The notes under the pieces: generated by a model
The model's input: the letters and a program-made list of their open reading frames with translations, nothing else
Databases searched by the model: none
What the model was told of the DNA's origin: nothing
Shown here: positions 1 to 64,000 of the stretch, piece by piece
How the letters are laid out: every line of letters starts with the position of its first letter
Numbering within the stretch: the first letter of the stretch is position 1
Source of the DNA: Clytia hemisphaerica
Taxonomy: Eukaryota; Cnidaria; Hydrozoa; Leptothecata; Clytiidae
DNA length: 64,000 nucleotides
Direction of reading: 5' to 3'
Assembly: GCA_902728285.1 (NCBI GenBank)
Contig: CACVBU010000011.1
Span: 1 to 64,000, forward strand
Program-made: the position numbers and the translations under genes

Positions 1-1420
1 AATTGAAAGAAAAAGATAAAAAAAGTTGACAAATTCTGGGCAATAACTGGGCAATTTGATCCACAATATTCCATCCAGGAGTGCCCTTGGAATCTGTAGC
101 GTTCGATTGTTCATCAGATGTACCAGTAAAATCACTCTCTTGCTCTGTAACAGCATCAGCCTGACGCTCAAAAGGTACTGATGAAGGTCAGGTCTTTTCA
201 ATCCCTGCATCTACAGTATAAAATAAACATTCCTGCTTGATAATAAAGATATTCCATACCAATTTTTTCCTCAGTGGCTTTGTTAGGTGGCCTTTGATTG
301 ATTTGACTTCCCAGCACTTCATTGTGAAGATGGTTTAAAACAGTAACCAATCTTGCATCAAAACTCCTTAAATCTCTGAGAATCTTAGTCTCAGCTTCAT
401 CGATCCGCGAAACATTCTAGCGTGCCAATCCTTCAATAAGGTACGCCTGAAAATTGATAGCGTTGGCTCCCTGGGATGAACTGATGCAGGTGACGATGAA
501 ATGACTCTAATGAAGTACTTCCTCTGGCACAACGGTACTTTGGTAAATCCATCTTTCCCTTCTTGCTTGTACCAATTTGAGTGTACAAAGAAATATTTGG
601 GGGGGTTTTAAATGCATAGTATGTGAAATTTTTGCTCATTATAAATGGTTGCAATTCCATCTTTCAAAAGTGGAACACCCAAACTGTCAGTCAAACCTGT
701 GTAAGCCAAGATAAGATCTTCAATGCTTTTCGTGGTGGCTTCTACTCCTCTGGTCTTCACGAGTAATGGCTTTTTCAACTGCATCATCAGAGGCATAAGG
801 AACACCAGATAACCGAAGCTCCTCTCTTTTGGCTGTCATCAATTGGGTGTAATCGATTTCAACCCATTAAAAAATACAAGCAGAGAGTTAGCCAAGAAAA
901 CATTTATAAAGCGGAAGACTCTCTGAAGTACACCCTTCGCCTAACCTTCTCATAAAATGATAGATGTCAAGACGCACTGACATCTCCTCCCATTCTGAAA
1001 AAGACGGTGAAAACGTGTTTCATCGTCATTACTACAGCAACCCTGTCAGTGTAAAGCAACTTTGGATGTGGTGTATTAGCATTAGCATATCTCCTCATTA
1101 ACCCATTGGCCATTTCTTGTAAACCATAATTTGATTCTGTTGATGTAAGGACAGACTGCAAGACACCACCATACTCATTAGACACATTGGTGACCCAAGT
1201 AGCTGTTCCTCTTGCTTCTCCCGCCAACTTTTTCAAAATTTTCTTCGTTGAATCAATCTTTAAGATGTCCCCAAACACAGATGTGATTTGTGCCTTTGAA
1301 GCATCATCTCTTGACCAAACATCTCGAACATAAGCTGCCATAAACCATTGGGGATGTTGGAACAGTTGTTAACACTGGACATTCTTCAAAACGACAATTC
1401 TTTGGTCAGGTGAGGGAAAA
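1..1420 (-). pseudogene. RNase-H-like transposase-derived gene, flanking copy with the longest 5' extension
   Basis: This is the C-terminal two thirds of a transposase-like protein, read right to left. The longest open part (1341 to 967) starts MAAYVRDVWSRDD, passes ILKIDSTKKI and reaches a putative first catalytic Asp in LLYTDR. A frame break follows at an A-run near 1000. Lower-coordinate segments carry LAYTGLTDSLGVPLL, then KYRCARGSTSLESFHRHL (putative catalytic Glu), then GVEYLY-like and Asp/Glu-rich C-terminal sequence. I recall this order (D, then LD..HF.RR, then RGSTSLESFH) from uncharacterised DDE/RNase-H-like proteins of fish and cnidarians that often carry an N-terminal DUF6729 domain. 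Upstream of 1341 another frame continues as EECPVLTTVPTSP, so a frameshift separates it. Several frameshifts and stops make it a pseudogene. It differs from the array copies by extending past the array junction at about 1272. The family assignment is from memory. Confidence 0.6.
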
Positions 1421-1632
1421 AACTAATTTTTACTTTGAATTCCTCACAAGCAGCAAGATAACCCATACTTCTGCACATCCACTCTTTGCTATGCATTTCC
1501 AACAAAGTGTTTTAAAGTGCACGCGCACTATTCCCTAAAGTTCTGGACTTTAACAGAGAAATGACGTTTTTGTCAGTTGCATATTGATAAGTTAAAACTG
1601 CAGGGAATTGTTCTTGAATGTGTGTTGGTAGT

Positions 1633-1722
1633 AGCCTGGAAATCCAAGCTCAAAATTTTAGAGAAAATAAGTTTTACCTCAGCCAGACAAAGTTCTAAAA
1701 TTATAGAGCTTGGTTCACCTAG
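1633..1722. repeat. Short inverted-repeat (hairpin) element, copy 1
   Basis: Two arms of about 20 bp, CCAAGCTCAAAATTTTAG and CTAAAATTATAGAGCTTGG, flank a short loop. A second copy of the whole segment lies at 38213-38305, including the AGCCTGG lead-in and the ACAAAGTTCTAAAATTATAG arm. Two dispersed copies with the same hairpin design indicate a small mobile or MITE-like repeat. It sits between the two exons of the transposase-like pseudogene. Confidence 0.6.
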
Positions 1723-2518
1723 AAATCAGGTGTACCCCAAATAAATATATGCACATAATGACATGCATAATTTCAAGATGGTATCCCAGCAGTGATAAAT
1801 CATTTAGAATGGCAGCCGTGACCATAAAATATAGACAGTGTGGTGGAAAGTCTGTTAGACAGAAAGTGCAAAGTGAATTTTGGAGAAAAAAAATTATCAA
1901 AACAAACAAAACTTCCAACCCAAAACAGCACTACAAAATTGGCAAACAGTAAAGAAGAATGGAAGCAAAATAAAGGTATACCTTTAGTTCTTTACTTGAT
2001 GCAACCAAGTCATTAAGAAAATTAAAACAAGATGTCTAAGCAAGTATGAAAAGAAAACAACCAGAACATCTAAAAATTCCCATGTCTTGATCTTCTCACT
2101 TCTTCCCTACCATTATTGTTATTCTTATTTGGATGCGTGGTCAAACACCCAAGGGAGATAATTAATTAGGCATTCTATTGTTATTTGCTTTGAAGAAGAA
2201 TAACCAGGGAGATTTGCAAATCAGCCTTGCTCATCGCCCGCGCAATCCAAATACTTAGGCGGACACTTCGAGTCGGCTTGCATAATTTTTTATATGAGCT
2301 CTACCATTCAGATCTCTGATTCGCTTGGACCCTACCAATCGGAATATCCGCACAATCATCCTCAGATCAGAATGCAGACGATCTAGGTAAACCAGACCGT
2401 AAACATAAGGAATATCAAAATCAAAAAAACGTTTACAGGCTGGATATCCAGGCTAGTGTTGGTAGCTGATCAATTAATGCTCGAGTTGTTGATAAAAAAG
2501 GTCTTCCCACAGATGCAT
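1723..2518. other. Intronic or intergenic sequence, no feature recognised
   Basis: AT-rich sequence between the two exon remnants of the transposase-like gene. I found no convincing coding similarity on either strand, no long inverted repeat and no RNA gene. Confidence 0.5.
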
Positions 2519-3175
2519 GCTAGGAACTCAGTAGACAGGAGAACCGCCCTGTATTTTTTTATAATCTGAAGTATACAGGACGGGTATGACCTGTGAGGCA
2601 TAAATCTGCCTCAAATATTTACAGTGGGAGATTCGAATTTAGCGCTGTCCTCACTTACTAAAATAAAAACCAAATTTCGGAAGTTGCGCTTTCTCTAGAA
2701 AAGTGTGACCAGTAAAAGAATAACAAAATTTGATTGGCTATGTTTTCAACCGTTATTAGGATCTGAGAAATTCAAACTCTCAGCCCATACCATGCTATCT
2801 ATTTCGCCATCAGTATATAGAATAAGAAATCATAGCATGAATCTCCAGGCTAGGAACTCAGTTGCTATATTGTAATAGCTTTTGACATCAAGCACTACTC
2901 TCAGTCTACTGTGAATCTTCTTCGAGTGAAGGCTTTTGCCACATACACATTTAAAATCAAACTTGTGTTGGGCCCTTGTGAACCATACAAAAAGTCTGCG
3001 CATTAAGAATTTGTCTGGGTCCGGTTTCACATCAGTATTACTCTCTTGTGGTGGATGATACCAGAGTTGATTTTGAAATTCTTTATCTCGATTGATAAAA
3101 ACTGTTTTACCAATCCACTGCTGCTCTGCCTTGCTTAAGTAGCTCAACCAACCTTTAGGGAGTCTGAGAGAGTAA
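2500..3175 (-). pseudogene. DUF6729-like N-terminal exon of the transposase-like gene, split by an insertion
   Basis: Reading right to left, the exon begins near 3170 after a plausible acceptor (CCTATAG). It encodes LPKGWLSYLSKAEQQWIG, then QLWYHPPQ, FLMRRLFVWF, a CVCGKSLHSK Cys pair and VLDVKSYYNIATEFLAW to 2863. The WYPP...F..R.F.W...C..C...VLD...YY..TE(Y/F)LAC pattern is what I recall for DUF6729, the N-terminal domain of these transposase-like proteins. The expected Cys after EFLA is missing here because 316 bp are inserted. The frame resumes at 2532, where ACTGAGTTCCTAGC is repeated and continues TEFLACICGKTF, restoring the family pattern. It lies directly upstream of the RNase-H-like block on the same strand, so both were one gene. 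The domain name is from memory; the exon continuity across the insertion is seen in the sequence. Confidence 0.5.
2533..2848. mobile_element. About 316-bp insertion with 14-bp target-site duplication (SINE-like?)
   Basis: GCTAGGAACTCAGT occurs at 2519-2532 and again at 2849-2862, exactly flanking 316 bp that interrupt an otherwise continuous coding frame. A long variable-length duplication is typical of LINE-mobilised elements. On the minus strand there is a weak tRNA-like pair of boxes (TGGCGAAATAGAT near 2800 and GAGTTTGAATTTCTC near 2770), which hints at a SINE. The boxes are not at the element edge and no long poly(A) is present, so the class is uncertain. Confidence 0.55.
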
Positions 3176-3504
3176 TCTATAGGCTGCCTGGGGAGTAAAG
3201 GGTCTTGCTTTGTGGGCCATAATACAGAGAAATGATTTTTTAATTGATTTAAAAAAGATTTCAGCCCAAAGTTTGTAGGAAATCCTAATCCCTGCCTCCT
3301 TGTTTTTTTTTAGAATTCTCAATAAGATGACCTTTTATAATCCATTCTCTCAAATCAGATGAAAGAGGCAATGATTTTGCTCAAGCCCATTTTATCAAGC
3401 TTTATTTTGTTTCGTTTAAAAGGTAACCTATAAAATTCATTACTTTCTTGAAATATTTATTCTACCCTTTATGAACAAATTAAAAAAACTATTTCATTAC
3501 AAAG
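3176..3504. other. Sequence upstream of the DUF6729-like exon, no feature recognised
   Basis: This stretch lies 5' of the N-terminal exon on the minus strand. It may contain more of the decayed gene, but I see no supported domain. It is absent from every array unit, being part of the segment lost at the array junction. Confidence 0.4.
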
Positions 3505-4037
3505 AAACGCAAATTAAGGATAGAATTTTACCAAATGATCGTGTCAGTAAAGGTTAGGTAAACAATATAATCAAAAAGCTTGCTGTTTTGTTGTTAGATT
3601 CAATATCATTATTTGCTTTTGCCGCTGGTTGACCAACTTTTGTAGGTTTAGTAGGTGCCTTAAAAAATTATTGTGACAAGAATTGTTAGGAGGGTTCAGT
3701 TTGTAGGCGTGGGTGCCTTTTTGAGTAAAAGTCACGTGGGTTTGTGGGTATTTCAAACTAAATTATTCTAATGAGGTCTTTCTTGAAATTAATGCAAATT
3801 AAGGATTGAATTTTACCAAATGATCGTGTCAGTAAAGGTTAGGTAAACAATGTAATAAAGAAGCTTACTGTTTTGTTGTTAGATTCAATATCATTATTTG
3901 CTTTTGTCGCTTAAAAAATGATATTATAATGGGTTCTATTGACATGTCTTCTAAAAAATTGTCCAACATTAAATTGTTTATTATCATATCTTCCACCACG
4001 TGGTCCACAAAATTTTCGTACATTTGAAATACATGAT
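3505..4037. repeat. Array spacer: two 285-bp direct repeats, left portion of unit 0
   Basis: The GCAAATTAAGGAT...GGTTAGGTAAACAAT segment occurs twice, 285 bp apart. The same pair is found in every downstream array unit (for example 11931 and 12216). Here the first repeat is preceded by unique sequence ending CAGTAAA, rather than by the transposase exon as in the array, so this is the parental context of the spacer. The unit is cut at 4037 by the hAT-like insertion and resumes at 8355. Confidence 0.8.
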
Positions 4038-5075
4038 CAGCGGCGGATCTGAGGGGGTTCAAATGGTTCAGCTGAACCACCCCAACCCTTTTAGTAAATA
4101 AAAAAAACAAAGACCATTTCTTCAAGTGAAATCTAGTTTTCTGATCGGAACTGATTTTTCTTTTTGGTCATATCTCGATATTATTTTACCAGGGGTTGTA
4201 TGCATGTGGCGTGCGTTTCCGTGGTGCGCGCGACAAACTTAGCTTTTTCCACGCTAAAAAATCTTTAGGTTATGTGTGTACGGCGTAGCTAGCTTTCCCG
4301 CGCTGTGAAAAATCTTTGTTATGACTTTTTTTTTTGCGGGATTAATATCTAGCTGTGTTCTGTGCTAGGAAAATCTTTGATTTTGAACCTGGTTCAGAAA
4401 ATGCATCCAGTGAAATGGCAAATTTGAGGTGGTTCAAGGAAATTTCTCGAAAATACGAGACCGACCGTTTTGAGCGTAAAAGATTTTCCTACAAAAATAA
4501 CTTTCAGTCGCATGTCGTCGCCGGCAAAATATTAAAATGATTTGAAGGGTAGCCATTCGTACGGCAAACGACCTCACTTCTTTGCAAGCGTTCAATGCAG
4601 TGTTTTAAAGAAAGGAATTGAAGTCCTGAAAAGTGGTAATAATCAGGCAATAATTACTTATCTTTTTGGTTCAATTTAATCAGTAAATTTGAGAATCACA
4701 CAACAATATCAATCAATGTATGATGATTTTGACAAAGACTCTGTGTGATGGAATTTTCATCTGCTTTTGTTTGATGTGGTGAAGAGTGGACAAAAGAAAA
4801 AGACTTTCATTCTGAGGAAACATTTTTGTTTTGGTTTATCTTTAGAGGAAAAGCATTCATTCCAACAAAAACAAAACTTAAATCAATTTTGCTTGATAAA
4901 TGAAGTTTGGAATTTATTTATGGGAAAGGACTTATTTGTGAATATTTCGTGGAAGTTTATCGTGTCTTGAATATAATCACGAATTTACGTTTGGCTCTTC
5001 TCCCATCATCGGGCATCGGGAATATCGCGGGGAAAAATCTACCTAGCTACATATGGATCACAAGATTTGCGATTG

Positions 5076-5183
5076 GCTACGTTTCGAGAGATTCTTCTCC
5101 CATCATTGGACATTGATGAATTTCACATTGCTACGTTTCGAGAGATTCTTCTCCCATCATTGGACATTGATGAATTTCACATG
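5076..5183. repeat. Two-copy tandem duplication, 54-bp period
   Basis: GCTACGTTTCGAGAGATTCT begins at 5076 and again at 5130. The two 54-bp copies are nearly identical and end in GAATTTCACAT. No function is evident. Confidence 0.85.
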
Positions 5184-5806
5184 GAAAAAAAGCTAGCTAG
5201 CTTTATTTTTGAAAACTATTATAGAAAAACAAAACAAAATTTGTTTTATAGAGACTGGAAGAAAGGTTAGGGAACAACATTTTAGCAATTTGATTGAATT
5301 TGGTTGAAGAATGAAGTTTCTGGAAAGGTGAACCTTCATGCATGCTTCAAGATAATGTGATGCGAGGAAATATTTTTGGTTTCGTCATGTCATAAGAAAA
5401 GAGAGTTCATACCACTTTATACTTGCAAAACAAAACTAAGATTACTTTTACGTGATCATATGAAAATGTGGTGTACTTTTATACAAAAAGAGACATTGGT
5501 GACCTCTGAAAAAATTACCCTCTTGTGCTTAATTGTAGGTGCACATTTTGCAATCTTTTGGAAAAAATCACCCAATTAGCATTTTGTAATTTGTGAAATT
5601 TTCCTGATAAAGTGCCAAACCTTCATTTTCCTTGTTTTTTTTGCGAAAATCACCCCAAAATCAGTTAATAATGACCCCCCATTTTATGAATTTTCTCTGA
5701 GAGTACTGCCCCTGCATCTTCCACCCCCTACAAGTAAGCATATAAGAGTACGATTAAATGCAGAATTTATGAAATGATATATAACAACAATCTCTACCAA
5801 AAGAAT

Positions 5807-6254
5807 TACCTTAAGGGAAGAAATTTTCGCGGAAGAAATTTCCGCGGAATTTAATTTCCCGAATTTGGGCGTAATTCGCGAAATTAAATTCCGCGAAACA
5901 CACCAAAATTGTTAAATCGCGAAATTAAATTCCGCGAAATTCGATTTTTTTTCTTCTTCTTTTATTTTGTTGTTTTTGACCAGGTATTACCAAAAAAGAT
6001 GGACACAATTGATTTTTAAGCATTATAACGTGTATTTTTTATCAAATATAAACAAATATAAACAACTCCGTGATGCTTAAAAGTTAATCTAAGTTGATAA
6101 ATTCTTCTCAATCGCGAAATTAAATTCCGTGAAACTTTTAAAATCGGCTCATTCGCGAAATTAAATTCCGTGAAATTTGCCATTTTGAAACTCTGATTCG
6201 CGAAATTAAATTCCGCGAAAATTTCTTCTCGCGAAAATTTCTTCCCTTAAGGTA
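5807..6254. mobile_element. Palindromic MITE rich in CGCGAAA motifs
   Basis: The ends are TACCTTAAGGGAAGAAATTT (5807) and its inverse AAATTTCTTCCCTTAAGGTA (to 6254), giving about 30 bp of terminal inverted repeat that runs on into CGCGAAA. Within, GCGAAATTAAATTCCGCGAAA-type blocks recur at least five times, some in inverted orientation. No coding capacity is seen. A diverged relative with TACCTTTAGGGAAATAATTT is at about 51002. Confidence 0.7.
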
Positions 6255-6259
6255 TAAAC

Positions 6260-7040
6260 AACACTCCATACAATTGTGAAAGTTGAAAAAGTGCTTTCCT
6301 ACAGATTGTTGATGATTACTTTTAGTACCTTTAATAATGCTTAAAAACATCAAACTTTTTACTTTGAATGTAAAAAGTATATTTTTATGAGATTATTCAT
6401 CTAATTTGAGAGCTAGAATTTCTTGAGTCTATTTGCACATAAAACACATTATATCAGTACTCATGGTGTACTCCACTTTTTGGCAATCTTTTATTTTTCC
6501 ATCTTAAGAATATTGTATTCCCTTGTATGTATTATATAAATAATCTCCTTTATTTTTTAACTTTATCGCTGTTTTCAAAATATTATCCATTTCTGGTTTT
6601 ATAATGTAAACCTGTGTAAACATACTCAACATGAAAAGTTTTTGCTTGATTATCAGCCAATTAATTCGCTACAAAGAAATTCCATAAAAAATGGTTATAA
6701 GAATAAATTATCGAACTTTTTTACTATGTTTTAAATATTCACGAAATGAAACTGAAGTGTGTAAAGTATAAAGTATTTAATATTATAAATTGTCTTATTT
6801 TTTCTTCAAACTTTTCTTCAAAACCATTTATTTGCTCTTTTATCTATGGCTTTCTCAAAAACATTTTCTGCAAGAACCATGAATATATAAAAGAATATAC
6901 ACCAAACAAGCAGTTCTGAGCATGCTCTGGGTGTCTGTTTTATCAAAATAAAAGGTTAAACCAAAGAAATATAAGAAATATAATACTAACTATATTTCCG
7001 TTTTATGAACGTTTTGTGTGATAAGATGAAAAGAAGAAAC
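6260..7040. other. AT-rich interior of the hAT-like element, no feature recognised
   Basis: Low-complexity AT-rich sequence with no supported ORF, inverted repeat or RNA gene. Confidence 0.4.
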
Positions 7041-7184
7041 TAGTTGTGCGCAATTGCAGTTAGGGAATTTCCCAATGTATATATGAATATCACCACAAAC
7101 GATTATTACACGTTCAGCCTCTGGCTGTTCAAGCCGGGTCAAAAAAAAATGGCCTACCGCCCTCCCTTCAACGCATGGGACCAT

Positions 7185-7550
7185 TCAAAAAGCGTACGAG
7201 GGGGAGGGGGGTCTTTGAGGAGAAGTACGTACGCTCGTAATTTTTCCTAAACTGTCTTTTTTGAGAAAAAAACACAATATTTTCACATCAAAAAATGGTT
7301 TTTGCGATTGTTATTTTTCATTTCTCCCTTGGTATTTTTGTTCATCTTATAGATTCTTTTAATTTCTTGAGACTTTGTTATAAATACGACTGGATACCTA
7401 CATATTCTACTGTTACAAGAGTTACAAGTTTCGACTTTGGTTAGGGGGGTGTACCAAAAAAGCGTACGTACGCTGAAGGGGGGTACACATAAAGCGTACA
7501 AGGGGGAGGGGGAGTCAAAAATTTGCCATTTTCGAGCGTACGTTTTTTTG
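7185..7550. repeat. GCGTACG/GGGGGAGGGGG motif repeats
   Basis: The pair AAAGCGTACGAGGGGGAGGGG recurs with variation near 7190, 7460 and 7490. It is accompanied by palindromic CGTACGTACG near 7230, 7465 and 7540. The motifs resemble ends of a small element, but I cannot define one boundary pair. The sequence ends directly against the LINE fragment. Confidence 0.45.
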
Positions 7551-8117
7551 AACGAAACGAAATCGAGGTTTTTAACAACCTGGGAGAGAAAGAAATATAT
7601 CACCGGAATGAATGCAAGAGATGCCAAGTGTGTTATGGAGGCTCGCCTTAACATGCTGCCCTTCAGCGATAATTTCAAAGGGACGGCCAGTGTGGGAAAG
7701 AAATGCGAAAGATGCGAGGAATTTGTTCTAAAGACAGAACATATTTTTGAATGTGAAAAGGGTGCAAATGTTATGAAATTAACGGTGGATGACTTGAAGA
7801 ACGGAGATGATATTGAAAGACTGAAACTGGTCAGCAAACATATAAAATTTTTTTTAGATTTACAATATAAGTAGGGAAAGGTTATTATTTAAAAAACAAA
7901 AAACTAAAAAACAATTATTAGTAGGTAGCGCTAGCCCAATCTCTTTTTACCCTTTTTAGGTTTTAAATTTCTTTCCTTTATTTTTTGGGGTAGCTTCCCT
8001 TTTTCAATGTCCATTTTTAGTTCAATGAGCAGGTTTACGGGCCGCGCTACCGAAAGTACTCGCAGAAATTTTATATTTTGTATATAGTTTTTGCCCACCA
8101 AGGTGGAGTGGTATGAT

Positions 8118-8149
<32 letters not shown>
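7551..8149 (+). mobile_element. 5'-truncated LINE 3' end with poly(A) tail
   Basis: The frame from about 7551 to 7874 encodes NETKSRFLTTWERKKYITGM, then EARLNMLPFSDNFKG, then a CERC...TEHIFEC zinc-knuckle-like cluster (C-x2-C...H-x3-C), then a short helical tail and a stop. The combination K-x-RLNMLPF with C-C-H-C near the C-terminus is typical of the end of LINE ORF2 proteins. It is followed by about 245 bp of 3' UTR and a run of 28 A (8122-8149). The reverse transcriptase itself is absent, so this is a dead 5'-truncated copy. The LINE clade cannot be assigned. Confidence 0.6.
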
Positions 8150-9854
8150 TGAGGCCAATGTTTGGAGTTCATAGGTAATGGGAACTGGTGCAGACGTGCA
8201 GGCGCTCATTAACGTCCCCCAAGTTGAATGGAAAAAAGGGGACACCGCCCAAACAGGGCGGGTACAAAATTTACGCCCAAAACGTTTGTTCCGAAAATTT
8301 TTTTTTGAAAAGAGATTTTTGAACCCCCTCAGAAAAATCCCAGATCCGCCTCTGATGATCCAAATCAATATCAATAATGGCAAATGGAAACGTCAAGTCT
8401 AGAATGAAATCACCTTGAAAAAATGTGAAGTTAACAGTTTGCTCAACATGATCAAGAAATACAGTCAAATTCATTTTGTTGCTTTTATCTACTTCGTGTT
8501 AAGAATGAATGATTTGTTTTCGATTCTTTAGAAATTGAAATTGAAAGAAAAAAGATAAAAAAAGTTGACAAATTCTGGGCAATAACTGGGCAATTTGATC
8601 CACAATATTCCATCCAGGAGTGCCTTTGGAATCTGTAGCGTTTGATTGTTCATCAGATGTACCAGTAAAATCACTCTCTTGCTCTGTAACAGCATCAGCC
8701 TGACGCTCAAAAGGTACTGATAGAAGGTCAAGGTCTTCTTCAATCCCTGCATCTACAGTATAAAATAACATTCCTGCTTGATAATAAAGATATTCCATAC
8801 CAATTTTTTCCTCAGTGGCTTTGTTAGGTGGCCTTTGATTGATTTGACTTCCCAGCACTTCATTGTGAAGATGGTTTAAAACAGTAACCAATCTTGCATC
8901 AAAACTCCTTAAATCTCTGAGAATCTTAGTCTCAGCTTCATCGATCCGCGAAACATTCTAGCGTGCCAATCCTTCAATAAGGTACGCCTGAAAATTAATA
9001 GCGTTGGCTCTTCTCCCTGGGATGAACTGATGCAGGTGACGATGAAATGACTCTAATGAAGAACTTCCTCTGGCACAACGGTACTTTGGTAAATCCATCT
9101 TTCCCTTCTTGCTTGTACCAATTTGAGTGTACAAAGAAATATTTGGGGGGTTTTAAAGGCATAGTATGTGAAATTTTTGCTCATTAAAAATGGTTGCAAT
9201 TTCATCCTTCAAAAGTGGAACACCCAAACTGTCAGTCACACCTGTGTAAGCCAAGATAAGATCTTCAATGCTTTTCGTGGTGGCTTCTACTCCTCTGGTC
9301 TTCACGAGTAATGGCTTTTTCAACTGCATCATCAGAGGCGTAAGGAACACCAGATAACCGAAGCTCCTCTCTTTTGGCTGTCATCAATTGGGTGTAATCG
9401 ATTTCAACCCATTAAAAAATACAAGCAGAGAGTTGGCCAAGAAAACATTTATAAAGCGGAAGACTCTCTGAAGTACACCCTTCGCCTAACCTTCTCATAA
9501 AATGATAGATGTCAAGACGCACTGACATCTCCTCCCATTCTGAAAAAAGACGCACTGACATCTCCTCCCATTCTGAAAAAAGACGGTGAAAACGTGTTTC
9601 ATCGTCATTACTACAGCAACCCTGTCAGTGTAAAGCAACTTTGGATGTGGTATATTAGCATCAGCATATCTCCTCATTAACCCATTGGCCATTTCTTGTA
9701 AACCATAATTTGATTCTGTTGATGTAAGGACAGACTGCAAGACACCGCCATACTCATTAGACACATTGGTGACCCAAGTAGCTGTTCCTCTTGCTTCTCC
9801 CGCCAACTTTTTCAAAATTTTCTTCGTTGAATCAATCTTTAAGATGTCCCCAAA

Positions 9855-11930
9855 GGTTTGGTAAACAATATAATCAAGAAGCTTACTGTTTTGTTGTTAG
9901 ATTCAATATCATTATTTGCTTTTGCCGCTGTTTGACCAACTTTTGTAGGTTTAGTAGGTGCCTTAAAAAATTATTGTGACAAGAATTGTTAGGAGGTTTC
10001 AGTTTGTAGGCGTGGGTGCCTTTTGAGTAAAAGTCACGTGGGTTTGTGGGTATTTCAAACTAAATTATTCTAATGAGGTCTTTCTTGAAATTAATGCAAA
10101 TTAAGGATTGAATTTTACCAAATGATCGTGTCAGTAAAGGTTAGGTAAATAATGTAATAAAGAAGCTTACTGTTTTGTTGTTAGATTCAATATCATTATT
10201 TGCTTTTGTCGCTTAAAAAATGATATTATAATGGGTTCTATTGGCATGTCTTATAAAAAATTGTCCAAAATTAAATTGTTTATTATCATATCTTCCACCA
10301 CGTGGTCCACAAAATTTTCGTACATTTGAAATACATGATCCAAATCAATATCAATAATGGCAAATGGAAACGTCAAGTCTAGAATGAAATCACCTTGAAA
10401 AAATGTGAAGTTAACAGTTTGCTCAACATGATCAAGAAATACAGTCAAATTCATTTTGTTGCTTTTATCTACTTCGTGTTAAGAATGAATGATTTGTTTT
10501 CGATTCTTTAGAAATTGAAATTGAAAGAAAAAGATAAAAAAAGTTGACAAATTCTGGGCAATAACTGGGCAATTTGATCCACAATATTCCATCCAGGAGT
10601 GCCTTTGGAATCTGTAGCGTTTGATTGTTCATCAGATGTACCAGTAAAATCACTCTCTTGCTCTGTAACAGCATCAGCCTGACGCTCAAAAGGTACTGAT
10701 AGAAGGTCAAGGTCTTCTTCAATCCCTGCATCTACAGTATAAAATAACATTCCTGCTTGATAATAAAGATATTCCATACCAATTTTTTCCTCAGTGGCTT
10801 TGTTAGGTGGCCTTTGATTGATTTGACTTCCCAGCACTTCATTGTGAAGATGGTTTAAAACAGTAACCAATCTTGCATCAAAACTCCTTAAATCTCTGAG
10901 AATCTTAGTCTCAGCTTCATCGATCCGCGAAACATTCTAGCGTGCCAATCCTTCAATAAGGTACGCCTGAAAATTGATAGCGTTGGCTCTTCTCCCTGGG
11001 ATGAACTGATGCAGGTGACGATGAAATGACTCTAATGAAGTACTTCCTCTGGCACAACGGTACTTTGGTAAATCCATCTTTCCCTTCTTGCTTGTACCAT
11101 TTTGTGATAGCGTTGGCTCTTCTCCCTGGGATGAACTGATGCAGGTGACGATGAAATGACTCTAATGAAGTACTTCCTCTGGCACAACGGTACTTTGGTA
11201 AATCCATCTTTCCCTTCTTGCTTGTACCAATTTGAGTGTACAAAGAAATATTTGGGGGGTTTTAAAGGCATAGTATGTGAAATTTTTGCTCATTAAAAAT
11301 GGTTGCAATTTCATCCTTCAAAAGTGGAACACCCAAACTGTCAGTCACACCTGTGTAAGCCAAGATAAGATCTTCAATGCTTTTCGTGGTGGCTTCTACT
11401 CCTCTGGTCTTCACGAGTAATGGCTTTTTCAACTGCATCATCAGAGGCGTAAGGAACACCAGATAACCGAAGCTCCTCTCTTTTGGCTGTCATCAATTGG
11501 GTGTAATCGATTTCAAACCATTAAAAAATACAAGCAGAGAGTTGGCCAAGAAAACATTTATAAAGCGGAAGACTCTCTGAAGTACACCCTTCGCCTAACC
11601 TTCTCATAAAATGATAGATGTCAAGACGCACTGACATCTCCTCCCATTCTGAAAAAAGAGGGTGAAAACGTGTTTCATCGTCATTACTACAGCAACCCTG
11701 TCAGTGTAAAGCAACTTTGGATGTGGTATATTAGCATCATCATATCTCCTCATTAACCCATTGGCCATTTCTTGTAAACCATAATTTGATTCTGTTGATG
11801 TAAGGACAGACTGCAAGACACCGCCATACTCATTAGACACATTGGTGACCCAAGTAGCTGTTCCTCTTGCTTCTCCCGCCAACTTTTTCAAAATTTTCTT
11901 CGTTGAATCAATCTTTAAGATGTCCCCAAA
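9855..11930. repeat. Array unit 1 (type A, 2076 bp)
   Basis: Type A is marked by a 130-bp tandem duplication (10976-11105 repeated from 11106), by TCTTATAAAAAA creating a stop after LILDNFL, and by GGCATAG near 11268. This first A unit differs from units 3 and 5 by GGTTTGG at its start and one missing T in GCCTTTTGAG, and by RQKQ-type sequence typical of the left flank. Confidence 0.85.
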
Positions 11931-13877
11931 GGTTAGGTAAACAATATAATCAAGAAGCTTACTGTTTTGTTGTTAGATTCAATATCATTATTTGCTTTTG
12001 CCGCTGTTTGACCAACTTTTGTAGGTTTTGTAGGTGCCTTAAAAAATTATTGTGACAAGAATTGTTAGGAGGTTTCAGTTTGTAGGCGTGGGTGCCTTTT
12101 TGAGTAAAAGTCACGTGGGTTTGTGGGTATTTCAAACTAAATTATTCTAATGAGGTCTTTCTTGAAATTAATGCAAATTAAGGATTGAATTTTACCAAAT
12201 GATCGTGTCAGTAAAGGTTAGGTAAACAATGTAATAAAGAAGCTTACTGTTTTGTTGTTAGATTCAATATCATTATTTGCTTTTGTGGCTTAAAAAATGA
12301 TATTATAATGGGTTCTATTGCCATGTCTTCTAAAAAATTGTCCAAAATTAAATTGTTTATTATCATATCTTCCACCACGTGGTCCACAAAATTTTCGTAC
12401 ATTTGAAATACATGATCCAAATCAATATCAATAATGGCAAATGGAAACGTCAAGTCTAGAATGAAATCACCTTGAAAAAATGTGAAGTTAACAGTTTGCT
12501 CAACATGATCAAGAAATACAGTCAAATTCATTTTGTTGCTTTTATCTACTTCGTGTTAAGAATGAATGTTTTGTTTTCGATTCTTTAGAAATTGAAATTG
12601 AAAGAAAAAGATAAAAAAAGTTGACAAATTCTGGGCAATAACTGGGCAATTTGATCTACAATATTCCATCCAGGAGTGCCTTTGGAATCTGTAGCGTTCG
12701 ATTGTTCATCAGCTGTACCAGTAAAATCACTCTCTTGCTCTGTAACAGCATCAGCCTGACGCTCAAAAGGTACTGATAGAAGGTCAAGGTCTTCTTCAAT
12801 CCCTGCATCTACAGTATAAAATAACATTCCTGCTTGATAATAAAGATATTCCATACCAATTTTTTCCTCAGTGGCTTTGTTAGGTGGCCTTTGATTGATT
12901 TGACTTCCCAGCACTTCATTGTGAAGATGGTTTAAAACAGTAACCAATCTTGCATCAAAACTCCTTAAATCTCTGAGAATCTTAGTCTCAGCTTCATCGA
13001 TCCGCGAAACATTCTAGCGTGCCAATCCTTCAATAAGGTACGCCTGAAAATTGATAGCGTTGGCTCTTCTCCCTGGGATGAACTGATGCAGGTGACGATG
13101 AAATGACTCTAATGAAGTACTTCCTCTGGCACAACGGTACTTTGGTAAATCCATCTTTCCCTTCTTGCTTGTACCAATTTGAGTGTACAAAGAAATATTT
13201 GGGGGGTTTTAAATGCATAGTATGTGAAATTTTTGCTCATTATAAATGGTTGCAATTTCATCCTTCAAAAGTGGAACACCCAAACTGTCAGTCACACCTG
13301 TGTAAGCCAAGATAAGATCTTCAATGCTTTTCGTGGTGGCTTCTACTCCTCTGGTCTTCACGAGTAATGGCTTTTTCAACTGCATCATCAGAGGCGTAAG
13401 GAACACCAGATAACCGAAGCTCCTCTCTTTTGGATGTCATCAATTGGGTGTAATCGATTTCAACCCATTAAAAAATACAAGCAGAGAGTTGGCCAAGAAA
13501 ACATTTATAAAGCGGAAGACTCTCTGAAGTACACCCTTCGCCTAACCTTCTCATAAAATGATAGATGTCAAGACGCACTGACATCTCCTCCCATTCTGAA
13601 AAAAAAACGGTGAAAACGTGTTTCATCGTCATTACTACAGCAACCCTGTCAGTGTAAAGCAACTTTGGATGTGGTATATTAGCATCAGCATATCTCCTCA
13701 TTAACCCATTGGTCATTTCTTGTAAACCATAATTTGATTCTGTTGATGTAAGGACAGACTGCAAGACACCCCCATACTCATTAGACACATTGGTGACCCA
13801 AGTAGCTGTTCCTCTTGCTTCTCCCGCCAACTTTTTCAAAATTTTCTTCGTTGAATCAATCTTAAGATGTCCCCAAA
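11931..13877. repeat. Array unit 2 (type B, 1947 bp)
   Basis: Type B lacks the 130-bp duplication. It carries FFKPQKQ, TADEQSN and QEMTNGLMRR variants and a nine-A run near 13599. That run keeps VFFSEWEEMSVRLDIYHFMRR open, including the LD..HFMRR motif expected around the second catalytic Asp. It has a private EDMAIEP variant where units 4 and 6 read EDMPIEP. Confidence 0.85.
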
Positions 13878-15954
13878 GGTTAGGTAAACAATATAATCAA
13901 GAAGCTTACTGTTTTGTTGTTAGATTCAATATCATTATTTGCTTTTGCCGCTGTTTGACCAACTTTTGTAGGTTTAGTAGGTGCCTTAAAAAATTATTGT
14001 GACAAGAATTGTTAGGAGGTTTCAGTTTGTAGGCGTGGGTGCCTTTTTGAGTAAAAGTCACGTGGGTTTGTGGGTATTTCAAACTAAATTATTCTAATGA
14101 GGTCTTTCTTGAAATTAATGCAAATTAAGGATTGAATTTTACCAAATGATCGTGTCAGTAAAGGTTAGGTAAATAATGTAATAAAGAAGCTTACTGTTTT
14201 GTTGTTAGATTCAATATCATTATTTGCTTTTGTCGCTTAAAAAATGATATTATAATGGGTTCTATTGGCATGTCTTATAAAAAATTGTCCAAAATTAAAT
14301 TGTTTATTATCATATCTTCCACCACGTGGTCCACAAAATTTTCGTACATTTGAAATACATGATCCAAATCAATATCAATAATGGCAAATGGAAACGTCAA
14401 GTCTAGAATGAAATCACCTTGAAAAAATGTGAAGTTAACAGTTTGCTCAACATGATCAAGAAATACAGTCAAATTCATTTTGTTGCTTTTATCTACTTCG
14501 TGTTAAGAATGAATGATTTGTTTTCGATTCTTTAGAAATTGAAATTGAAAGAAAAAGATAAAAAAAGTTGACAAATTCTGGGCAATAACTGGGCAATTTG
14601 ATCCACAATATTCCATCCAGGAGTGCCTTTGGAATCTGTAGCGTTTGATTGTTCATCAGATGTACCAGTAAAATCACTCTCTTGCTCTGTAACAGCATCA
14701 GCCTGACGCTCAAAAGGTACTGATAGAAGGTCAAGGTCTTCTTCAATCCCTGCATCTACAGTATAAAATAACATTCCTGCTTGATAATAAAGATATTCCA
14801 TACCAATTTTTTCCTCAGTGGCTTTGTTAGGTGGCCTTTGATTGATTTGACTTCCCAGCACTTCATTGTGAAGATGGTTTAAAACAGTAACCAATCTTGC
14901 ATCAAAACTCCTTAAATCTCTGAGAATCTTAGTCTCAGCTTCATCGATCCGCGAAACATTCTAGCGTGCCAATCCTTCAATAAGGTACGCCTGAAAATTG
15001 ATAGCGTTGGCTCTTCTCCCTGGGATGAACTGATGCAGGTGACGATGAAATGACTCTAATGAAGTACTTCCTCTGGCACAACGGTACTTTGGTAAATCCA
15101 TCTTTCCCTTCTTGCTTGTACCATTTTGTGATAGCGTTGGCTCTTCTCCCTGGGATGAACTGATGCAGGTGACGATGAAATGACTCTAATGAAGTACTTC
15201 CTCTGGCACAACGGTACTTTGGTAAATCCATCTTTCCCTTCTTGCTTGTACCAATTTGAGTGTACAAAGAAATATTTGGGGGGTTTTAAAGGCATAGTAT
15301 GTGAAATTTTTGCTCATTAAAAATGGTTGCAATTTCATCCTTCAAAAGTGGAACACCCAAACTGTCAGTCACACCTGTGTAAGCCAAGATAAGATCTTCA
15401 ATGCTTTTCGTGGTGGCTTCTACTCCTCTGGTCTTCACGAGTAATGGCTTTTTCAACTGCATCATCAGAGGCGTAAGGAACACCAGATAACCGAAGCTCC
15501 TCTCTTTTGGCTGTCATCAATTGGGTGTAATCGATTTCAAACCATTAAAAAATACAAGCAGAGAGTTGGCCAAGAAAACATTTATAAAGCGGAAGACTCT
15601 CTGAAGTACACCCTTCGCCTAACCTTCTCATAAAATGATAGATGTCAAGACGCACTGACATCTCCTCCCATTCTGAAAAAAGAGGGTGAAAACGTGTTTC
15701 ATCGTCATTACTACAGCAACCCTGTCAGTGTAAAGCAACTTTGGATGTGGTATATTAGCATCATCATATCTCCTCATTAACCCATTGGCCATTTCTTGTA
15801 AACCATAATTTGATTCTGTTGATGTAAGGACAGACTGCAAGACACCGCCATACTCATTAGACACATTGGTGACCCAAGTAGCTGTTCCTCTTGCTTCTCC
15901 CGCCAACTTTTTCAAAATTTTCTTCGTTGAATCAATCTTTAAGATGTCCCCAAA
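13878..15954. repeat. Array unit 3 (type A, 2077 bp)
   Basis: This unit has all the type A markers, including the 130-bp duplication at 15000-15259 and RRYDDAN in the RNase-H-like block. The frame breaks at AAAAAAGAGGGTG, giving FFQNGRRCQC instead of FFSEWEEM. I see no difference from unit 5 in the encoded segments. Confidence 0.85.
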
Positions 15955-17901
15955 GGTTAGGTAAACAATATAATCAAGAAGCTTACTGTTTTGTTGTTAG
16001 ATTCAATATCATTATTTGCTTTTGCCGCTGTTTGACCAACTTTTGTAGGTTTTGTAGGTGCCTTAAAAAATTATTGTGACAAGAATTGTTAGGAGGTTTC
16101 AGTTTGTAGGCGTGGGTGCCTTTTTGAGTAAAAGTCACGTGGGTTTGTGGGTATTTCAAACTAAATTATTCTAATGAGGTCTTTCTTGAAATTAATGCAA
16201 ATTAAGGATTGAATTTTACCAAATGATCGTGTCAGTAAAGGTTAGGTAAACAATGTAATAAAGAAGCTTACTGTTTTGTTGTTAGATTCAATATCATTAT
16301 TTGCTTTTGTGGCTTAAAAAATGATATTATAATGGGTTCTATTGGCATGTCTTCTAAAAAATTGTCCAAAATTAAATTGTTTATTATCATATCTTCCACC
16401 ACGTGGTCCACAAAATTTTCGTACATTTGAAATACATGATCCAAATCAATATCAATAATGGCAAATGGAAACGTCAAGTCTAGAATGAAATCACCTTGAA
16501 AAAATGTGAAGTTAACAGTTTGCTCAACATGATCAAGAAATACAGTCAAATTCATTTTGTTGCTTTTATCTACTTCGTGTTAAGAATGAATGTTTTGTTT
16601 TCGATTCTTTAGAAATTGAAATTGAAAGAAAAAGATAAAAAAAGTTGACAAATTCTGGGCAATAACTGGGCAATTTGATCTACAATATTCCATCCAGGAG
16701 TGCCTTTGGAATCTGTAGCGTTCGATTGTTCATCAGCTGTACCAGTAAAATCACTCTCTTGCTCTGTAACAGCATCAGCCTGACGCTCAAAAGGTACTGA
16801 TAGAAGGTCAAGGTCTTCTTCAATCCCTGCATCTACAGTATAAAATAACATTCCTGCTTGATAATAAAGATATTCCATACCAATTTTTTCCTCAGTGGCT
16901 TTGTTAGGTGGCCTTTGATTGATTTGACTTCCCAGCACTTCATTGTGAAGATGGTTTAAAACAGTAACCAATCTTGCATCAAAACTCCTTAAATCTCTGA
17001 GAATCTTAGTCTCAGCTTCATCGATCCGCGAAACATTCTAGCGTGCCAATCCTTCAATAAGGTACGCCTGAAAATTGATAGCGTTGGCTCTTCTCCCTGG
17101 GATGAACTGATGCAGGTGACGATGAAATGACTCTAATGAAGTACTTCCTCTGGCACAACGGTACTTTGGTAAATCCATCTTTCCCTTCTTGCTTGTACCA
17201 ATTTGAGTGTACAAAGAAATATTTGGGGGGTTTTAAATGCATAGTATGTGAAATTTTTGCTCATTATAAATGGTTGCAATTTCATCCTTCAAAAGTGGAA
17301 CACCCAAACTGTCAGTCACACCTGTGTAAGCCAAGATAAGATCTTCAATGCTTTTCGTGGTGGCTTCTACTCCTCTGGTCTTCACGAGTAATGGCTTTTT
17401 CAACTGCATCATCAGAGGCGTAAGGAACACCAGATAACCGAAGCTCCTCTCTTTTGGATGTCATCAATTGGGTGTAATCGATTTCAACCCATTAAAAAAT
17501 ACAAGCAGAGAGTTGGCCAAGAAAACATTTATAAAGCGGAAGACTCTCTGAAGTACACCCTTCGCCTAACCTTCTCATAAAATGATAGATGTCAAGACGC
17601 ACTGACATCTCCTCCCATTCTGAAAAAAAAACGGTGAAAACGTGTTTCATCGTCATTACTACAGCAACCCTGTCAGTGTAAAGCAACTTTGGATGTGGTA
17701 TATTAGCATCAGCATATCTCCTCATTAACCCATTGGTCATTTCTTGTAAACCATAATTTGATTCTGTTGATGTAAGGACAGACTGCAAGACACCCCCATA
17801 CTCATTAGACACATTGGTGACCCAAGTAGCTGTTCCTCTTGCTTCTCCCGCCAACTTTTTCAAAATTTTCTTCGTTGAATCAATCTTAAGATGTCCCCAA
17901 A
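15955..17901. repeat. Array unit 4 (type B, 1947 bp)
   Basis: This unit carries the type B variants FFKPQKQ, TADEQSN and QEMTNGLMRR and the nine-A run. It is indistinguishable from unit 6 in the encoded segments. Confidence 0.85.
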
Positions 17902-19978
17902 GGTTAGGTAAACAATATAATCAAGAAGCTTACTGTTTTGTTGTTAGATTCAATATCATTATTTGCTTTTGCCGCTGTTTGACCAACTTTTGTAGGTTTA
18001 GTAGGTGCCTTAAAAAATTATTGTGACAAGAATTGTTAGGAGGTTTCAGTTTGTAGGCGTGGGTGCCTTTTTGAGTAAAAGTCACGTGGGTTTGTGGGTA
18101 TTTCAAACTAAATTATTCTAATGAGGTCTTTCTTGAAATTAATGCAAATTAAGGATTGAATTTTACCAAATGATCGTGTCAGTAAAGGTTAGGTAAATAA
18201 TGTAATAAAGAAGCTTACTGTTTTGTTGTTAGATTCAATATCATTATTTGCTTTTGTCGCTTAAAAAATGATATTATAATGGGTTCTATTGGCATGTCTT
18301 ATAAAAAATTGTCCAAAATTAAATTGTTTATTATCATATCTTCCACCACGTGGTCCACAAAATTTTCGTACATTTGAAATACATGATCCAAATCAATATC
18401 AATAATGGCAAATGGAAACGTCAAGTCTAGAATGAAATCACCTTGAAAAAATGTGAAGTTAACAGTTTGCTCAACATGATCAAGAAATACAGTCAAATTC
18501 ATTTTGTTGCTTTTATCTACTTCGTGTTAAGAATGAATGATTTGTTTTCGATTCTTTAGAAATTGAAATTGAAAGAAAAAGATAAAAAAAGTTGACAAAT
18601 TCTGGGCAATAACTGGGCAATTTGATCCACAATATTCCATCCAGGAGTGCCTTTGGAATCTGTAGCGTTTGATTGTTCATCAGATGTACCAGTAAAATCA
18701 CTCTCTTGCTCTGTAACAGCATCAGCCTGACGCTCAAAAGGTACTGATAGAAGGTCAAGGTCTTCTTCAATCCCTGCATCTACAGTATAAAATAACATTC
18801 CTGCTTGATAATAAAGATATTCCATACCAATTTTTTCCTCAGTGGCTTTGTTAGGTGGCCTTTGATTGATTTGACTTCCCAGCACTTCATTGTGAAGATG
18901 GTTTAAAACAGTAACCAATCTTGCATCAAAACTCCTTAAATCTCTGAGAATCTTAGTCTCAGCTTCATCGATCCGCGAAACATTCTAGCGTGCCAATCCT
19001 TCAATAAGGTACGCCTGAAAATTGATAGCGTTGGCTCTTCTCCCTGGGATGAACTGATGCAGGTGACGATGAAATGACTCTAATGAAGTACTTCCTCTGG
19101 CACAACGGTACTTTGGTAAATCCATCTTTCCCTTCTTGCTTGTACCATTTTGTGATAGCGTTGGCTCTTCTCCCTGGGATGAACTGATGCAGGTGACGAT
19201 GAAATGACTCTAATGAAGTACTTCCTCTGGCACAACGGTACTTTGGTAAATCCATCTTTCCCTTCTTGCTTGTACCAATTTGAGTGTACAAAGAAATATT
19301 TGGGGGGTTTTAAAGGCATAGTATGTGAAATTTTTGCTCATTAAAAATGGTTGCAATTTCATCCTTCAAAAGTGGAACACCCAAACTGTCAGTCACACCT
19401 GTGTAAGCCAAGATAAGATCTTCAATGCTTTTCGTGGTGGCTTCTACTCCTCTGGTCTTCACGAGTAATGGCTTTTTCAACTGCATCATCAGAGGCGTAA
19501 GGAACACCAGATAACCGAAGCTCCTCTCTTTTGGCTGTCATCAATTGGGTGTAATCGATTTCAAACCATTAAAAAATACAAGCAGAGAGTTGGCCAAGAA
19601 AACATTTATAAAGCGGAAGACTCTCTGAAGTACACCCTTCGCCTAACCTTCTCATAAAATGATAGATGTCAAGACGCACTGACATCTCCTCCCATTCTGA
19701 AAAAAGAGGGTGAAAACGTGTTTCATCGTCATTACTACAGCAACCCTGTCAGTGTAAAGCAACTTTGGATGTGGTATATTAGCATCATCATATCTCCTCA
19801 TTAACCCATTGGCCATTTCTTGTAAACCATAATTTGATTCTGTTGATGTAAGGACAGACTGCAAGACACCGCCATACTCATTAGACACATTGGTGACCCA
19901 AGTAGCTGTTCCTCTTGCTTCTCCCGCCAACTTTTTCAAAATTTTCTTCGTTGAATCAATCTTTAAGATGTCCCCAAA
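17902..19978. repeat. Array unit 5 (type A, 2077 bp)
   Basis: Same length and variants as unit 3, offset by exactly 4024 bp. The 130-bp duplication is at 19024-19283. Confidence 0.85.
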
Positions 19979-21925
19979 GGTTAGGTAAACAATATAATCA
20001 AGAAGCTTACTGTTTTGTTGTTAGATTCAATATCATTATTTGCTTTTGCCGCTGTTTGACCAACTTTTGTAGGTTTTGTAGGTGCCTTAAAAAATTATTG
20101 TGACAAGAATTGTTAGGAGGTTTCAGTTTGTAGGCGTGGGTGCCTTTTTGAGTAAAAGTCACGTGGGTTTGTGGGTATTTCAAACTAAATTATTCTAATG
20201 AGGTCTTTCTTGAAATTAATGCAAATTAAGGATTGAATTTTACCAAATGATCGTGTCAGTAAAGGTTAGGTAAACAATGTAATAAAGAAGCTTACTGTTT
20301 TGTTGTTAGATTCAATATCATTATTTGCTTTTGTGGCTTAAAAAATGATATTATAATGGGTTCTATTGGCATGTCTTCTAAAAAATTGTCCAAAATTAAA
20401 TTGTTTATTATCATATCTTCCACCACGTGGTCCACAAAATTTTCGTACATTTGAAATACATGATCCAAATCAATATCAATAATGGCAAATGGAAACGTCA
20501 AGTCTAGAATGAAATCACCTTGAAAAAATGTGAAGTTAACAGTTTGCTCAACATGATCAAGAAATACAGTCAAATTCATTTTGTTGCTTTTATCTACTTC
20601 GTGTTAAGAATGAATGTTTTGTTTTCGATTCTTTAGAAATTGAAATTGAAAGAAAAAGATAAAAAAAGTTGACAAATTCTGGGCAATAACTGGGCAATTT
20701 GATCTACAATATTCCATCCAGGAGTGCCTTTGGAATCTGTAGCGTTCGATTGTTCATCAGCTGTACCAGTAAAATCACTCTCTTGCTCTGTAACAGCATC
20801 AGCCTGACGCTCAAAAGGTACTGATAGAAGGTCAAGGTCTTCTTCAATCCCTGCATCTACAGTATAAAATAACATTCCTGCTTGATAATAAAGATATTCC
20901 ATACCAATTTTTTCCTCAGTGGCTTTGTTAGGTGGCCTTTGATTGATTTGACTTCCCAGCACTTCATTGTGAAGATGGTTTAAAACAGTAACCAATCTTG
21001 CATCAAAACTCCTTAAATCTCTGAGAATCTTAGTCTCAGCTTCATCGATCCGCGAAACATTCTAGCGTGCCAATCCTTCAATAAGGTACGCCTGAAAATT
21101 GATAGCGTTGGCTCTTCTCCCTGGGATGAACTGATGCAGGTGACGATGAAATGACTCTAATGAAGTACTTCCTCTGGCACAACGGTACTTTGGTAAATCC
21201 ATCTTTCCCTTCTTGCTTGTACCAATTTGAGTGTACAAAGAAATATTTGGGGGGTTTTAAATGCATAGTATGTGAAATTTTTGCTCATTATAAATGGTTG
21301 CAATTTCATCCTTCAAAAGTGGAACACCCAAACTGTCAGTCACACCTGTGTAAGCCAAGATAAGATCTTCAATGCTTTTCGTGGTGGCTTCTACTCCTCT
21401 GGTCTTCACGAGTAATGGCTTTTTCAACTGCATCATCAGAGGCGTAAGGAACACCAGATAACCGAAGCTCCTCTCTTTTGGATGTCATCAATTGGGTGTA
21501 ATCGATTTCAACCCATTAAAAAATACAAGCAGAGAGTTGGCCAAGAAAACATTTATAAAGCGGAAGACTCTCTGAAGTACACCCTTCGCCTAACCTTCTC
21601 ATAAAATGATAGATGTCAAGACGCACTGACATCTCCTCCCATTCTGAAAAAAAAACGGTGAAAACGTGTTTCATCGTCATTACTACAGCAACCCTGTCAG
21701 TGTAAAGCAACTTTGGATGTGGTATATTAGCATCAGCATATCTCCTCATTAACCCATTGGTCATTTCTTGTAAACCATAATTTGATTCTGTTGATGTAAG
21801 GACAGACTGCAAGACACCCCCATACTCATTAGACACATTGGTGACCCAAGTAGCTGTTCCTCTTGCTTCTCCCGCCAACTTTTTCAAAATTTTCTTCGTT
21901 GAATCAATCTTAAGATGTCCCCAAA
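19979..21925. repeat. Array unit 6 (type B, 1947 bp)
   Basis: Same length and variants as unit 4, offset by exactly 4024 bp. It is the last unit of the regular dimer pattern. Confidence 0.85.
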
Positions 21926-23872
21926 GGTTAGGTAAACAATATAATCAAGAAGCTTACTGTTTTGTTGTTAGATTCAATATCATTATTTGCTTTTGCCGCT
22001 GTTTGACCAACTTTTGTAGGTTTAGTAGGTGCCTTAAAAAATTATTGTGACAAGAATTGTTAGGAGGTTTCAGTTTGTAGGCGTGGGTGCCTTTTTGAGT
22101 AAAAGTCACGTGGGTTTGTGGGTATTTCAAACTAAATTATTCTAATGAGGTCTTTCTTGAAATTAATGCAAATTAAGGATTGAATTTTACCAAATGATCG
22201 TGTCAGTAAAGGTTAGGTAAACAATGTAATAAAGAAGCTTACTGTTTTGTTGTTAGATTCAATATCATTATTTGCTTTTGTCGCTTAAAAAATGATATTA
22301 TAATGGGTTCTATTGGCATGTCTTCTAAAAAATTGTCCAAAATTAAATTGTTTATTATCATATCTTCCACCACGTGGTCCACAAAATTTTCGTACATTTG
22401 AAATACATGATCCAAATCAATATCAATAATGGCAAATGGAAACGTCAAGTCTAGAATGAAATCACCTTGAAAAAATGTGAAGTTAACAGTTTGCTCAACA
22501 TGATCAAGAAATACAGTCAAATTCATTTTGTTGCTTTTATCTACTTCGTGTTAAGAATGAATGTTTTGTTTTCGATTCTTTAGAAATTGAAATTGAAAGA
22601 AAAAGATAAAAAAAGTTGACAAATTCTGGGCAATAACTGGGCAATTTGATCTACAATATTCCATCCAGGAGTGCCTTTGGAATCTGTAGCGTTCGATTGT
22701 TCATCAGATGTACCAGTAAAATCACTCTCTTGCTCTGTAACAGCATCAGCCTGACGCTCAAAAGGTACTGATAGAAGGTCAAGGTCTTCTTCAATCCCTG
22801 CATCTACAGTATAAAATAACATTCCTGCTTGATAATAAAGATATTCCATACCAATTTTTTCCTCAGTGGCTTTGTTAGGTGGCCTTTGATTGATTTGACT
22901 TCCCAGCACTTCATTGTGAAGATGGTTTAAAACAGTAACCAATCTTGCATCAAAACTCCTTAAATCTCTGAGAATCTTAGTCTCAGCTTCATCGATCCGC
23001 GAAACATTCTAGCGTGCCAATCCTTCAATAAGGTACGCCTGAAAATTGATAGCGTTGGCTCTTCTCCCTGGGATGAACTGATGCAGGTGACGATGAAATG
23101 ACTCTAATGAAGTACTTCCTCTGGCACAACGGTACTTTGGTAAATCCATCTTTCCCTTCTTGCTTGTACCAATTTGAGTGTACAAAGAAATATTTGGGGG
23201 GTTTTAAATGCATAGTATGTGAAATTTTTGCTCATTATAAATGGTTGCAATTTCATCCTTCAAAAGTGGAACACCCAAACTGTCAGTCACACCTGTGTAA
23301 GCCAAGATAAGATCTTCAATGCTTTTCGTGGTGGCTTCTACTCCTCTGGTCTTCACGAGTAATGGCTTTTTCAACTGCATCATCAGAGGCGTAAGGAACA
23401 CCAGATAACCGAAGCTCCTCTCTTTTGGCTGTCATCAATTGGGTGTAATCGATTTCAACCCATTAAAAAATACAAGCAGAGAGTTGGCCAAGAAAACATT
23501 TATAAAGCGGAAGACTCTCTGAAGTACACCCTTCGCCTAACCTTCTCATAAAATGATAGATGTCAAGACGCACTGACATCTCCTCCCATTCTGAAAAAAA
23601 AACGGTGAAAACGTGTTTCATCGTCATTACTACAGCAACCCTGTCAGTGTAAAGCAACTTTGGATGTGGTATATTAGCATCATCATATCTCCTCATTAAC
23701 CCATTGGCCATTTCTTGTAAACCATAATTTGATTCTGTTGATGTAAGGACAGACTGCAAGACACCCCCATACTCATTAGACACATTGGTGACCCAAGTAG
23801 CTGTTCCTCTTGCTTCTCCCGCCAACTTTTTCAAAATTTTCTTCGTTGAATCAATCTTAAGATGTCCCCAAA
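21926..23872. repeat. Array unit 7 (A/B mosaic, 1947 bp)
   Basis: It has the length and nine-A run of type B, but FFKRQKQ, TSDEQSN and QEMANGLMRRYDDAN like type A and the right-hand units. This mosaic of variants suggests gene conversion or an unequal crossover between unit types. Confidence 0.8.
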
Positions 23873-25781
23873 GGTTAGGTAAACAATATAATCAAGAAGC
23901 TTACTGTTTTGTTGTTAGATTCAATATCATTATTTGCTTTTGCCGCTGTTTGACCAACTTTTGTAGGTTTAGTAGGTGCCTTAAAAAATTATTGTGACAA
24001 GAATTGTTAGGAGGTTTCAGTTTGTAGGCGTGGGTGCCTTTTTGAGTAAAAGTCACGTGGGTTTGTGGGTATTTCAAACTAAATTATTCTAATGAGGTCT
24101 TTCTTGAAATTAATGCAAATTAAGGATTGAATTTTACCAAATGATCGTGTCAGTAAAGGTTAGGTAAACAATGTAATAAAGAAGCTTACTGTTTTGTTGT
24201 TAGATTCAATATCATTATTTGCTTTTGTCGCTTAAAAAATGATATTATAATGGGTTCTATTGGCATGTCTTCTAAAAAATTGTCCAAAATTAAATTGTTT
24301 ATTATCATATCTTCCACCACGTGGTCCACAAAATTTTCGTACATTTGAAATACATGATCCAAATCAATATCAATAATGGCAAATGGAAACGTCAAGTCTA
24401 GAATGAAATCACCTTGAAAAAATGTGAAGTTAACAGTTTGCTCAACATGATCAAGAAATACAGTCAAATTCATTTTGTTGCTTTTATCTACTTCGTGTTA
24501 AGAATGAATGTTTTGTTTTCGATTCTTTAGAAATTGAAATTGAAAGAAAAAGATAAAAAAAGTTGACAAATTCTGGGCAATAACTGGGCAATTTGATCTA
24601 CAATATTCCATCCAGGAGTGCCTTTGGAATCTGTAGCGTTCGATTGTTCATCAGATGTACCAGTAAAATCACTCTCTTGCTCTGTAACAGCATCAGCCTG
24701 ACGCTCAAAAGGTACTGATATAAAATAACATTCCTGCTTGATAATAAAGATATTCCATACCAATTTTTTCCTCAGTGGCTTTGTTAGGTGGCCTTTGATT
24801 GATTTGACTTCCCAGCACTTCATTGTGAAGATGGTTTAAAACAGTAACCAATCTTGCATCAAAACTCCTTAAATCTCTGAGAATCTTAGTCTCAGCTTCA
24901 TCGATCCGCGAAACATTCTAGCGTGCCAATCCTTCAATAAGGTACGCCTGAAAATTGATAGCGTTGGCTCTTCTCCCTGGGATGAACTGATGCAGGTGAC
25001 GATGAAATGACTCTAATGAAGTACTTCCTCTGGCACAACGGTACTTTGGTAAATCCATCTTTCCCTTCTTGCTTGTACCAATTTGAGTGTACAAAGAAAT
25101 ATTTGGGGGGTTTTAAATGCATAGTATGTGAAATTTTTGCTCATTATAAATGGTTGCAATTTCATCCTTCAAAAGTGGAACACCCAAACTGTCAGTCACA
25201 CCTGTGTAAGCCAAGATAAGATCTTCAATGCTTTTCGTGGTGGCTTCTACTCCTCTGGTCTTCACGAGTAATGGCTTTTTCAACTGCATCATCAGAGGCG
25301 TAAGGAACACCAGATAACCGAAGCTCCTCTCTTTTGGCTGTCATCAATTGGGTGTAATCGATTTCAACCCATTAAAAAATACAAGCAGAGAGTTGGCCAA
25401 GAAAACATTTATAAAGCGGAAGACTCTCTGAAGTACACCCTTCGCCTAACCTTCTCATAAAATGATAGATGTCAAGACGCACTGACATCTCCTCCCATTC
25501 TGAAAAAAGACGGTGAAAACGTGTTTCATCGTCATTACTACAGCAACCCTGTCAGTGTAAAGCAACTTTGGATGTGGTATATTAGCATCATCATATCTCC
25601 TCATTAACCCATTGGCCATTTCTTGTAAACCATAATTTGATTCTGTTGATGTAAGGACAGACTGCAAGACACCGCCATACTCATTAGACACATTGGTGAC
25701 CCAAGTAGCTGTTCCTCTTGCTTCTCCCGCCAACTTTTTCAAAATTTTCTTCGTTGAATCAATCTTTAAGATGTCCCCAAA
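23873..25781. repeat. Array unit 8 (1909 bp, 38-bp deletion)
   Basis: A 38-bp deletion after GGTACTGATA (24719) removes the segment encoding the DAGIEEDLDLL stretch of the C-terminal block and shifts the frame. The rest follows the right-hand unit type with the FFQNGRR frame break. Confidence 0.85.
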
Positions 25782-27726
25782 GGTTAGGTAAACAATATAA
25801 TCAAGAAGCTTACTGTTTTGTTGTTAGATTCAATATCATTATTTGCTTTTGCCGCTGTTTGACCAACTTTTGTAGGTTTAGTAGGTGCCTTAAAAAATTA
25901 TTGTGACAAGAATTGTTAGGAGGTTTCAGTTTGTAGGCGTGGGTGCCTTTTTGAGTAAAAGTCACGTGGGTTTGTGGGTATTTCAAACTAAATTATTCTA
26001 ATGAGGTCTTTCTTGAAATTAATGCAAATTAAGGATTGAATTTTACCAAATGATCGTGTCAGTAAAGGTTAGGTAAACAATGTAATAAAGAAGCTTACTG
26101 TTTTGTTGTTAGATTCAATATCATTATTTGCTTTTGTCGCTTAAAAAATGATATTATAATGGGTTCTATTGGCATGTCTTCTAAAAAATTGTCCAAAATT
26201 AAATTGTTTATTATCATATCTTCCACCACGTGGTCCACAAAATTTTCGTACATTTGAAATACATGATCCAAATCAATATCAATAATGGCAAATGGAAACG
26301 TCAAGTCTAGAATGAAATCACCTTGAAAAAATGTGAAGTTAACAGTTTGCTCAACATGATCAAGAAATACAGTCAAATTCATTTTGTTGCTTTTATCTAC
26401 TTCGTGTTAAGAATGAATGTTTTGTTTTCGATTCTTTAGAAATTGAAATTGAAAGAAAAAGATAAAAAAAGTTGACAAATTCTGGGCAATAACTGGGCAA
26501 TTTGATCCACAATATTCCATCCAGGAGTGCCTTTGGAATCTGTAGCGTTCGATTGTTCATCAGATGTACCAGTAAAATCACTCTCTTGCTCTGTAACAGC
26601 ATCAGCCTGACGCTCAAAAGGTACTGATAGAAGGTCAAGGTCTTCTTCAATCCCTGCATCTACAGTATAAAATAACATTCCTGCTTGATAATAAAGATAT
26701 TCCATACCAATTTTTTCCTCAGTGGCTTTGTTAGGTGGCCTTTGATTGATTTGACTTCCCAGCACTTCATTGTGAAGATGGTTTAAAACAGTAACCAATC
26801 TTGCATCAAAACTCCTTAAATCTCTGAGAATCTTAGTCTCAGCTTCATCGATCCGCGAAACATTCTAGCGTGCCAATCCTTCAATAAGGTACGCCTGAAA
26901 ATTGATAGCGTTGGCTCTTCTCCCTGGGATGAACTGATGCAGGTGACGATGAAATGACTCTAATGAAGTACTTCCTCTGGCACAACGGTACTTTGGTAAA
27001 TCCATCTTTCCCTTCTTGCTTGTACCAATTTGAGTGTACAAAGAAATATTTGGGGGGTTTTAAATGCATAGTATGTGAAATTTTTGCTCATTATAAATGG
27101 TTGCAATTTCATCCTTCAAAAGTGGAACACCCAAACTGTCAGTCACACCTGTGTAAGCCAAGATAAGATCTTCAATGCTTTTCGTGGTGGCTTCTACTCC
27201 TCTGGTCTTCACGAGTAATGGCTTTTTCAACTGCATCATCAGAGGCGTAAGGAACACCAGATAACCGAAGCTCCTCTCTTTTGGCTGTCATCAATTGGGT
27301 GTAATCGATTTCAACCCATTAAAAAATACAAGCAGAGAGTTGGCCAAGAAAACATTTATAAAGCGGAAGACTCTCTGAAGTACACCCTTCGCCTAACCTT
27401 CTCATAAAATGATAGATGTCAAGACGCACTGACATCTCCTCCCATTCTGAAAAAAGACGGTGAAAACGTGTTTCATCGTCATTACTACAGCAACCCTGTC
27501 AGTGTAAAGCAACTTTGGATGTGGTATATTAGCATCATCATATCTCCTCATTAACCCATTGGCCATTTCTTGTAAACCATAATTTGATTCTGTTGATGTA
27601 AGGACAGACTGCAAGACACCGCCATACTCATTAGACACATTGGTGACCCAAGTAGCTGTTCCTCTTGCTTCTCCCGCCAACTTTTTCAAAATTTCTTCGT
27701 TGAATCAATCTTAAGATGTCCCCAAA
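25782..27726. repeat. Array unit 9 (1945 bp)
   Basis: Basic-type unit. The only length change is two single-base losses near the junction (CAAAATTTCTTCG and CAATCTTAAG). Confidence 0.85.
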
Positions 27727-29866
27727 GGTTAGGTAAACAATATAATCAAGAAGCTTACTGTTTTGTTGTTAGATTCAATATCATTATTTGCTTTTGCCGC
27801 TGTTTGACCAACTTTTGTAGGTTTAGTAGGTGCCTTAAAAAATTATTGTGACAAGAATTGTTAGGAGGTTTCAGTTTGTAGGCGTGGGTGCCTTTTTGAG
27901 TAAAAGTCACGTGGGTTTGTGGGTATTTCAAACTAAATTATTCTAATGAGGTCTTTCTTGAAATTAATGCAAATTAAGGATTGAATTTTACCAAATGATC
28001 GTGTCAGTAAAGGTTAGGTAAACAATGTAATAAAGAAGCTTACTGTTTTGTTGTTAGATTCAATATCATTATTTGCTTTTGTCGCTTAAAAAATGATATT
28101 ATAATGGGTTCTATTGGCATGTCTTCTAAAAAATTGTCCAAAATTAAATTGTTTATTATCATATCTTCCACCACGTGGTCCACAAAATTTTCGTACATTT
28201 GAAATACATGATCCAAATCAATATCAATAATGGCAAATGGAAACGTCAAGTCTAGAATGAAATCACCTTGAAAAAATGTGAAGTTAACAGTTTGCTCAAC
28301 ATGATCAAGAAATACAGTCAAATTCATTTTGTTGCTTTTATCTACTTCGTGTTAAGAATGAATGTTTTGTTTTAGATTCTTTAGAAATTGAAATTGAAAG
28401 AAAAAGATAAAAAAAGTTGACAAATTCTGGGCAATAACTGGGCAATTTGATCCACAATATTCCATCCAGGAGTGAAGTTAACAGTTTGCTCAACATGATC
28501 AAGAAATACAGTCAAATTCATTTTGATTCTTTTATCTACTTCGTGTTAAGAATGAATGTTTTGTTTTAGATTCTTTAGAAATTGAAATTGAAAGAAAAAG
28601 ATAAAAAAAGTTGACAAATTCTGGGCAATAACTGGGCAATTTGATCCACAATATTCCATCCAGGAGTGCCTTTGGAATCTGTAGCGTTCGATTGTTCATC
28701 AGATGTACCAGTAAAATCACTCTCTTGCTCTGTAACAGCATCAGCCTGACGCTCAAAAGGTACTGATAGAAGGTCAAGGTCTTCTTCAATCCCTGCATCT
28801 ACAGTATAAAATAACATTCCTGCTTGATAATAAAGATATTCCATACCAATTTTTTCCTCAGTGGCTTTGTTAGGTGGCCTTTGATTGATTTGACTTCCCA
28901 GCACTTCATTGTGAAGATGGTTTAAAACAGTAACCAATCTTGCATCAAAACTCCTTAAATCTCTGAGAATCATAGTCTCAGCTTCATCGATCTGCGAAAC
29001 ATTCTAGCGTGCCAATCCTTCAATAAGGTACGCCTGAAAATTGATAGCGTTGGCTCTTCTCCCTGGGATGAACTGATGCAGGTGACGATGAAATGACTCT
29101 AATGAAGTACTTCCTCTGGCACAACGGTACTTTGGTAAATCCATCTTTCCCTTCTTGCTTGTACCAATTTGAGTGTACAAAGAAATATTTGGGGGGTTTT
29201 CAATGCATAGTATGTGAAATTTTTGCTCATTATAAATGGTTGCAATTTCATCCTTCAAAAGTGGAACACCCAAACTGTCAGTCACACCTGTGTAAGCCAA
29301 GATAAGATCTTCAATGCTTTTCGTGGTGGCTTCTACTCCTCTGGTCTTCACGAGTAATGGCTTTTTCAACTGCATCATCAGAGGCGTAAGGAACACCAGA
29401 TAACCGAAGCTCCTCTCTTTTGGCTGTCATCAATTGGGTGTAATCGATTTCAACCCATTAAAAAATACAAGCAGAGAGTTGGCCAAGAAAACATTTATAA
29501 AGCGGAAGACTCTCTGAAGTACACCCTTCGCCTAACCTTCTCATAAAATGATAGATGTCAAGACGCACTGACATCTCCTCCCATTCTGAAAAAAGACGGT
29601 GAAAACGTGTTTCATCGTCATTACTACAGCAACCCTGTCAGTGTAAAGCAACTTTGGATGTGGTATATTAGCATCATCATATCTCCTCATTAACCCATTG
29701 GCCATTTCTTGTAAACCATAATTTGATTCTGTTGATGTAAGGACAGACTGCAAGACACCGCCATACTCATTAGACACATTGGTGACCCAAGTAGCTGTTC
29801 CTCTTGCTTCTCCCGCCAACTTTTTCAAAATTTTCTTCGTTGAATCAATCTTAAGATGTCCCCAAA
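27727..29866. repeat. Array unit 10 (2140 bp, 194-bp duplication, one stop absent)
   Basis: A 194-bp segment is duplicated (AAGTTAACAG at 28281 and 28475). At 29201 the sequence reads TTTCAATGCAT where other copies have TTTAAATGCAT or TTTAAAGGCAT. On the minus strand this changes a TAA stop to Glu, so an open frame of 130 codons joins HILCIENPPNISLYTQIG to the GSTSLESFH motif. Confidence 0.85.
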
Positions 29867-31999
29867 GGTTAGGTAAACAATATAATCAAGAAGCTTACTG
29901 TTTTGTTGTTAGATTCAATATCATTATTTGCTTTTGCCGCTGTTTGACCAACTTTTGTAGGTTTAGTAGGTGCCTTAAAAAATTATTGTGACAAGAATTG
30001 TTAGGAGGTTTCAGTTTGTAGGCGTGGGTGCCTTTTTGAGTAAAAGTCACGTGGGTTTGTGGGTATTTCAAACTAAATTATTCTAATGAGGTCTTTCTTG
30101 AAATTAATGCAAATTAAGGATTGAATTTTACCAAATGATCGTGTCAGTAAAGGTTAGGTAAACAATGTAATAAAGAAGCTTACTGTTTTGTTGTTAGATT
30201 CAATATCATTATTTGCTTTTGTCGCTTAAAAAATGATATTATAATGGGTTCTATTGGCATGTCTTCTAAAAAATTGTCCAAAATTAAATTGTTTATTATC
30301 ATATCTTCCACCACGTGGTCCACAAAATTTTCGTACATTTGAAATACATGATCCAAATCAATATCAATAATGGCAAATGGAAACGTCAAGTCTAGAATGA
30401 AATCACCTTGAAAAAATGTGAAGTTAACAGTTTGCTCAACATGATCAAGAAATACAGTCAAATTCATTTTGTTGCTTTTATCTACTTCGTGTTAAGAATG
30501 AATGTTTTGTTTTAGATTCTTTAGAAATTGAAATTGAAAGAAAAAGATAAAAAAAGTTGACAAATTCTGGGCAATAACTGGGCAATTTGATCCACAATAT
30601 TCCATCCAGGAGTGAAGTTAACAGTTGCTCAACATGATCAAGAAATACAGTCAATTCATTTTGTTGCTTTTATCTACTTCGTGTTAAGAATGAAGTTTTG
30701 TTTTAGATTCTTTAGAAATTGAAATTGAAAGAAAAGATAAAAAAATTGACAAATTCTGGGCAATAACTGGGCAATTTGATCCACATATTCCATCCAGGAG
30801 TGCCTTTGAAATCTGTAGCGTTCGATTGTTCATCAGATGTACCAGTAAAATCACTCTCTTGCTCTGTAACAGCATCAGCCTGACGCTCAAAAGGTACTGA
30901 TAGAAGGTCAAGGTCTTCTTCAATCCCTGCATCTACAGTATAAAATAACATTCCTGCTTGATAATAAAGATATTCCATACCAATTTTTTCCTCAGTGGCT
31001 TTGTTAGGTGGCCTTTGATTGATTTGACTTCCCAGCACTTCATTGTGAAGATGGTTTAAAACAGTAACCAATCTTGCATCAAAACTCCTTAAATCTCTGA
31101 GAATCATAGTCTCAGCTTCATCGATCTGCGAAACATTCTAGCGTGCCAATCCTTCAATAAGGTACGCCTGAAAATTGATAGCGTTGGCTCTTCTCCCTGG
31201 GATGAACTGATGCAGGTGACGATGAAATGACTCTAATGAAGTACTTCCTCTGGCACAACGGTACTTTGGTAAATCCATCTTTCCCTTCTTGCTTGTACCA
31301 ATTTGAGTGTACAAAGAAATATTTGGGGGGTTTTAAATGCATAGTATGTGAAATTTTTGCTCATTATAAATGGTTGCAATTTCATCCTTCAAAAGTGGAA
31401 CACCCAAACTGTCAGTCACACCTGTGTAAGCCAAGATAAGATCTTCAATGCTTTTCGTGGTGGCTTCTACTCCTCTGGTCTTCACGAGTAATGGCTTTTT
31501 CAACTGCATCATCAGAGGCGTAAGGAACACCAGATAACGAAGCTCCTCTCTTTTGGCTGTCATCAATTGGGTGTAATCGATTTCAACCCATTAAAAAATA
31601 CAAGCAGAGAGTTGGCCAAGAAAACATTTATAAAGCGGAAGACTCTCTGAAGTACACCCTTTGCCTAACCTTCTCATAAAATGATAGATGTCAAGACGCA
31701 CTGACATCTCCTCCCATTCTGAAAAAGACGGTGAAAACGTGTTTCATCGTCATTACTACAGCAACCCTGTCAGTGTAACGCAACTTTGGATGTGATATTT
31801 TAGCATCAGCATATCTCCTCATTAACCCATTGGCCATTTCTTGTAAACCATAATTTGATTCTGTTGATGTAAGGACAGACTGCAAGACACCGCCATACTC
31901 ATTAGACACATTGGTGACCCAAGTAGCTGTTCCTCTTGCTTCTCCCGCCAACTTTTTCAAAATTTTCTTCGTTGAATCAATCTTTAAGATGTCCCCAAA
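29867..31999. repeat. Array unit 11 (2133 bp, degenerate right-edge unit)
   Basis: It carries the same duplicated segment as unit 10 and an unusual number of small deletions (ACAGTTGCTC, GTCAATTC, CCACATATTCC, GATAACGAAGC). Extra divergence at an array edge is expected where homogenisation is weak. Base-call error is an alternative. Confidence 0.8.
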
Positions 32000-32302
32000 G
32001 GTTAGGTAAACAATATAATCAAGAAGCTTACTGTTTTGTTGTTAGATTCAATATCATTATTTGCTTTTGCCGCTGTTTGACCAACTTTTGTAGGTTTAGT
32101 AGGTGCCTTAAAAAATTATTGTGACAAGAATTGTTAGGAGGTTTCAGTTTGTACGCGTGGGTGCCTTTTTGAGTAAAAGTCACGTGGGTTTGTGGGTATT
32201 TCAAACTAAATTATTCTAATGAGGTCTTTCTTGAAATTAATGCAAATTAAGGATTGAATTTTACCAAATGATCGTGTCAGTAAAGGTTAGGTAAACAATG
32301 TA
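32000..32302. repeat. Array unit 12 (partial) and right array boundary
   Basis: Only the first 285-bp spacer repeat and the first bases of the second are present. Similarity stops after GGTTAGGTAAACAATGTAA at about 32302. The break therefore lies inside the internal duplicated motif of the unit. Confidence 0.85.
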
Positions 32303-34190
32303 ACAAGCCGTATATGTATAAAAGTTGCGAAGCGATCGAGGCAGGTCACTAAATTCGCAAGTTGCAAGCAAAAAGATAGAAAGTATTGAATGAGCCCGAT
32401 AAGTTTTTTTTCTGACGTTATAGGGGTCTCACCAAACAAAAATGATTTATACCTTATTACATGAATATAAGTATGGACTTTAACGGCCTTGAAATTAACA
32501 TGAAATTTCTCAATTCGTGTTAATTCACTTAATTACACGTCTCCTAATACTCATGTAAGGTAAGTAAAAAATATTCGAAGAAAATTTTAAAATCGCGTCT
32601 TTTGTTCGGGAAAGCTTTTCCACCTAAACCTAAAAAGTAAATTATTTTTAATTTTGGTTTTTATTTTGACTCATTTTACTTCCGGTTTTAAATTCCTCGT
32701 GTTCGAAAATCGAACTTTCGAATCTTTCGAATTTCGAATGTTTCAATAAAAACAAACATTCGAATCCCCCTGCCATAAATAGTTTTTTATTTGTTAGAAT
32801 TCCAGGGTAGACAGACTTTCCTCAGTAAATGATTGGTGACTCGATGATAGTATTCATGGTTTCGAAGATTTTTACATGTAAATGTTGATATCAAATCTAG
32901 TCTTTGTTTTAGAGTCCCTTGCATACAACCAAAACCCAATCAAAACAAAAGAATCCTCGGGGTCAAGCACTATCCGGTTTAAACACCAGTCGGTCTATTG
33001 AGACAGGGATGTGAAATACTGTACTGAGGAATTTAATCTTTAATAACCATACCCAGTTACGAGTTAGAAATATTGTATCAAGTTACATCATTATTTATAC
33101 ACAAAAATTTAAAAGTTTAGGTTCTATAATTATAATAAAACTATTAGTGGTATAAAATCCTAAAGATAAATATAAAGAAAAACCAGAGAAAAAGAACTAA
33201 AATTTAAGAAGATTCCTACAATTCCTTCGACCAGGGTTTGATTCAACAATCAAGCAAAAAACCTCAACATTTTTATAATGGCTGTATTTTCCAAAGTGGT
33301 GAAGCCTATAGGGTTTTTAATCTTAAATCTGCTGGAGACAAATGTTTGACAGTCTTACCATTGATTTAGGAGCAAACTCTTCACATTAAAATAATTTTAT
33401 CAGCTGTAGCACAGAAATTTAAAACAGTTAAAAGTACATCATAAATATCCATAATATCATGTTTTGATGATAACTGTCAAGATTTGTTCATGGACACATA
33501 TTTCGATATTTTACAAGTCATTTTCATTTCCAGCAATTTCTAAAATCCTTTTTACAATCATATGTTTCCTCAATAGTTACTTTATCCTGGCCATCAAATG
33601 CATATTTATAACAGCAAGCAACCAGAGCCCACATATTTTCGAGCAGCCAAGTCAAGATTTCAAGAACAACGACAAACAATCAGTTCTCTTTTCCACTGAA
33701 TAAGAGGAGGGATAAATTCTTCCAGATTATCCATAACTTGAATATGTTCGTCCCCATTTCAAAGCATGCAAAAAGGCCAAGTTCATGTTCTTGCTCACTC
33801 TCTTATGGTTATATTCGCTGCTTTGCAAAAAAGGTTTTTTCACCACGTATGCAGGTCATTTTTCAGCTTTCCTTTTCTGGAAATGACACAACAACTCTGT
33901 TGAGTCTGTCTTGTCAATGAAACCAGATGAAACAATAAAAATTCCTATCTTCTTTCTTCTGTTCTTTCTCTTTGCTACAGTTTCAGCTTCTTCTTTTCAA
34001 CCAACATCTTACACCTCTTCAACTTTTTCAAAACATTCAACGTTTCATTTTTATTTCTCACAAAAAAGTAAACATTCGAAATTGGAAAGATTCGAAGGTT
34101 CGAAAGTGTCTGTGTTTTCAATGCTCGAGTCAATGCAGCGACTTCTTAAAAGGGGGCACCATGAGAGCAGAGAGAGAGTTTGAGTTTTTT
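32303..34190. other. Unique intergenic sequence right of the array
   Basis: AT-rich sequence. A cluster of TTCGAA/TTCGAAT motifs lies at about 32700-32765. I see no supported coding region, RNA gene or transposon ends. Confidence 0.4.
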
Positions 34191-34294
34191 GAACGCTTCG
34201 ACCGCGCGCTGGTTTTCCGAACCAATCAGCTTTCTGATATTTGAACGCTTCGACCGCGCTCTGGTTTTCCGAACCAATCAGCTTTCTGATATGG
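34191..34294. repeat. Two-copy tandem duplication, 52-bp period
   Basis: GAACGCTTCGACCGCGC starts at 34191 and 34243; each copy ends CAGCTTTCTGATAT. The surrounding 34140-34420 is locally richer in CpG than its flanks, which could mark an unmethylated regulatory region, but no gene start is supported. Confidence 0.8.
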
Positions 34295-35049
34295 AGCGGG
34301 AGTAAAGAAGCTAAAAATGTACGGGAACGACGGAATATCTTTTATGGAAGTTGCCCTGACTCGGAGATTTTCGGCGCCGTAGAGTGGTTCTTTTTCTCGA
34401 CGAAGCCATCCTAAATACAATCTACCAAACCGATATTGTAACGCCTCTTACCTGGACGAAAACAACCGGGATCTGAATACTTAACCCACATTTAACAGAT
34501 GGGAACTAAATTTTCGTTTTCGTCTTGCGCTCCCCTGGGTATATAGAATTTAAAGGTACATGCACACTATAGCAAAACTGCTTCGCTCATGTATATTCGC
34601 TTCGCAATAATTGTTTTGTCAGTTCTACAGATATGTTGCAGATTATTTCAAGGTATTCTAGTTATGTATATACAGTACATTTTTGGGGTCATATTGAATA
34701 TTTCTGACATTACTTCTTTATGATTCTACAAAAGGGAGTGTTGTTGTTCCTTCAACAAGGGCCTTTAAATGTTAAAACAAACAAAGAACTTTTCTTCAGC
34801 TTTGGCATTTCACTTTTTAATACTGTGTGACCTTTGTATCTTTTCAGGTACTTAGCTTCAATTCTTTGATAAGATATTGGAGTGTTTCTGGTTGTTTTCT
34901 TTCACTTTTGTGTTCATATTTGTATTTTTTGAGCTTCGACCGAAGAGCTGATGGAAAAGTTTTGATAAATTTACAGACCAGATATCTTATAAAAGCAAAA
35001 GTCAAAAATAAATCTACAGACTGTACAAAATGCGCGCATCAGATTGTTT

Positions 35050-35460
35050 TTTATCTTTTTTCTGTTTTGTTTTTCTGGTCTGGGATTCGAATTTCAAATG
35101 TAAACATTCCATTGAGAACGTTCGAAACGATCGTTTTTGCGCGCACATCAATGTCAATCAAATTACTCGCCAAGATTTCCTTTGCGAACCGGAAAGTGGT
35201 TGGTAGATCATTAAGCAGACCTATACTACCTGTGGTTTTGTAGAGGTCTGCGATTNTTTTTTCTTTTTTGTTTTTCTGGACTGGGATTCGAATTTCGAAC
35301 GTAAACATTCCATTGAAAACGTTCGAAACGATCGTTTTTGCGTACACATCAATGTCAATCAAATTATGAACTCGCCAAGATTTCCTTTGCGAACCGGAAA
35401 GCGGTTGGTAGATCATTAAGCAGACCTATACTACCTGGGGTTTTGTAGAGGTCTGCGATT
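35050..35460. repeat. Two-copy segmental duplication, about 201-bp period, with an assembly gap base
   Basis: CTGGGATTCGAATTTC starts near 35080 and again near 35281. Both copies run through ACGTTCGAAACGATCGTTTT and end TTTTGTAGAGGTCTGCGATT. They differ by a few substitutions and a 3-base indel. The N at 35256 lies at the boundary between copies in a T-run. Confidence 0.8.
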
Positions 35461-35467
35461 CAGACTA

Positions 35468-36125
35468 AGTAAACAAGGATTGCGAACAATATCAGAATAA
35501 TAATTTATAGACAAGGGGCAGCGCACAATATGAACATATTTATTTTTCTTATAAGCAACTACAATTATGGTCAAAATCTATTGATAATTAAGCTTATTTC
35601 CTCGTTCTTAGAAATTTGGAGTTCGGGCGAGAAAGTCGATTTTGGGCCATCTTAAACTCAATCGGATTTTTCAATTTGGCTCGGGTTTATAGACTTCCAG
35701 GCTATATGAGCCTCATTGGACCATTTTTGAAATTTTGGATCCTCAGATCCTAAGGTCCTAAAACTGTATCCTTCCAACAAGTTAGAACGCTTCCAAATCG
35801 ATTGTGGCTTTAAGATTTCGTGAGAATTTCCCTATTTTCTCAAATATTATGACCATGATTGTACTTTATAAGAATCAAATTAACCACTCTTCATAGACGG
35901 CCATATACCTAAGTAAACAAGGGATTGCGAACAATGTCAGCATATTAATTTATAGACGATGGAAATTACACAATATGACATAACGTCAGCCCCCCTGCTA
36001 GTAATCAATAACTCTTGAAACGACCATATACCTCTCGGTAAATAGTTTTTCCGTTCATACAAAGTTAACAAGGGATTGCGAACAATATCAGAATATAAGC
36101 TATAGACAAGGGGCAGCACACAACT
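35468..36125. repeat. Three dispersed copies of a GATTGCGAACAAT repeat
   Basis: AACAAGG(G)ATTGCGAACAAT followed by TATAGAC recurs at about 35474, 35915 and 36068. Two copies continue with GACAAGGGGCAGC. They are separated by unrelated sequence of unequal length, so this is a dispersed or decayed tandem repeat. Confidence 0.6.
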
Positions 36126-36294
36126 AGTCATAGCACTGTTTTGATAGCCTTTTATAGATGAATATTCTACGGAAGTCTGTTAGTGCCATCATATTATCAG
36201 GAGATAATAATCAAATTATCTTAAGAAAATTGATTTAACTCAAAAAGATTTTGTCTTTGGATGTTTATCTCCGTGCTTATCTCAAAACAATTAC

Positions 36295-36612
36295 ATCTCG
36301 AGATAAATTTATCCCTGAATATTTATCTTGAGATAAATTCATCCCTGAATATTTATCTTGAGATAAATTCATCCCTGAATATTTATCTTGAGATAAATTT
36401 ATCCCTGGATATTCATCTTGAGATAAATTTATCCCTGGATATTCATCTTGAGATAAATCTATCTCTGAATATTTATCTTGAGATAAATTTATCCCTGAAT
36501 ATTTATCTAGAGATAAATTTATCCCTGGATATTTATCTCGAGATAAATTTATCCCTGAATATTTATCTCGAGATAAATTTATCTTTGGATATTTATCTCG
36601 AGATAAATATCA
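36295..36612. repeat. 30-bp minisatellite with self-complementary TATCTCGAGATA
   Basis: About ten tandem copies of a unit like GAGATAAATTTATCCCTGAA plus TATTTATCTT. The core TTTATCTCGAGATAAA is palindromic, so each unit can fold on itself. Because 30 is a multiple of 3, all frames stay open and repeat INLSLNIYLE, which is an artefact of periodicity rather than a protein. Confidence 0.9.
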
Positions 36613-36639
36613 GGGGATAAATTTAGGGTTATTATTTAA

Positions 36640-37088
36640 GGTTCCATTTGGCATACTGGAAAAGTGGGAACCAAATTGGAACCTCAAGTGGGAATCTAAG
36701 TGGAAGCTGTAATTGGGAACCTTAAGTGGGAGCCCTAAGTGGGAACCCTAAGGGGGAGCCCTAAGTGGGAACCTAAGTTGGAACCCTATGTAGGGACCAA
36801 ATTGGGAACCTCAAGTGGGAACCTAATTGGGAGCCCTAAGTGGGAACCCTAAGTGGGAGCCCTAAAGTGGGAAACCTAAGTGGGAGCCCTAAGTGAGAAT
36901 CCTAAGTGGAACCCTAAGTGAAAACCTAAGTGGAGCCGTAAGTGGGAACCAAGGTTGGGGGAACCAAGGTTGGGGGAACCAAAGTGGGACCAAAGTGGGA
37001 ACCAAAGTGGGGGGAACCCTAAGTGGGAATCTAAGTGGAACCTTAAGTAAGAAACTAAGTGGAACCCTAAATGGAAATCCTAAGTAGG
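36640..37088. repeat. 12-13-bp minisatellite, AAGTGGGAACCCT type
   Basis: Imperfect copies of AAGTGGGAACCCT and AAGTGGGAGCCCT alternate over about 440 bp, more degenerate at both ends, with an interior variant GGGGGAACCAAGGTTG. No coding role is seen. Confidence 0.9.
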
Positions 37089-37089
37089 A

Positions 37090-38212
37090 GGTTTATAATA
37101 GAACACCAGTTTGCCACTTCGCACAAGCTATGTAATGCACAAAAATTTGATATACCAACACAATAATCAGTAAAACAAACCAACAAATTAAGGTCGAAAG
37201 GAATCAAACACTTTTTGTATAATATTTCGACACTTATCAAGTGTCTTCTTCGAAGCATCATCTCTGTAACCTTAGATCAGATTGTGATTGTTTTCTGCAC
37301 ACCACGCTAAAGCTCTAAAGGGATGTGTGAAAACATAACAATCTTACGAATATGCAATCCCGAAATCGTAAGGACCGTGTTCGTTTAAAAGGACTAGGAA
37401 TGACAACAAAGTTATTTCCTCAGATGTATAATTTTAAAGTGCCTTCAGAGGTTTACCATGCGCGTAAGAAAATTATGAACAGCTGTTGTCAGGTCACATC
37501 TCTGTAAATGTTATAAAAACAAATTTTACACGTCTTCTGAAATTTGAAAAAACTAAATGATTGAATGGCTATAAAAATTAATAGAAAGGCTGATTATTAA
37601 AAACAAAGAAAAATGACGCAATGTGCCTGTCGTAGGGAATAAAAAATGTGGAGGACGCGCCAAAGACACAGAGGGTGTATTCACAATGAAAGTTTCAAGC
37701 TAATGGCCTTAACGTGTTTAAATCATAGGATGTTTTGCTGTACAGGGTGTCTGGAGAAAAAGTATCGAGTCGTACCAATTCTATAGAAAGAGAGGGTGCT
37801 TTTTCACTACGCTAGATAGATGGTTGATAGATAGTGGTTCTCATCAACGGTCCTTTTCATAAATTTCTAAGGGTTGTAAAATATATACAATGAAGATTCG
37901 TGCTTAACATCAGATTTTGATCGCTTCATATCACCATTCCAGATTTAACGTCGAAAATTGGTCATTAAACCTTTTGTTCTCGAAGAGAGGGGCAGACCTC
38001 TCTTGGCTTAACATGAACAATTAGGCGAAAAAGACAGCATAAATAAATTAGTTGCCATAAAAGTAGCAGAATGTGTAGTGGGATTCTTTTGTAAAAATTG
38101 TTCATATGGGAAAAGTGTTTCTTTCCCGATAGAGTTGAAGAGCAAACTTTCATCTGTATTGATTTGATACAACAGACGAGGAATCTTGTCACAGAAAATG
38201 TTCATTAGAAGG
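37090..38212. other. Intergenic sequence, no gene recognised
   Basis: CGACACTTATCAAGTGTC near 37230 is a short perfect palindrome. Otherwise no supported features. Confidence 0.4.
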
Positions 38213-38305
38213 TAGCCTGGGAATCCAAGCTCATAATTTTAGAAAAAACAAAAAATACCTCACCTCACAAAGTTCTAAAATTATAGAGCTTGGTGCAGGT
38301 AGATT
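38213..38305. repeat. Short inverted-repeat (hairpin) element, copy 2
   Basis: Second copy of the hairpin at 1633-1722, in the same orientation, with CCAAGCTCATAATTTTAG and CTAAAATTATAGAGCTTGG arms. Confidence 0.6.
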
Positions 38306-39276
38306 AGTCTGACACAGAATGTTATAAACAGTCTGTGTGTGAACCCTTGTTGACAGAGTTTCTGAACTTTGGAAACCCAGGCAAACACACATAATCAACT
38401 TACCATAAAACTCCTCCACAATCTATAAAGACTTTCAAAGCTACTAAAAACCAAAATAAAAACATCAGCCACATGTATTTAGACTTCCAGCCAACAGCCA
38501 TTTTGTTTTGAAATGAATCTATGTTTTCATTTTCATTTGTTTTCCTTTTTTCTGCAGAGTCAGCTTTTTCCATAAATTATGCGCGCGCATCGAAATAATC
38601 AAAATGCGCGCGAAAGTACTGCTAAGTAATACGCCGAAAGCTGGCCAATCAGGCCGAACCTGCATTGCAGGGAAAAATCTCCCTGCAGGCGAGTTACCTG
38701 CGCCAAGCGTTAAACCAGCAGCAAAAATATCATAAACTAGACTGTGAAAAAAGTTTAACGCTTTGATTCCCAGGCTAATTAGAAGGCTGAAATTTTAAAT
38801 CCCTTGATATGCGATTTGATGATTTTTAATAACATTTTCTTCAAATTCAAAGGGTTGTAAACGCTTTGACAACTGTTTTGGGAGTCAGTAATGCTTTCCT
38901 ATCAATTTTCTTTGTTTCAGCTAATCAATTTTCGCCAGACAGTCTCAGTGAAAAACTACCCAGAGTTCTTGTGTGTGTTTCACTAAATTTGCGCAATGTT
39001 TATCAAAGTTTCTCTCTGTGTCATCTTAGTTGTCATGAGACATCTTTTGGACACTAGTCTCACTAGAGCGTTTTGCCTTCTCAAATCAGAATGCAGTCAA
39101 CTTGCTTGCGCTCACATTGCAAAAGCCGTAAGGGCCGATCTACACGGCGTGGAGCAATTCTGAAATTAAAATAGGATAATCCTCCACTTGCTAGTGAAGA
39201 TACAGCTTTCTGTTACATGAAAACATGAAAAAGAAGAAAACAGACGCAAGCTCATTATCCAATAAAACATGAGAGG

Positions 39277-39575
39277 TTTTTTTCGCGTTGGTGCAATGCA
39301 ACATGCTCCATCCCACCACCACAAGAAAAAAAGCGCGTGTCTCATGGTTTCTTTTTTGGTTTCATGGGACAAAAAGTGAGCGAAATAACCAACAGACACG
39401 CTGATTTTGTCCCTGGGACAATGGAGCAAAATCGATTCGAATAAATTTTGCTCCATTGTCTGAGGGACAATGAGAGAAGCACAAATGTTATTAAAAGAAA
39501 AATGGAGTGGAGACGCAAGAAAGCGTTTCAGGTTGGTGGGATGGAGGATGTGGCAATGCACCAACACGAAAAAAT
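39277..39575. mobile_element. Fold-back (MITE-like) element of about 300 bp
   Basis: The arm TTGGTGCAATGCAACATGCT near 39288 matches the inverse of the segment ending near 39566 (ATGTGGCAATGCACCAA). In the centre TTGTCCCTGGGACAATGGAG and its inverse (CTCCATTGTCTGAGGGACAA) form a second stem around 39440. The transcript or single strand would fold into a long hairpin. Confidence 0.65.
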
Positions 39576-39927
39576 CGTGTCCCCAAGCCTTAACTTTAAC
39601 GTCATCAAAATTGAAATTCTTCTTAATCATAATGACTCTGTTGTAAAAACAATCATTGTCATTAGGGAAGCCATCCAGGATCCTGCAATTCTATCAGCCA
39701 GCAAAAACTAAATGACATTTGTAAACTTAAGTTTCTTACCATTTTCCATCGAAAACAATCGAAAACATTGCACTACTCTCCAAAGCCGGAGACCAAAGCA
39801 AATGATCTTCCTTGACGAGGGCGCCCTTTTGGATCTATTGTTAACTCGTTTAAAATGGTGGACAGAGTTGCAGAATGATAATGGCGCCCACTGTTTCGAG
39901 GGTGGTAACGCCAAAACGCTCAATATG

Positions 39928-39945
39928 ATCAGCCAATAAAAGGCG
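39928..39945 (+). promoter_or_regulatory. Candidate CCAAT/TATA-like promoter upstream of the HEPN exon
   Basis: AGCCAATAAAAGGCGAG combines a CCAAT box and an ATAAAAGG TATA-like element about 315 bp upstream of the ATG. A spliced leader exon is possible, since TTCTTTTATTCAAAG just before the ATG resembles an acceptor. Weak evidence from short motifs only. Confidence 0.2.
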
Positions 39946-40252
39946 AGTTTGTTGCTGCGCGAGTTACTTTTACTAGTTATTTTTCTATTGTCTATAGGTG
40001 CGAAAAAAGGACTGGGACGGTTTTAGTGGGATAAAGCGAACATAAAACATGCCCGCGCGGCAATTGGCAGCTACAGTCGAAAAGGTGCATTAGCTTAAAA
40101 CCTTGGCTAAACTTAAATACACGTAACTTTTATCTCTGTTTAAAAAAGTGCTTTACACTAACAAACTAGGGAGAAATTTATTTCTATAACAAGTAAAAAC
40201 GGGTGACGATTAAAGTTTTCATTATAAATTCTTTTATTCAAAGGTTGTTGCC

Positions 40253-41216
40253 ATGACATTGACGATCGCTGCTCTAATCACCGTCATCCAATTCTGGTTA
40301 CGACTTGCCACCTTCCTTCATGGACCTCTAAAGTCATTTCTACTTCATGTACTCCATAACCTCTCAAATGACCCTACATACAATGGTCTACCTCAAGACC
40401 CTCAAAAACTATATCAAGAACTCTCGACACCTGCCAATCGAAAGAAAATAAATGACTTGAAGAATGGAACGAACGGAAAAAAGAAAGTTTTACAACAAGA
40501 TCAGGTGGATGCATTACGACCTCCTACTGGAAACGCAACCGACTCTTCTCAATTTGATGTTACACTCATCTGTATTTTGATTATCAATTTTACCAATCTT
40601 CCTGCTCCTCTCAAAGGATGGAAAAACAAAAATCCACCTGCAACTGACCTAAGTATCGGTGCATTTGTAATTCGTGCGAGAGAATGGCGAAACTACATTC
40701 ACCACACGGATCCAGATAAAATCAATCAAGCACAATTTAATCAGAAATGGACTGAAGGAGAACAAATCATCAACAATCTTGGCTTTACTTACGACACAAC
40801 GCAGCTGAAAACAATGTTATTGGACCTAAAGTACGAGAATGTTGTCAAATCTATGTATTTGTATCTAGAGAGAAAGCAAGACACACTTTCTAAACAACAG
40901 ATGGCGCTGGAAACGAAACAGACGGCGCTGGATACCAAACAGACGGCCCTGGATTCTAAACATACGACCCTAGCAGACAATCAGGCAGCCCTTGAGAATG
41001 AACACAAATCTCTCGACAACCAACAAGCATCATTATCTCAAGATGTTACAGATTTACAAATTTCAACAACTCAAATTGGCAACCTCGCTCAACAGTTATC
41101 ACTTCATCAAAATCTCAGTTCGGAGGAAATCAAAGCTTTGACCAACAGACTGGAGGAGATTGTCAACATACAGCAAAGCATGCGCAAGAATTTGCCAATG
41201 CTGAAATATCATTCAG
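40253..41216 (+). CDS. DZIP3-like HEPN domain protein, 5' coding exon
   Basis: The exon encodes 321 residues, starting at the first ATG of the frame (preceded by GTTGTTGCC). Residues 50-175 match the DZIP3/hRUL138-type HEPN domain as I know it: LYQEL near 53, the FDVTLICILIINFTNLPAPL helix (101-120), KGW, then RAREWRNYIHH (141-151) and F..KW..GEQII..LG. R146-NYIH-H151 fits the RX4-6H motif of HEPN ribonucleases, so the active-site pattern is intact. Residues 207-265 form a heptad coiled coil with seven near-identical seven-residue repeats (ALETKQT, ALDTKQT, ALDSKHT and so on), and residues 270-316 continue as helix. Coding stops making sense at CATTCAG/GTAAGT (41216/41217), a strong donor, so the protein continues in another exon. 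In invertebrates this domain often precedes NACHT, death or TRIM-like modules in innate-immune-type proteins. That role is inferred. Confidence 0.75.
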
Positions 41217-41351
41217 GTAAGTTAGGTCCGAGTCAGCTTAAATGTTTATAAATTATATTTTTACAAACGAACTAGCTCTTCTTGTCATTGACGAAACATG
41301 ATTTTACACTAGTCAAAATCTGATCTAATGTAATTTATAATATAACTCTAG

Positions 41352-41670
41352 CGGGAGTAGGACCCCGGGGGCAGTGGGTTTACCAACTGATGGTATGTGC
41401 GGCGAAAAAAATTGGCTTTTAGAATCGCACCCTTACAGTGCAGAAAAAATTCGGTGAAATTCATACCTTTACAGTGCATTTTTTTTCAAATTTTAAACTC
41501 TTTTAGAGCAAATATATTTTATTGCAAATATTTGCAATTTTTCCTAGATTTGCTGAAACTTCCAGCCATACAGCGCATTTATCAAAAATCCACCCTTACA
41601 GTGCATTTCTGATATTTTGAAAAACATACCCTTAACCGCCGCACATCCCCCCCCCTCGGGAGTAGGACCC
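41352..41670. mobile_element. MITE with internal ACAGTGCAT repeats, 14-bp flanking direct repeat
   Basis: CGGGAGTAGGACCC flanks the element at 41352-41365 and 41657-41670. Near the ends GTATGTGCGGCG and CGCCGCACAT are inverted. Inside, (A)CCCTTACAGTGCA recurs four or five times at uneven spacing. A relative with the same design lies at 51728-52150. No coding capacity. It sits in the presumed first intron of the HEPN gene. Confidence 0.65.
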
Positions 41671-41885
41671 ATTCCTAATGCATTCGGAGGGCTCATATCT
41701 ATCACAATTTAAACTTCGGGCGAGAGTTATTTTAGCACTTCGAATTTATTTTATTGAATTATCGTGGGAGGATTTCAGTGGTTTCTAGCCGGTGTTTAAA
41801 ATATTGCAAGAAATTCCCCTTTCTTTACCTCATGGGAACTAACTTTTGCGTTTTGGGTGCCTATCACTAAAATAAATCCCGTACA

Positions 41886-42300
41886 CAATTTTATAAATCA
41901 AAAATAAATCATAAATCAAAAATAAATCAGAAATAAATCAGAAATCAAAAATAAATCAGAAATAAATCAGAAATCAAAAATAAATCAGAAATAAATCAAT
42001 AAATCAGAAATAAATCAGAAATAAATCAATAAATAAAAAATAAATCATGAATAAATAAAAATAAATAAAAAATCTTTCGAAAAAAAATGGACTTTTCAAC
42101 TTTTTTTATTTTTTTGACAATGATTTTGAGTATCAGTTCGTTAAAATTTGAAAAAGAATTTCCATAAAATTACACCTATTCATAAATTAGAAATAAATCA
42201 AAAATAATTCAAAAATAAATCAAAAATAAATCATAAATCAAAAATAAATCAAAAATAAATCATAGATAAATCATAAATCAAAAATAAATCATAAATCTCG
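41886..42300. repeat. AAATAAATCA-type minisatellite in two blocks
   Basis: Units of about 9-16 bp such as AAATAAATCA and GAAATAAATCA fill 41886-42070 and 42180-42300, separated by about 110 bp of unrelated sequence. Strand asymmetry is strong, with almost no G or C on the plus strand. Confidence 0.85.
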
Positions 42301-42473
42301 TACACCATTTTTCGAATGATTTGCCCCTCGACATCAGTTAATCAATTACTTGACAGAAATGCAGTCTTTGATTTGCAAGTATCGTGTATACTTTCGGCGA
42401 TAGCAGTGTGTAATGGGGTCTTTTTTCGTCCTATGTTGACCATGTTAAAATCAATTTACAAAATAACGTCACA

Positions 42474-42827
42474 TTTTCTTTTAATCGGTTTGGAAGAAGA
42501 TCGCGTCGGAAAAAGAGCATTGAAAAATTTGTCCCAAGTTTCAAGTTGTTGGTAGGTGTTCAGTCTCTCCATTGCAATTTCTAAGTCCGATGCATTACGG
42601 AAGCTTTCTTTTAGTTGAAAATCATAAGACTGGCATTCAGACTTTATTTTTTCTACGCACACTTTGACGGGAGCCGTTGTAAGAATAGCCTCAATAACAT
42701 CCGAAGTTTGGACGGTTGATAAATTGATGATTTTCTATTATCTGTCGGATACATGAACGCCAATTGGTCCTCGAAATGGTTGATAAGGAGGGATTTCACC
42801 ATTCGATTGGTGACGTGATAATCTGAA
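42474..42827 (-). pseudogene. Internal exon of a decayed multi-copy gene (family not named)
   Basis: Read right to left from an acceptor-like TTTTCTCCCTTCAG (ending 42828), the exon encodes YHVTNRMVKSLLINHFEDQ, then FMYPTDNRK. After a frameshift it continues SDVIEAILTTAPVKVC, KIKSECQSYDF, LKESFRNASDLE, TWDKFFNALFP and KRKCDVIL, ending at a donor-like TT/GTAAAT. I recall similar strings from uncharacterised, highly repeated proteins of cnidarians, but I cannot name the family. Matching splice sites at both ends argue for a real former exon. The frameshift makes it a pseudogene. A probable 5' exon of the same gene lies at 47830-48318, about 5 kb upstream on the same strand, with the gap filled by transposons. 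Confidence 0.45.
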
Positions 42828-42863
42828 GGGAGAAAATACAATTATGTTTCAAAACATTCTTTT

Positions 42864-43428
42864 TTTTTTCTTTTTTTTTTTTTTTTTTTCTTTATTGAAA
42901 CATAAACACAGGGTACATTACGAACATATAATACAAAATACTACTAAACATTAATATAGTCCCTCCCTCCGCTAGAAACTTGAGTTATATCGCCAGAGGT
43001 ATTAGACTATGAAGAAAGGAAAAAGTAAAACAAGGTGTGACGTGGAGAGAGCTATGGTTGTAGTAGACTAAAATAACGCACCACTGAACCTTCCAGATTC
43101 ATGGATATATTCAACGACAGAAAGAATTATAGTTTGATTTAAAATTAAAGTCAAGCTTTCATCACCGTATAATAAAAACCGACAAAAATAAGAAGGGTTT
43201 AGTGGGAGGAAAACAATATGTAAGTCTTGTAGTTTGTCGAATAGAGATTGTCTCGCATGGGAATATATAGAGCAGTGCAGAAAAAAGTGCTGAGTATTTT
43301 CAACTGAGTTAGTTCGACAACCACAAAAAGGGTCTAAAGTATCACGAAAACCATGCCTAAATTTGTGCTCGTTCAGATGACTGAACCCTACCCGAAGTCG
43401 ATTTAGAAAGACTACACCTTGATTGTCA
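42864..43428 (-). mobile_element. 5'-truncated LINE 3' end with poly(A) and 13-bp target duplication
   Basis: AAAACATTCTTTT lies at 42851-42863 and again at about 43429-43441. Reading the minus strand from 43428, the frame encodes VVFLNRLRVGFSHLNEHKFR, then HGFRDTLDPFCGCRTNSVEN, then TQHFFLHC, and ends in a poly(A) tract (T-rich at 42860-42895). LR(V/L)G.SHL..HKF.H.F.DTL.P.C.CR....T.HF.LHC is the well-known C-terminal zinc-knuckle region of many LINE ORF2 proteins. The element is recent enough that the target duplication is almost perfect. It sits just upstream of the pseudogene exon at 42474-42827. Confidence 0.75.
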
Positions 43429-43644
43429 AAAACATTCTTTTAAACCATGTTCGCATGCTACGGTTCCGTTCTACTCCGAAACCAAATGAAGCTGCTTTAT
43501 TGGTTGAAATTAACATAACCGTTGAATAAACCAATAAGGCGACTTCATTTGGTTCATTTGGAAAATTACCAATATGGACCAAAGGAAAACAACATCTCTC
43601 AAATTATTTCCATTTAACCTTTGTAATGCAAATTTACTATCCTC

Positions 43645-44336
43645 TACAGTGTGTTCCGCAAAAAAATTTAAAAAAAATAAAATAAATAAAAAGATAATTC
43701 TGTAGAAGAAATTACTGAACCAATAACTTTAATTTTCAGTATAGCTGAAAGTATGGCTACTCAGCTCCATGTGCTTGAAAATATAATTCAGAAAGTTTTT
43801 TAGTTCAAGATATATCGAGTCTTCTGTACACAAGGGTGCAACTTTTCAACATCGAAGATGAATTCAGTTATTCCAAAATAAGCTAACTTGTAACAAACCT
43901 TAATTTGGAAAAGGTAGAAATTTTCATAAAAGTCAATTTTGTATCCAGCAAAAAGAAAAATTATTATTCTTTCCATTGCTGAAAGATTTATATTCAACCA
44001 GCTTTTCATTGACGAGAAATTTGACTTGGAAGGTGTATAGGTTTGACCATTAAAATGGCATATTTCATCAAAATGACGTAAAAGAGAGCTGTCAATCAAA
44101 AGTTAATTAGCTTTTTTGGTTTGAAAACTTTCTATCTCGACTTGTGTTAATCTCCGACTTGGTGTGCTTGAAGTTTCATATCTCTAAAACTAAGACTTTT
44201 TTCACAATGAAATTATCACCGTAGAACGCTGAATATATGTGCCTTGAGCTTATCTAAAAGTAAATTGGTTAAGCTTAACGTTTTTTCATAATTCGATTTT
44301 ACTTTTTGAGTATACTTTTTTGCGGAACACACTGTA
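43645..44336. mobile_element. Tc1/mariner-like MITE, TA-flanked
   Basis: CAGTGTGTTCCGCAAAAAA at 43647 and its inverse TTTTTTGCGGAACACACTG ending 44334 form the termini, each flanked by TA. TA flanks suggest the Tc1/mariner superfamily. An interior open frame of 99 codons (43800-44099, minus) has no recognisable transposase motif, so the element is non-autonomous. Confidence 0.75.
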
Positions 44337-44339
44337 TAT

Positions 44340-44704
44340 AAAGCTACAAGGTTCTTTGTTCAAAGAATATAATTTACTGTCCTTTGAAGTTGTTTAGAAT
44401 AGGAATGAATGTGTTAGACTTTTCGTTCCCAGTGGTTCCCTCCTTCCTGTAACTGCCGCTAGTTTTAGTATATTTTATGACCCAATTACGATGTGAATAA
44501 TTAGATGTCTCGTGTGTATAGTTAATCGTTATATGTTGTAATGTCTTGGGATATCCCGTTTTGAATAAATCGTTCTGCTTCGGTTGTGAATGTCAATGTA
44601 TGTTAAAGACTTAAAGTGCTGTCTTGTAAAGAAGTGTTTGTGGAAAGTGTTTTCAGTAAGTAAATTTTTTTAACATATTGTTTCTTGTAAATATTTCCTA
44701 TGTC
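44340..44704. other. Sequence between two transposons, no feature recognised
   Basis: AT-rich sequence. ATTTTGAATAAATCGTTCTG near 44560 could be a polyadenylation region, but no gene is seen to attach it to. Confidence 0.3.
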
Positions 44705-44705
44705 C

Positions 44706-46675
44706 ATGGATTTATTATAGAACTCTGGATAAACATCAAATAAAACGGTGGAGAGCGAACTATTGTATTTCCATTGTTTCAGAAAACAATTGATGTTCTA
44801 GCTTTGTCCGCAAAGGACAACTGTCATGGCAGCTCGAAGGTCCCTGATTTTGAAAAATGATTAATAATCCCATTTCTAAAAAGTCCTGTAACTTCTTGTT
44901 TTTGTATATTTACCGGATGCAACTTTGAAAATGAAAGCAAGAAAGCTTAACGAATACATTTATGAAATTAAGGCGGTGGTTACACGTAGCCGGGGTGAAA
45001 TTCACCCCGGGGTGAAATAAAAACATATTTCACCCCGGGGTGAAATTCACTCCGGTCTATAAAGAAAACACTGTTTCTGTATACACGTATTTAGGCGGGG
45101 TGAAATCGTTTTTAGGCGGGTTGAACTCACCCCGGGGTTGATTTCACCCCGGTCCTGAGGACCGGAGTGAAATTTTTTTTGAGGATTTTTTTTGCAACTT
45201 TTTGCAGATTTTTACATGTATACACAATTTCTTTTTCACCCCGGTTTGAATCTAAAAGTTATGCATGATTAAAGGCTGTTCACGATAAGTGTGCACTCTC
45301 TTTTCTTTTACCTATATAGTTTTTGAAGGAATTCTTCAATCTTTACAAATTTGGTATCATTGGAAAGATATTAGTGAGTGGAAAAATTTGAATTAAGAAA
45401 TCTTTAAAAGCATTCTAAAAATGAAGATGACAATGAAGAAGAAAAAAATGAAGATCTTGTAGAAAAGTGCTATAACTATCATTTTCACTGAAGTGAATCC
45501 TTGATCATCGAACGTCATAACTGTGAAAAATTTTCTCAAAAATAATCATTCAGTCAAAAGATATCAAACAAAGTTATAAGCTGATTGACGTCTAAAAACG
45601 TTGTTTTCTGCTGTTTTCTGATGTTTTTTGAGGTCGATCACTTATTAACTTTGCATCATAACTTTATATTGAATAAATATTTTAGTGAAATTTTTTCACA
45701 GTGATGACCTCCTAAGATCAAAGAATCTCTCCAGTGAATATGAAAGTTATAGCAATTTTTTACAAGATCTTCATTGTTTTCTTCTTTATTTTCATCTTCA
45801 GTTTTAGAATTTTTTTATAGATTTTTTTATTTCAAATTGTTCCACTCACTAATATCTTTCCAATGATACCAAATTTATAAAGATTGAAGAATTCCTTCAA
45901 AAGTTATAGGTAAAAGAAAAAAAGAGTGCACACTTATCGTGAACAGACTTTACATTTTCACGCCGGGGTGAAAATAATTTAAAATTTTCACCCCGGACTG
46001 AAAAAAAGGGTTTTCACCCCGCCTTTCGCCGACGTGTATCCCAAAATGATTTTCACCCCGGGGTGAATTATTTTTCCATTCCACCCCGGGGTGAATTTCA
46101 CCCCGGCTACGTGTAACCACCGCCTAAATGTGAAAAAAACTTCATCAAACAAGAAAAATTGAGTAAAAAGCCTAGAATGACGCTGAAAATAAGGTTGGCA
46201 ATATCTTTCCAAGTTTTTCCTGGGAAGAGCTAGGATTGATATATGTTAGACTGGAGTATCTTGGCTTCATAGTGATATGAAAATCTTTTAGAGGCACGCG
46301 GTGGCACGGTGGTTTTGGCGAGGTGGAAGTTTGAAATTTTCTGGTGTCAACATTCATTTTCTTATACATAGCATGTTTGTCGCATCTTTCTCACAACTTG
46401 AAACGTCATAACGACATATCATTAGCAATCAATTTGATGCATTTGACTCTCTTGAGGGATCTTTAAGTCTCATTTGGGAATTGTATAGCTGTGTTTTGAT
46501 GAAAAATGCAATAAAAAAATTTACGAAAAGTTATTAGTGAATGGAGGAGGGTGAATAATAATGTCATCACTGCGGACAAGGCTAGAACATGAGAAATCGA
46601 TGAAAAACCAGCTCATTGTGTATCCAGAGTTCTATGATAAATCCATGCTATGTCTGATTCACTTATTGTGTTATT
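44706..46675. mobile_element. Terminal-inverted-repeat element with a second element nested inside
   Basis: The left end (CCATGGATTTATTATAGAAC, then TCTGGATAAAC) is the inverse of the right end near 46630-46672 (TATCCAGAGTTCTATGATAA). A TTTGTCCGCAAAGGACAACT segment near 44803 has a diverged inverted partner near 46575. The element without its insert is about 0.8 kb. A 1153-bp palindromic element is inserted at 44972-46124; its absence from the related arm at 46690-47445 confirms it as a later arrival. Confidence 0.6.
44972..46124. mobile_element. Palindromic CACCCCGGGGTGAAA element, PIF/Harbinger-like by target site
   Basis: The ends are GGCGGTGGTTACACGTAGCC and its exact inverse GGCTACGTGTAACCACCGCC, with TAA directly outside on both sides (44969-44971, 46125-46127). 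A three-base TWA duplication is the usual mark of PIF/Harbinger elements. The termini continue as several self-complementary CACCCCGGGGTGAAA blocks. A second inverted pair of about 100 bp (TATCATTGGAAAGATATTAG near 45353 and its inverse near 45853) nearly fills the interior. The element is thus close to one long hairpin. No ORF is seen. Confidence 0.8.
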
Positions 46676-46689
46676 TTTAGCCGTTATTT

Positions 46690-47445
46690 CATGAGATGAA
46701 AGACGCGTAGAAGCCAATCCACGTAACGGGCGTCCTTTAATAAGTTTCGAGGTCTCCAGTGACACTTTCACCATTAAATGATTTTTTGTAGCATTTTAAT
46801 TGCATTTCTCATCAAAATACACTTATCCAATTCCTAAATGAAACTTTAAGTTCTCTTCCGAGATTCAAACTCATCTAGTTAATTACTAATTATACGTCGT
46901 TACGTTTTAAATTTCGAGAAAGATGAAAAAACATGCTATGTATAAGAAATTGAATATTGACACCAGAAATGTTTAAACTTCATCCTCAAAAAAGCCACCG
47001 TGCCACCACGTGCCACCAAAAGATTTTCACACTACAGTGGAGCTATGAGACTGACGTCTAATATATATCAATCTCAGCTCTTCTCGCAAAAATATTGGAA
47101 AGATATTCGCAATTCAAAATTTTGTGTCATTATAAGCATTTTGTTTGATTTTACTCGTCTGATGATGTTTTTCTCACACCAGATTTCATAAATGTATTCG
47201 CTTGGTATTCTAGCATTTATTTTCAATCTTTTAGCCAGCAAAATTACGATCAGAAAAAGTTGAGAACTTTTTAGAAATAAGAGTATTAATCATTTTTCAA
47301 AATCAGAGTCCTTCGAGCCGCCATGACAGTTGTCCTTTGCGGACAAAGCCTGTTCATCGATTGTTTTCTGAAACAATAGAAGACAATACTCCGCACTCCA
47401 CCGTTTCATTCGATGTTTATCCAGAGTCTCTATAATAAATTCATG
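46690..47445. repeat. Inverted partner arm of the 44706-46675 element
   Basis: This segment matches the flanking parts of the left element in reverse. CATAAATGTATTCG at 47187 pairs with CGAATACATTTATG near 44951; GACAGTTGTCCTTTGCGGAC at 47325 pairs with GTCCGCAAAGGACAACTGTC near 44807. The ends converge on a TTTATCCAGAGTCTCTATAA sequence. It is an opposite-orientation copy without the CACCCCGG insertion. Both copies together make a fold-back of about 750-bp arms. Confidence 0.7.
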
Positions 47446-47829
47446 ATGAAACAGTGGCGTTATCTTATTTTAAAAGATCTGATTTTCGTAGAATTAATTT
47501 TTGCGATATGAAAATGAGAGAATGTCGCCGAAAATGGGTGTTTATGTGAAGTACAAAATTCATAAGGAAAAATTAGTTGCAGAAAACATAAAATATTACC
47601 TTGAGCATGTTTCTTAGTCTCTAAATATTTCTGGAACTGGTCTCTGCAGATTGCTAGCGCACAAGCTTTGTTCTGAATATCGATTGTAACCACAAACTCC
47701 TTGAACAATCCGCACAAGCTTTATTTCTTGGAATCGGCTCAATTTTTCTCAAATAATTTCCCATACAGTTTTTAAAGTATATAATATCATTTGCAAAAAC
47801 AACCTTTATACTTTCCAGGAGACTGCATC

Positions 47830-48318
47830 GGTGTACACTTCATCTTTATTATTATCTTTATATATTTAATGGCGGAGAGAAAGGAATGTGTCTGCTTCAC
47901 AAATTATGCACCTTGTACGCTGACAATCCTTAGTTTTAAGTTTATTACAAATAATGCAGGGTTTCGAATCTTTATCGACTTTTGGTGTGGCGATAGTCGG
48001 GTCTATTTTCAATTGTTTACTGCTACGTTTTCATCATTTTCTAGTTCACGCTTTTTTCTGGGATCTGTCTGCCTGATTCTTATATTTTGAATAACAAGGT
48101 CTTAAACGGTATTTTGTTTCTTTCTGATCCATTACCCCATAAAACAGATCGTCATTCAAAGAGTTTGAACATTCTAAGAAAGTTTGAATTCCAGTTGGTG
48201 TACTTGTGAGTTTTGTATTCCCTTGATTAGTTTTCTTTTGGCAAATGATACATTTATTTAAATCTTTCTTAGGTTTGTTTTCCACTACTAATTGTAAACT
48301 ACCATGATCCATTGCCAT
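47830..48318 (-). pseudogene. Cys-rich 5' exon of the decayed multi-copy gene
   Basis: From a start at 48318 the minus strand encodes MAMDHGSLQLVVENKPKKD, a KCIICQKK Cys pair, KLTSTPTGIQTFLECSNSL and YRLRPCYSKYKNQ. A frame break follows, then a second cluster KPCIICNKLKTKDCQRTRC with IICEADTFLS, and a third frame with DEVYTDAVSWK ending at a possible donor AAA/GGTATA near 47815. Paired C-x2-C motifs followed by a CY..Y string are what I associate with the N-terminus of the same repeated family as the exon at 42474-42827. At least two frameshifts are present. Family membership is from memory. Confidence 0.4.
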
Positions 48319-48319
48319 G

Positions 48320-48960
48320 TTAAACTCGCAGTGCTCATTTCAACTTACCATGTCTTAATTCAACTTTCCATCTTTCTTGCAAAACTAGTTAACAAAAAAT
48401 TCAAATTCCTCTTCAGCGTAAAGAGACGTTTCCATTCATTAAGAAAAAGAAAATTTTAGATAAAAAGATCAATGGTTCAATTATGATTCAAATAAATGAT
48501 TCAATTATCGTGAAATAAATAGAAACAAAAAAAATGTTAAGAAAAAGGTGTTAATCTATAATATCTACTCTTTTGAGTCATTAATGACGTTTCTTTATAT
48601 GAATACACTTTATAAGAATGTCCATGATGAAAGTGGCCAAAACATTAAGAATATGGTAAGAATATCACCATCATGGAATTTAGCAACTGAACCTAAGAAT
48701 GCCATTTTTAATGCATTTTAACCTGTAGATTGTCAATTTCGATCTTAATTTAAGAATACCGTGAGAATATTTTTGGATGATTTTCGCCAAAAAGTTAAAA
48801 ATATCCATGATTAAATGAAAACACACCTTTCTTATAAAAAAAAGCGTGTACGAGTAGATAATGCTATATAAATTACCCTTCCACATTCAAACGTTAATAA
48901 CTTTTGAGGACTTGATTTTTAATTTTTTACGCCCAAAAGGGCGTTCCCAGGGTTGGTGCT
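48320..48960. other. Intergenic sequence, no feature recognised
   Basis: AT-rich sequence with short ORFs only. The direct neighbour on the right is the 3' end of a LINE. Confidence 0.4.
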
Positions 48961-48969
48961 ACCAAAAAA

Positions 48970-50680
48970 CTTTTTAGAAACTTAAGACCATACATAACAC
49001 GAATCAAAAGATTCCAACTGTACGCAGTGGTTTGCATACGAAAGTTTCCCCAGCGCCTGGAATTTTTTTTTTGCGTTCGGGTCGAGCGAGCTCGGCATGA
49101 CTTGATCTTTCCACCGTGTTCGATCTCTCATGAGCACTGGGAGGTCTTCTTTCAAGCAGCCAAGGTCTTCACAGAGTTGGTCAAGATACGTCTTTGCTGG
49201 TTTACCGCGTGTTTTGAAACCGTGATTTGGTTGCCAAAGGACAAGCTCGCTAGCCAGCTCATCTTTGCTCCTAAAACAATGTCCAGCAAACCTGAGACGT
49301 CTGTCCTTCAATGTTTGGCTTATTGGTGGAAGATCTCCGTGGAGTAATCTCTTGGTTGGATGTTCTCTTCATGAAATATTCAGAACTGGCCGAAGCATTC
49401 TTGTGTACGTGCCATCCAGCATTTTCTCGAGGGTTTTAGTTAGGGTCCACGAGGTAGCTCCATATAGAAGAACTGACTGTAGCTCTGAATAAATTCCTTT
49501 TTAATTTTGCTGATAGGTTAGATTTCCATATTTTGTCCAGTTTGTCGAGGGCTGACCAGGCTTTTGCTAGTCTGATTTGTTACTTGTTAGGAAATGTTAC
49601 TGCCAAGGTAGGTAAATTCTTGAACAGCTTGGATGTTTTGGTTTGTTCGGGATTTTATTGAACCTGAATGGACAGTTGCATCATTGAGAAGGTCAGAGGT
49701 GATGCATAGATCGTCGGCATAATCAGCATCAGTAATCATATCGGGGGGGATGTCTACGGCTTGTCTGTTGTTTTAGAGTAAAACCAAGATTCGTATTATC
49801 TTTGGTTGCTTTCCTCATTATATAATGAAGGCAAATTACAAAGAGGTATGGTGCAAGCGTGTCACCTTGCAATACTCCTTTGGTTATATTAAAAAAATCA
49901 GTGTCACCGTCTGGAGATCTGACCATGGATTTTGTATTCTCATAGAGCATCATTATTTCTGAAACTGTTTCTTCAGGTTTGCCATATGAGAGTAAGATCT
50001 GTTTCATTTTGGTTCTATTTATAGAATCGAATGCTTTTTGCTCCTTCGATTGATCTACGATCTGTTGATCTGTTTTGTCGGAAGCCATTTTGGTTTTTTC
50101 GCAATAATGGATCAATGTGTGGTCGAAGCCTATTCAGTGGTATGGTATTGTAAATTTTAACTGCTATTGATGTGAGGATGATTCCTCGATAGTTGAACGC
50201 AACACCAAGGTCTCCTTTTTTGGAAAAAGGAAGAATGCATCCTTCTCTCCATTTGTCAATTGGCTGGCCTTGAGGTACAAAGTGATAACAGGATATCATT
50301 GAAGTTTCTTAGCTTCCAGATTTCAGCGAGTATGTTGTCTAAGCCACATGCTTTCTAGAGTTTTATACTTTTTAAAACAATGTCCAATTCTTCAATGGTG
50401 AAATCACCTTTAATTATTGGTAATTCGTGTGAGATAATGTTTATGGTAGATTCGTCAGTGTCTGTTGTCCCGCTTAGAAGTGTCTCATAGTGAGTTTTCC
50501 ATAATTTTAGAATTTCTTCATCATTTAGGGCTTTAAGTTTGGAGTTATTGAATGATTTTCGGCCTGTTATCTCATTGATTATTTTCCAGGCTTCAGAAGA
50601 TTAGTTAATGGATTTTGATGCAATGTCATCAATTTTCTGGTTTAGATAATTTGCTTGTTCCGATTTGTATGTATTTCCAG
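48970..50680 (-). pseudogene. Non-LTR retrotransposon ORF2 fragment (RT plus C-terminus), frameshifted
   Basis: Right to left the frames give WREGCILPFSKKGDLG, NYRGIILTSIAVKIYN, LLRKNQNGFRQNRST, KAFDSINRTKMKQILLSYGK, GVLQGDTLAPYLF and DADYADDLC. The YADD catalytic motif is at 49710-49724. After it come VLLYGATSWTLTKTLEKMLD, YTRMLRPVLNIS and DRRLRFAGHCFRSKDELAS with LVLWQPNHGFKTRGKPAKTY to 48982. These are the reverse transcriptase and C-terminal region of a LINE. At least four frame changes or stops are visible, and the endonuclease is absent. The clade is uncertain (RTE-like by the RRLRFAGHC region). It is a different family from the LINE at 57175-60022. Confidence 0.8.
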
Positions 50681-50687
50681 CGCCTGG

Positions 50688-50796
50688 AGTAGTAGTAAAA
50701 TGTAAACATTGCTCGAACCACGTGTCATTAAAGAGAACAATTAAAATCACGTGTCCAAAACAAACTTGTAAAACAATTGAACAATGTCCCTTTAAG
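50688..50796. repeat. Fragment of the GGGACATAA MITE
   Basis: AGTAGTAAAATGTAAACATT through CAAAACAAACTTGTAAAACA to ATGTCCCTTTAA matches 52632-52730 with only a few differences. It is a solo partial copy of the outer MITE at 52246-52856, and it abuts the LINE fragment. Confidence 0.75.
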
Positions 50797-50999
50797 AGTA
50801 GCAATTAGTTGCAATTGCGTCTAATAAGTTTATTGAATTTTCGATAGTCTGCGGCTGGGTCAGAAGTTATATTTTTTACGCGGCCGGTTTCTGGAAACAC
50901 TACACTTTTATATTTTCGCCTTTTTTCCACGAAAAAAGTGTTAAGGACCTTCTTAGGATTTAGCTAGAGAACAAAATAGAACACATCAATAAGTTTTTG

Positions 51000-51345
51000 A
51001 CTACCTTTAGGGAAATAATTTTCGCGGTAATTAGTTTTCGCAGATTTCACTATTTTGTTTGAATTTTCCGCGGTTGGTCAAATTTTGTAATATTTTGAAA
51101 GTGATATCAGAAAAGTTTTTGTTGAATTTTCGTTCGATAATATTTTGAAACAGTAAAATTGTTAGTAAGGTAAAGTAAAATAAACATCTAAAATAGATCA
51201 AAGCATTTTTTTCAATTTTTCAATTTTGAAAGCATTTTCTTAAATTCTTCGCGGGAATTAATTTTTCAGTTTTGAGCTCGAAAACGTTTTCGCGAGTTTA
51301 AAAAGCGAACATTAGTTCCTGCCTGCGAAAATCAGTTCTCTATAT
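51000..51345. mobile_element. Diverged palindromic element with TTTTCGCGG motifs
   Basis: It starts TACCTTTAGGGAAATAATTTTCGCGG-like (written here in part) and ends near GCGAAAATCAGTTCTCTATA. The ends are weakly inverted, with CGCGA-containing blocks inside. It resembles the MITE at 5807-6254 in design but with low identity. Confidence 0.35.
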
Positions 51346-51508
51346 CCCTGTATCTTTATTTCAGATGTTCTTAATAGACATCCCTACTATCATCGGGACT
51401 TATATCAAAATTTCTTGAATTTTGTTTCCTAGAAGATCTGAAAGTCAATAACATTTCATATGGAGAGATATTACAAATTAGTAACGACGCTTTACTTTCT
51501 TAATTTAG

Positions 51509-51545
51509 AACCCAGCCAAACCCTCCGCCCAAGCAAGAATCTCAG
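51509..51545 (+). CDS. Candidate small downstream exon of the HEPN gene
   Basis: The 37 bases lie between an acceptor (TTTCTTAATTTAG, ending 51508) and a donor (CTCAG/GTAGGT, at 51545/51546). The HEPN exon ends with one base of a codon, and this exon then reads E-PSQTLRPSKNL without a stop and leaves phase 2. Polarity and frame fit, but the exon is short, 10.3 kb away and has no known motif, so it may be chance. Confidence 0.3.
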
Positions 51546-51727
51546 GTAGGTTTAACCTTATGTTGTTTAAAAACTCAAATTGATAAATTTTTGTCTGAAA
51601 ATGAAAAGGACTCTTTTCAACTAAGATTATCTAACATTTTTCAAGCCACTATGTTTTGTTCACAAGTTGACTTATTAGTAACAGTAAGAAAATCTGAAGA
51701 AAAAATATACAATACATTTTATGATAA

Positions 51728-52155
51728 AGCCCGGGGGGGGCACTACATTACTAAACGGCGACATGTGCCGCCAAAAAAATGGCTTTAAAAATCGAGCACT
51801 AAAAGTGCAGCCCTTGAGAAGTGTAAAGGTTCCTCTAAAATGTATTTTACCGAACGTTTCTCACCCTTATAATGTAGTTTCATTTCATATCTTGTTGTAT
51901 TTGAGCCTCTTAAAAATGAGCATGAGATGTTGACACAATGTTAAAAAGATATCAAAATGGGTGTGAATTAAAACTATAAAAATACAACAAATTTTTACAG
52001 TCAGACTTGCATTTCAGCGGTCCCCAAACACACCTTTACAGTGTATCCAGCTAAAAGAAGACCTTTTGCAGTGCACTCTATCAAAAGTACACCCTTACAG
52101 TGCATTGCGAGGGTGTCGAAAAACCTACCCGTAAGGGCGGCACATGTCGTTGGTC
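51728..52155. mobile_element. MITE with internal ACAGTGCAT repeats, second copy
   Basis: GGCGACATGTGCCGCC near 51758 and GGCGGCACATGTCG near 52137 are inverted ends. In between, CCTTACAGTGCAT, TTTACAGTGTAT and TTTTGCAGTGCAC recur toward the right end. It matches the element at 41352-41670 in termini and internal motif, though overall identity is low. Confidence 0.6.
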
Positions 52156-52245
52156 GGACCATATGATAACTAGGATAAAAAGTCTAGTTCTTTCTGGTTC
52201 TTTGAGTACTATAAATATCAGCTATCTGACTTCAAATTCACATTA

Positions 52246-52856
52246 GGCGAGACCAATTTGATTAGTTGTTTTACGGGCCCGACCGACCCTGAAATCTCAA
52301 AATAAATAAAAATCGAAATAAAAATAAAATAGATTTTAGTAGTACATTTTTGTTTTCATTGCTTAACAAATTGCCAAATTGCAAAATTTTGGTAGTTTTT
52401 CCAAGGTTCTGAGAATTTTATATTCGATTTTTCATTTTATCCAAGAATTCAAGCTTTTTGTGTCTTTTTATTTTCTATTTCACATTTTTGTCAAGATGTA
52501 GTAGTTTTTGCTGCCTTTTGAGGTGATTTTACCGGGTCAAATTTTAGTTTTATTTTTATTTTTTCGCCCACCGACCGACCCTATTTTTGGGGTAGCTTAG
52601 CCCGTAAAACAACAAATTAAAGGGACATAAAAGTAGTAAAATGTAAACATTGCACGAACCACGTGTCATTAAAGAGAACAATTAAAATCACGTGTCCAAA
52701 ACAAACTTGTAAAACAATTAAACAATCAAAATTAGCCATATTTGGTTTGATTTTTTATTTTGACATGTGACATTTGTTTTGATTTTGTATCCGCTGCATA
52801 CAGTTTGTTTACAAATTTGACAAGTACTGTTATGTCCCTTTAAATTGGTCTCGCCT
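52246..52856. mobile_element. MITE with TTA target duplication, containing a nested element
   Basis: The ends are GGCGAGACCAATTT (52246) and AAATTGGTCTCGCC (to 52856), with TTA outside on both sides (52243-52245, 52857-52859), a TWA-type target as in PIF/Harbinger. The TIR continues as TTAAAGGGACATAA and its inverse TTATGTCCCTTTAA, but on the left it is split by a nested insertion. Confidence 0.75.
52265..52613. mobile_element. Nested element with GTTGTTTTACGGGC inverted ends
   Basis: GTTGTTTTACGGGC at 52265-52278 and its inverse GCCCGTAAAACAAC at 52600-52613 bracket 349 bp. CCGACCGACCCT occurs near both ends. The element splits the left TIR of the surrounding MITE, so it inserted later. Confidence 0.7.
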
Positions 52857-52869
52857 TATAGGAAGTCAG

Positions 52870-53425
52870 AAGATTATTAAAACAAAGAATCCTTTAGAAA
52901 AGAAAGTTAAAAGAAAAATAAACTCTTTACTTCCTTATAAAATGATTAAATTCTGGGGGTACTACCCCTGCTGACCGACGGAGGTGTGCAAAATGGACAC
53001 TACGTGGGACTCGGTTTTTGAAAAAAGTTTTCGCGAAGATTTCCATAACCCCCAAAAAAGGTACCCTATGGGGGATCGATTTTTATATCTTGCTGTTCTT
53101 GCGACCCTACCCTACCCTACCTGGGATTTATGGGGATGAAAAGGTGGCTGGCTTTTTCATATAGGTGAAAGGAGAATTTTTGTTATTCAATTTGTACGGG
53201 TGAAAATCGTTTATATTGGTTAGGGTCAGAATCAGTTAGGGTAAGGGTTGACGCTCAAGATTCAAAATAGGGTTGGGAATAGCATTGGTAGGGAAATGTA
53301 AGGCCCAAGGCTCAAGACTCATGGCACTGGTAAGGGCATCCTTAGGGTTTGACCAACCTTGATATGTTAATATTCATAGGTCTGTAAAATAAACATTTCA
53401 AGTAAATTTGCGAATTCGAATTCCT
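52870..53425. other. Intergenic sequence, no gene recognised
   Basis: A short ACCCTACCCTACCCTACC run near 53104 resembles a telomere-like motif but is only three to four units. Otherwise nothing is supported. Confidence 0.4.
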
Positions 53426-53427
53426 GC

Positions 53428-53516
53428 CGTGGCATCGTGGTTTGGTGGAAGCGTACGGAGCTTCTAAACCAAGAGTACGTTTCACTAGTGGGTTCGAAGC
53501 CTACACGGAACTTAAC
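53428..53516 (+). repeat. tRNA-like segment, probable SINE head
   Basis: TGGCATCGTGG resembles an RNA polymerase III A box and GGGTTCGAAGCC is a near-consensus B box about 55 bp downstream. Flanking CCGTG and CACGG could pair as part of an acceptor stem. No clean cloverleaf or anticodon loop can be drawn, so it is a tRNA-derived SINE head or tRNA relic rather than a functional tRNA gene. Confidence 0.4.
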
Positions 53517-53519
53517 TAT

Positions 53520-54670
53520 GGCAAATTACGGAATATCAAATTTGAATTATGAAAATGAAAAGAGTCCAACTTAAAAACATCCTAACTAAAGGTTCAGATC
53601 AAAGATAGAAAAATGGAAGATCTACTCTCACTCGTAAGAAGCCACAACTGGGTGAAAGAAAACTATTATTGAAAAGAAGCCATCAAAAATTGTAAGAAAA
53701 GTCTATATTGTAAAAAGGGAACAGAGATGTGAGAATTATCAGCCTTGAAACCATAAAAAATGTATCAGGTGTCCTTCCAATTTAAAAATGTATCACCAAG
53801 ACATTTAAAAATTAGCAACTGACATTACTGTACCCGTCTAATATTTTAGCCTAGCCTAGAGTCTGCAAAAAGCCAAAACAAAAACTTAATCTCTCCAAAG
53901 TTCTCCAAACCAGCAAAATAATATAATAACTGCAGGGTTTATTATTTATAGAATAATATACCAACCAGGTTCAACTAGAGGGGGGACTCATGCCCAAGTC
54001 AGGTTTTGAATGGCTAAAGCTTGGGAAAAAGGTTACAAAATTTTGACTTTAAATGAGCTTTGAAAGTTTAAAAAATAGACCTTTTCGCCTTTCCATCAGC
54101 CATGCATTTTGAACTATTTGCAAAAATACAGGAACGAAAAAGCCGAGTTTACGCAAAGTTTACAAAGATTTTTAAAAAAAGCTAAAAGATGGAGTTTCTT
54201 GATTAAAAAAGAAATATTTACAAAAAAAGCCTTTTAGAGATAGCATATGCTGTTAAATGTTTTTGTCAGAAAATCGAAATGTTTGCAAACAGATGAAGGC
54301 TTAATAGTAGATGGCATAAAATCGCTCTATTATTTTGGTCAAAGCACTTGTTATACATTTTTGGAAAGCTAAGGGGTAGGGGAATCAAAATTACTTAGGC
54401 TCCAATTTTTTTCAGACACTTTGGTGTGATTTTTGGACAAATATGACGGTCTCAGGCAAAAATCATAGGGCCAAAAATGAATGAAAATTTTAGCTTGAGA
54501 AAACGAAGACCTGTTGTATATTTTTGGAAAGCTCTTAAAAAATTAAGATTAGAGATATATTGCAAGTGTAGGTGATTTCTGTACCAAACTCGAGATACTA
54601 ACCCTTGAAAACAGTGTTTGTCCAGTTTTTTCGCTTTTTGAAGCTCAATATCTTCAGCTTCTGAAATCAC
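53520..54670. other. Intergenic sequence, no gene recognised
   Basis: AT-rich sequence. No supported ORF, RNA or transposon terminus. Confidence 0.4.
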
Positions 54671-54671
54671 C

Positions 54672-55560
54672 TTTTTTTTTTTTTACATTATCAAGTTATT
54701 TTTGCTCCCTTTACATTTTCAAGTTACTTTTTCGTTATGTTAGTGAGTTATGTCCGACCGGTCCCGATGAAAATGAATATTTGTATAATCAGACGTCAAA
54801 ATCTGAAAACGAAGTCTGAAAATCGAACACCCGAAAAGAAAATGCTATTTTAGAAGAACAATCCAGCCAATGTCAAAAACATTACATTACCAGCGTTTTC
54901 ACCCTCCTCTGCATTAGAATTTGAATATTTTTCGTCATATCATATGAATGTTAAACCAAAAGTTAAAAAAAGAAAAATCTAAATTGCACAAAATGTTTAT
55001 CATTTTAGCTTAGAGGTGTATGCTTAGTGAAATCATGAAGCCATATTTAGATTGCTAAACTGATTCCAAGCTGTAAAAGTAACTCGAAAATGTAAAGGAA
55101 GGAAAAATAACTCGAGAACATAAAAGACGAAAAAAAAATCGAGTTAAAACACGAAATAACTTATAAGAATGAAAAAAAAAAACCGATTTTATAAAGTTAA
55201 GAGATAACTCGGACATTTAAAGGAAAAAAATAACTCAAAAATTTAAAGGAACGCCAAAATTACTCGAGAATCTACAGGAAGGAAAATAACTCAAAATTTA
55301 AAAGAACCAAATTAAACCGAGTTAAAAAACAAAAAATAACGCGAAAATTTGAAGGTAGGAAAAATACTCGAGTTAAAATACCAGAAATAACTCGAAATTT
55401 TAAAGTCACGAAAAAATGAGTTACGAGATTGAGAATGATGTCATGGAAGGTACAAAATAACGTCAAAATTTCCGAAAAATGACGTCATAGCTTCCGAAAA
55501 ATGACGTCACAACTCGATCTTTTCGTAACTCGGTTTTTTAACTCGAGAAAAATAACTCGG
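54672..55560. repeat. AACTCGA repeat field with an inverted arm
   Basis: From about 55075 to 55560 the motif (A)ATAACTCGAAAATTTAAAGG recurs at roughly 25-35-bp intervals in many variants. The first 60 bp of this field is the inverse of 54672-54735 (CATTTTCAAGTTACTTTTTC), so the whole may be a decayed element with one expanded end. Confidence 0.55.
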
Positions 55561-56693
55561 GATTTCCGAGTCTCGTTAAAGCCAGAATAACAACACTTTT
55601 ATCGAGTACCGTGAAAAGCACAGGTCGAAATCATATATCGACGCTGTGCCGACGAATCGAGATTCTATTCAACGCGCAATCAACGAAGACAAAAGTATCC
55701 ATGACGACCATCCAAGATCTTGGATGAAGTTCAAAGTTGATATTATTATTCCCGTCGTTGAAAACACAACTAAAAAGTATCATCAATGCTTTTTAAAAAG
55801 AGTCAGTGATAGAGAATCATAACATAAAGTCTTTCTATTATTTCGATTCAACTAAAGTGACATTTCCATAATTAATAGTTTAGTAATTACTGTTATACAT
55901 TTGGGGATCATGTAAAAGATTTCTTTCGAAAGAAACTCACTTCAATTACACTTGGAGGTTTTTGGGGAATTCGTAAATAGTAAACTGTATACTTAACAGT
56001 CTGCTAGACATTAATAAGGTAATATTTGCTCTTCATCTTTGATTTTTTCTACAGTGATTAGATTGACACATGCGCAATAAAATTTATATTATTGGTCTTC
56101 GGAGGTTAATATATTCTTTGAAAACTTTGGATTTCCGAGTCTCGTTAAAGCCAGAATAACAACACTTTTATCGAGTACCGTGAAAAGCACAGGTCGAAAT
56201 CATATATCGACGCTGTGCCGACGAATCGAGATTCTATTCAACGCGCAATCAACGAAGACAAAAGTATCCATGACGACCATCCAAGATCTTGGATGAAGTT
56301 CAAAGTTGATATTATTATTCCCGTCGTTGAAAACACAACTAAAAAGTATCATCAATGCTTTTTAAAAAGAGTCAGTGATAGAGAATCATAACATAAAGTC
56401 TTTCTATTATTTCGATTCAACTAAAGTGACATTTCCATAATTAATAGTTTAGTAATTACTGTTATACATTTGGGGATCATGTAAAAGATTTCTTTCGAAA
56501 GAAACTCACTTCAATTACACTTGGAGGTTTTTGGGGAATTCGTAAATAGTAAACTGTATACTTAACAGTCTGCTAGACATTAATAAGGTAATATTTGCTC
56601 TTCATCTTTGATTTTTTCTACAGTGATTAGATTGACACATGCGCAATAAAATTTATATTATTGGTCTTCGGAGGTTAATATATTCTTTGAAAA
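55560..56693. repeat. Perfect-looking 567-bp tandem duplication
   Basis: 55560-56126 and 56127-56693 start GGATTTCCGAGTCTCGTTAA and end TTCTTTGAAAACTT. I find no mismatch by eye over the whole length. Either the duplication is very recent or it is an assembly artefact. The unit has no supported coding content; one frame is open for about 55 codons from its start but is unrecognised. Confidence 0.9.
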
Positions 56694-56699
56694 CTTAAC

Positions 56700-57170
56700 C
56701 TCTGATACTCAGGGTATTTATCGAGGTCTCAATCACTTTTTCAAAAAATACTGAGCTTGAAAAAAAATAATGCAGTTGTTCAACCAATCATCAAAACAAC
56801 AAAAGCGCGCGTTAGGTCATTTAATCTCATGGTTGATTGAAATTCGATTGCCGTTTTTGCTTATACGTTAATTTGTAATTTCCTGCGAACTTGTAATTTC
56901 CCCTAAAAGTGAAATTTTCATCGTTTGGAAATCCATCACCTTTTTCGACTTTCTCACTAACTTCAAAGGAATACTATTCAATTAAACCCCGATTTGCGTT
57001 TCTATGACTTTTTTGAGACCTCTTTTTAAATTTTCAGATTGATTTCCAGTGTTCAGTTGACGTCTCTCAGAATTGTTAGAATTTCAATCCAAACCACGAG
57101 ATTAACCAGGAATCCCATATGCTTGTTTTCGTGAAATTCTGGATAAATTACCCTCGGTCAAATTTCGAAA
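56700..57170. other. Sequence downstream of LINE 3' end, no feature recognised
   Basis: AT-rich sequence. No poly(A) or clear LINE 3' UTR was found, so the LINE beginning at 57175 seems 3'-truncated or its tail has decayed. Confidence 0.35.
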
Positions 57171-57174
57171 TGTT

Positions 57175-60022
57175 TTAAATTTCCCTCGTTGCACTCGGGT
57201 CCCCTTTTGTTATCACAATTGCTGCTCCTCCATCTTCTGTTCCTGATGATGCTGAGCCATCGGAGTAGATGATGATGTCAGCGTTTGTGTTTCTTATCAT
57301 TGTGTAAGCTGCTGTTTTCTTTAAGTCCTTACCATCTTCACGACTTGTGATTCCTTCTAGTACTGATGCGATCTCCAAGTTGGGTGTTGATTCCCAGGGT
57401 TTGGTTGTGAAGTATTCTAGTGGAGCTCTGTTTTGTAGAGAATTTGGTAAGGTTGACGACAGTTTATGTGTGATAGTGCTCTCCAATTAGTTTTTTTACG
57501 CTTGTGTGTCACGGGGCCATTGAGAGCAATTCTTCTTGGATGGTCTTCTGGCAGGCGCGCTGCTTTTTCCGACGATCTTAGGATCGATCGTTTTAGTTGT
57601 GTTTGTAGACTTGGAAGGCCACATTCCAGTCGTAATGCTTCCTTTGGTGTTGCCAGGTACTGGCCTGTGACCAGGCGTAGTGCTTTGTTTTGAGCAGTTT
57701 CGAGGCGTTCAATGTGTGTTTTGGCTGTGCTGGGTACCCATGCGAAATTGGCATAATCGGATACGCTGTTTACCAGTGCTGTCAGTATTTTTGTCAGGTG
57801 TTCTTTCCTCCAGCCCCACTCCGTGTTGGATACAGCCCCTATGATCCTTTGTTTGCTCTTGATCTTTTCTGTCACAAAGTCTACATGTGGTCCAAAGTGT
57901 AGATTTCTGTCTAGTATGACACCGAGTAGTCTGGGATTTCTTACTTTTTTAACGACGGTGTCATTGATAATGATCTCGGGTAGCCAATTTGCTTCTTTTA
58001 CCCAAGTGCTGAAGAACGATGTTTCGCTCTTGCCTGCGTTTAAAGAGATTTTCCATTTCTTCGACCATTCCACGACTACGTTAACGGTCGCTTGGGCGAT
58101 GGATTGAGCTTCTTCCTTCGTGTCAGCTGTCGCTAAGGCTGAGACATCATCTGCAAACATTGCGTTTAGGGTTTCTTGTGGTAATATTTTTGCAAGTTCG
58201 TTTATATAAAAGAGGAAGAGGATTGGAGAGAGGACCGATCCTTGTGGTAAGCCTTGCCTTATCGTTCTTCTTCGGCTCGTCGTTCCATTAAATGATACAC
58301 TGGCTTGGCGGTTTTCGAGGAATCTGTAGAGCCACTTGACATATTTGCTGGGTATACTTTGCTCCAATAGGGTTGTGAGGAGGCGTTCTCTTCAGACTGT
58401 GTCATAAGCTGTGCTGAAGTCTAGTAACACCAGTACTGAGCGTTGCATAAATCCGTCATGTATTGCTTGTATTACTCGGTTGATTTGGTCATCGCATCCC
58501 CTTCCTTTGCGGAAGCCAGCTTGTTGATGGTTTTACAGGTTGTTGGTTTCTGCTAGGTGGTAAAGTCTTTCCCCGATCATTCTTTCGAATAGTTTCGAGA
58601 TGCATGAGGTTAGGCTTATTGGTCTGAATGATCCTAGTTCGCTTGCTGGTTTGTTAGCCTTCAGAAGAGGGAGAATTGTTGCTAATCTCCATACTTGTGG
58701 GACAGTCGACTGGAGAAAGGAGATGTTATTAATGTCTAGAAGTTCTTGTTGTGCTTTCTGGCCCAGTTCTTGTAGGAAGGTTGGGGGGATATCATCCGGT
58801 CCTGGGGCGTCTTTCCTCTTCATCTTTGAGCTTGCTTTGCGGAGTTCTGCTAGTGTGAATTCACAGCTGTATTCATTATCTACCGTTGCGGCTTCCAGGC
58901 TTCTTTTCAGGTTTCTGTTTAATGTACGTTCGTCTTTTGAGAAGGTATGTCTGCTTACACCGGCGTAGTGTTGGATGAATATGTCCGCTTTCTTCTTGTT
59001 TGATGTGATTATCCGTCCTTTATGTTTCATCGCCTCGTTTGGAGAGTTGCTTTCAGGGCAACCTTTCAGGGATTTTACCAGCCTCCAAATTTTGCTCTCA
59101 TCATCGTCTGCCATAGCTGATTCTAGGATTTCCTGCCAACTGTCTTCTCGAGCTTTCTTTATCGACTCTGCAGCTTCTCTACACGCGTCTAGCCATGCCT
59201 GTCTTTGGTTTTTGACGTCTTTCCTGAGTCGATTTCTTTTTCTCAGGGCTTTCCTGACAGTTGGGGTCATGTAGATTTTTTCTGTTTTGCGGGGTTTTGT
59301 TTTCCCCACCAGTGACCTCGCTTTTTCGATGAGTAGGTTGGTGAATCTTGATGCTCTTTTCAGTAGGTTAGGTTCGTTTTCGAAGTTTGTGACTGCCACT
59401 TCTACAGCGTTTCTGAATAATGACCAATCTACACCGTTTCTTTTCCATCTACTTTTCATTCCTCCCACAGTTTGGTGTGTTATCTTGTCGTTTACAGTAA
59501 TTTTGATGGGAAGGTGGTCTGAGGAACCAATTTGATCACCGACTTTCCAATTGCACTTGTTCTCCCATTTCTTCCCCACTAGTGATATGTCCGGGGTGCT
59601 TTCGTTTCCTGTGCTTGGGTTCACTCTTGTTGGTGTGCCGTCATTAATTATTGATAGGCCGTTTTCGTAGGCCCATGATTCGATGTCTTCACCTCTAGTG
59701 TCTGGGGGTTGGATTAGATCCCATAAGATGGAGTGACCGTTTAGGTCTCCAACAATAATGGCTTCTTCGGGGGTTGGAATATTGTCTGGTTTGCAATCAA
59801 TTGTCTGACCTGTGCTGTTGATTGGAGGCACGTATACGTTTGTGATAGTTATCCAGTTCTTCTTTTTGAGTTGCACTTTCAATGTGGTTGACTCTGTTGC
59901 GTCAGTTGAGCTTTTTTGACCACAATCGAAGATGATCGTATCTTTTACATATGATATCAAGCCTCCTCCTTTCGTGCCCTGTCTATCAGCTCGTTGTGTT
60001 GGTTTATAGCCAAGGATTTTGG
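57175..60022 (-). pseudogene. Non-LTR retrotransposon ORF2: endonuclease-RT-RNase H (I/Jockey-like group)
   Basis: One frame runs from about 60022 to 57417 with only two in-frame stops (TAA at 58533-58535, TGA at 58392-58394). The N-terminal part is the C-terminal half of an AP-type endonuclease: NVYVPP, VGDLNGHSILWD, STPDISLVG and GSSDHLPI. RT follows: KRKDAPGPDDIPPTFLQELG, WRLATILPLLKANKP, FRPISLTSCISKLFERMI, GLPQGSVLSPILF and MFADD (58146-58160), then the thumb and KEALRLECGLPSL. A frameshift near 57483 leads to NADIIIYSDGSASSGTEDGG, the start of an RNase H domain, ending at 57175. EN-RT-RNH order fits I/Ingi/Jockey-like LINEs; the exact clade is not assigned. The 5' end of the endonuclease and ORF1 are missing. 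Confidence 0.85.
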
Positions 60023-60027
60023 GAATG

Positions 60028-60048
60028 TTGTTGTTGTTGTTGTTGTTG
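60028..60048. repeat. TTG trinucleotide microsatellite
   Basis: Seven TTG units lie exactly between the coding remnants of two different LINEs. The repeat could be the (CAA)n-type 3' tail of the upstream LINE or the site of a recombination. Confidence 0.85.
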
Positions 60049-61025
60049 AGTGATATTCCACGTTTGACAGGAATATGTCAACCGACTGCGCACCATTGTA
60101 TTTAGGAGATATACCCATATCTTTCGATTGTGCAGTTTTTTACTCATTCGGTTGTACTTGTTTTGAGCAACAGCTATTCTTAAGTCAATCTCTGTTAAAG
60201 GTTGATTGAAGTGTATGTCGTCTCCAAGATATCTGAACAATTCAACAATTTCGATGACTTGATCATTTTTAAGCGTAACGATAGATTGAGGATACTCATC
60301 TTGGTTTTGAGATTTGAAATTTATTATCATCGTTTTGGTTTTCTTGGCGTTTATTTGGAGGTGTTTCATTGAGGACTTTCAGTCCTTTTTCTAAGTTTGA
60401 AATTCTTTCGAATGCAAGTTTTAAGTCGTCAGCGTAACCGGCCCAGTCAACAGTGTGTTCACCGTAATAGCCTTTGGCTCTTTCATCTCTGGTTGTAGCA
60501 GTGGCACGAATTATGTACTTCAGTTTAAGAAATTTAACATTGTTCTCTCCATAGTTTTGCATTAACACACGCATGACATAATCCATATAAAGGTTGTATA
60601 GTGATGGGAGTTTGTGCTAATGATGTTGTTTTTTTATGATACAATGATTCGAGCAAATTTATTAGGGTAGGCTCAACTTGCTCAGGAAATCTCTGGTAGA
60701 TGGATTCGAAGAGCCAATTTCTTACAACGTGGTCGAACGCGGAGCTCAAATCGACGAATAGGAGATAGTCCGAGATTTGTTGAAGTCTTTTTGTCACATA
60801 TATGCCGTCTGCGGTTCCTCCATCCCGTCTAAATCCTTGCTGCTGGTCGGTCAGTCTTTAAGTCTATTCAAGATTATTATCACCATGATTTTACAAAGAC
60901 TTGATCCTACTTGTAAACCCGTGCGATTCCGATGGTCACCTATTGCACCATGATATAGATCTCGTCGTCCTTTTATGAAGAAGTAGCGATTCGAGCTCTG
61001 ATAGTAGGTCAAGAGGGATGAACTC
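60049..61025 (-). pseudogene. Second non-LTR retrotransposon RT fragment
   Basis: Right to left, three frames give LYHGAIGDHRNRTGLQVG, ISDYLLFVDLSSAFDHVVRN, QVEPTLINLLESLYHK, LYMDYVMRVLM-like and DWAGYADDLKLAFERISNLE, then LQINAKKTKTMIINF, VELFRYLGDDIHF and MVRSRLTYSCQTWN. YADD is encoded at 60426-60440. These are RT palm and thumb motifs of a LINE of a different family from its neighbour. The GVRQG segment before MDYVM is missing, and the C-terminus is cut at the TTG microsatellite. Clearly a pseudogene. Confidence 0.75.
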
Positions 61026-61034
61026 GCAGGTAAT

Positions 61035-61335
61035 TTGTTGCAATACTAGCGGGGGGGTACCAAGTCAGCTACTGGACCATAGGGTACTAACTTGATTTTT
61101 GGATTTTTTTCCAAAAAACTAGACCACCACCCTTTTTAGTACACTGTACTAACTTGTGGAGGAAAGTTAGTACAGTCTTGATTTGACACCACCCTTTCAG
61201 TACACCGGATTTTTCATACCACCTTTTCAGTACACTGTACTAGCTGTTTTTCGATCAGATAAGTTTAGAAACCACCCCTTATAGTGCACTGTTCTAATTT
61301 CTTCTCGGCCAGAATAGTTTAATTCCCACCATATA
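61035..61335. repeat. GTACACTGTACTA-motif repeat cluster
   Basis: CACCCTTTTTAGTACACTGT, CACCCTTTCAGTACACCGG, ACCTTTTCAGTACACTGTAC and CCCCTTATAGTGCACTGTTC recur at 40-60-bp spacing. The ACCCTT-x-CAGT core recalls the internal repeats of the MITEs at 41352 and 51728. No terminal inverted repeat was found. Confidence 0.55.
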
Positions 61336-62070
61336 CAAGGGATTCGAAGCATTTTGCTAAGAAAAGCACCAAATTATATAAAAGGAAAGATTTGAATATA
61401 AAAATATTTGAATCCTTGTAGTGCAAACACTGAAACAATGAAACATACAAAGTCATTCGAATACAGTGAAATTAGCTGAAATTAGCACGTCAAAACACTC
61501 AAATCCAACTTTGAGTTATTTCCCTTCTTACTCTTGTCTCCCGAATAGACGGGGGGTCCGAATAAGCAGGGGGCCCGAATAAGCAGGGGGTAGGAAAAGT
61601 TTCAAAATTCTAATAAGCGGGGGGATGGAATAAGAGGGGGGGGTAATTTAAAGTCAGAATTTTTTTAACTGATATCAATTTCAACAACAAAAATAAAACT
61701 TTAACAAATGAAAACGTAAAATAAGAACCAATACTAACAACAAGACGACTTAAAGTCGAAAATTTCGCATAATATTTGAACATAAACGATCAGCATTATG
61801 CATTATATATTTTGAATGAAGCGTTACACAAAAAATACACATTGTATTACAGGTCGTAAATACCCTGTTTTCTTATGAAAAATCTCAATCCATTAAGAAC
61901 AAAAAGATTCCTAAAAAAAATCAAATTGTGATTTATTTCAGATTTTTGTCGAAAATTTTTTTAAATTCTCAATTTTTTTGGTCAATTTTCGAGAAAATTT
62001 TTCGAAAATTTTTCTATGGGAAGAATAAAAAACTTGCCCCAAAGTTTCAAGTTTTTTGGCTTAAAATTTT
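61336..62070. repeat. Short GAATAAGCAGGGGG tandem motif within AT-rich sequence
   Basis: At 61545-61650 about five units of a 17-25-bp motif (CCGAATAAGCAGGGGG) occur. The rest of the stretch is AT-rich with no supported feature. Confidence 0.5.
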
Positions 62071-62079
62071 TATTTTATG

Positions 62080-62305
62080 AAGGGGTGTAGGGGTATGTTT
62101 GGTAGTTTTCTGGATAGTATATTGTACTATGTAAGGGGGGTGTTGGGGTATATCTGGCAGTTTGCTTGATAGTATATTGTATTATACAGGGGGTGTCAGG
62201 GTGTATTTGGGAGTTTGCTGGATAGTACTGGATAGTATATTGTAAAATATAGGGGGTGTTGGGGTGTTTTTGGGAGTTTGCTGGATAGTACCTATTTTGC
62301 ACATT
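62080..62305. repeat. Minisatellite, about 55-60-bp unit, four copies
   Basis: Units share GGGGTGT(T/C)(G)GGGT, TTTGGGAGTTTGCTGGATAG and TATATTGTA. The third unit contains an extra TAGTACTGGA insertion. Apparent open frames (PANSQ.HP.TP) come from the period. Confidence 0.75.
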
Positions 62306-62986
62306 TTGTACTATAGGGGTGGGTGGGTGTTTAAAATCGAAATTTGCTACAAAGTACTGATACATGCCGCTGTTTTGTACATGGACTCCCCCCTGAAACA
62401 GTAGAATTTTCTAAAATTGAGAAAATGGCTTGTCAGAAAAATCTGTTGTATACTATCTTCACTTTTTGATATGAATGATGGCGCACCACCATCAAAATCA
62501 TAGGCAAAAAACAGTTGAGTTGTTGAGCTCCAGCTTCTGGACTAGAAAATGGCAGGGTAAAAACTAGCCAACTTTATAAGCTTTAAAGAAATAATACTCC
62601 TTGAGATTAAAATTTGGCTATTTTTGCAAAAGATTTCCAAAATCTCAATGCAATAATCCATATGAAAATATATTAAGAAAAGCTTTAACTTAAGGATACA
62701 GACTTTGGTCGAGATTTATTTACCACTGTCACTCAAATTTTCCCACCAGATACAAATTGACTTAAACCTCACTTATAAAGTAATACAATTATTCTTCTGA
62801 TGATGTAAAAGACCTTTAAAATTATTTATTTAACTATTTCTAGGTTGACCGTAAACCTTACAAAATCATAAAATAAATGTTTACACACAAGTGAAAGTAG
62901 TATATACGTGCTAAAAACAGTAAAATAATCAATATTATACGTAATCGATTAATGGCCCTTCAAGCAAATCAAACAATGACTCCTTT
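62306..62986. other. Intergenic sequence, no feature recognised
   Basis: AT-rich sequence without supported ORF or repeat. Confidence 0.4.
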
Positions 62987-62987
62987 G

Positions 62988-63219
62988 TACCGTCAACTGC
63001 TCTAACTTGGGACGATTGGTCGAAACATGGGACTGTTGCATATCTGGTCTGTATTTTCATACTGTATTTTCTTACTGTAAAATCGAAAGAGAAATCCTGT
63101 ATTTTTTAATACGCCGTTCCTTAACTCAAATCAAATGACTTTGGAGGTTTGGTGAAATGGTGGCCAAATTGCCGTACCATGTTTTGTCAGATAGTCCTAA
63201 GCTAGAGCAGTTGACGGTA
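62988..63219. mobile_element. 232-bp MITE with TACCGTCAACTGCTCTA ends
   Basis: TACCGTCAACTGCTCTAAC at 62988 and the inverse CTAGAGCAGTTGACGGTA ending 63219 are the termini. Inverted similarity continues inward through GGGAC and AAACATGG to about 45 bp. No coding capacity. Confidence 0.75.
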
Positions 63220-63683
63220 ACTATTTAAACTGCATCCCATTAAACAAACCCTCCCTAATCTCTTGCTGGTTATCCCGTGAAAAATATATAGGGGAAAGAT
63301 TCCAGAAAAGCAACAAGAATCTTTGTACGGAAATGGGAATCTTATACAAAACAACGGTACCACTGGAGTTTTTTATATATCAAAATGAAAATCCAGATTA
63401 GCAAAAGGTGTATCAAGATTGGTGAAGTTTAATTGCAGCTCGATTAGTTTGATTTGTTACCTTGTTGCTCATTCTTTTTACATTCCAACGACTGATTAGC
63501 AGACGCCCACGCTAAACCATAAAGAGCAGGCCAATATCTATCATCCTATTGGGGAGGAAAATCTGGAAAAACTTACTTACCAAACCCATCGAACACCAAT
63601 CAAACTTCATCGGACACCAATAAAAACTGTCATCAAACTTATATATGGTAATCAAAAACATTTCTTACCAAGTAAGGTTCGGT

Positions 63684-63905
63684 AATCGAACAGCTATCGT
63701 TTAGGTAATCGAACAGCTATCGTTTGATTTCGATGGATACTGTGAAGTCGGGGTATAACTTGCATCAGTGGAGGGAAACTTACATATAGCCATCAAAATT
63801 ACAAAACAAAAGAACTGCGCAGCTCTGCTCGAAGCTCTACTCTACCATTTAACTTCATTTGAGGGGCTATGCATTAGCCTCCACTGACGCAAGTTACCCG
63901 ATCTC
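63684..63905. repeat. 24-bp duplication and adjacent inverted-repeat element
   Basis: GGTAATCGAACAGCTATCGT is repeated in tandem at 63690-63733. To the right, ACTTGCATCAGTGGAGG (63759) pairs with CCTCCACTGACGCAAGT (near 63880), and GGGGTATAACTTG/CAAGTTACCCG extend the arms, bounding a small MITE-like hairpin of about 145 bp. Confidence 0.6.
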
Positions 63906-64000
63906 ACGGTAGTTTGGACAGTTCGATTACGAAAATGATCGCTGAATTTCAATTAACTTGATTTCTAAAACATACTTCCTAAAACTGACTGTTTGTCACA

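Follow-up and report, generated by a model that had tools for sequence, protein, structure and literature searches.

How can a broken piece of a protein-coding gene become a tandem repeat with a dimeric, higher-order organization? The question is raised by the start of contig C8 of Clytia hemisphaerica. The window analyzed here is the whole stretch C8:1-64000 (64,000 nucleotides); the contig begins at window position 1. The reading favored here, with a probability of roughly 0.7, is a young gene-derived megasatellite in which a derived unit of ~1.95 kb spread and an A-B pair of units was duplicated twice as a 4024-bp block.

There are 11 complete units, each 1909-2140 bp, over 9843-31987. To their left, unit DNA that surrounds two extra stretches occupies 1-4037 and 8355-9842, and to their right a partial unit runs to 32303 (Table 1). 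The tandem array noted in the first-pass annotation is real, but it is larger than was described there. A kilobase-scale tandem unit, here in 11 complete copies plus flanking unit DNA, is the mark of a megasatellite, for which unit sizes of "up to several kb" are given (PMC2588610). Neither visible end of the array is natural, since the contig starts within it and its last unit is broken off at a dispersed repeat, and the number and order of the units rest on the assembly for the same reasons.

Table 1. Features of the array and its surroundings in the window.
Feature	Position	Strand	Remarks
Leftmost visible unit DNA (gene fragment)	1..1275	-	97.7-98.4% to later units, longest matches; contig start
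2.27-kb stretch, absent from all other array units in the window	1276..3548	-	DUF6729 coding pieces 1368-1637, 2848-3150
Unit DNA right of the 2.27-kb stretch, up to the transposable element	3549..4037	.	98.0-98.8% to array units
Dispersed transposable element within unit DNA	4038..8354	.	Inverted ends, 5-bp flanking repeat
U00, A-like (A'), without the 130-bp duplication	8355..9842	-	5/1454 to A, 13/1453 to B
U01, type A, dimer 1	9843..11918	-	
U02, type B, dimer 1	11919..13865	-	
U03, type A, dimer 2	13866..15942	-	0/2077 differences to U05
U04, type B, dimer 2	15943..17889	-	0/1947 differences to U06
U05, type A, dimer 3	17890..19966	-	
U06, type B, dimer 3	19967..21913	-	
U07, B-like (B'), without six B states	21914..23860	-	6/1947 to U04/U06, 12/1946 to U03/U05
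U08-U11, further units	23861..31987	-	U08: 38-bp deletion; U10, U11: 194-bp duplication
U12, unit truncated by dispersed repeat W	31988..32303	-	
Dispersed repeat W, terminates array	32304..34607	.	Located at GTAA^TAAAG of unit
130-bp duplication, type A mark	10975..11234, 14999-15258, 19023-19282	.	

The transposable element within the unit DNA has the inverted ends CAGCGGCGGATC and CAGAGGCGGATC and is flanked on both sides by the 5-bp repeat ATGAT. A search with its left 362 bp gave 167 candidate loci in the genome, and the 40 that were scored, itself included, are 95-100% identical. Repeat W has 1464 candidate places, and among the 40 scored there are nine other copies that run end to end (within 2 bases) at 91-97%. 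A flank in common with contig C430 (32736-34610), considered as a segmental duplication, was rejected as such, being part of this dispersed repeat.

The dimeric organization of the first-pass annotation is confirmed by direct observation. The landmark GATGTCCCCAAAGGTT occurs at 9843, 11919, 13866, 15943, 17890, 19967 and 21914, and units 1-6 (9843-21913) follow the order A-B-A-B-A-B with a period of 4024 bp. Alternating spacings of 2077 and 1947 bp had been reported for these points; the last five (1947, 2077, 1947, 2077 and 1947 bp) stand, but the first is 2076 rather than 2077 bp, its T run being 1 bp shorter. At a lag of 4024 there is one mismatch (12321) among the 8177 positions from 10021 to 18197, so that 10021-22221 is almost perfectly periodic. 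Among the 24 events polymorphic in U01-U06, 21 (18 substitutions and 3 indels) alternate perfectly as ABABAB; the remaining three are single-unit changes, all in dimer 1. Dimers 2 (13866-17889) and 3 (17890-21913), which the first-pass annotation took to be the most recent, are the most alike, being identical (0/4024); dimer 1 is set apart from them by 2 substitutions and a single 1-bp indel.

Comparisons of A with A and B with B give 0 or 1 substitution (99.95-100%), near 100% as predicted, whereas A and B differ by 18-20 substitutions over 1945-1946 aligned sites (99.0-99.1%) and by three indels, an identity that is "clearly lower", as the prediction had it, only when set against 99.95-100%. 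Identity between blocks (99.9-100%) exceeds that between neighbors within a block (99.0-99.1%), which is the pattern of a higher-order repeat in the general sense.

Most of the proposed private markers behave as described. The 130-bp duplication is confined to the three A units, as is the stop after LILDNFL (10274, 14298 and 18322); TADEQ (12716, 16740 and 20764) and FFKPQKQ (12297, 16321 and 20345) occur in the B units alone. The nine-A run, by contrast, is not private to B, as U07 carries it too (23587). U00 has a private 33-bp duplication of its own (9514-9585). The ends of the local duplications match over 3 bp for the 194-bp one and 6 bp for the 33-bp one; at the 130-bp duplication no comparable match was seen.

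The units on either side of the tripled block are each related to one of its two types. U00 is closest to A and U07 closest to B, which gives the order A'-[A-B]x3-B', and both groupings recur in a tree of 15 rows (support 80/79 for U00 with A and 94/94 for U07 with B), although in this tree no branch attained the star level of the tool and the bootstrap was still unsettled. U00 has the A states at columns 651, 976, 1623 and 1652, but lacks the 130-bp duplication and the A states at columns 1873 and 2050, and its left part (3549-4037) lacks those at columns 309 and 412. U07 has the nine-A run and columns 740, 2048, 2213 and 2306 in common with B, but lacks the B states at columns 111, 369, 990, 1843, 2130 and 2155 (the direction at 2130 being ambiguous). 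This pattern of relatedness, itself a direct observation, fits the earlier suggestion that an already diverged pair was amplified, each neighbor grouping with one type while lacking several type-specific changes.

It may be asked whether the three dimers are instead an assembly construct, in which an assembler or gap closer copied one or two real dimers into three. Dimers 2 and 3 are letter-for-letter identical, an identity that can also come from consensus polishing, and the contig start falls within the array. There are local error clusters, and the single N in the window lies between two 200-bp near-copies (35056-35460), which suggests forced joins. An imperfect consensus is indicated by the five short gaps and 4 substitutions in U11's second copy of the 194-bp duplication, where U10 has 2 substitutions, and by a number of short indels close to the start of the contig. 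However, three differences separate dimer 1 from dimers 2 and 3, and substitutions make up 18 of the 21 alternating events, whereas consensus error typically leaves short indels. Even if copies had been added artificially, A' and B' would still enclose one real A-B pair. An assembly construct seems unlikely.

The monomer itself had been described as the 3' part of a transposase-like gene, but the first half of that description is wrong and the second is not borne out. It is an internal fragment, corresponding to residues ~261-699 of an intact 1088-residue frame found elsewhere (a DUF6729 gene), and it adjoins a second, small exon-like repeat. Four aligned stretches of the array (a B, an A, U10 and the tail) cover residues 261-699 only; the DUF6729 domain, at residues 23-247 of the frame, is absent from the monomer. 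The frame of the paralogue on contig C786 matches PF20499 (DUF6729) with an E value of 6e-65, and up to E 10 the intact paralogue has no Pfam match other than DUF6729. No transposase domain was returned by Pfam, and the best match among PDB sequences of solved structures had an E value of 1.1, so that no test bears out the transposase label. Fold prediction from a single sequence, for a 132-residue fragment from the window, gave an unusable model (mean pLDDT 38). A Pfam scan of five array frames of the window found no family above the cut-off, one sub-threshold match (E 0.022) being disregarded; of two frames on C430, one gave DUF6729 (1.4e-23) along with a further match below threshold (0.14), and the other had no match. 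DUF6729 matches are clustered on other contigs, with six on C726 and four on C760, and C473 has a second array, with a 2.61-kb period, that carries the same exon-like repeat. A literature search for "DUF6729" found no paper, and among the titles and starts of abstracts listed no DUF6729-derived or coral higher-order repeat was found.

The DUF6729 part missing from the other units is retained in the window at 1276-3548, with PF20499 matches at C8:1368-1637 and C8:2848-3150; at this junction the other units read ...CCCCAAAGGTT straight through. The same 2.27-kb stretch is present at the same place on C430 (whole) and on C786 (two inner stretches missing), with partial matches on C811, and it is therefore read as kept DNA; its interpretation as an insertion was dropped. 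The two inner stretches absent from C786 may be later insertions, and, as C786 lacks about half, part of the 2.27 kb may be a later insertion common to C8 and C430. Since the exon-like repeat flanks the gene fragment of C430 on both sides (824381 and 828314), tandem repetition seems to be older than the 2.27-kb loss.

In the favored history, a chimeric unit, made of an internal DUF6729 gene piece and the short exon-like repeat, would first have been tandemly repeated with its DUF6729 part retained. A 2.27-kb loss between three matching bases would then have shortened one unit, and the resulting ~1.95-kb derivative would have spread via tandem duplication. A' would have become A by gaining the 130-bp duplication and about 4 substitutions, and B' would have become B by gaining about 5 substitutions, after which the A-B pair would have been duplicated twice as a 4024-bp block. 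The time order of these steps, and a preference for unequal exchange over replicative duplication, are what we infer from the array. Unequal homologous exchange between units two apart would be the simplest route, because the block edges lie within DNA that is identical between the partners, yet unequal exchange would here yield the same product as replication-based duplication or rolling-circle reinsertion. Replicative or circle-based amplification, with block reinsertion of copies made from a circular or re-replicated A-B dimer, would produce identical 4024-bp copies in one step, and the edges of the block are not visible; but only three copies are present and dimer 1 is slightly different, which fits two ordinary duplications; amplification of this kind is rather improbable. 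That the array might be a centromeric or subtelomeric satellite with a selected dimer is suggested by the dimer layout only and would be very hard to credit, given an A-B difference of about 1%, a telomere-type repeat in 0 of the 40 rows of a tandem-repeat scan, and matches of at least 97% to the exon-like repeat (protein search) that are confined to C8 and C430. The DNA search with the monomer, in which very common words were skipped and just three C8 pieces were listed, is not a census. The array itself is probably without function.

Growth by copying a neighboring pair is an ordinary mode for such repeats, and a new mechanism is unnecessary. It is tentatively proposed that the locus captures a higher-order repeat at birth, with near relatives of the two parent monomers (A' and B') flanking the freshly tripled A-B block and the DUF6729 stretch, lost from the other units, kept in the array, so that a single locus would display every step from gene fragment to dimeric satellite. 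The array offers a compact and readable case of a gene fragment turning into a dimeric tandem repeat, and likely intermediates remain in place; it is useful for testing assembly quality in long arrays as well as models of how tandem repeats grow.

Known systems resemble this array in part. Like human alpha-satellite dimers and higher-order repeats, it has two alternating types and a between-block identity that exceeds the within-block identity (PMC8122249). However, human alpha-satellite has 171-bp monomers (PMC4585704) and is centromeric, the two units of a dimer can differ by up to ~30%, and monomers of higher-order repeats are ~70% identical (PMC8122249). With three dimers and an A-B difference of ~1% (18-20/~1946), the strongly diverged monomers within a block that characterize the alpha-satellite type are not found here, and the first-pass comparison to that style was an over-reading. 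Coral tandemly duplicated genes are also gene-bearing tandem units, but those are annotated genes (PMC10236652), whereas the units here are broken fragments. The retrotransposon-derived satellites of the plant Lathyrus, where growth from mobile-element parts is counted as a likeness, differ in starting as short tandem repeats inside LTR elements (PMC7004042). The human MaLR "LTR arrays", a megasatellite, likewise have kilobase-scale tandem monomers, higher-order repeats and inferred unequal crossing over; their monomers derive from a mobile element, and many of the arrays have just 4-9 units (PMC2588610). The MaLR arrays stem from an LTR retrotransposon, number 25 and include a 6-unit higher-order repeat (PMC2588610), whereas the single array seen here is built from a DUF6729-gene fragment, with a 2-unit higher-order repeat and about 1% between its types.

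Comparison of the window (bases 1 to 64,000 of contig C8, in a genome of 417 Mb in 951 contigs) with itself reveals that bases 1-32303 form a tandem array whose left part contains two additional stretches. The window's HEPN_DZIP3 frame and its LINE-type endonuclease and reverse transcriptase would fit an animal source, perhaps a cnidarian. Units were cut at the landmark GATGTCCCCAAAGGTT, the position of the borders being arbitrary. From 9843 to 21914, successive landmarks are 2076, 1947, 2077, 1947, 2077 and 1947 bp apart; the alternation described in the first-pass annotation thus holds to 21914, although the first spacing had been given as 2077. Because a single mismatch occurs at a lag of 4024 across positions 10021-18197, the region 10021-22221 is periodic. 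Type A units (units 1, 3 and 5) differ from one another at 0-1 sites, as do type B units (units 2, 4 and 6), in keeping with the near-complete identity expected within each type, and A differs from B at 18-20 substituted sites in ~1946. Across units 1-6, the pattern ABABAB is seen in 21 of 24 variable events; the other three are each private to one unit, all in the first A-B dimer, and dimers 2 and 3 show no differences. The markers described as private to A or B show the stated recurrence, with one exception: unit 7 also has the nine-A run.

The unit preceding the dimers (unit 0, 8355-9842) is nearer to A, with 5 differences in 1454 positions versus 13 in 1453 to B, and lacks the 130-bp duplication. 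Unit 7, which follows them, is nearer to B (6 in 1947 to units 4 and 6 versus 12 in 1946 to units 3 and 5), with six B states missing; at one of these, column 2130, the B state is common to units 0, -1 and 11, and the direction of change is ambiguous. In a tree of 15 rows, 11 of them different, unit 0 joins the A units (80/79) and unit 7 joins the B units (94/94); every branch stays below the star level of the tool, and the bootstrap had yet to settle. These affinities give a layout of A'-[A-B]x3-B', in which A' is unit 0 and B' is unit 7. The last marker in B units is alignment column 2308, and A and unit 7 first become distinguishable at column 309 (the mismatch at 18198), so the block edges lie within DNA identical between partners. 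Homologous exchange would predict edges in such DNA, as observed, and replicative duplication would also be compatible.

The monomer had been described as the 3' part of a transposase-like gene. At C786:176140-179403, on another contig, a paralogue contains a 1088-residue open frame in which DUF6729 (residues 23-247) is the sole Pfam family. Four stretches of the array, namely one B unit, one A unit, unit 10 and the tail, align to its residues 261-699 and show breaks in the frame; positions 1-4038 additionally align, piecewise, to residues 1-237. Since these four stretches match only 261-699, the monomer carries an internal fragment instead, with ~390 C-terminal residues also absent. No test result identifies the gene as a transposase, which it may resemble. 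In this genome, DUF6729 has 49 matches among 55 scored candidates; exon-sized pieces are among the matches, so that 49 is no gene count, and there are none in 14 control genomes. Clusters of matches lie on single contigs, with six at C726:105590-157435 and four at C760:2872103-2893812, and the family thus seems prone to tandem repetition.

A short exon-like repeat occupies the remainder of the monomer. An 89-residue query gave 31 matches, all scored: 14 on C8, all in the array, two on C430, and 15 on six further contigs (C473, eight; C594 and C941, two each; C361, C566 and C904, one each). Among the C8 rows, its stop is found in the three A units only. A second tandem array containing this repeat is located at C473:1439591-1452647 (L015, L016), with a period of ~2.61 kb and copies 98.7-99.3% alike.

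The left part of the array includes a 2.27-kb stretch (1276-3548) with DUF6729 pieces. It is complete in C430, in two pieces at 95.6 and 98.1%; C786 has both ends and a middle piece, with query positions 373-1196 and 1274-1589 missing, and C811 has partial matches. Other array units would have lost this stretch, and parts of it may be insertions common to C8 and C430. In C430, the exon-like repeat lies on both sides of the gene fragment, which suggests that the long unit was tandemly repeated first, before the 2.27 kb was lost. A high-copy element would later have inserted in the unit to the right of the stretch.

Contig base 1 is itself unit DNA, and the array ends on the right at a dispersed repeat, W. 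Another W copy, at C430:822120-824329, shares 96.6% identity with this one across 1879 aligned columns; the unit that comes next starts TAAAG, the same site from the opposite side. These junctions would fit either W-W recombination or a mis-join at W, and it may be that the C430 relative is the lost continuation of the array. In unit 11, the second 194-bp copy differs from the first by five short gaps and 4 substitutions; in unit 10, by 2 substitutions only. The irregularities in unit 11 are taken as consensus error, perhaps from long-read assembly, and the unit count is provisional.

Elements, repeats and coding frames within and beyond the array
Feature	Position	Strand	Description
High-copy element	4038-8354		inverted ends CAGMGGCGGATC; 5-bp flanking repeat ATGAT on each side
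Repeat W	32304-34607		cuts the last unit at GTAA^TAAAG
Near-copies around a single N	35056-35460		200 bp on each side, 93.6% alike; resembles two overlapping contig ends that a scaffolder has joined
Minisatellite	36295-36608		30-bp period, 10.5 copies; then repeats of 13- to 38-bp period up to 37090
HEPN_DZIP3 frame	40253-41251		332 residues, E 5e-22
Head-to-tail pair	55554-56696		574 bp, 99.7% alike
LINE-like element	57417-59960	minus	endonuclease-reverse transcriptase and RVT_1 frames

Arrays of this kind have precedents. In human LTR arrays, kilobase monomers derived from mobile elements form higher-order repeats, for which unequal crossing over is inferred (PMC2588610). Alpha-satellite dimer units diverge by up to ~30% (PMC8122249), whereas A and B differ here at only 18-20 of ~1946 sites. 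The C8 array belongs to the same kind, as a two-unit case that is both young and shallow.
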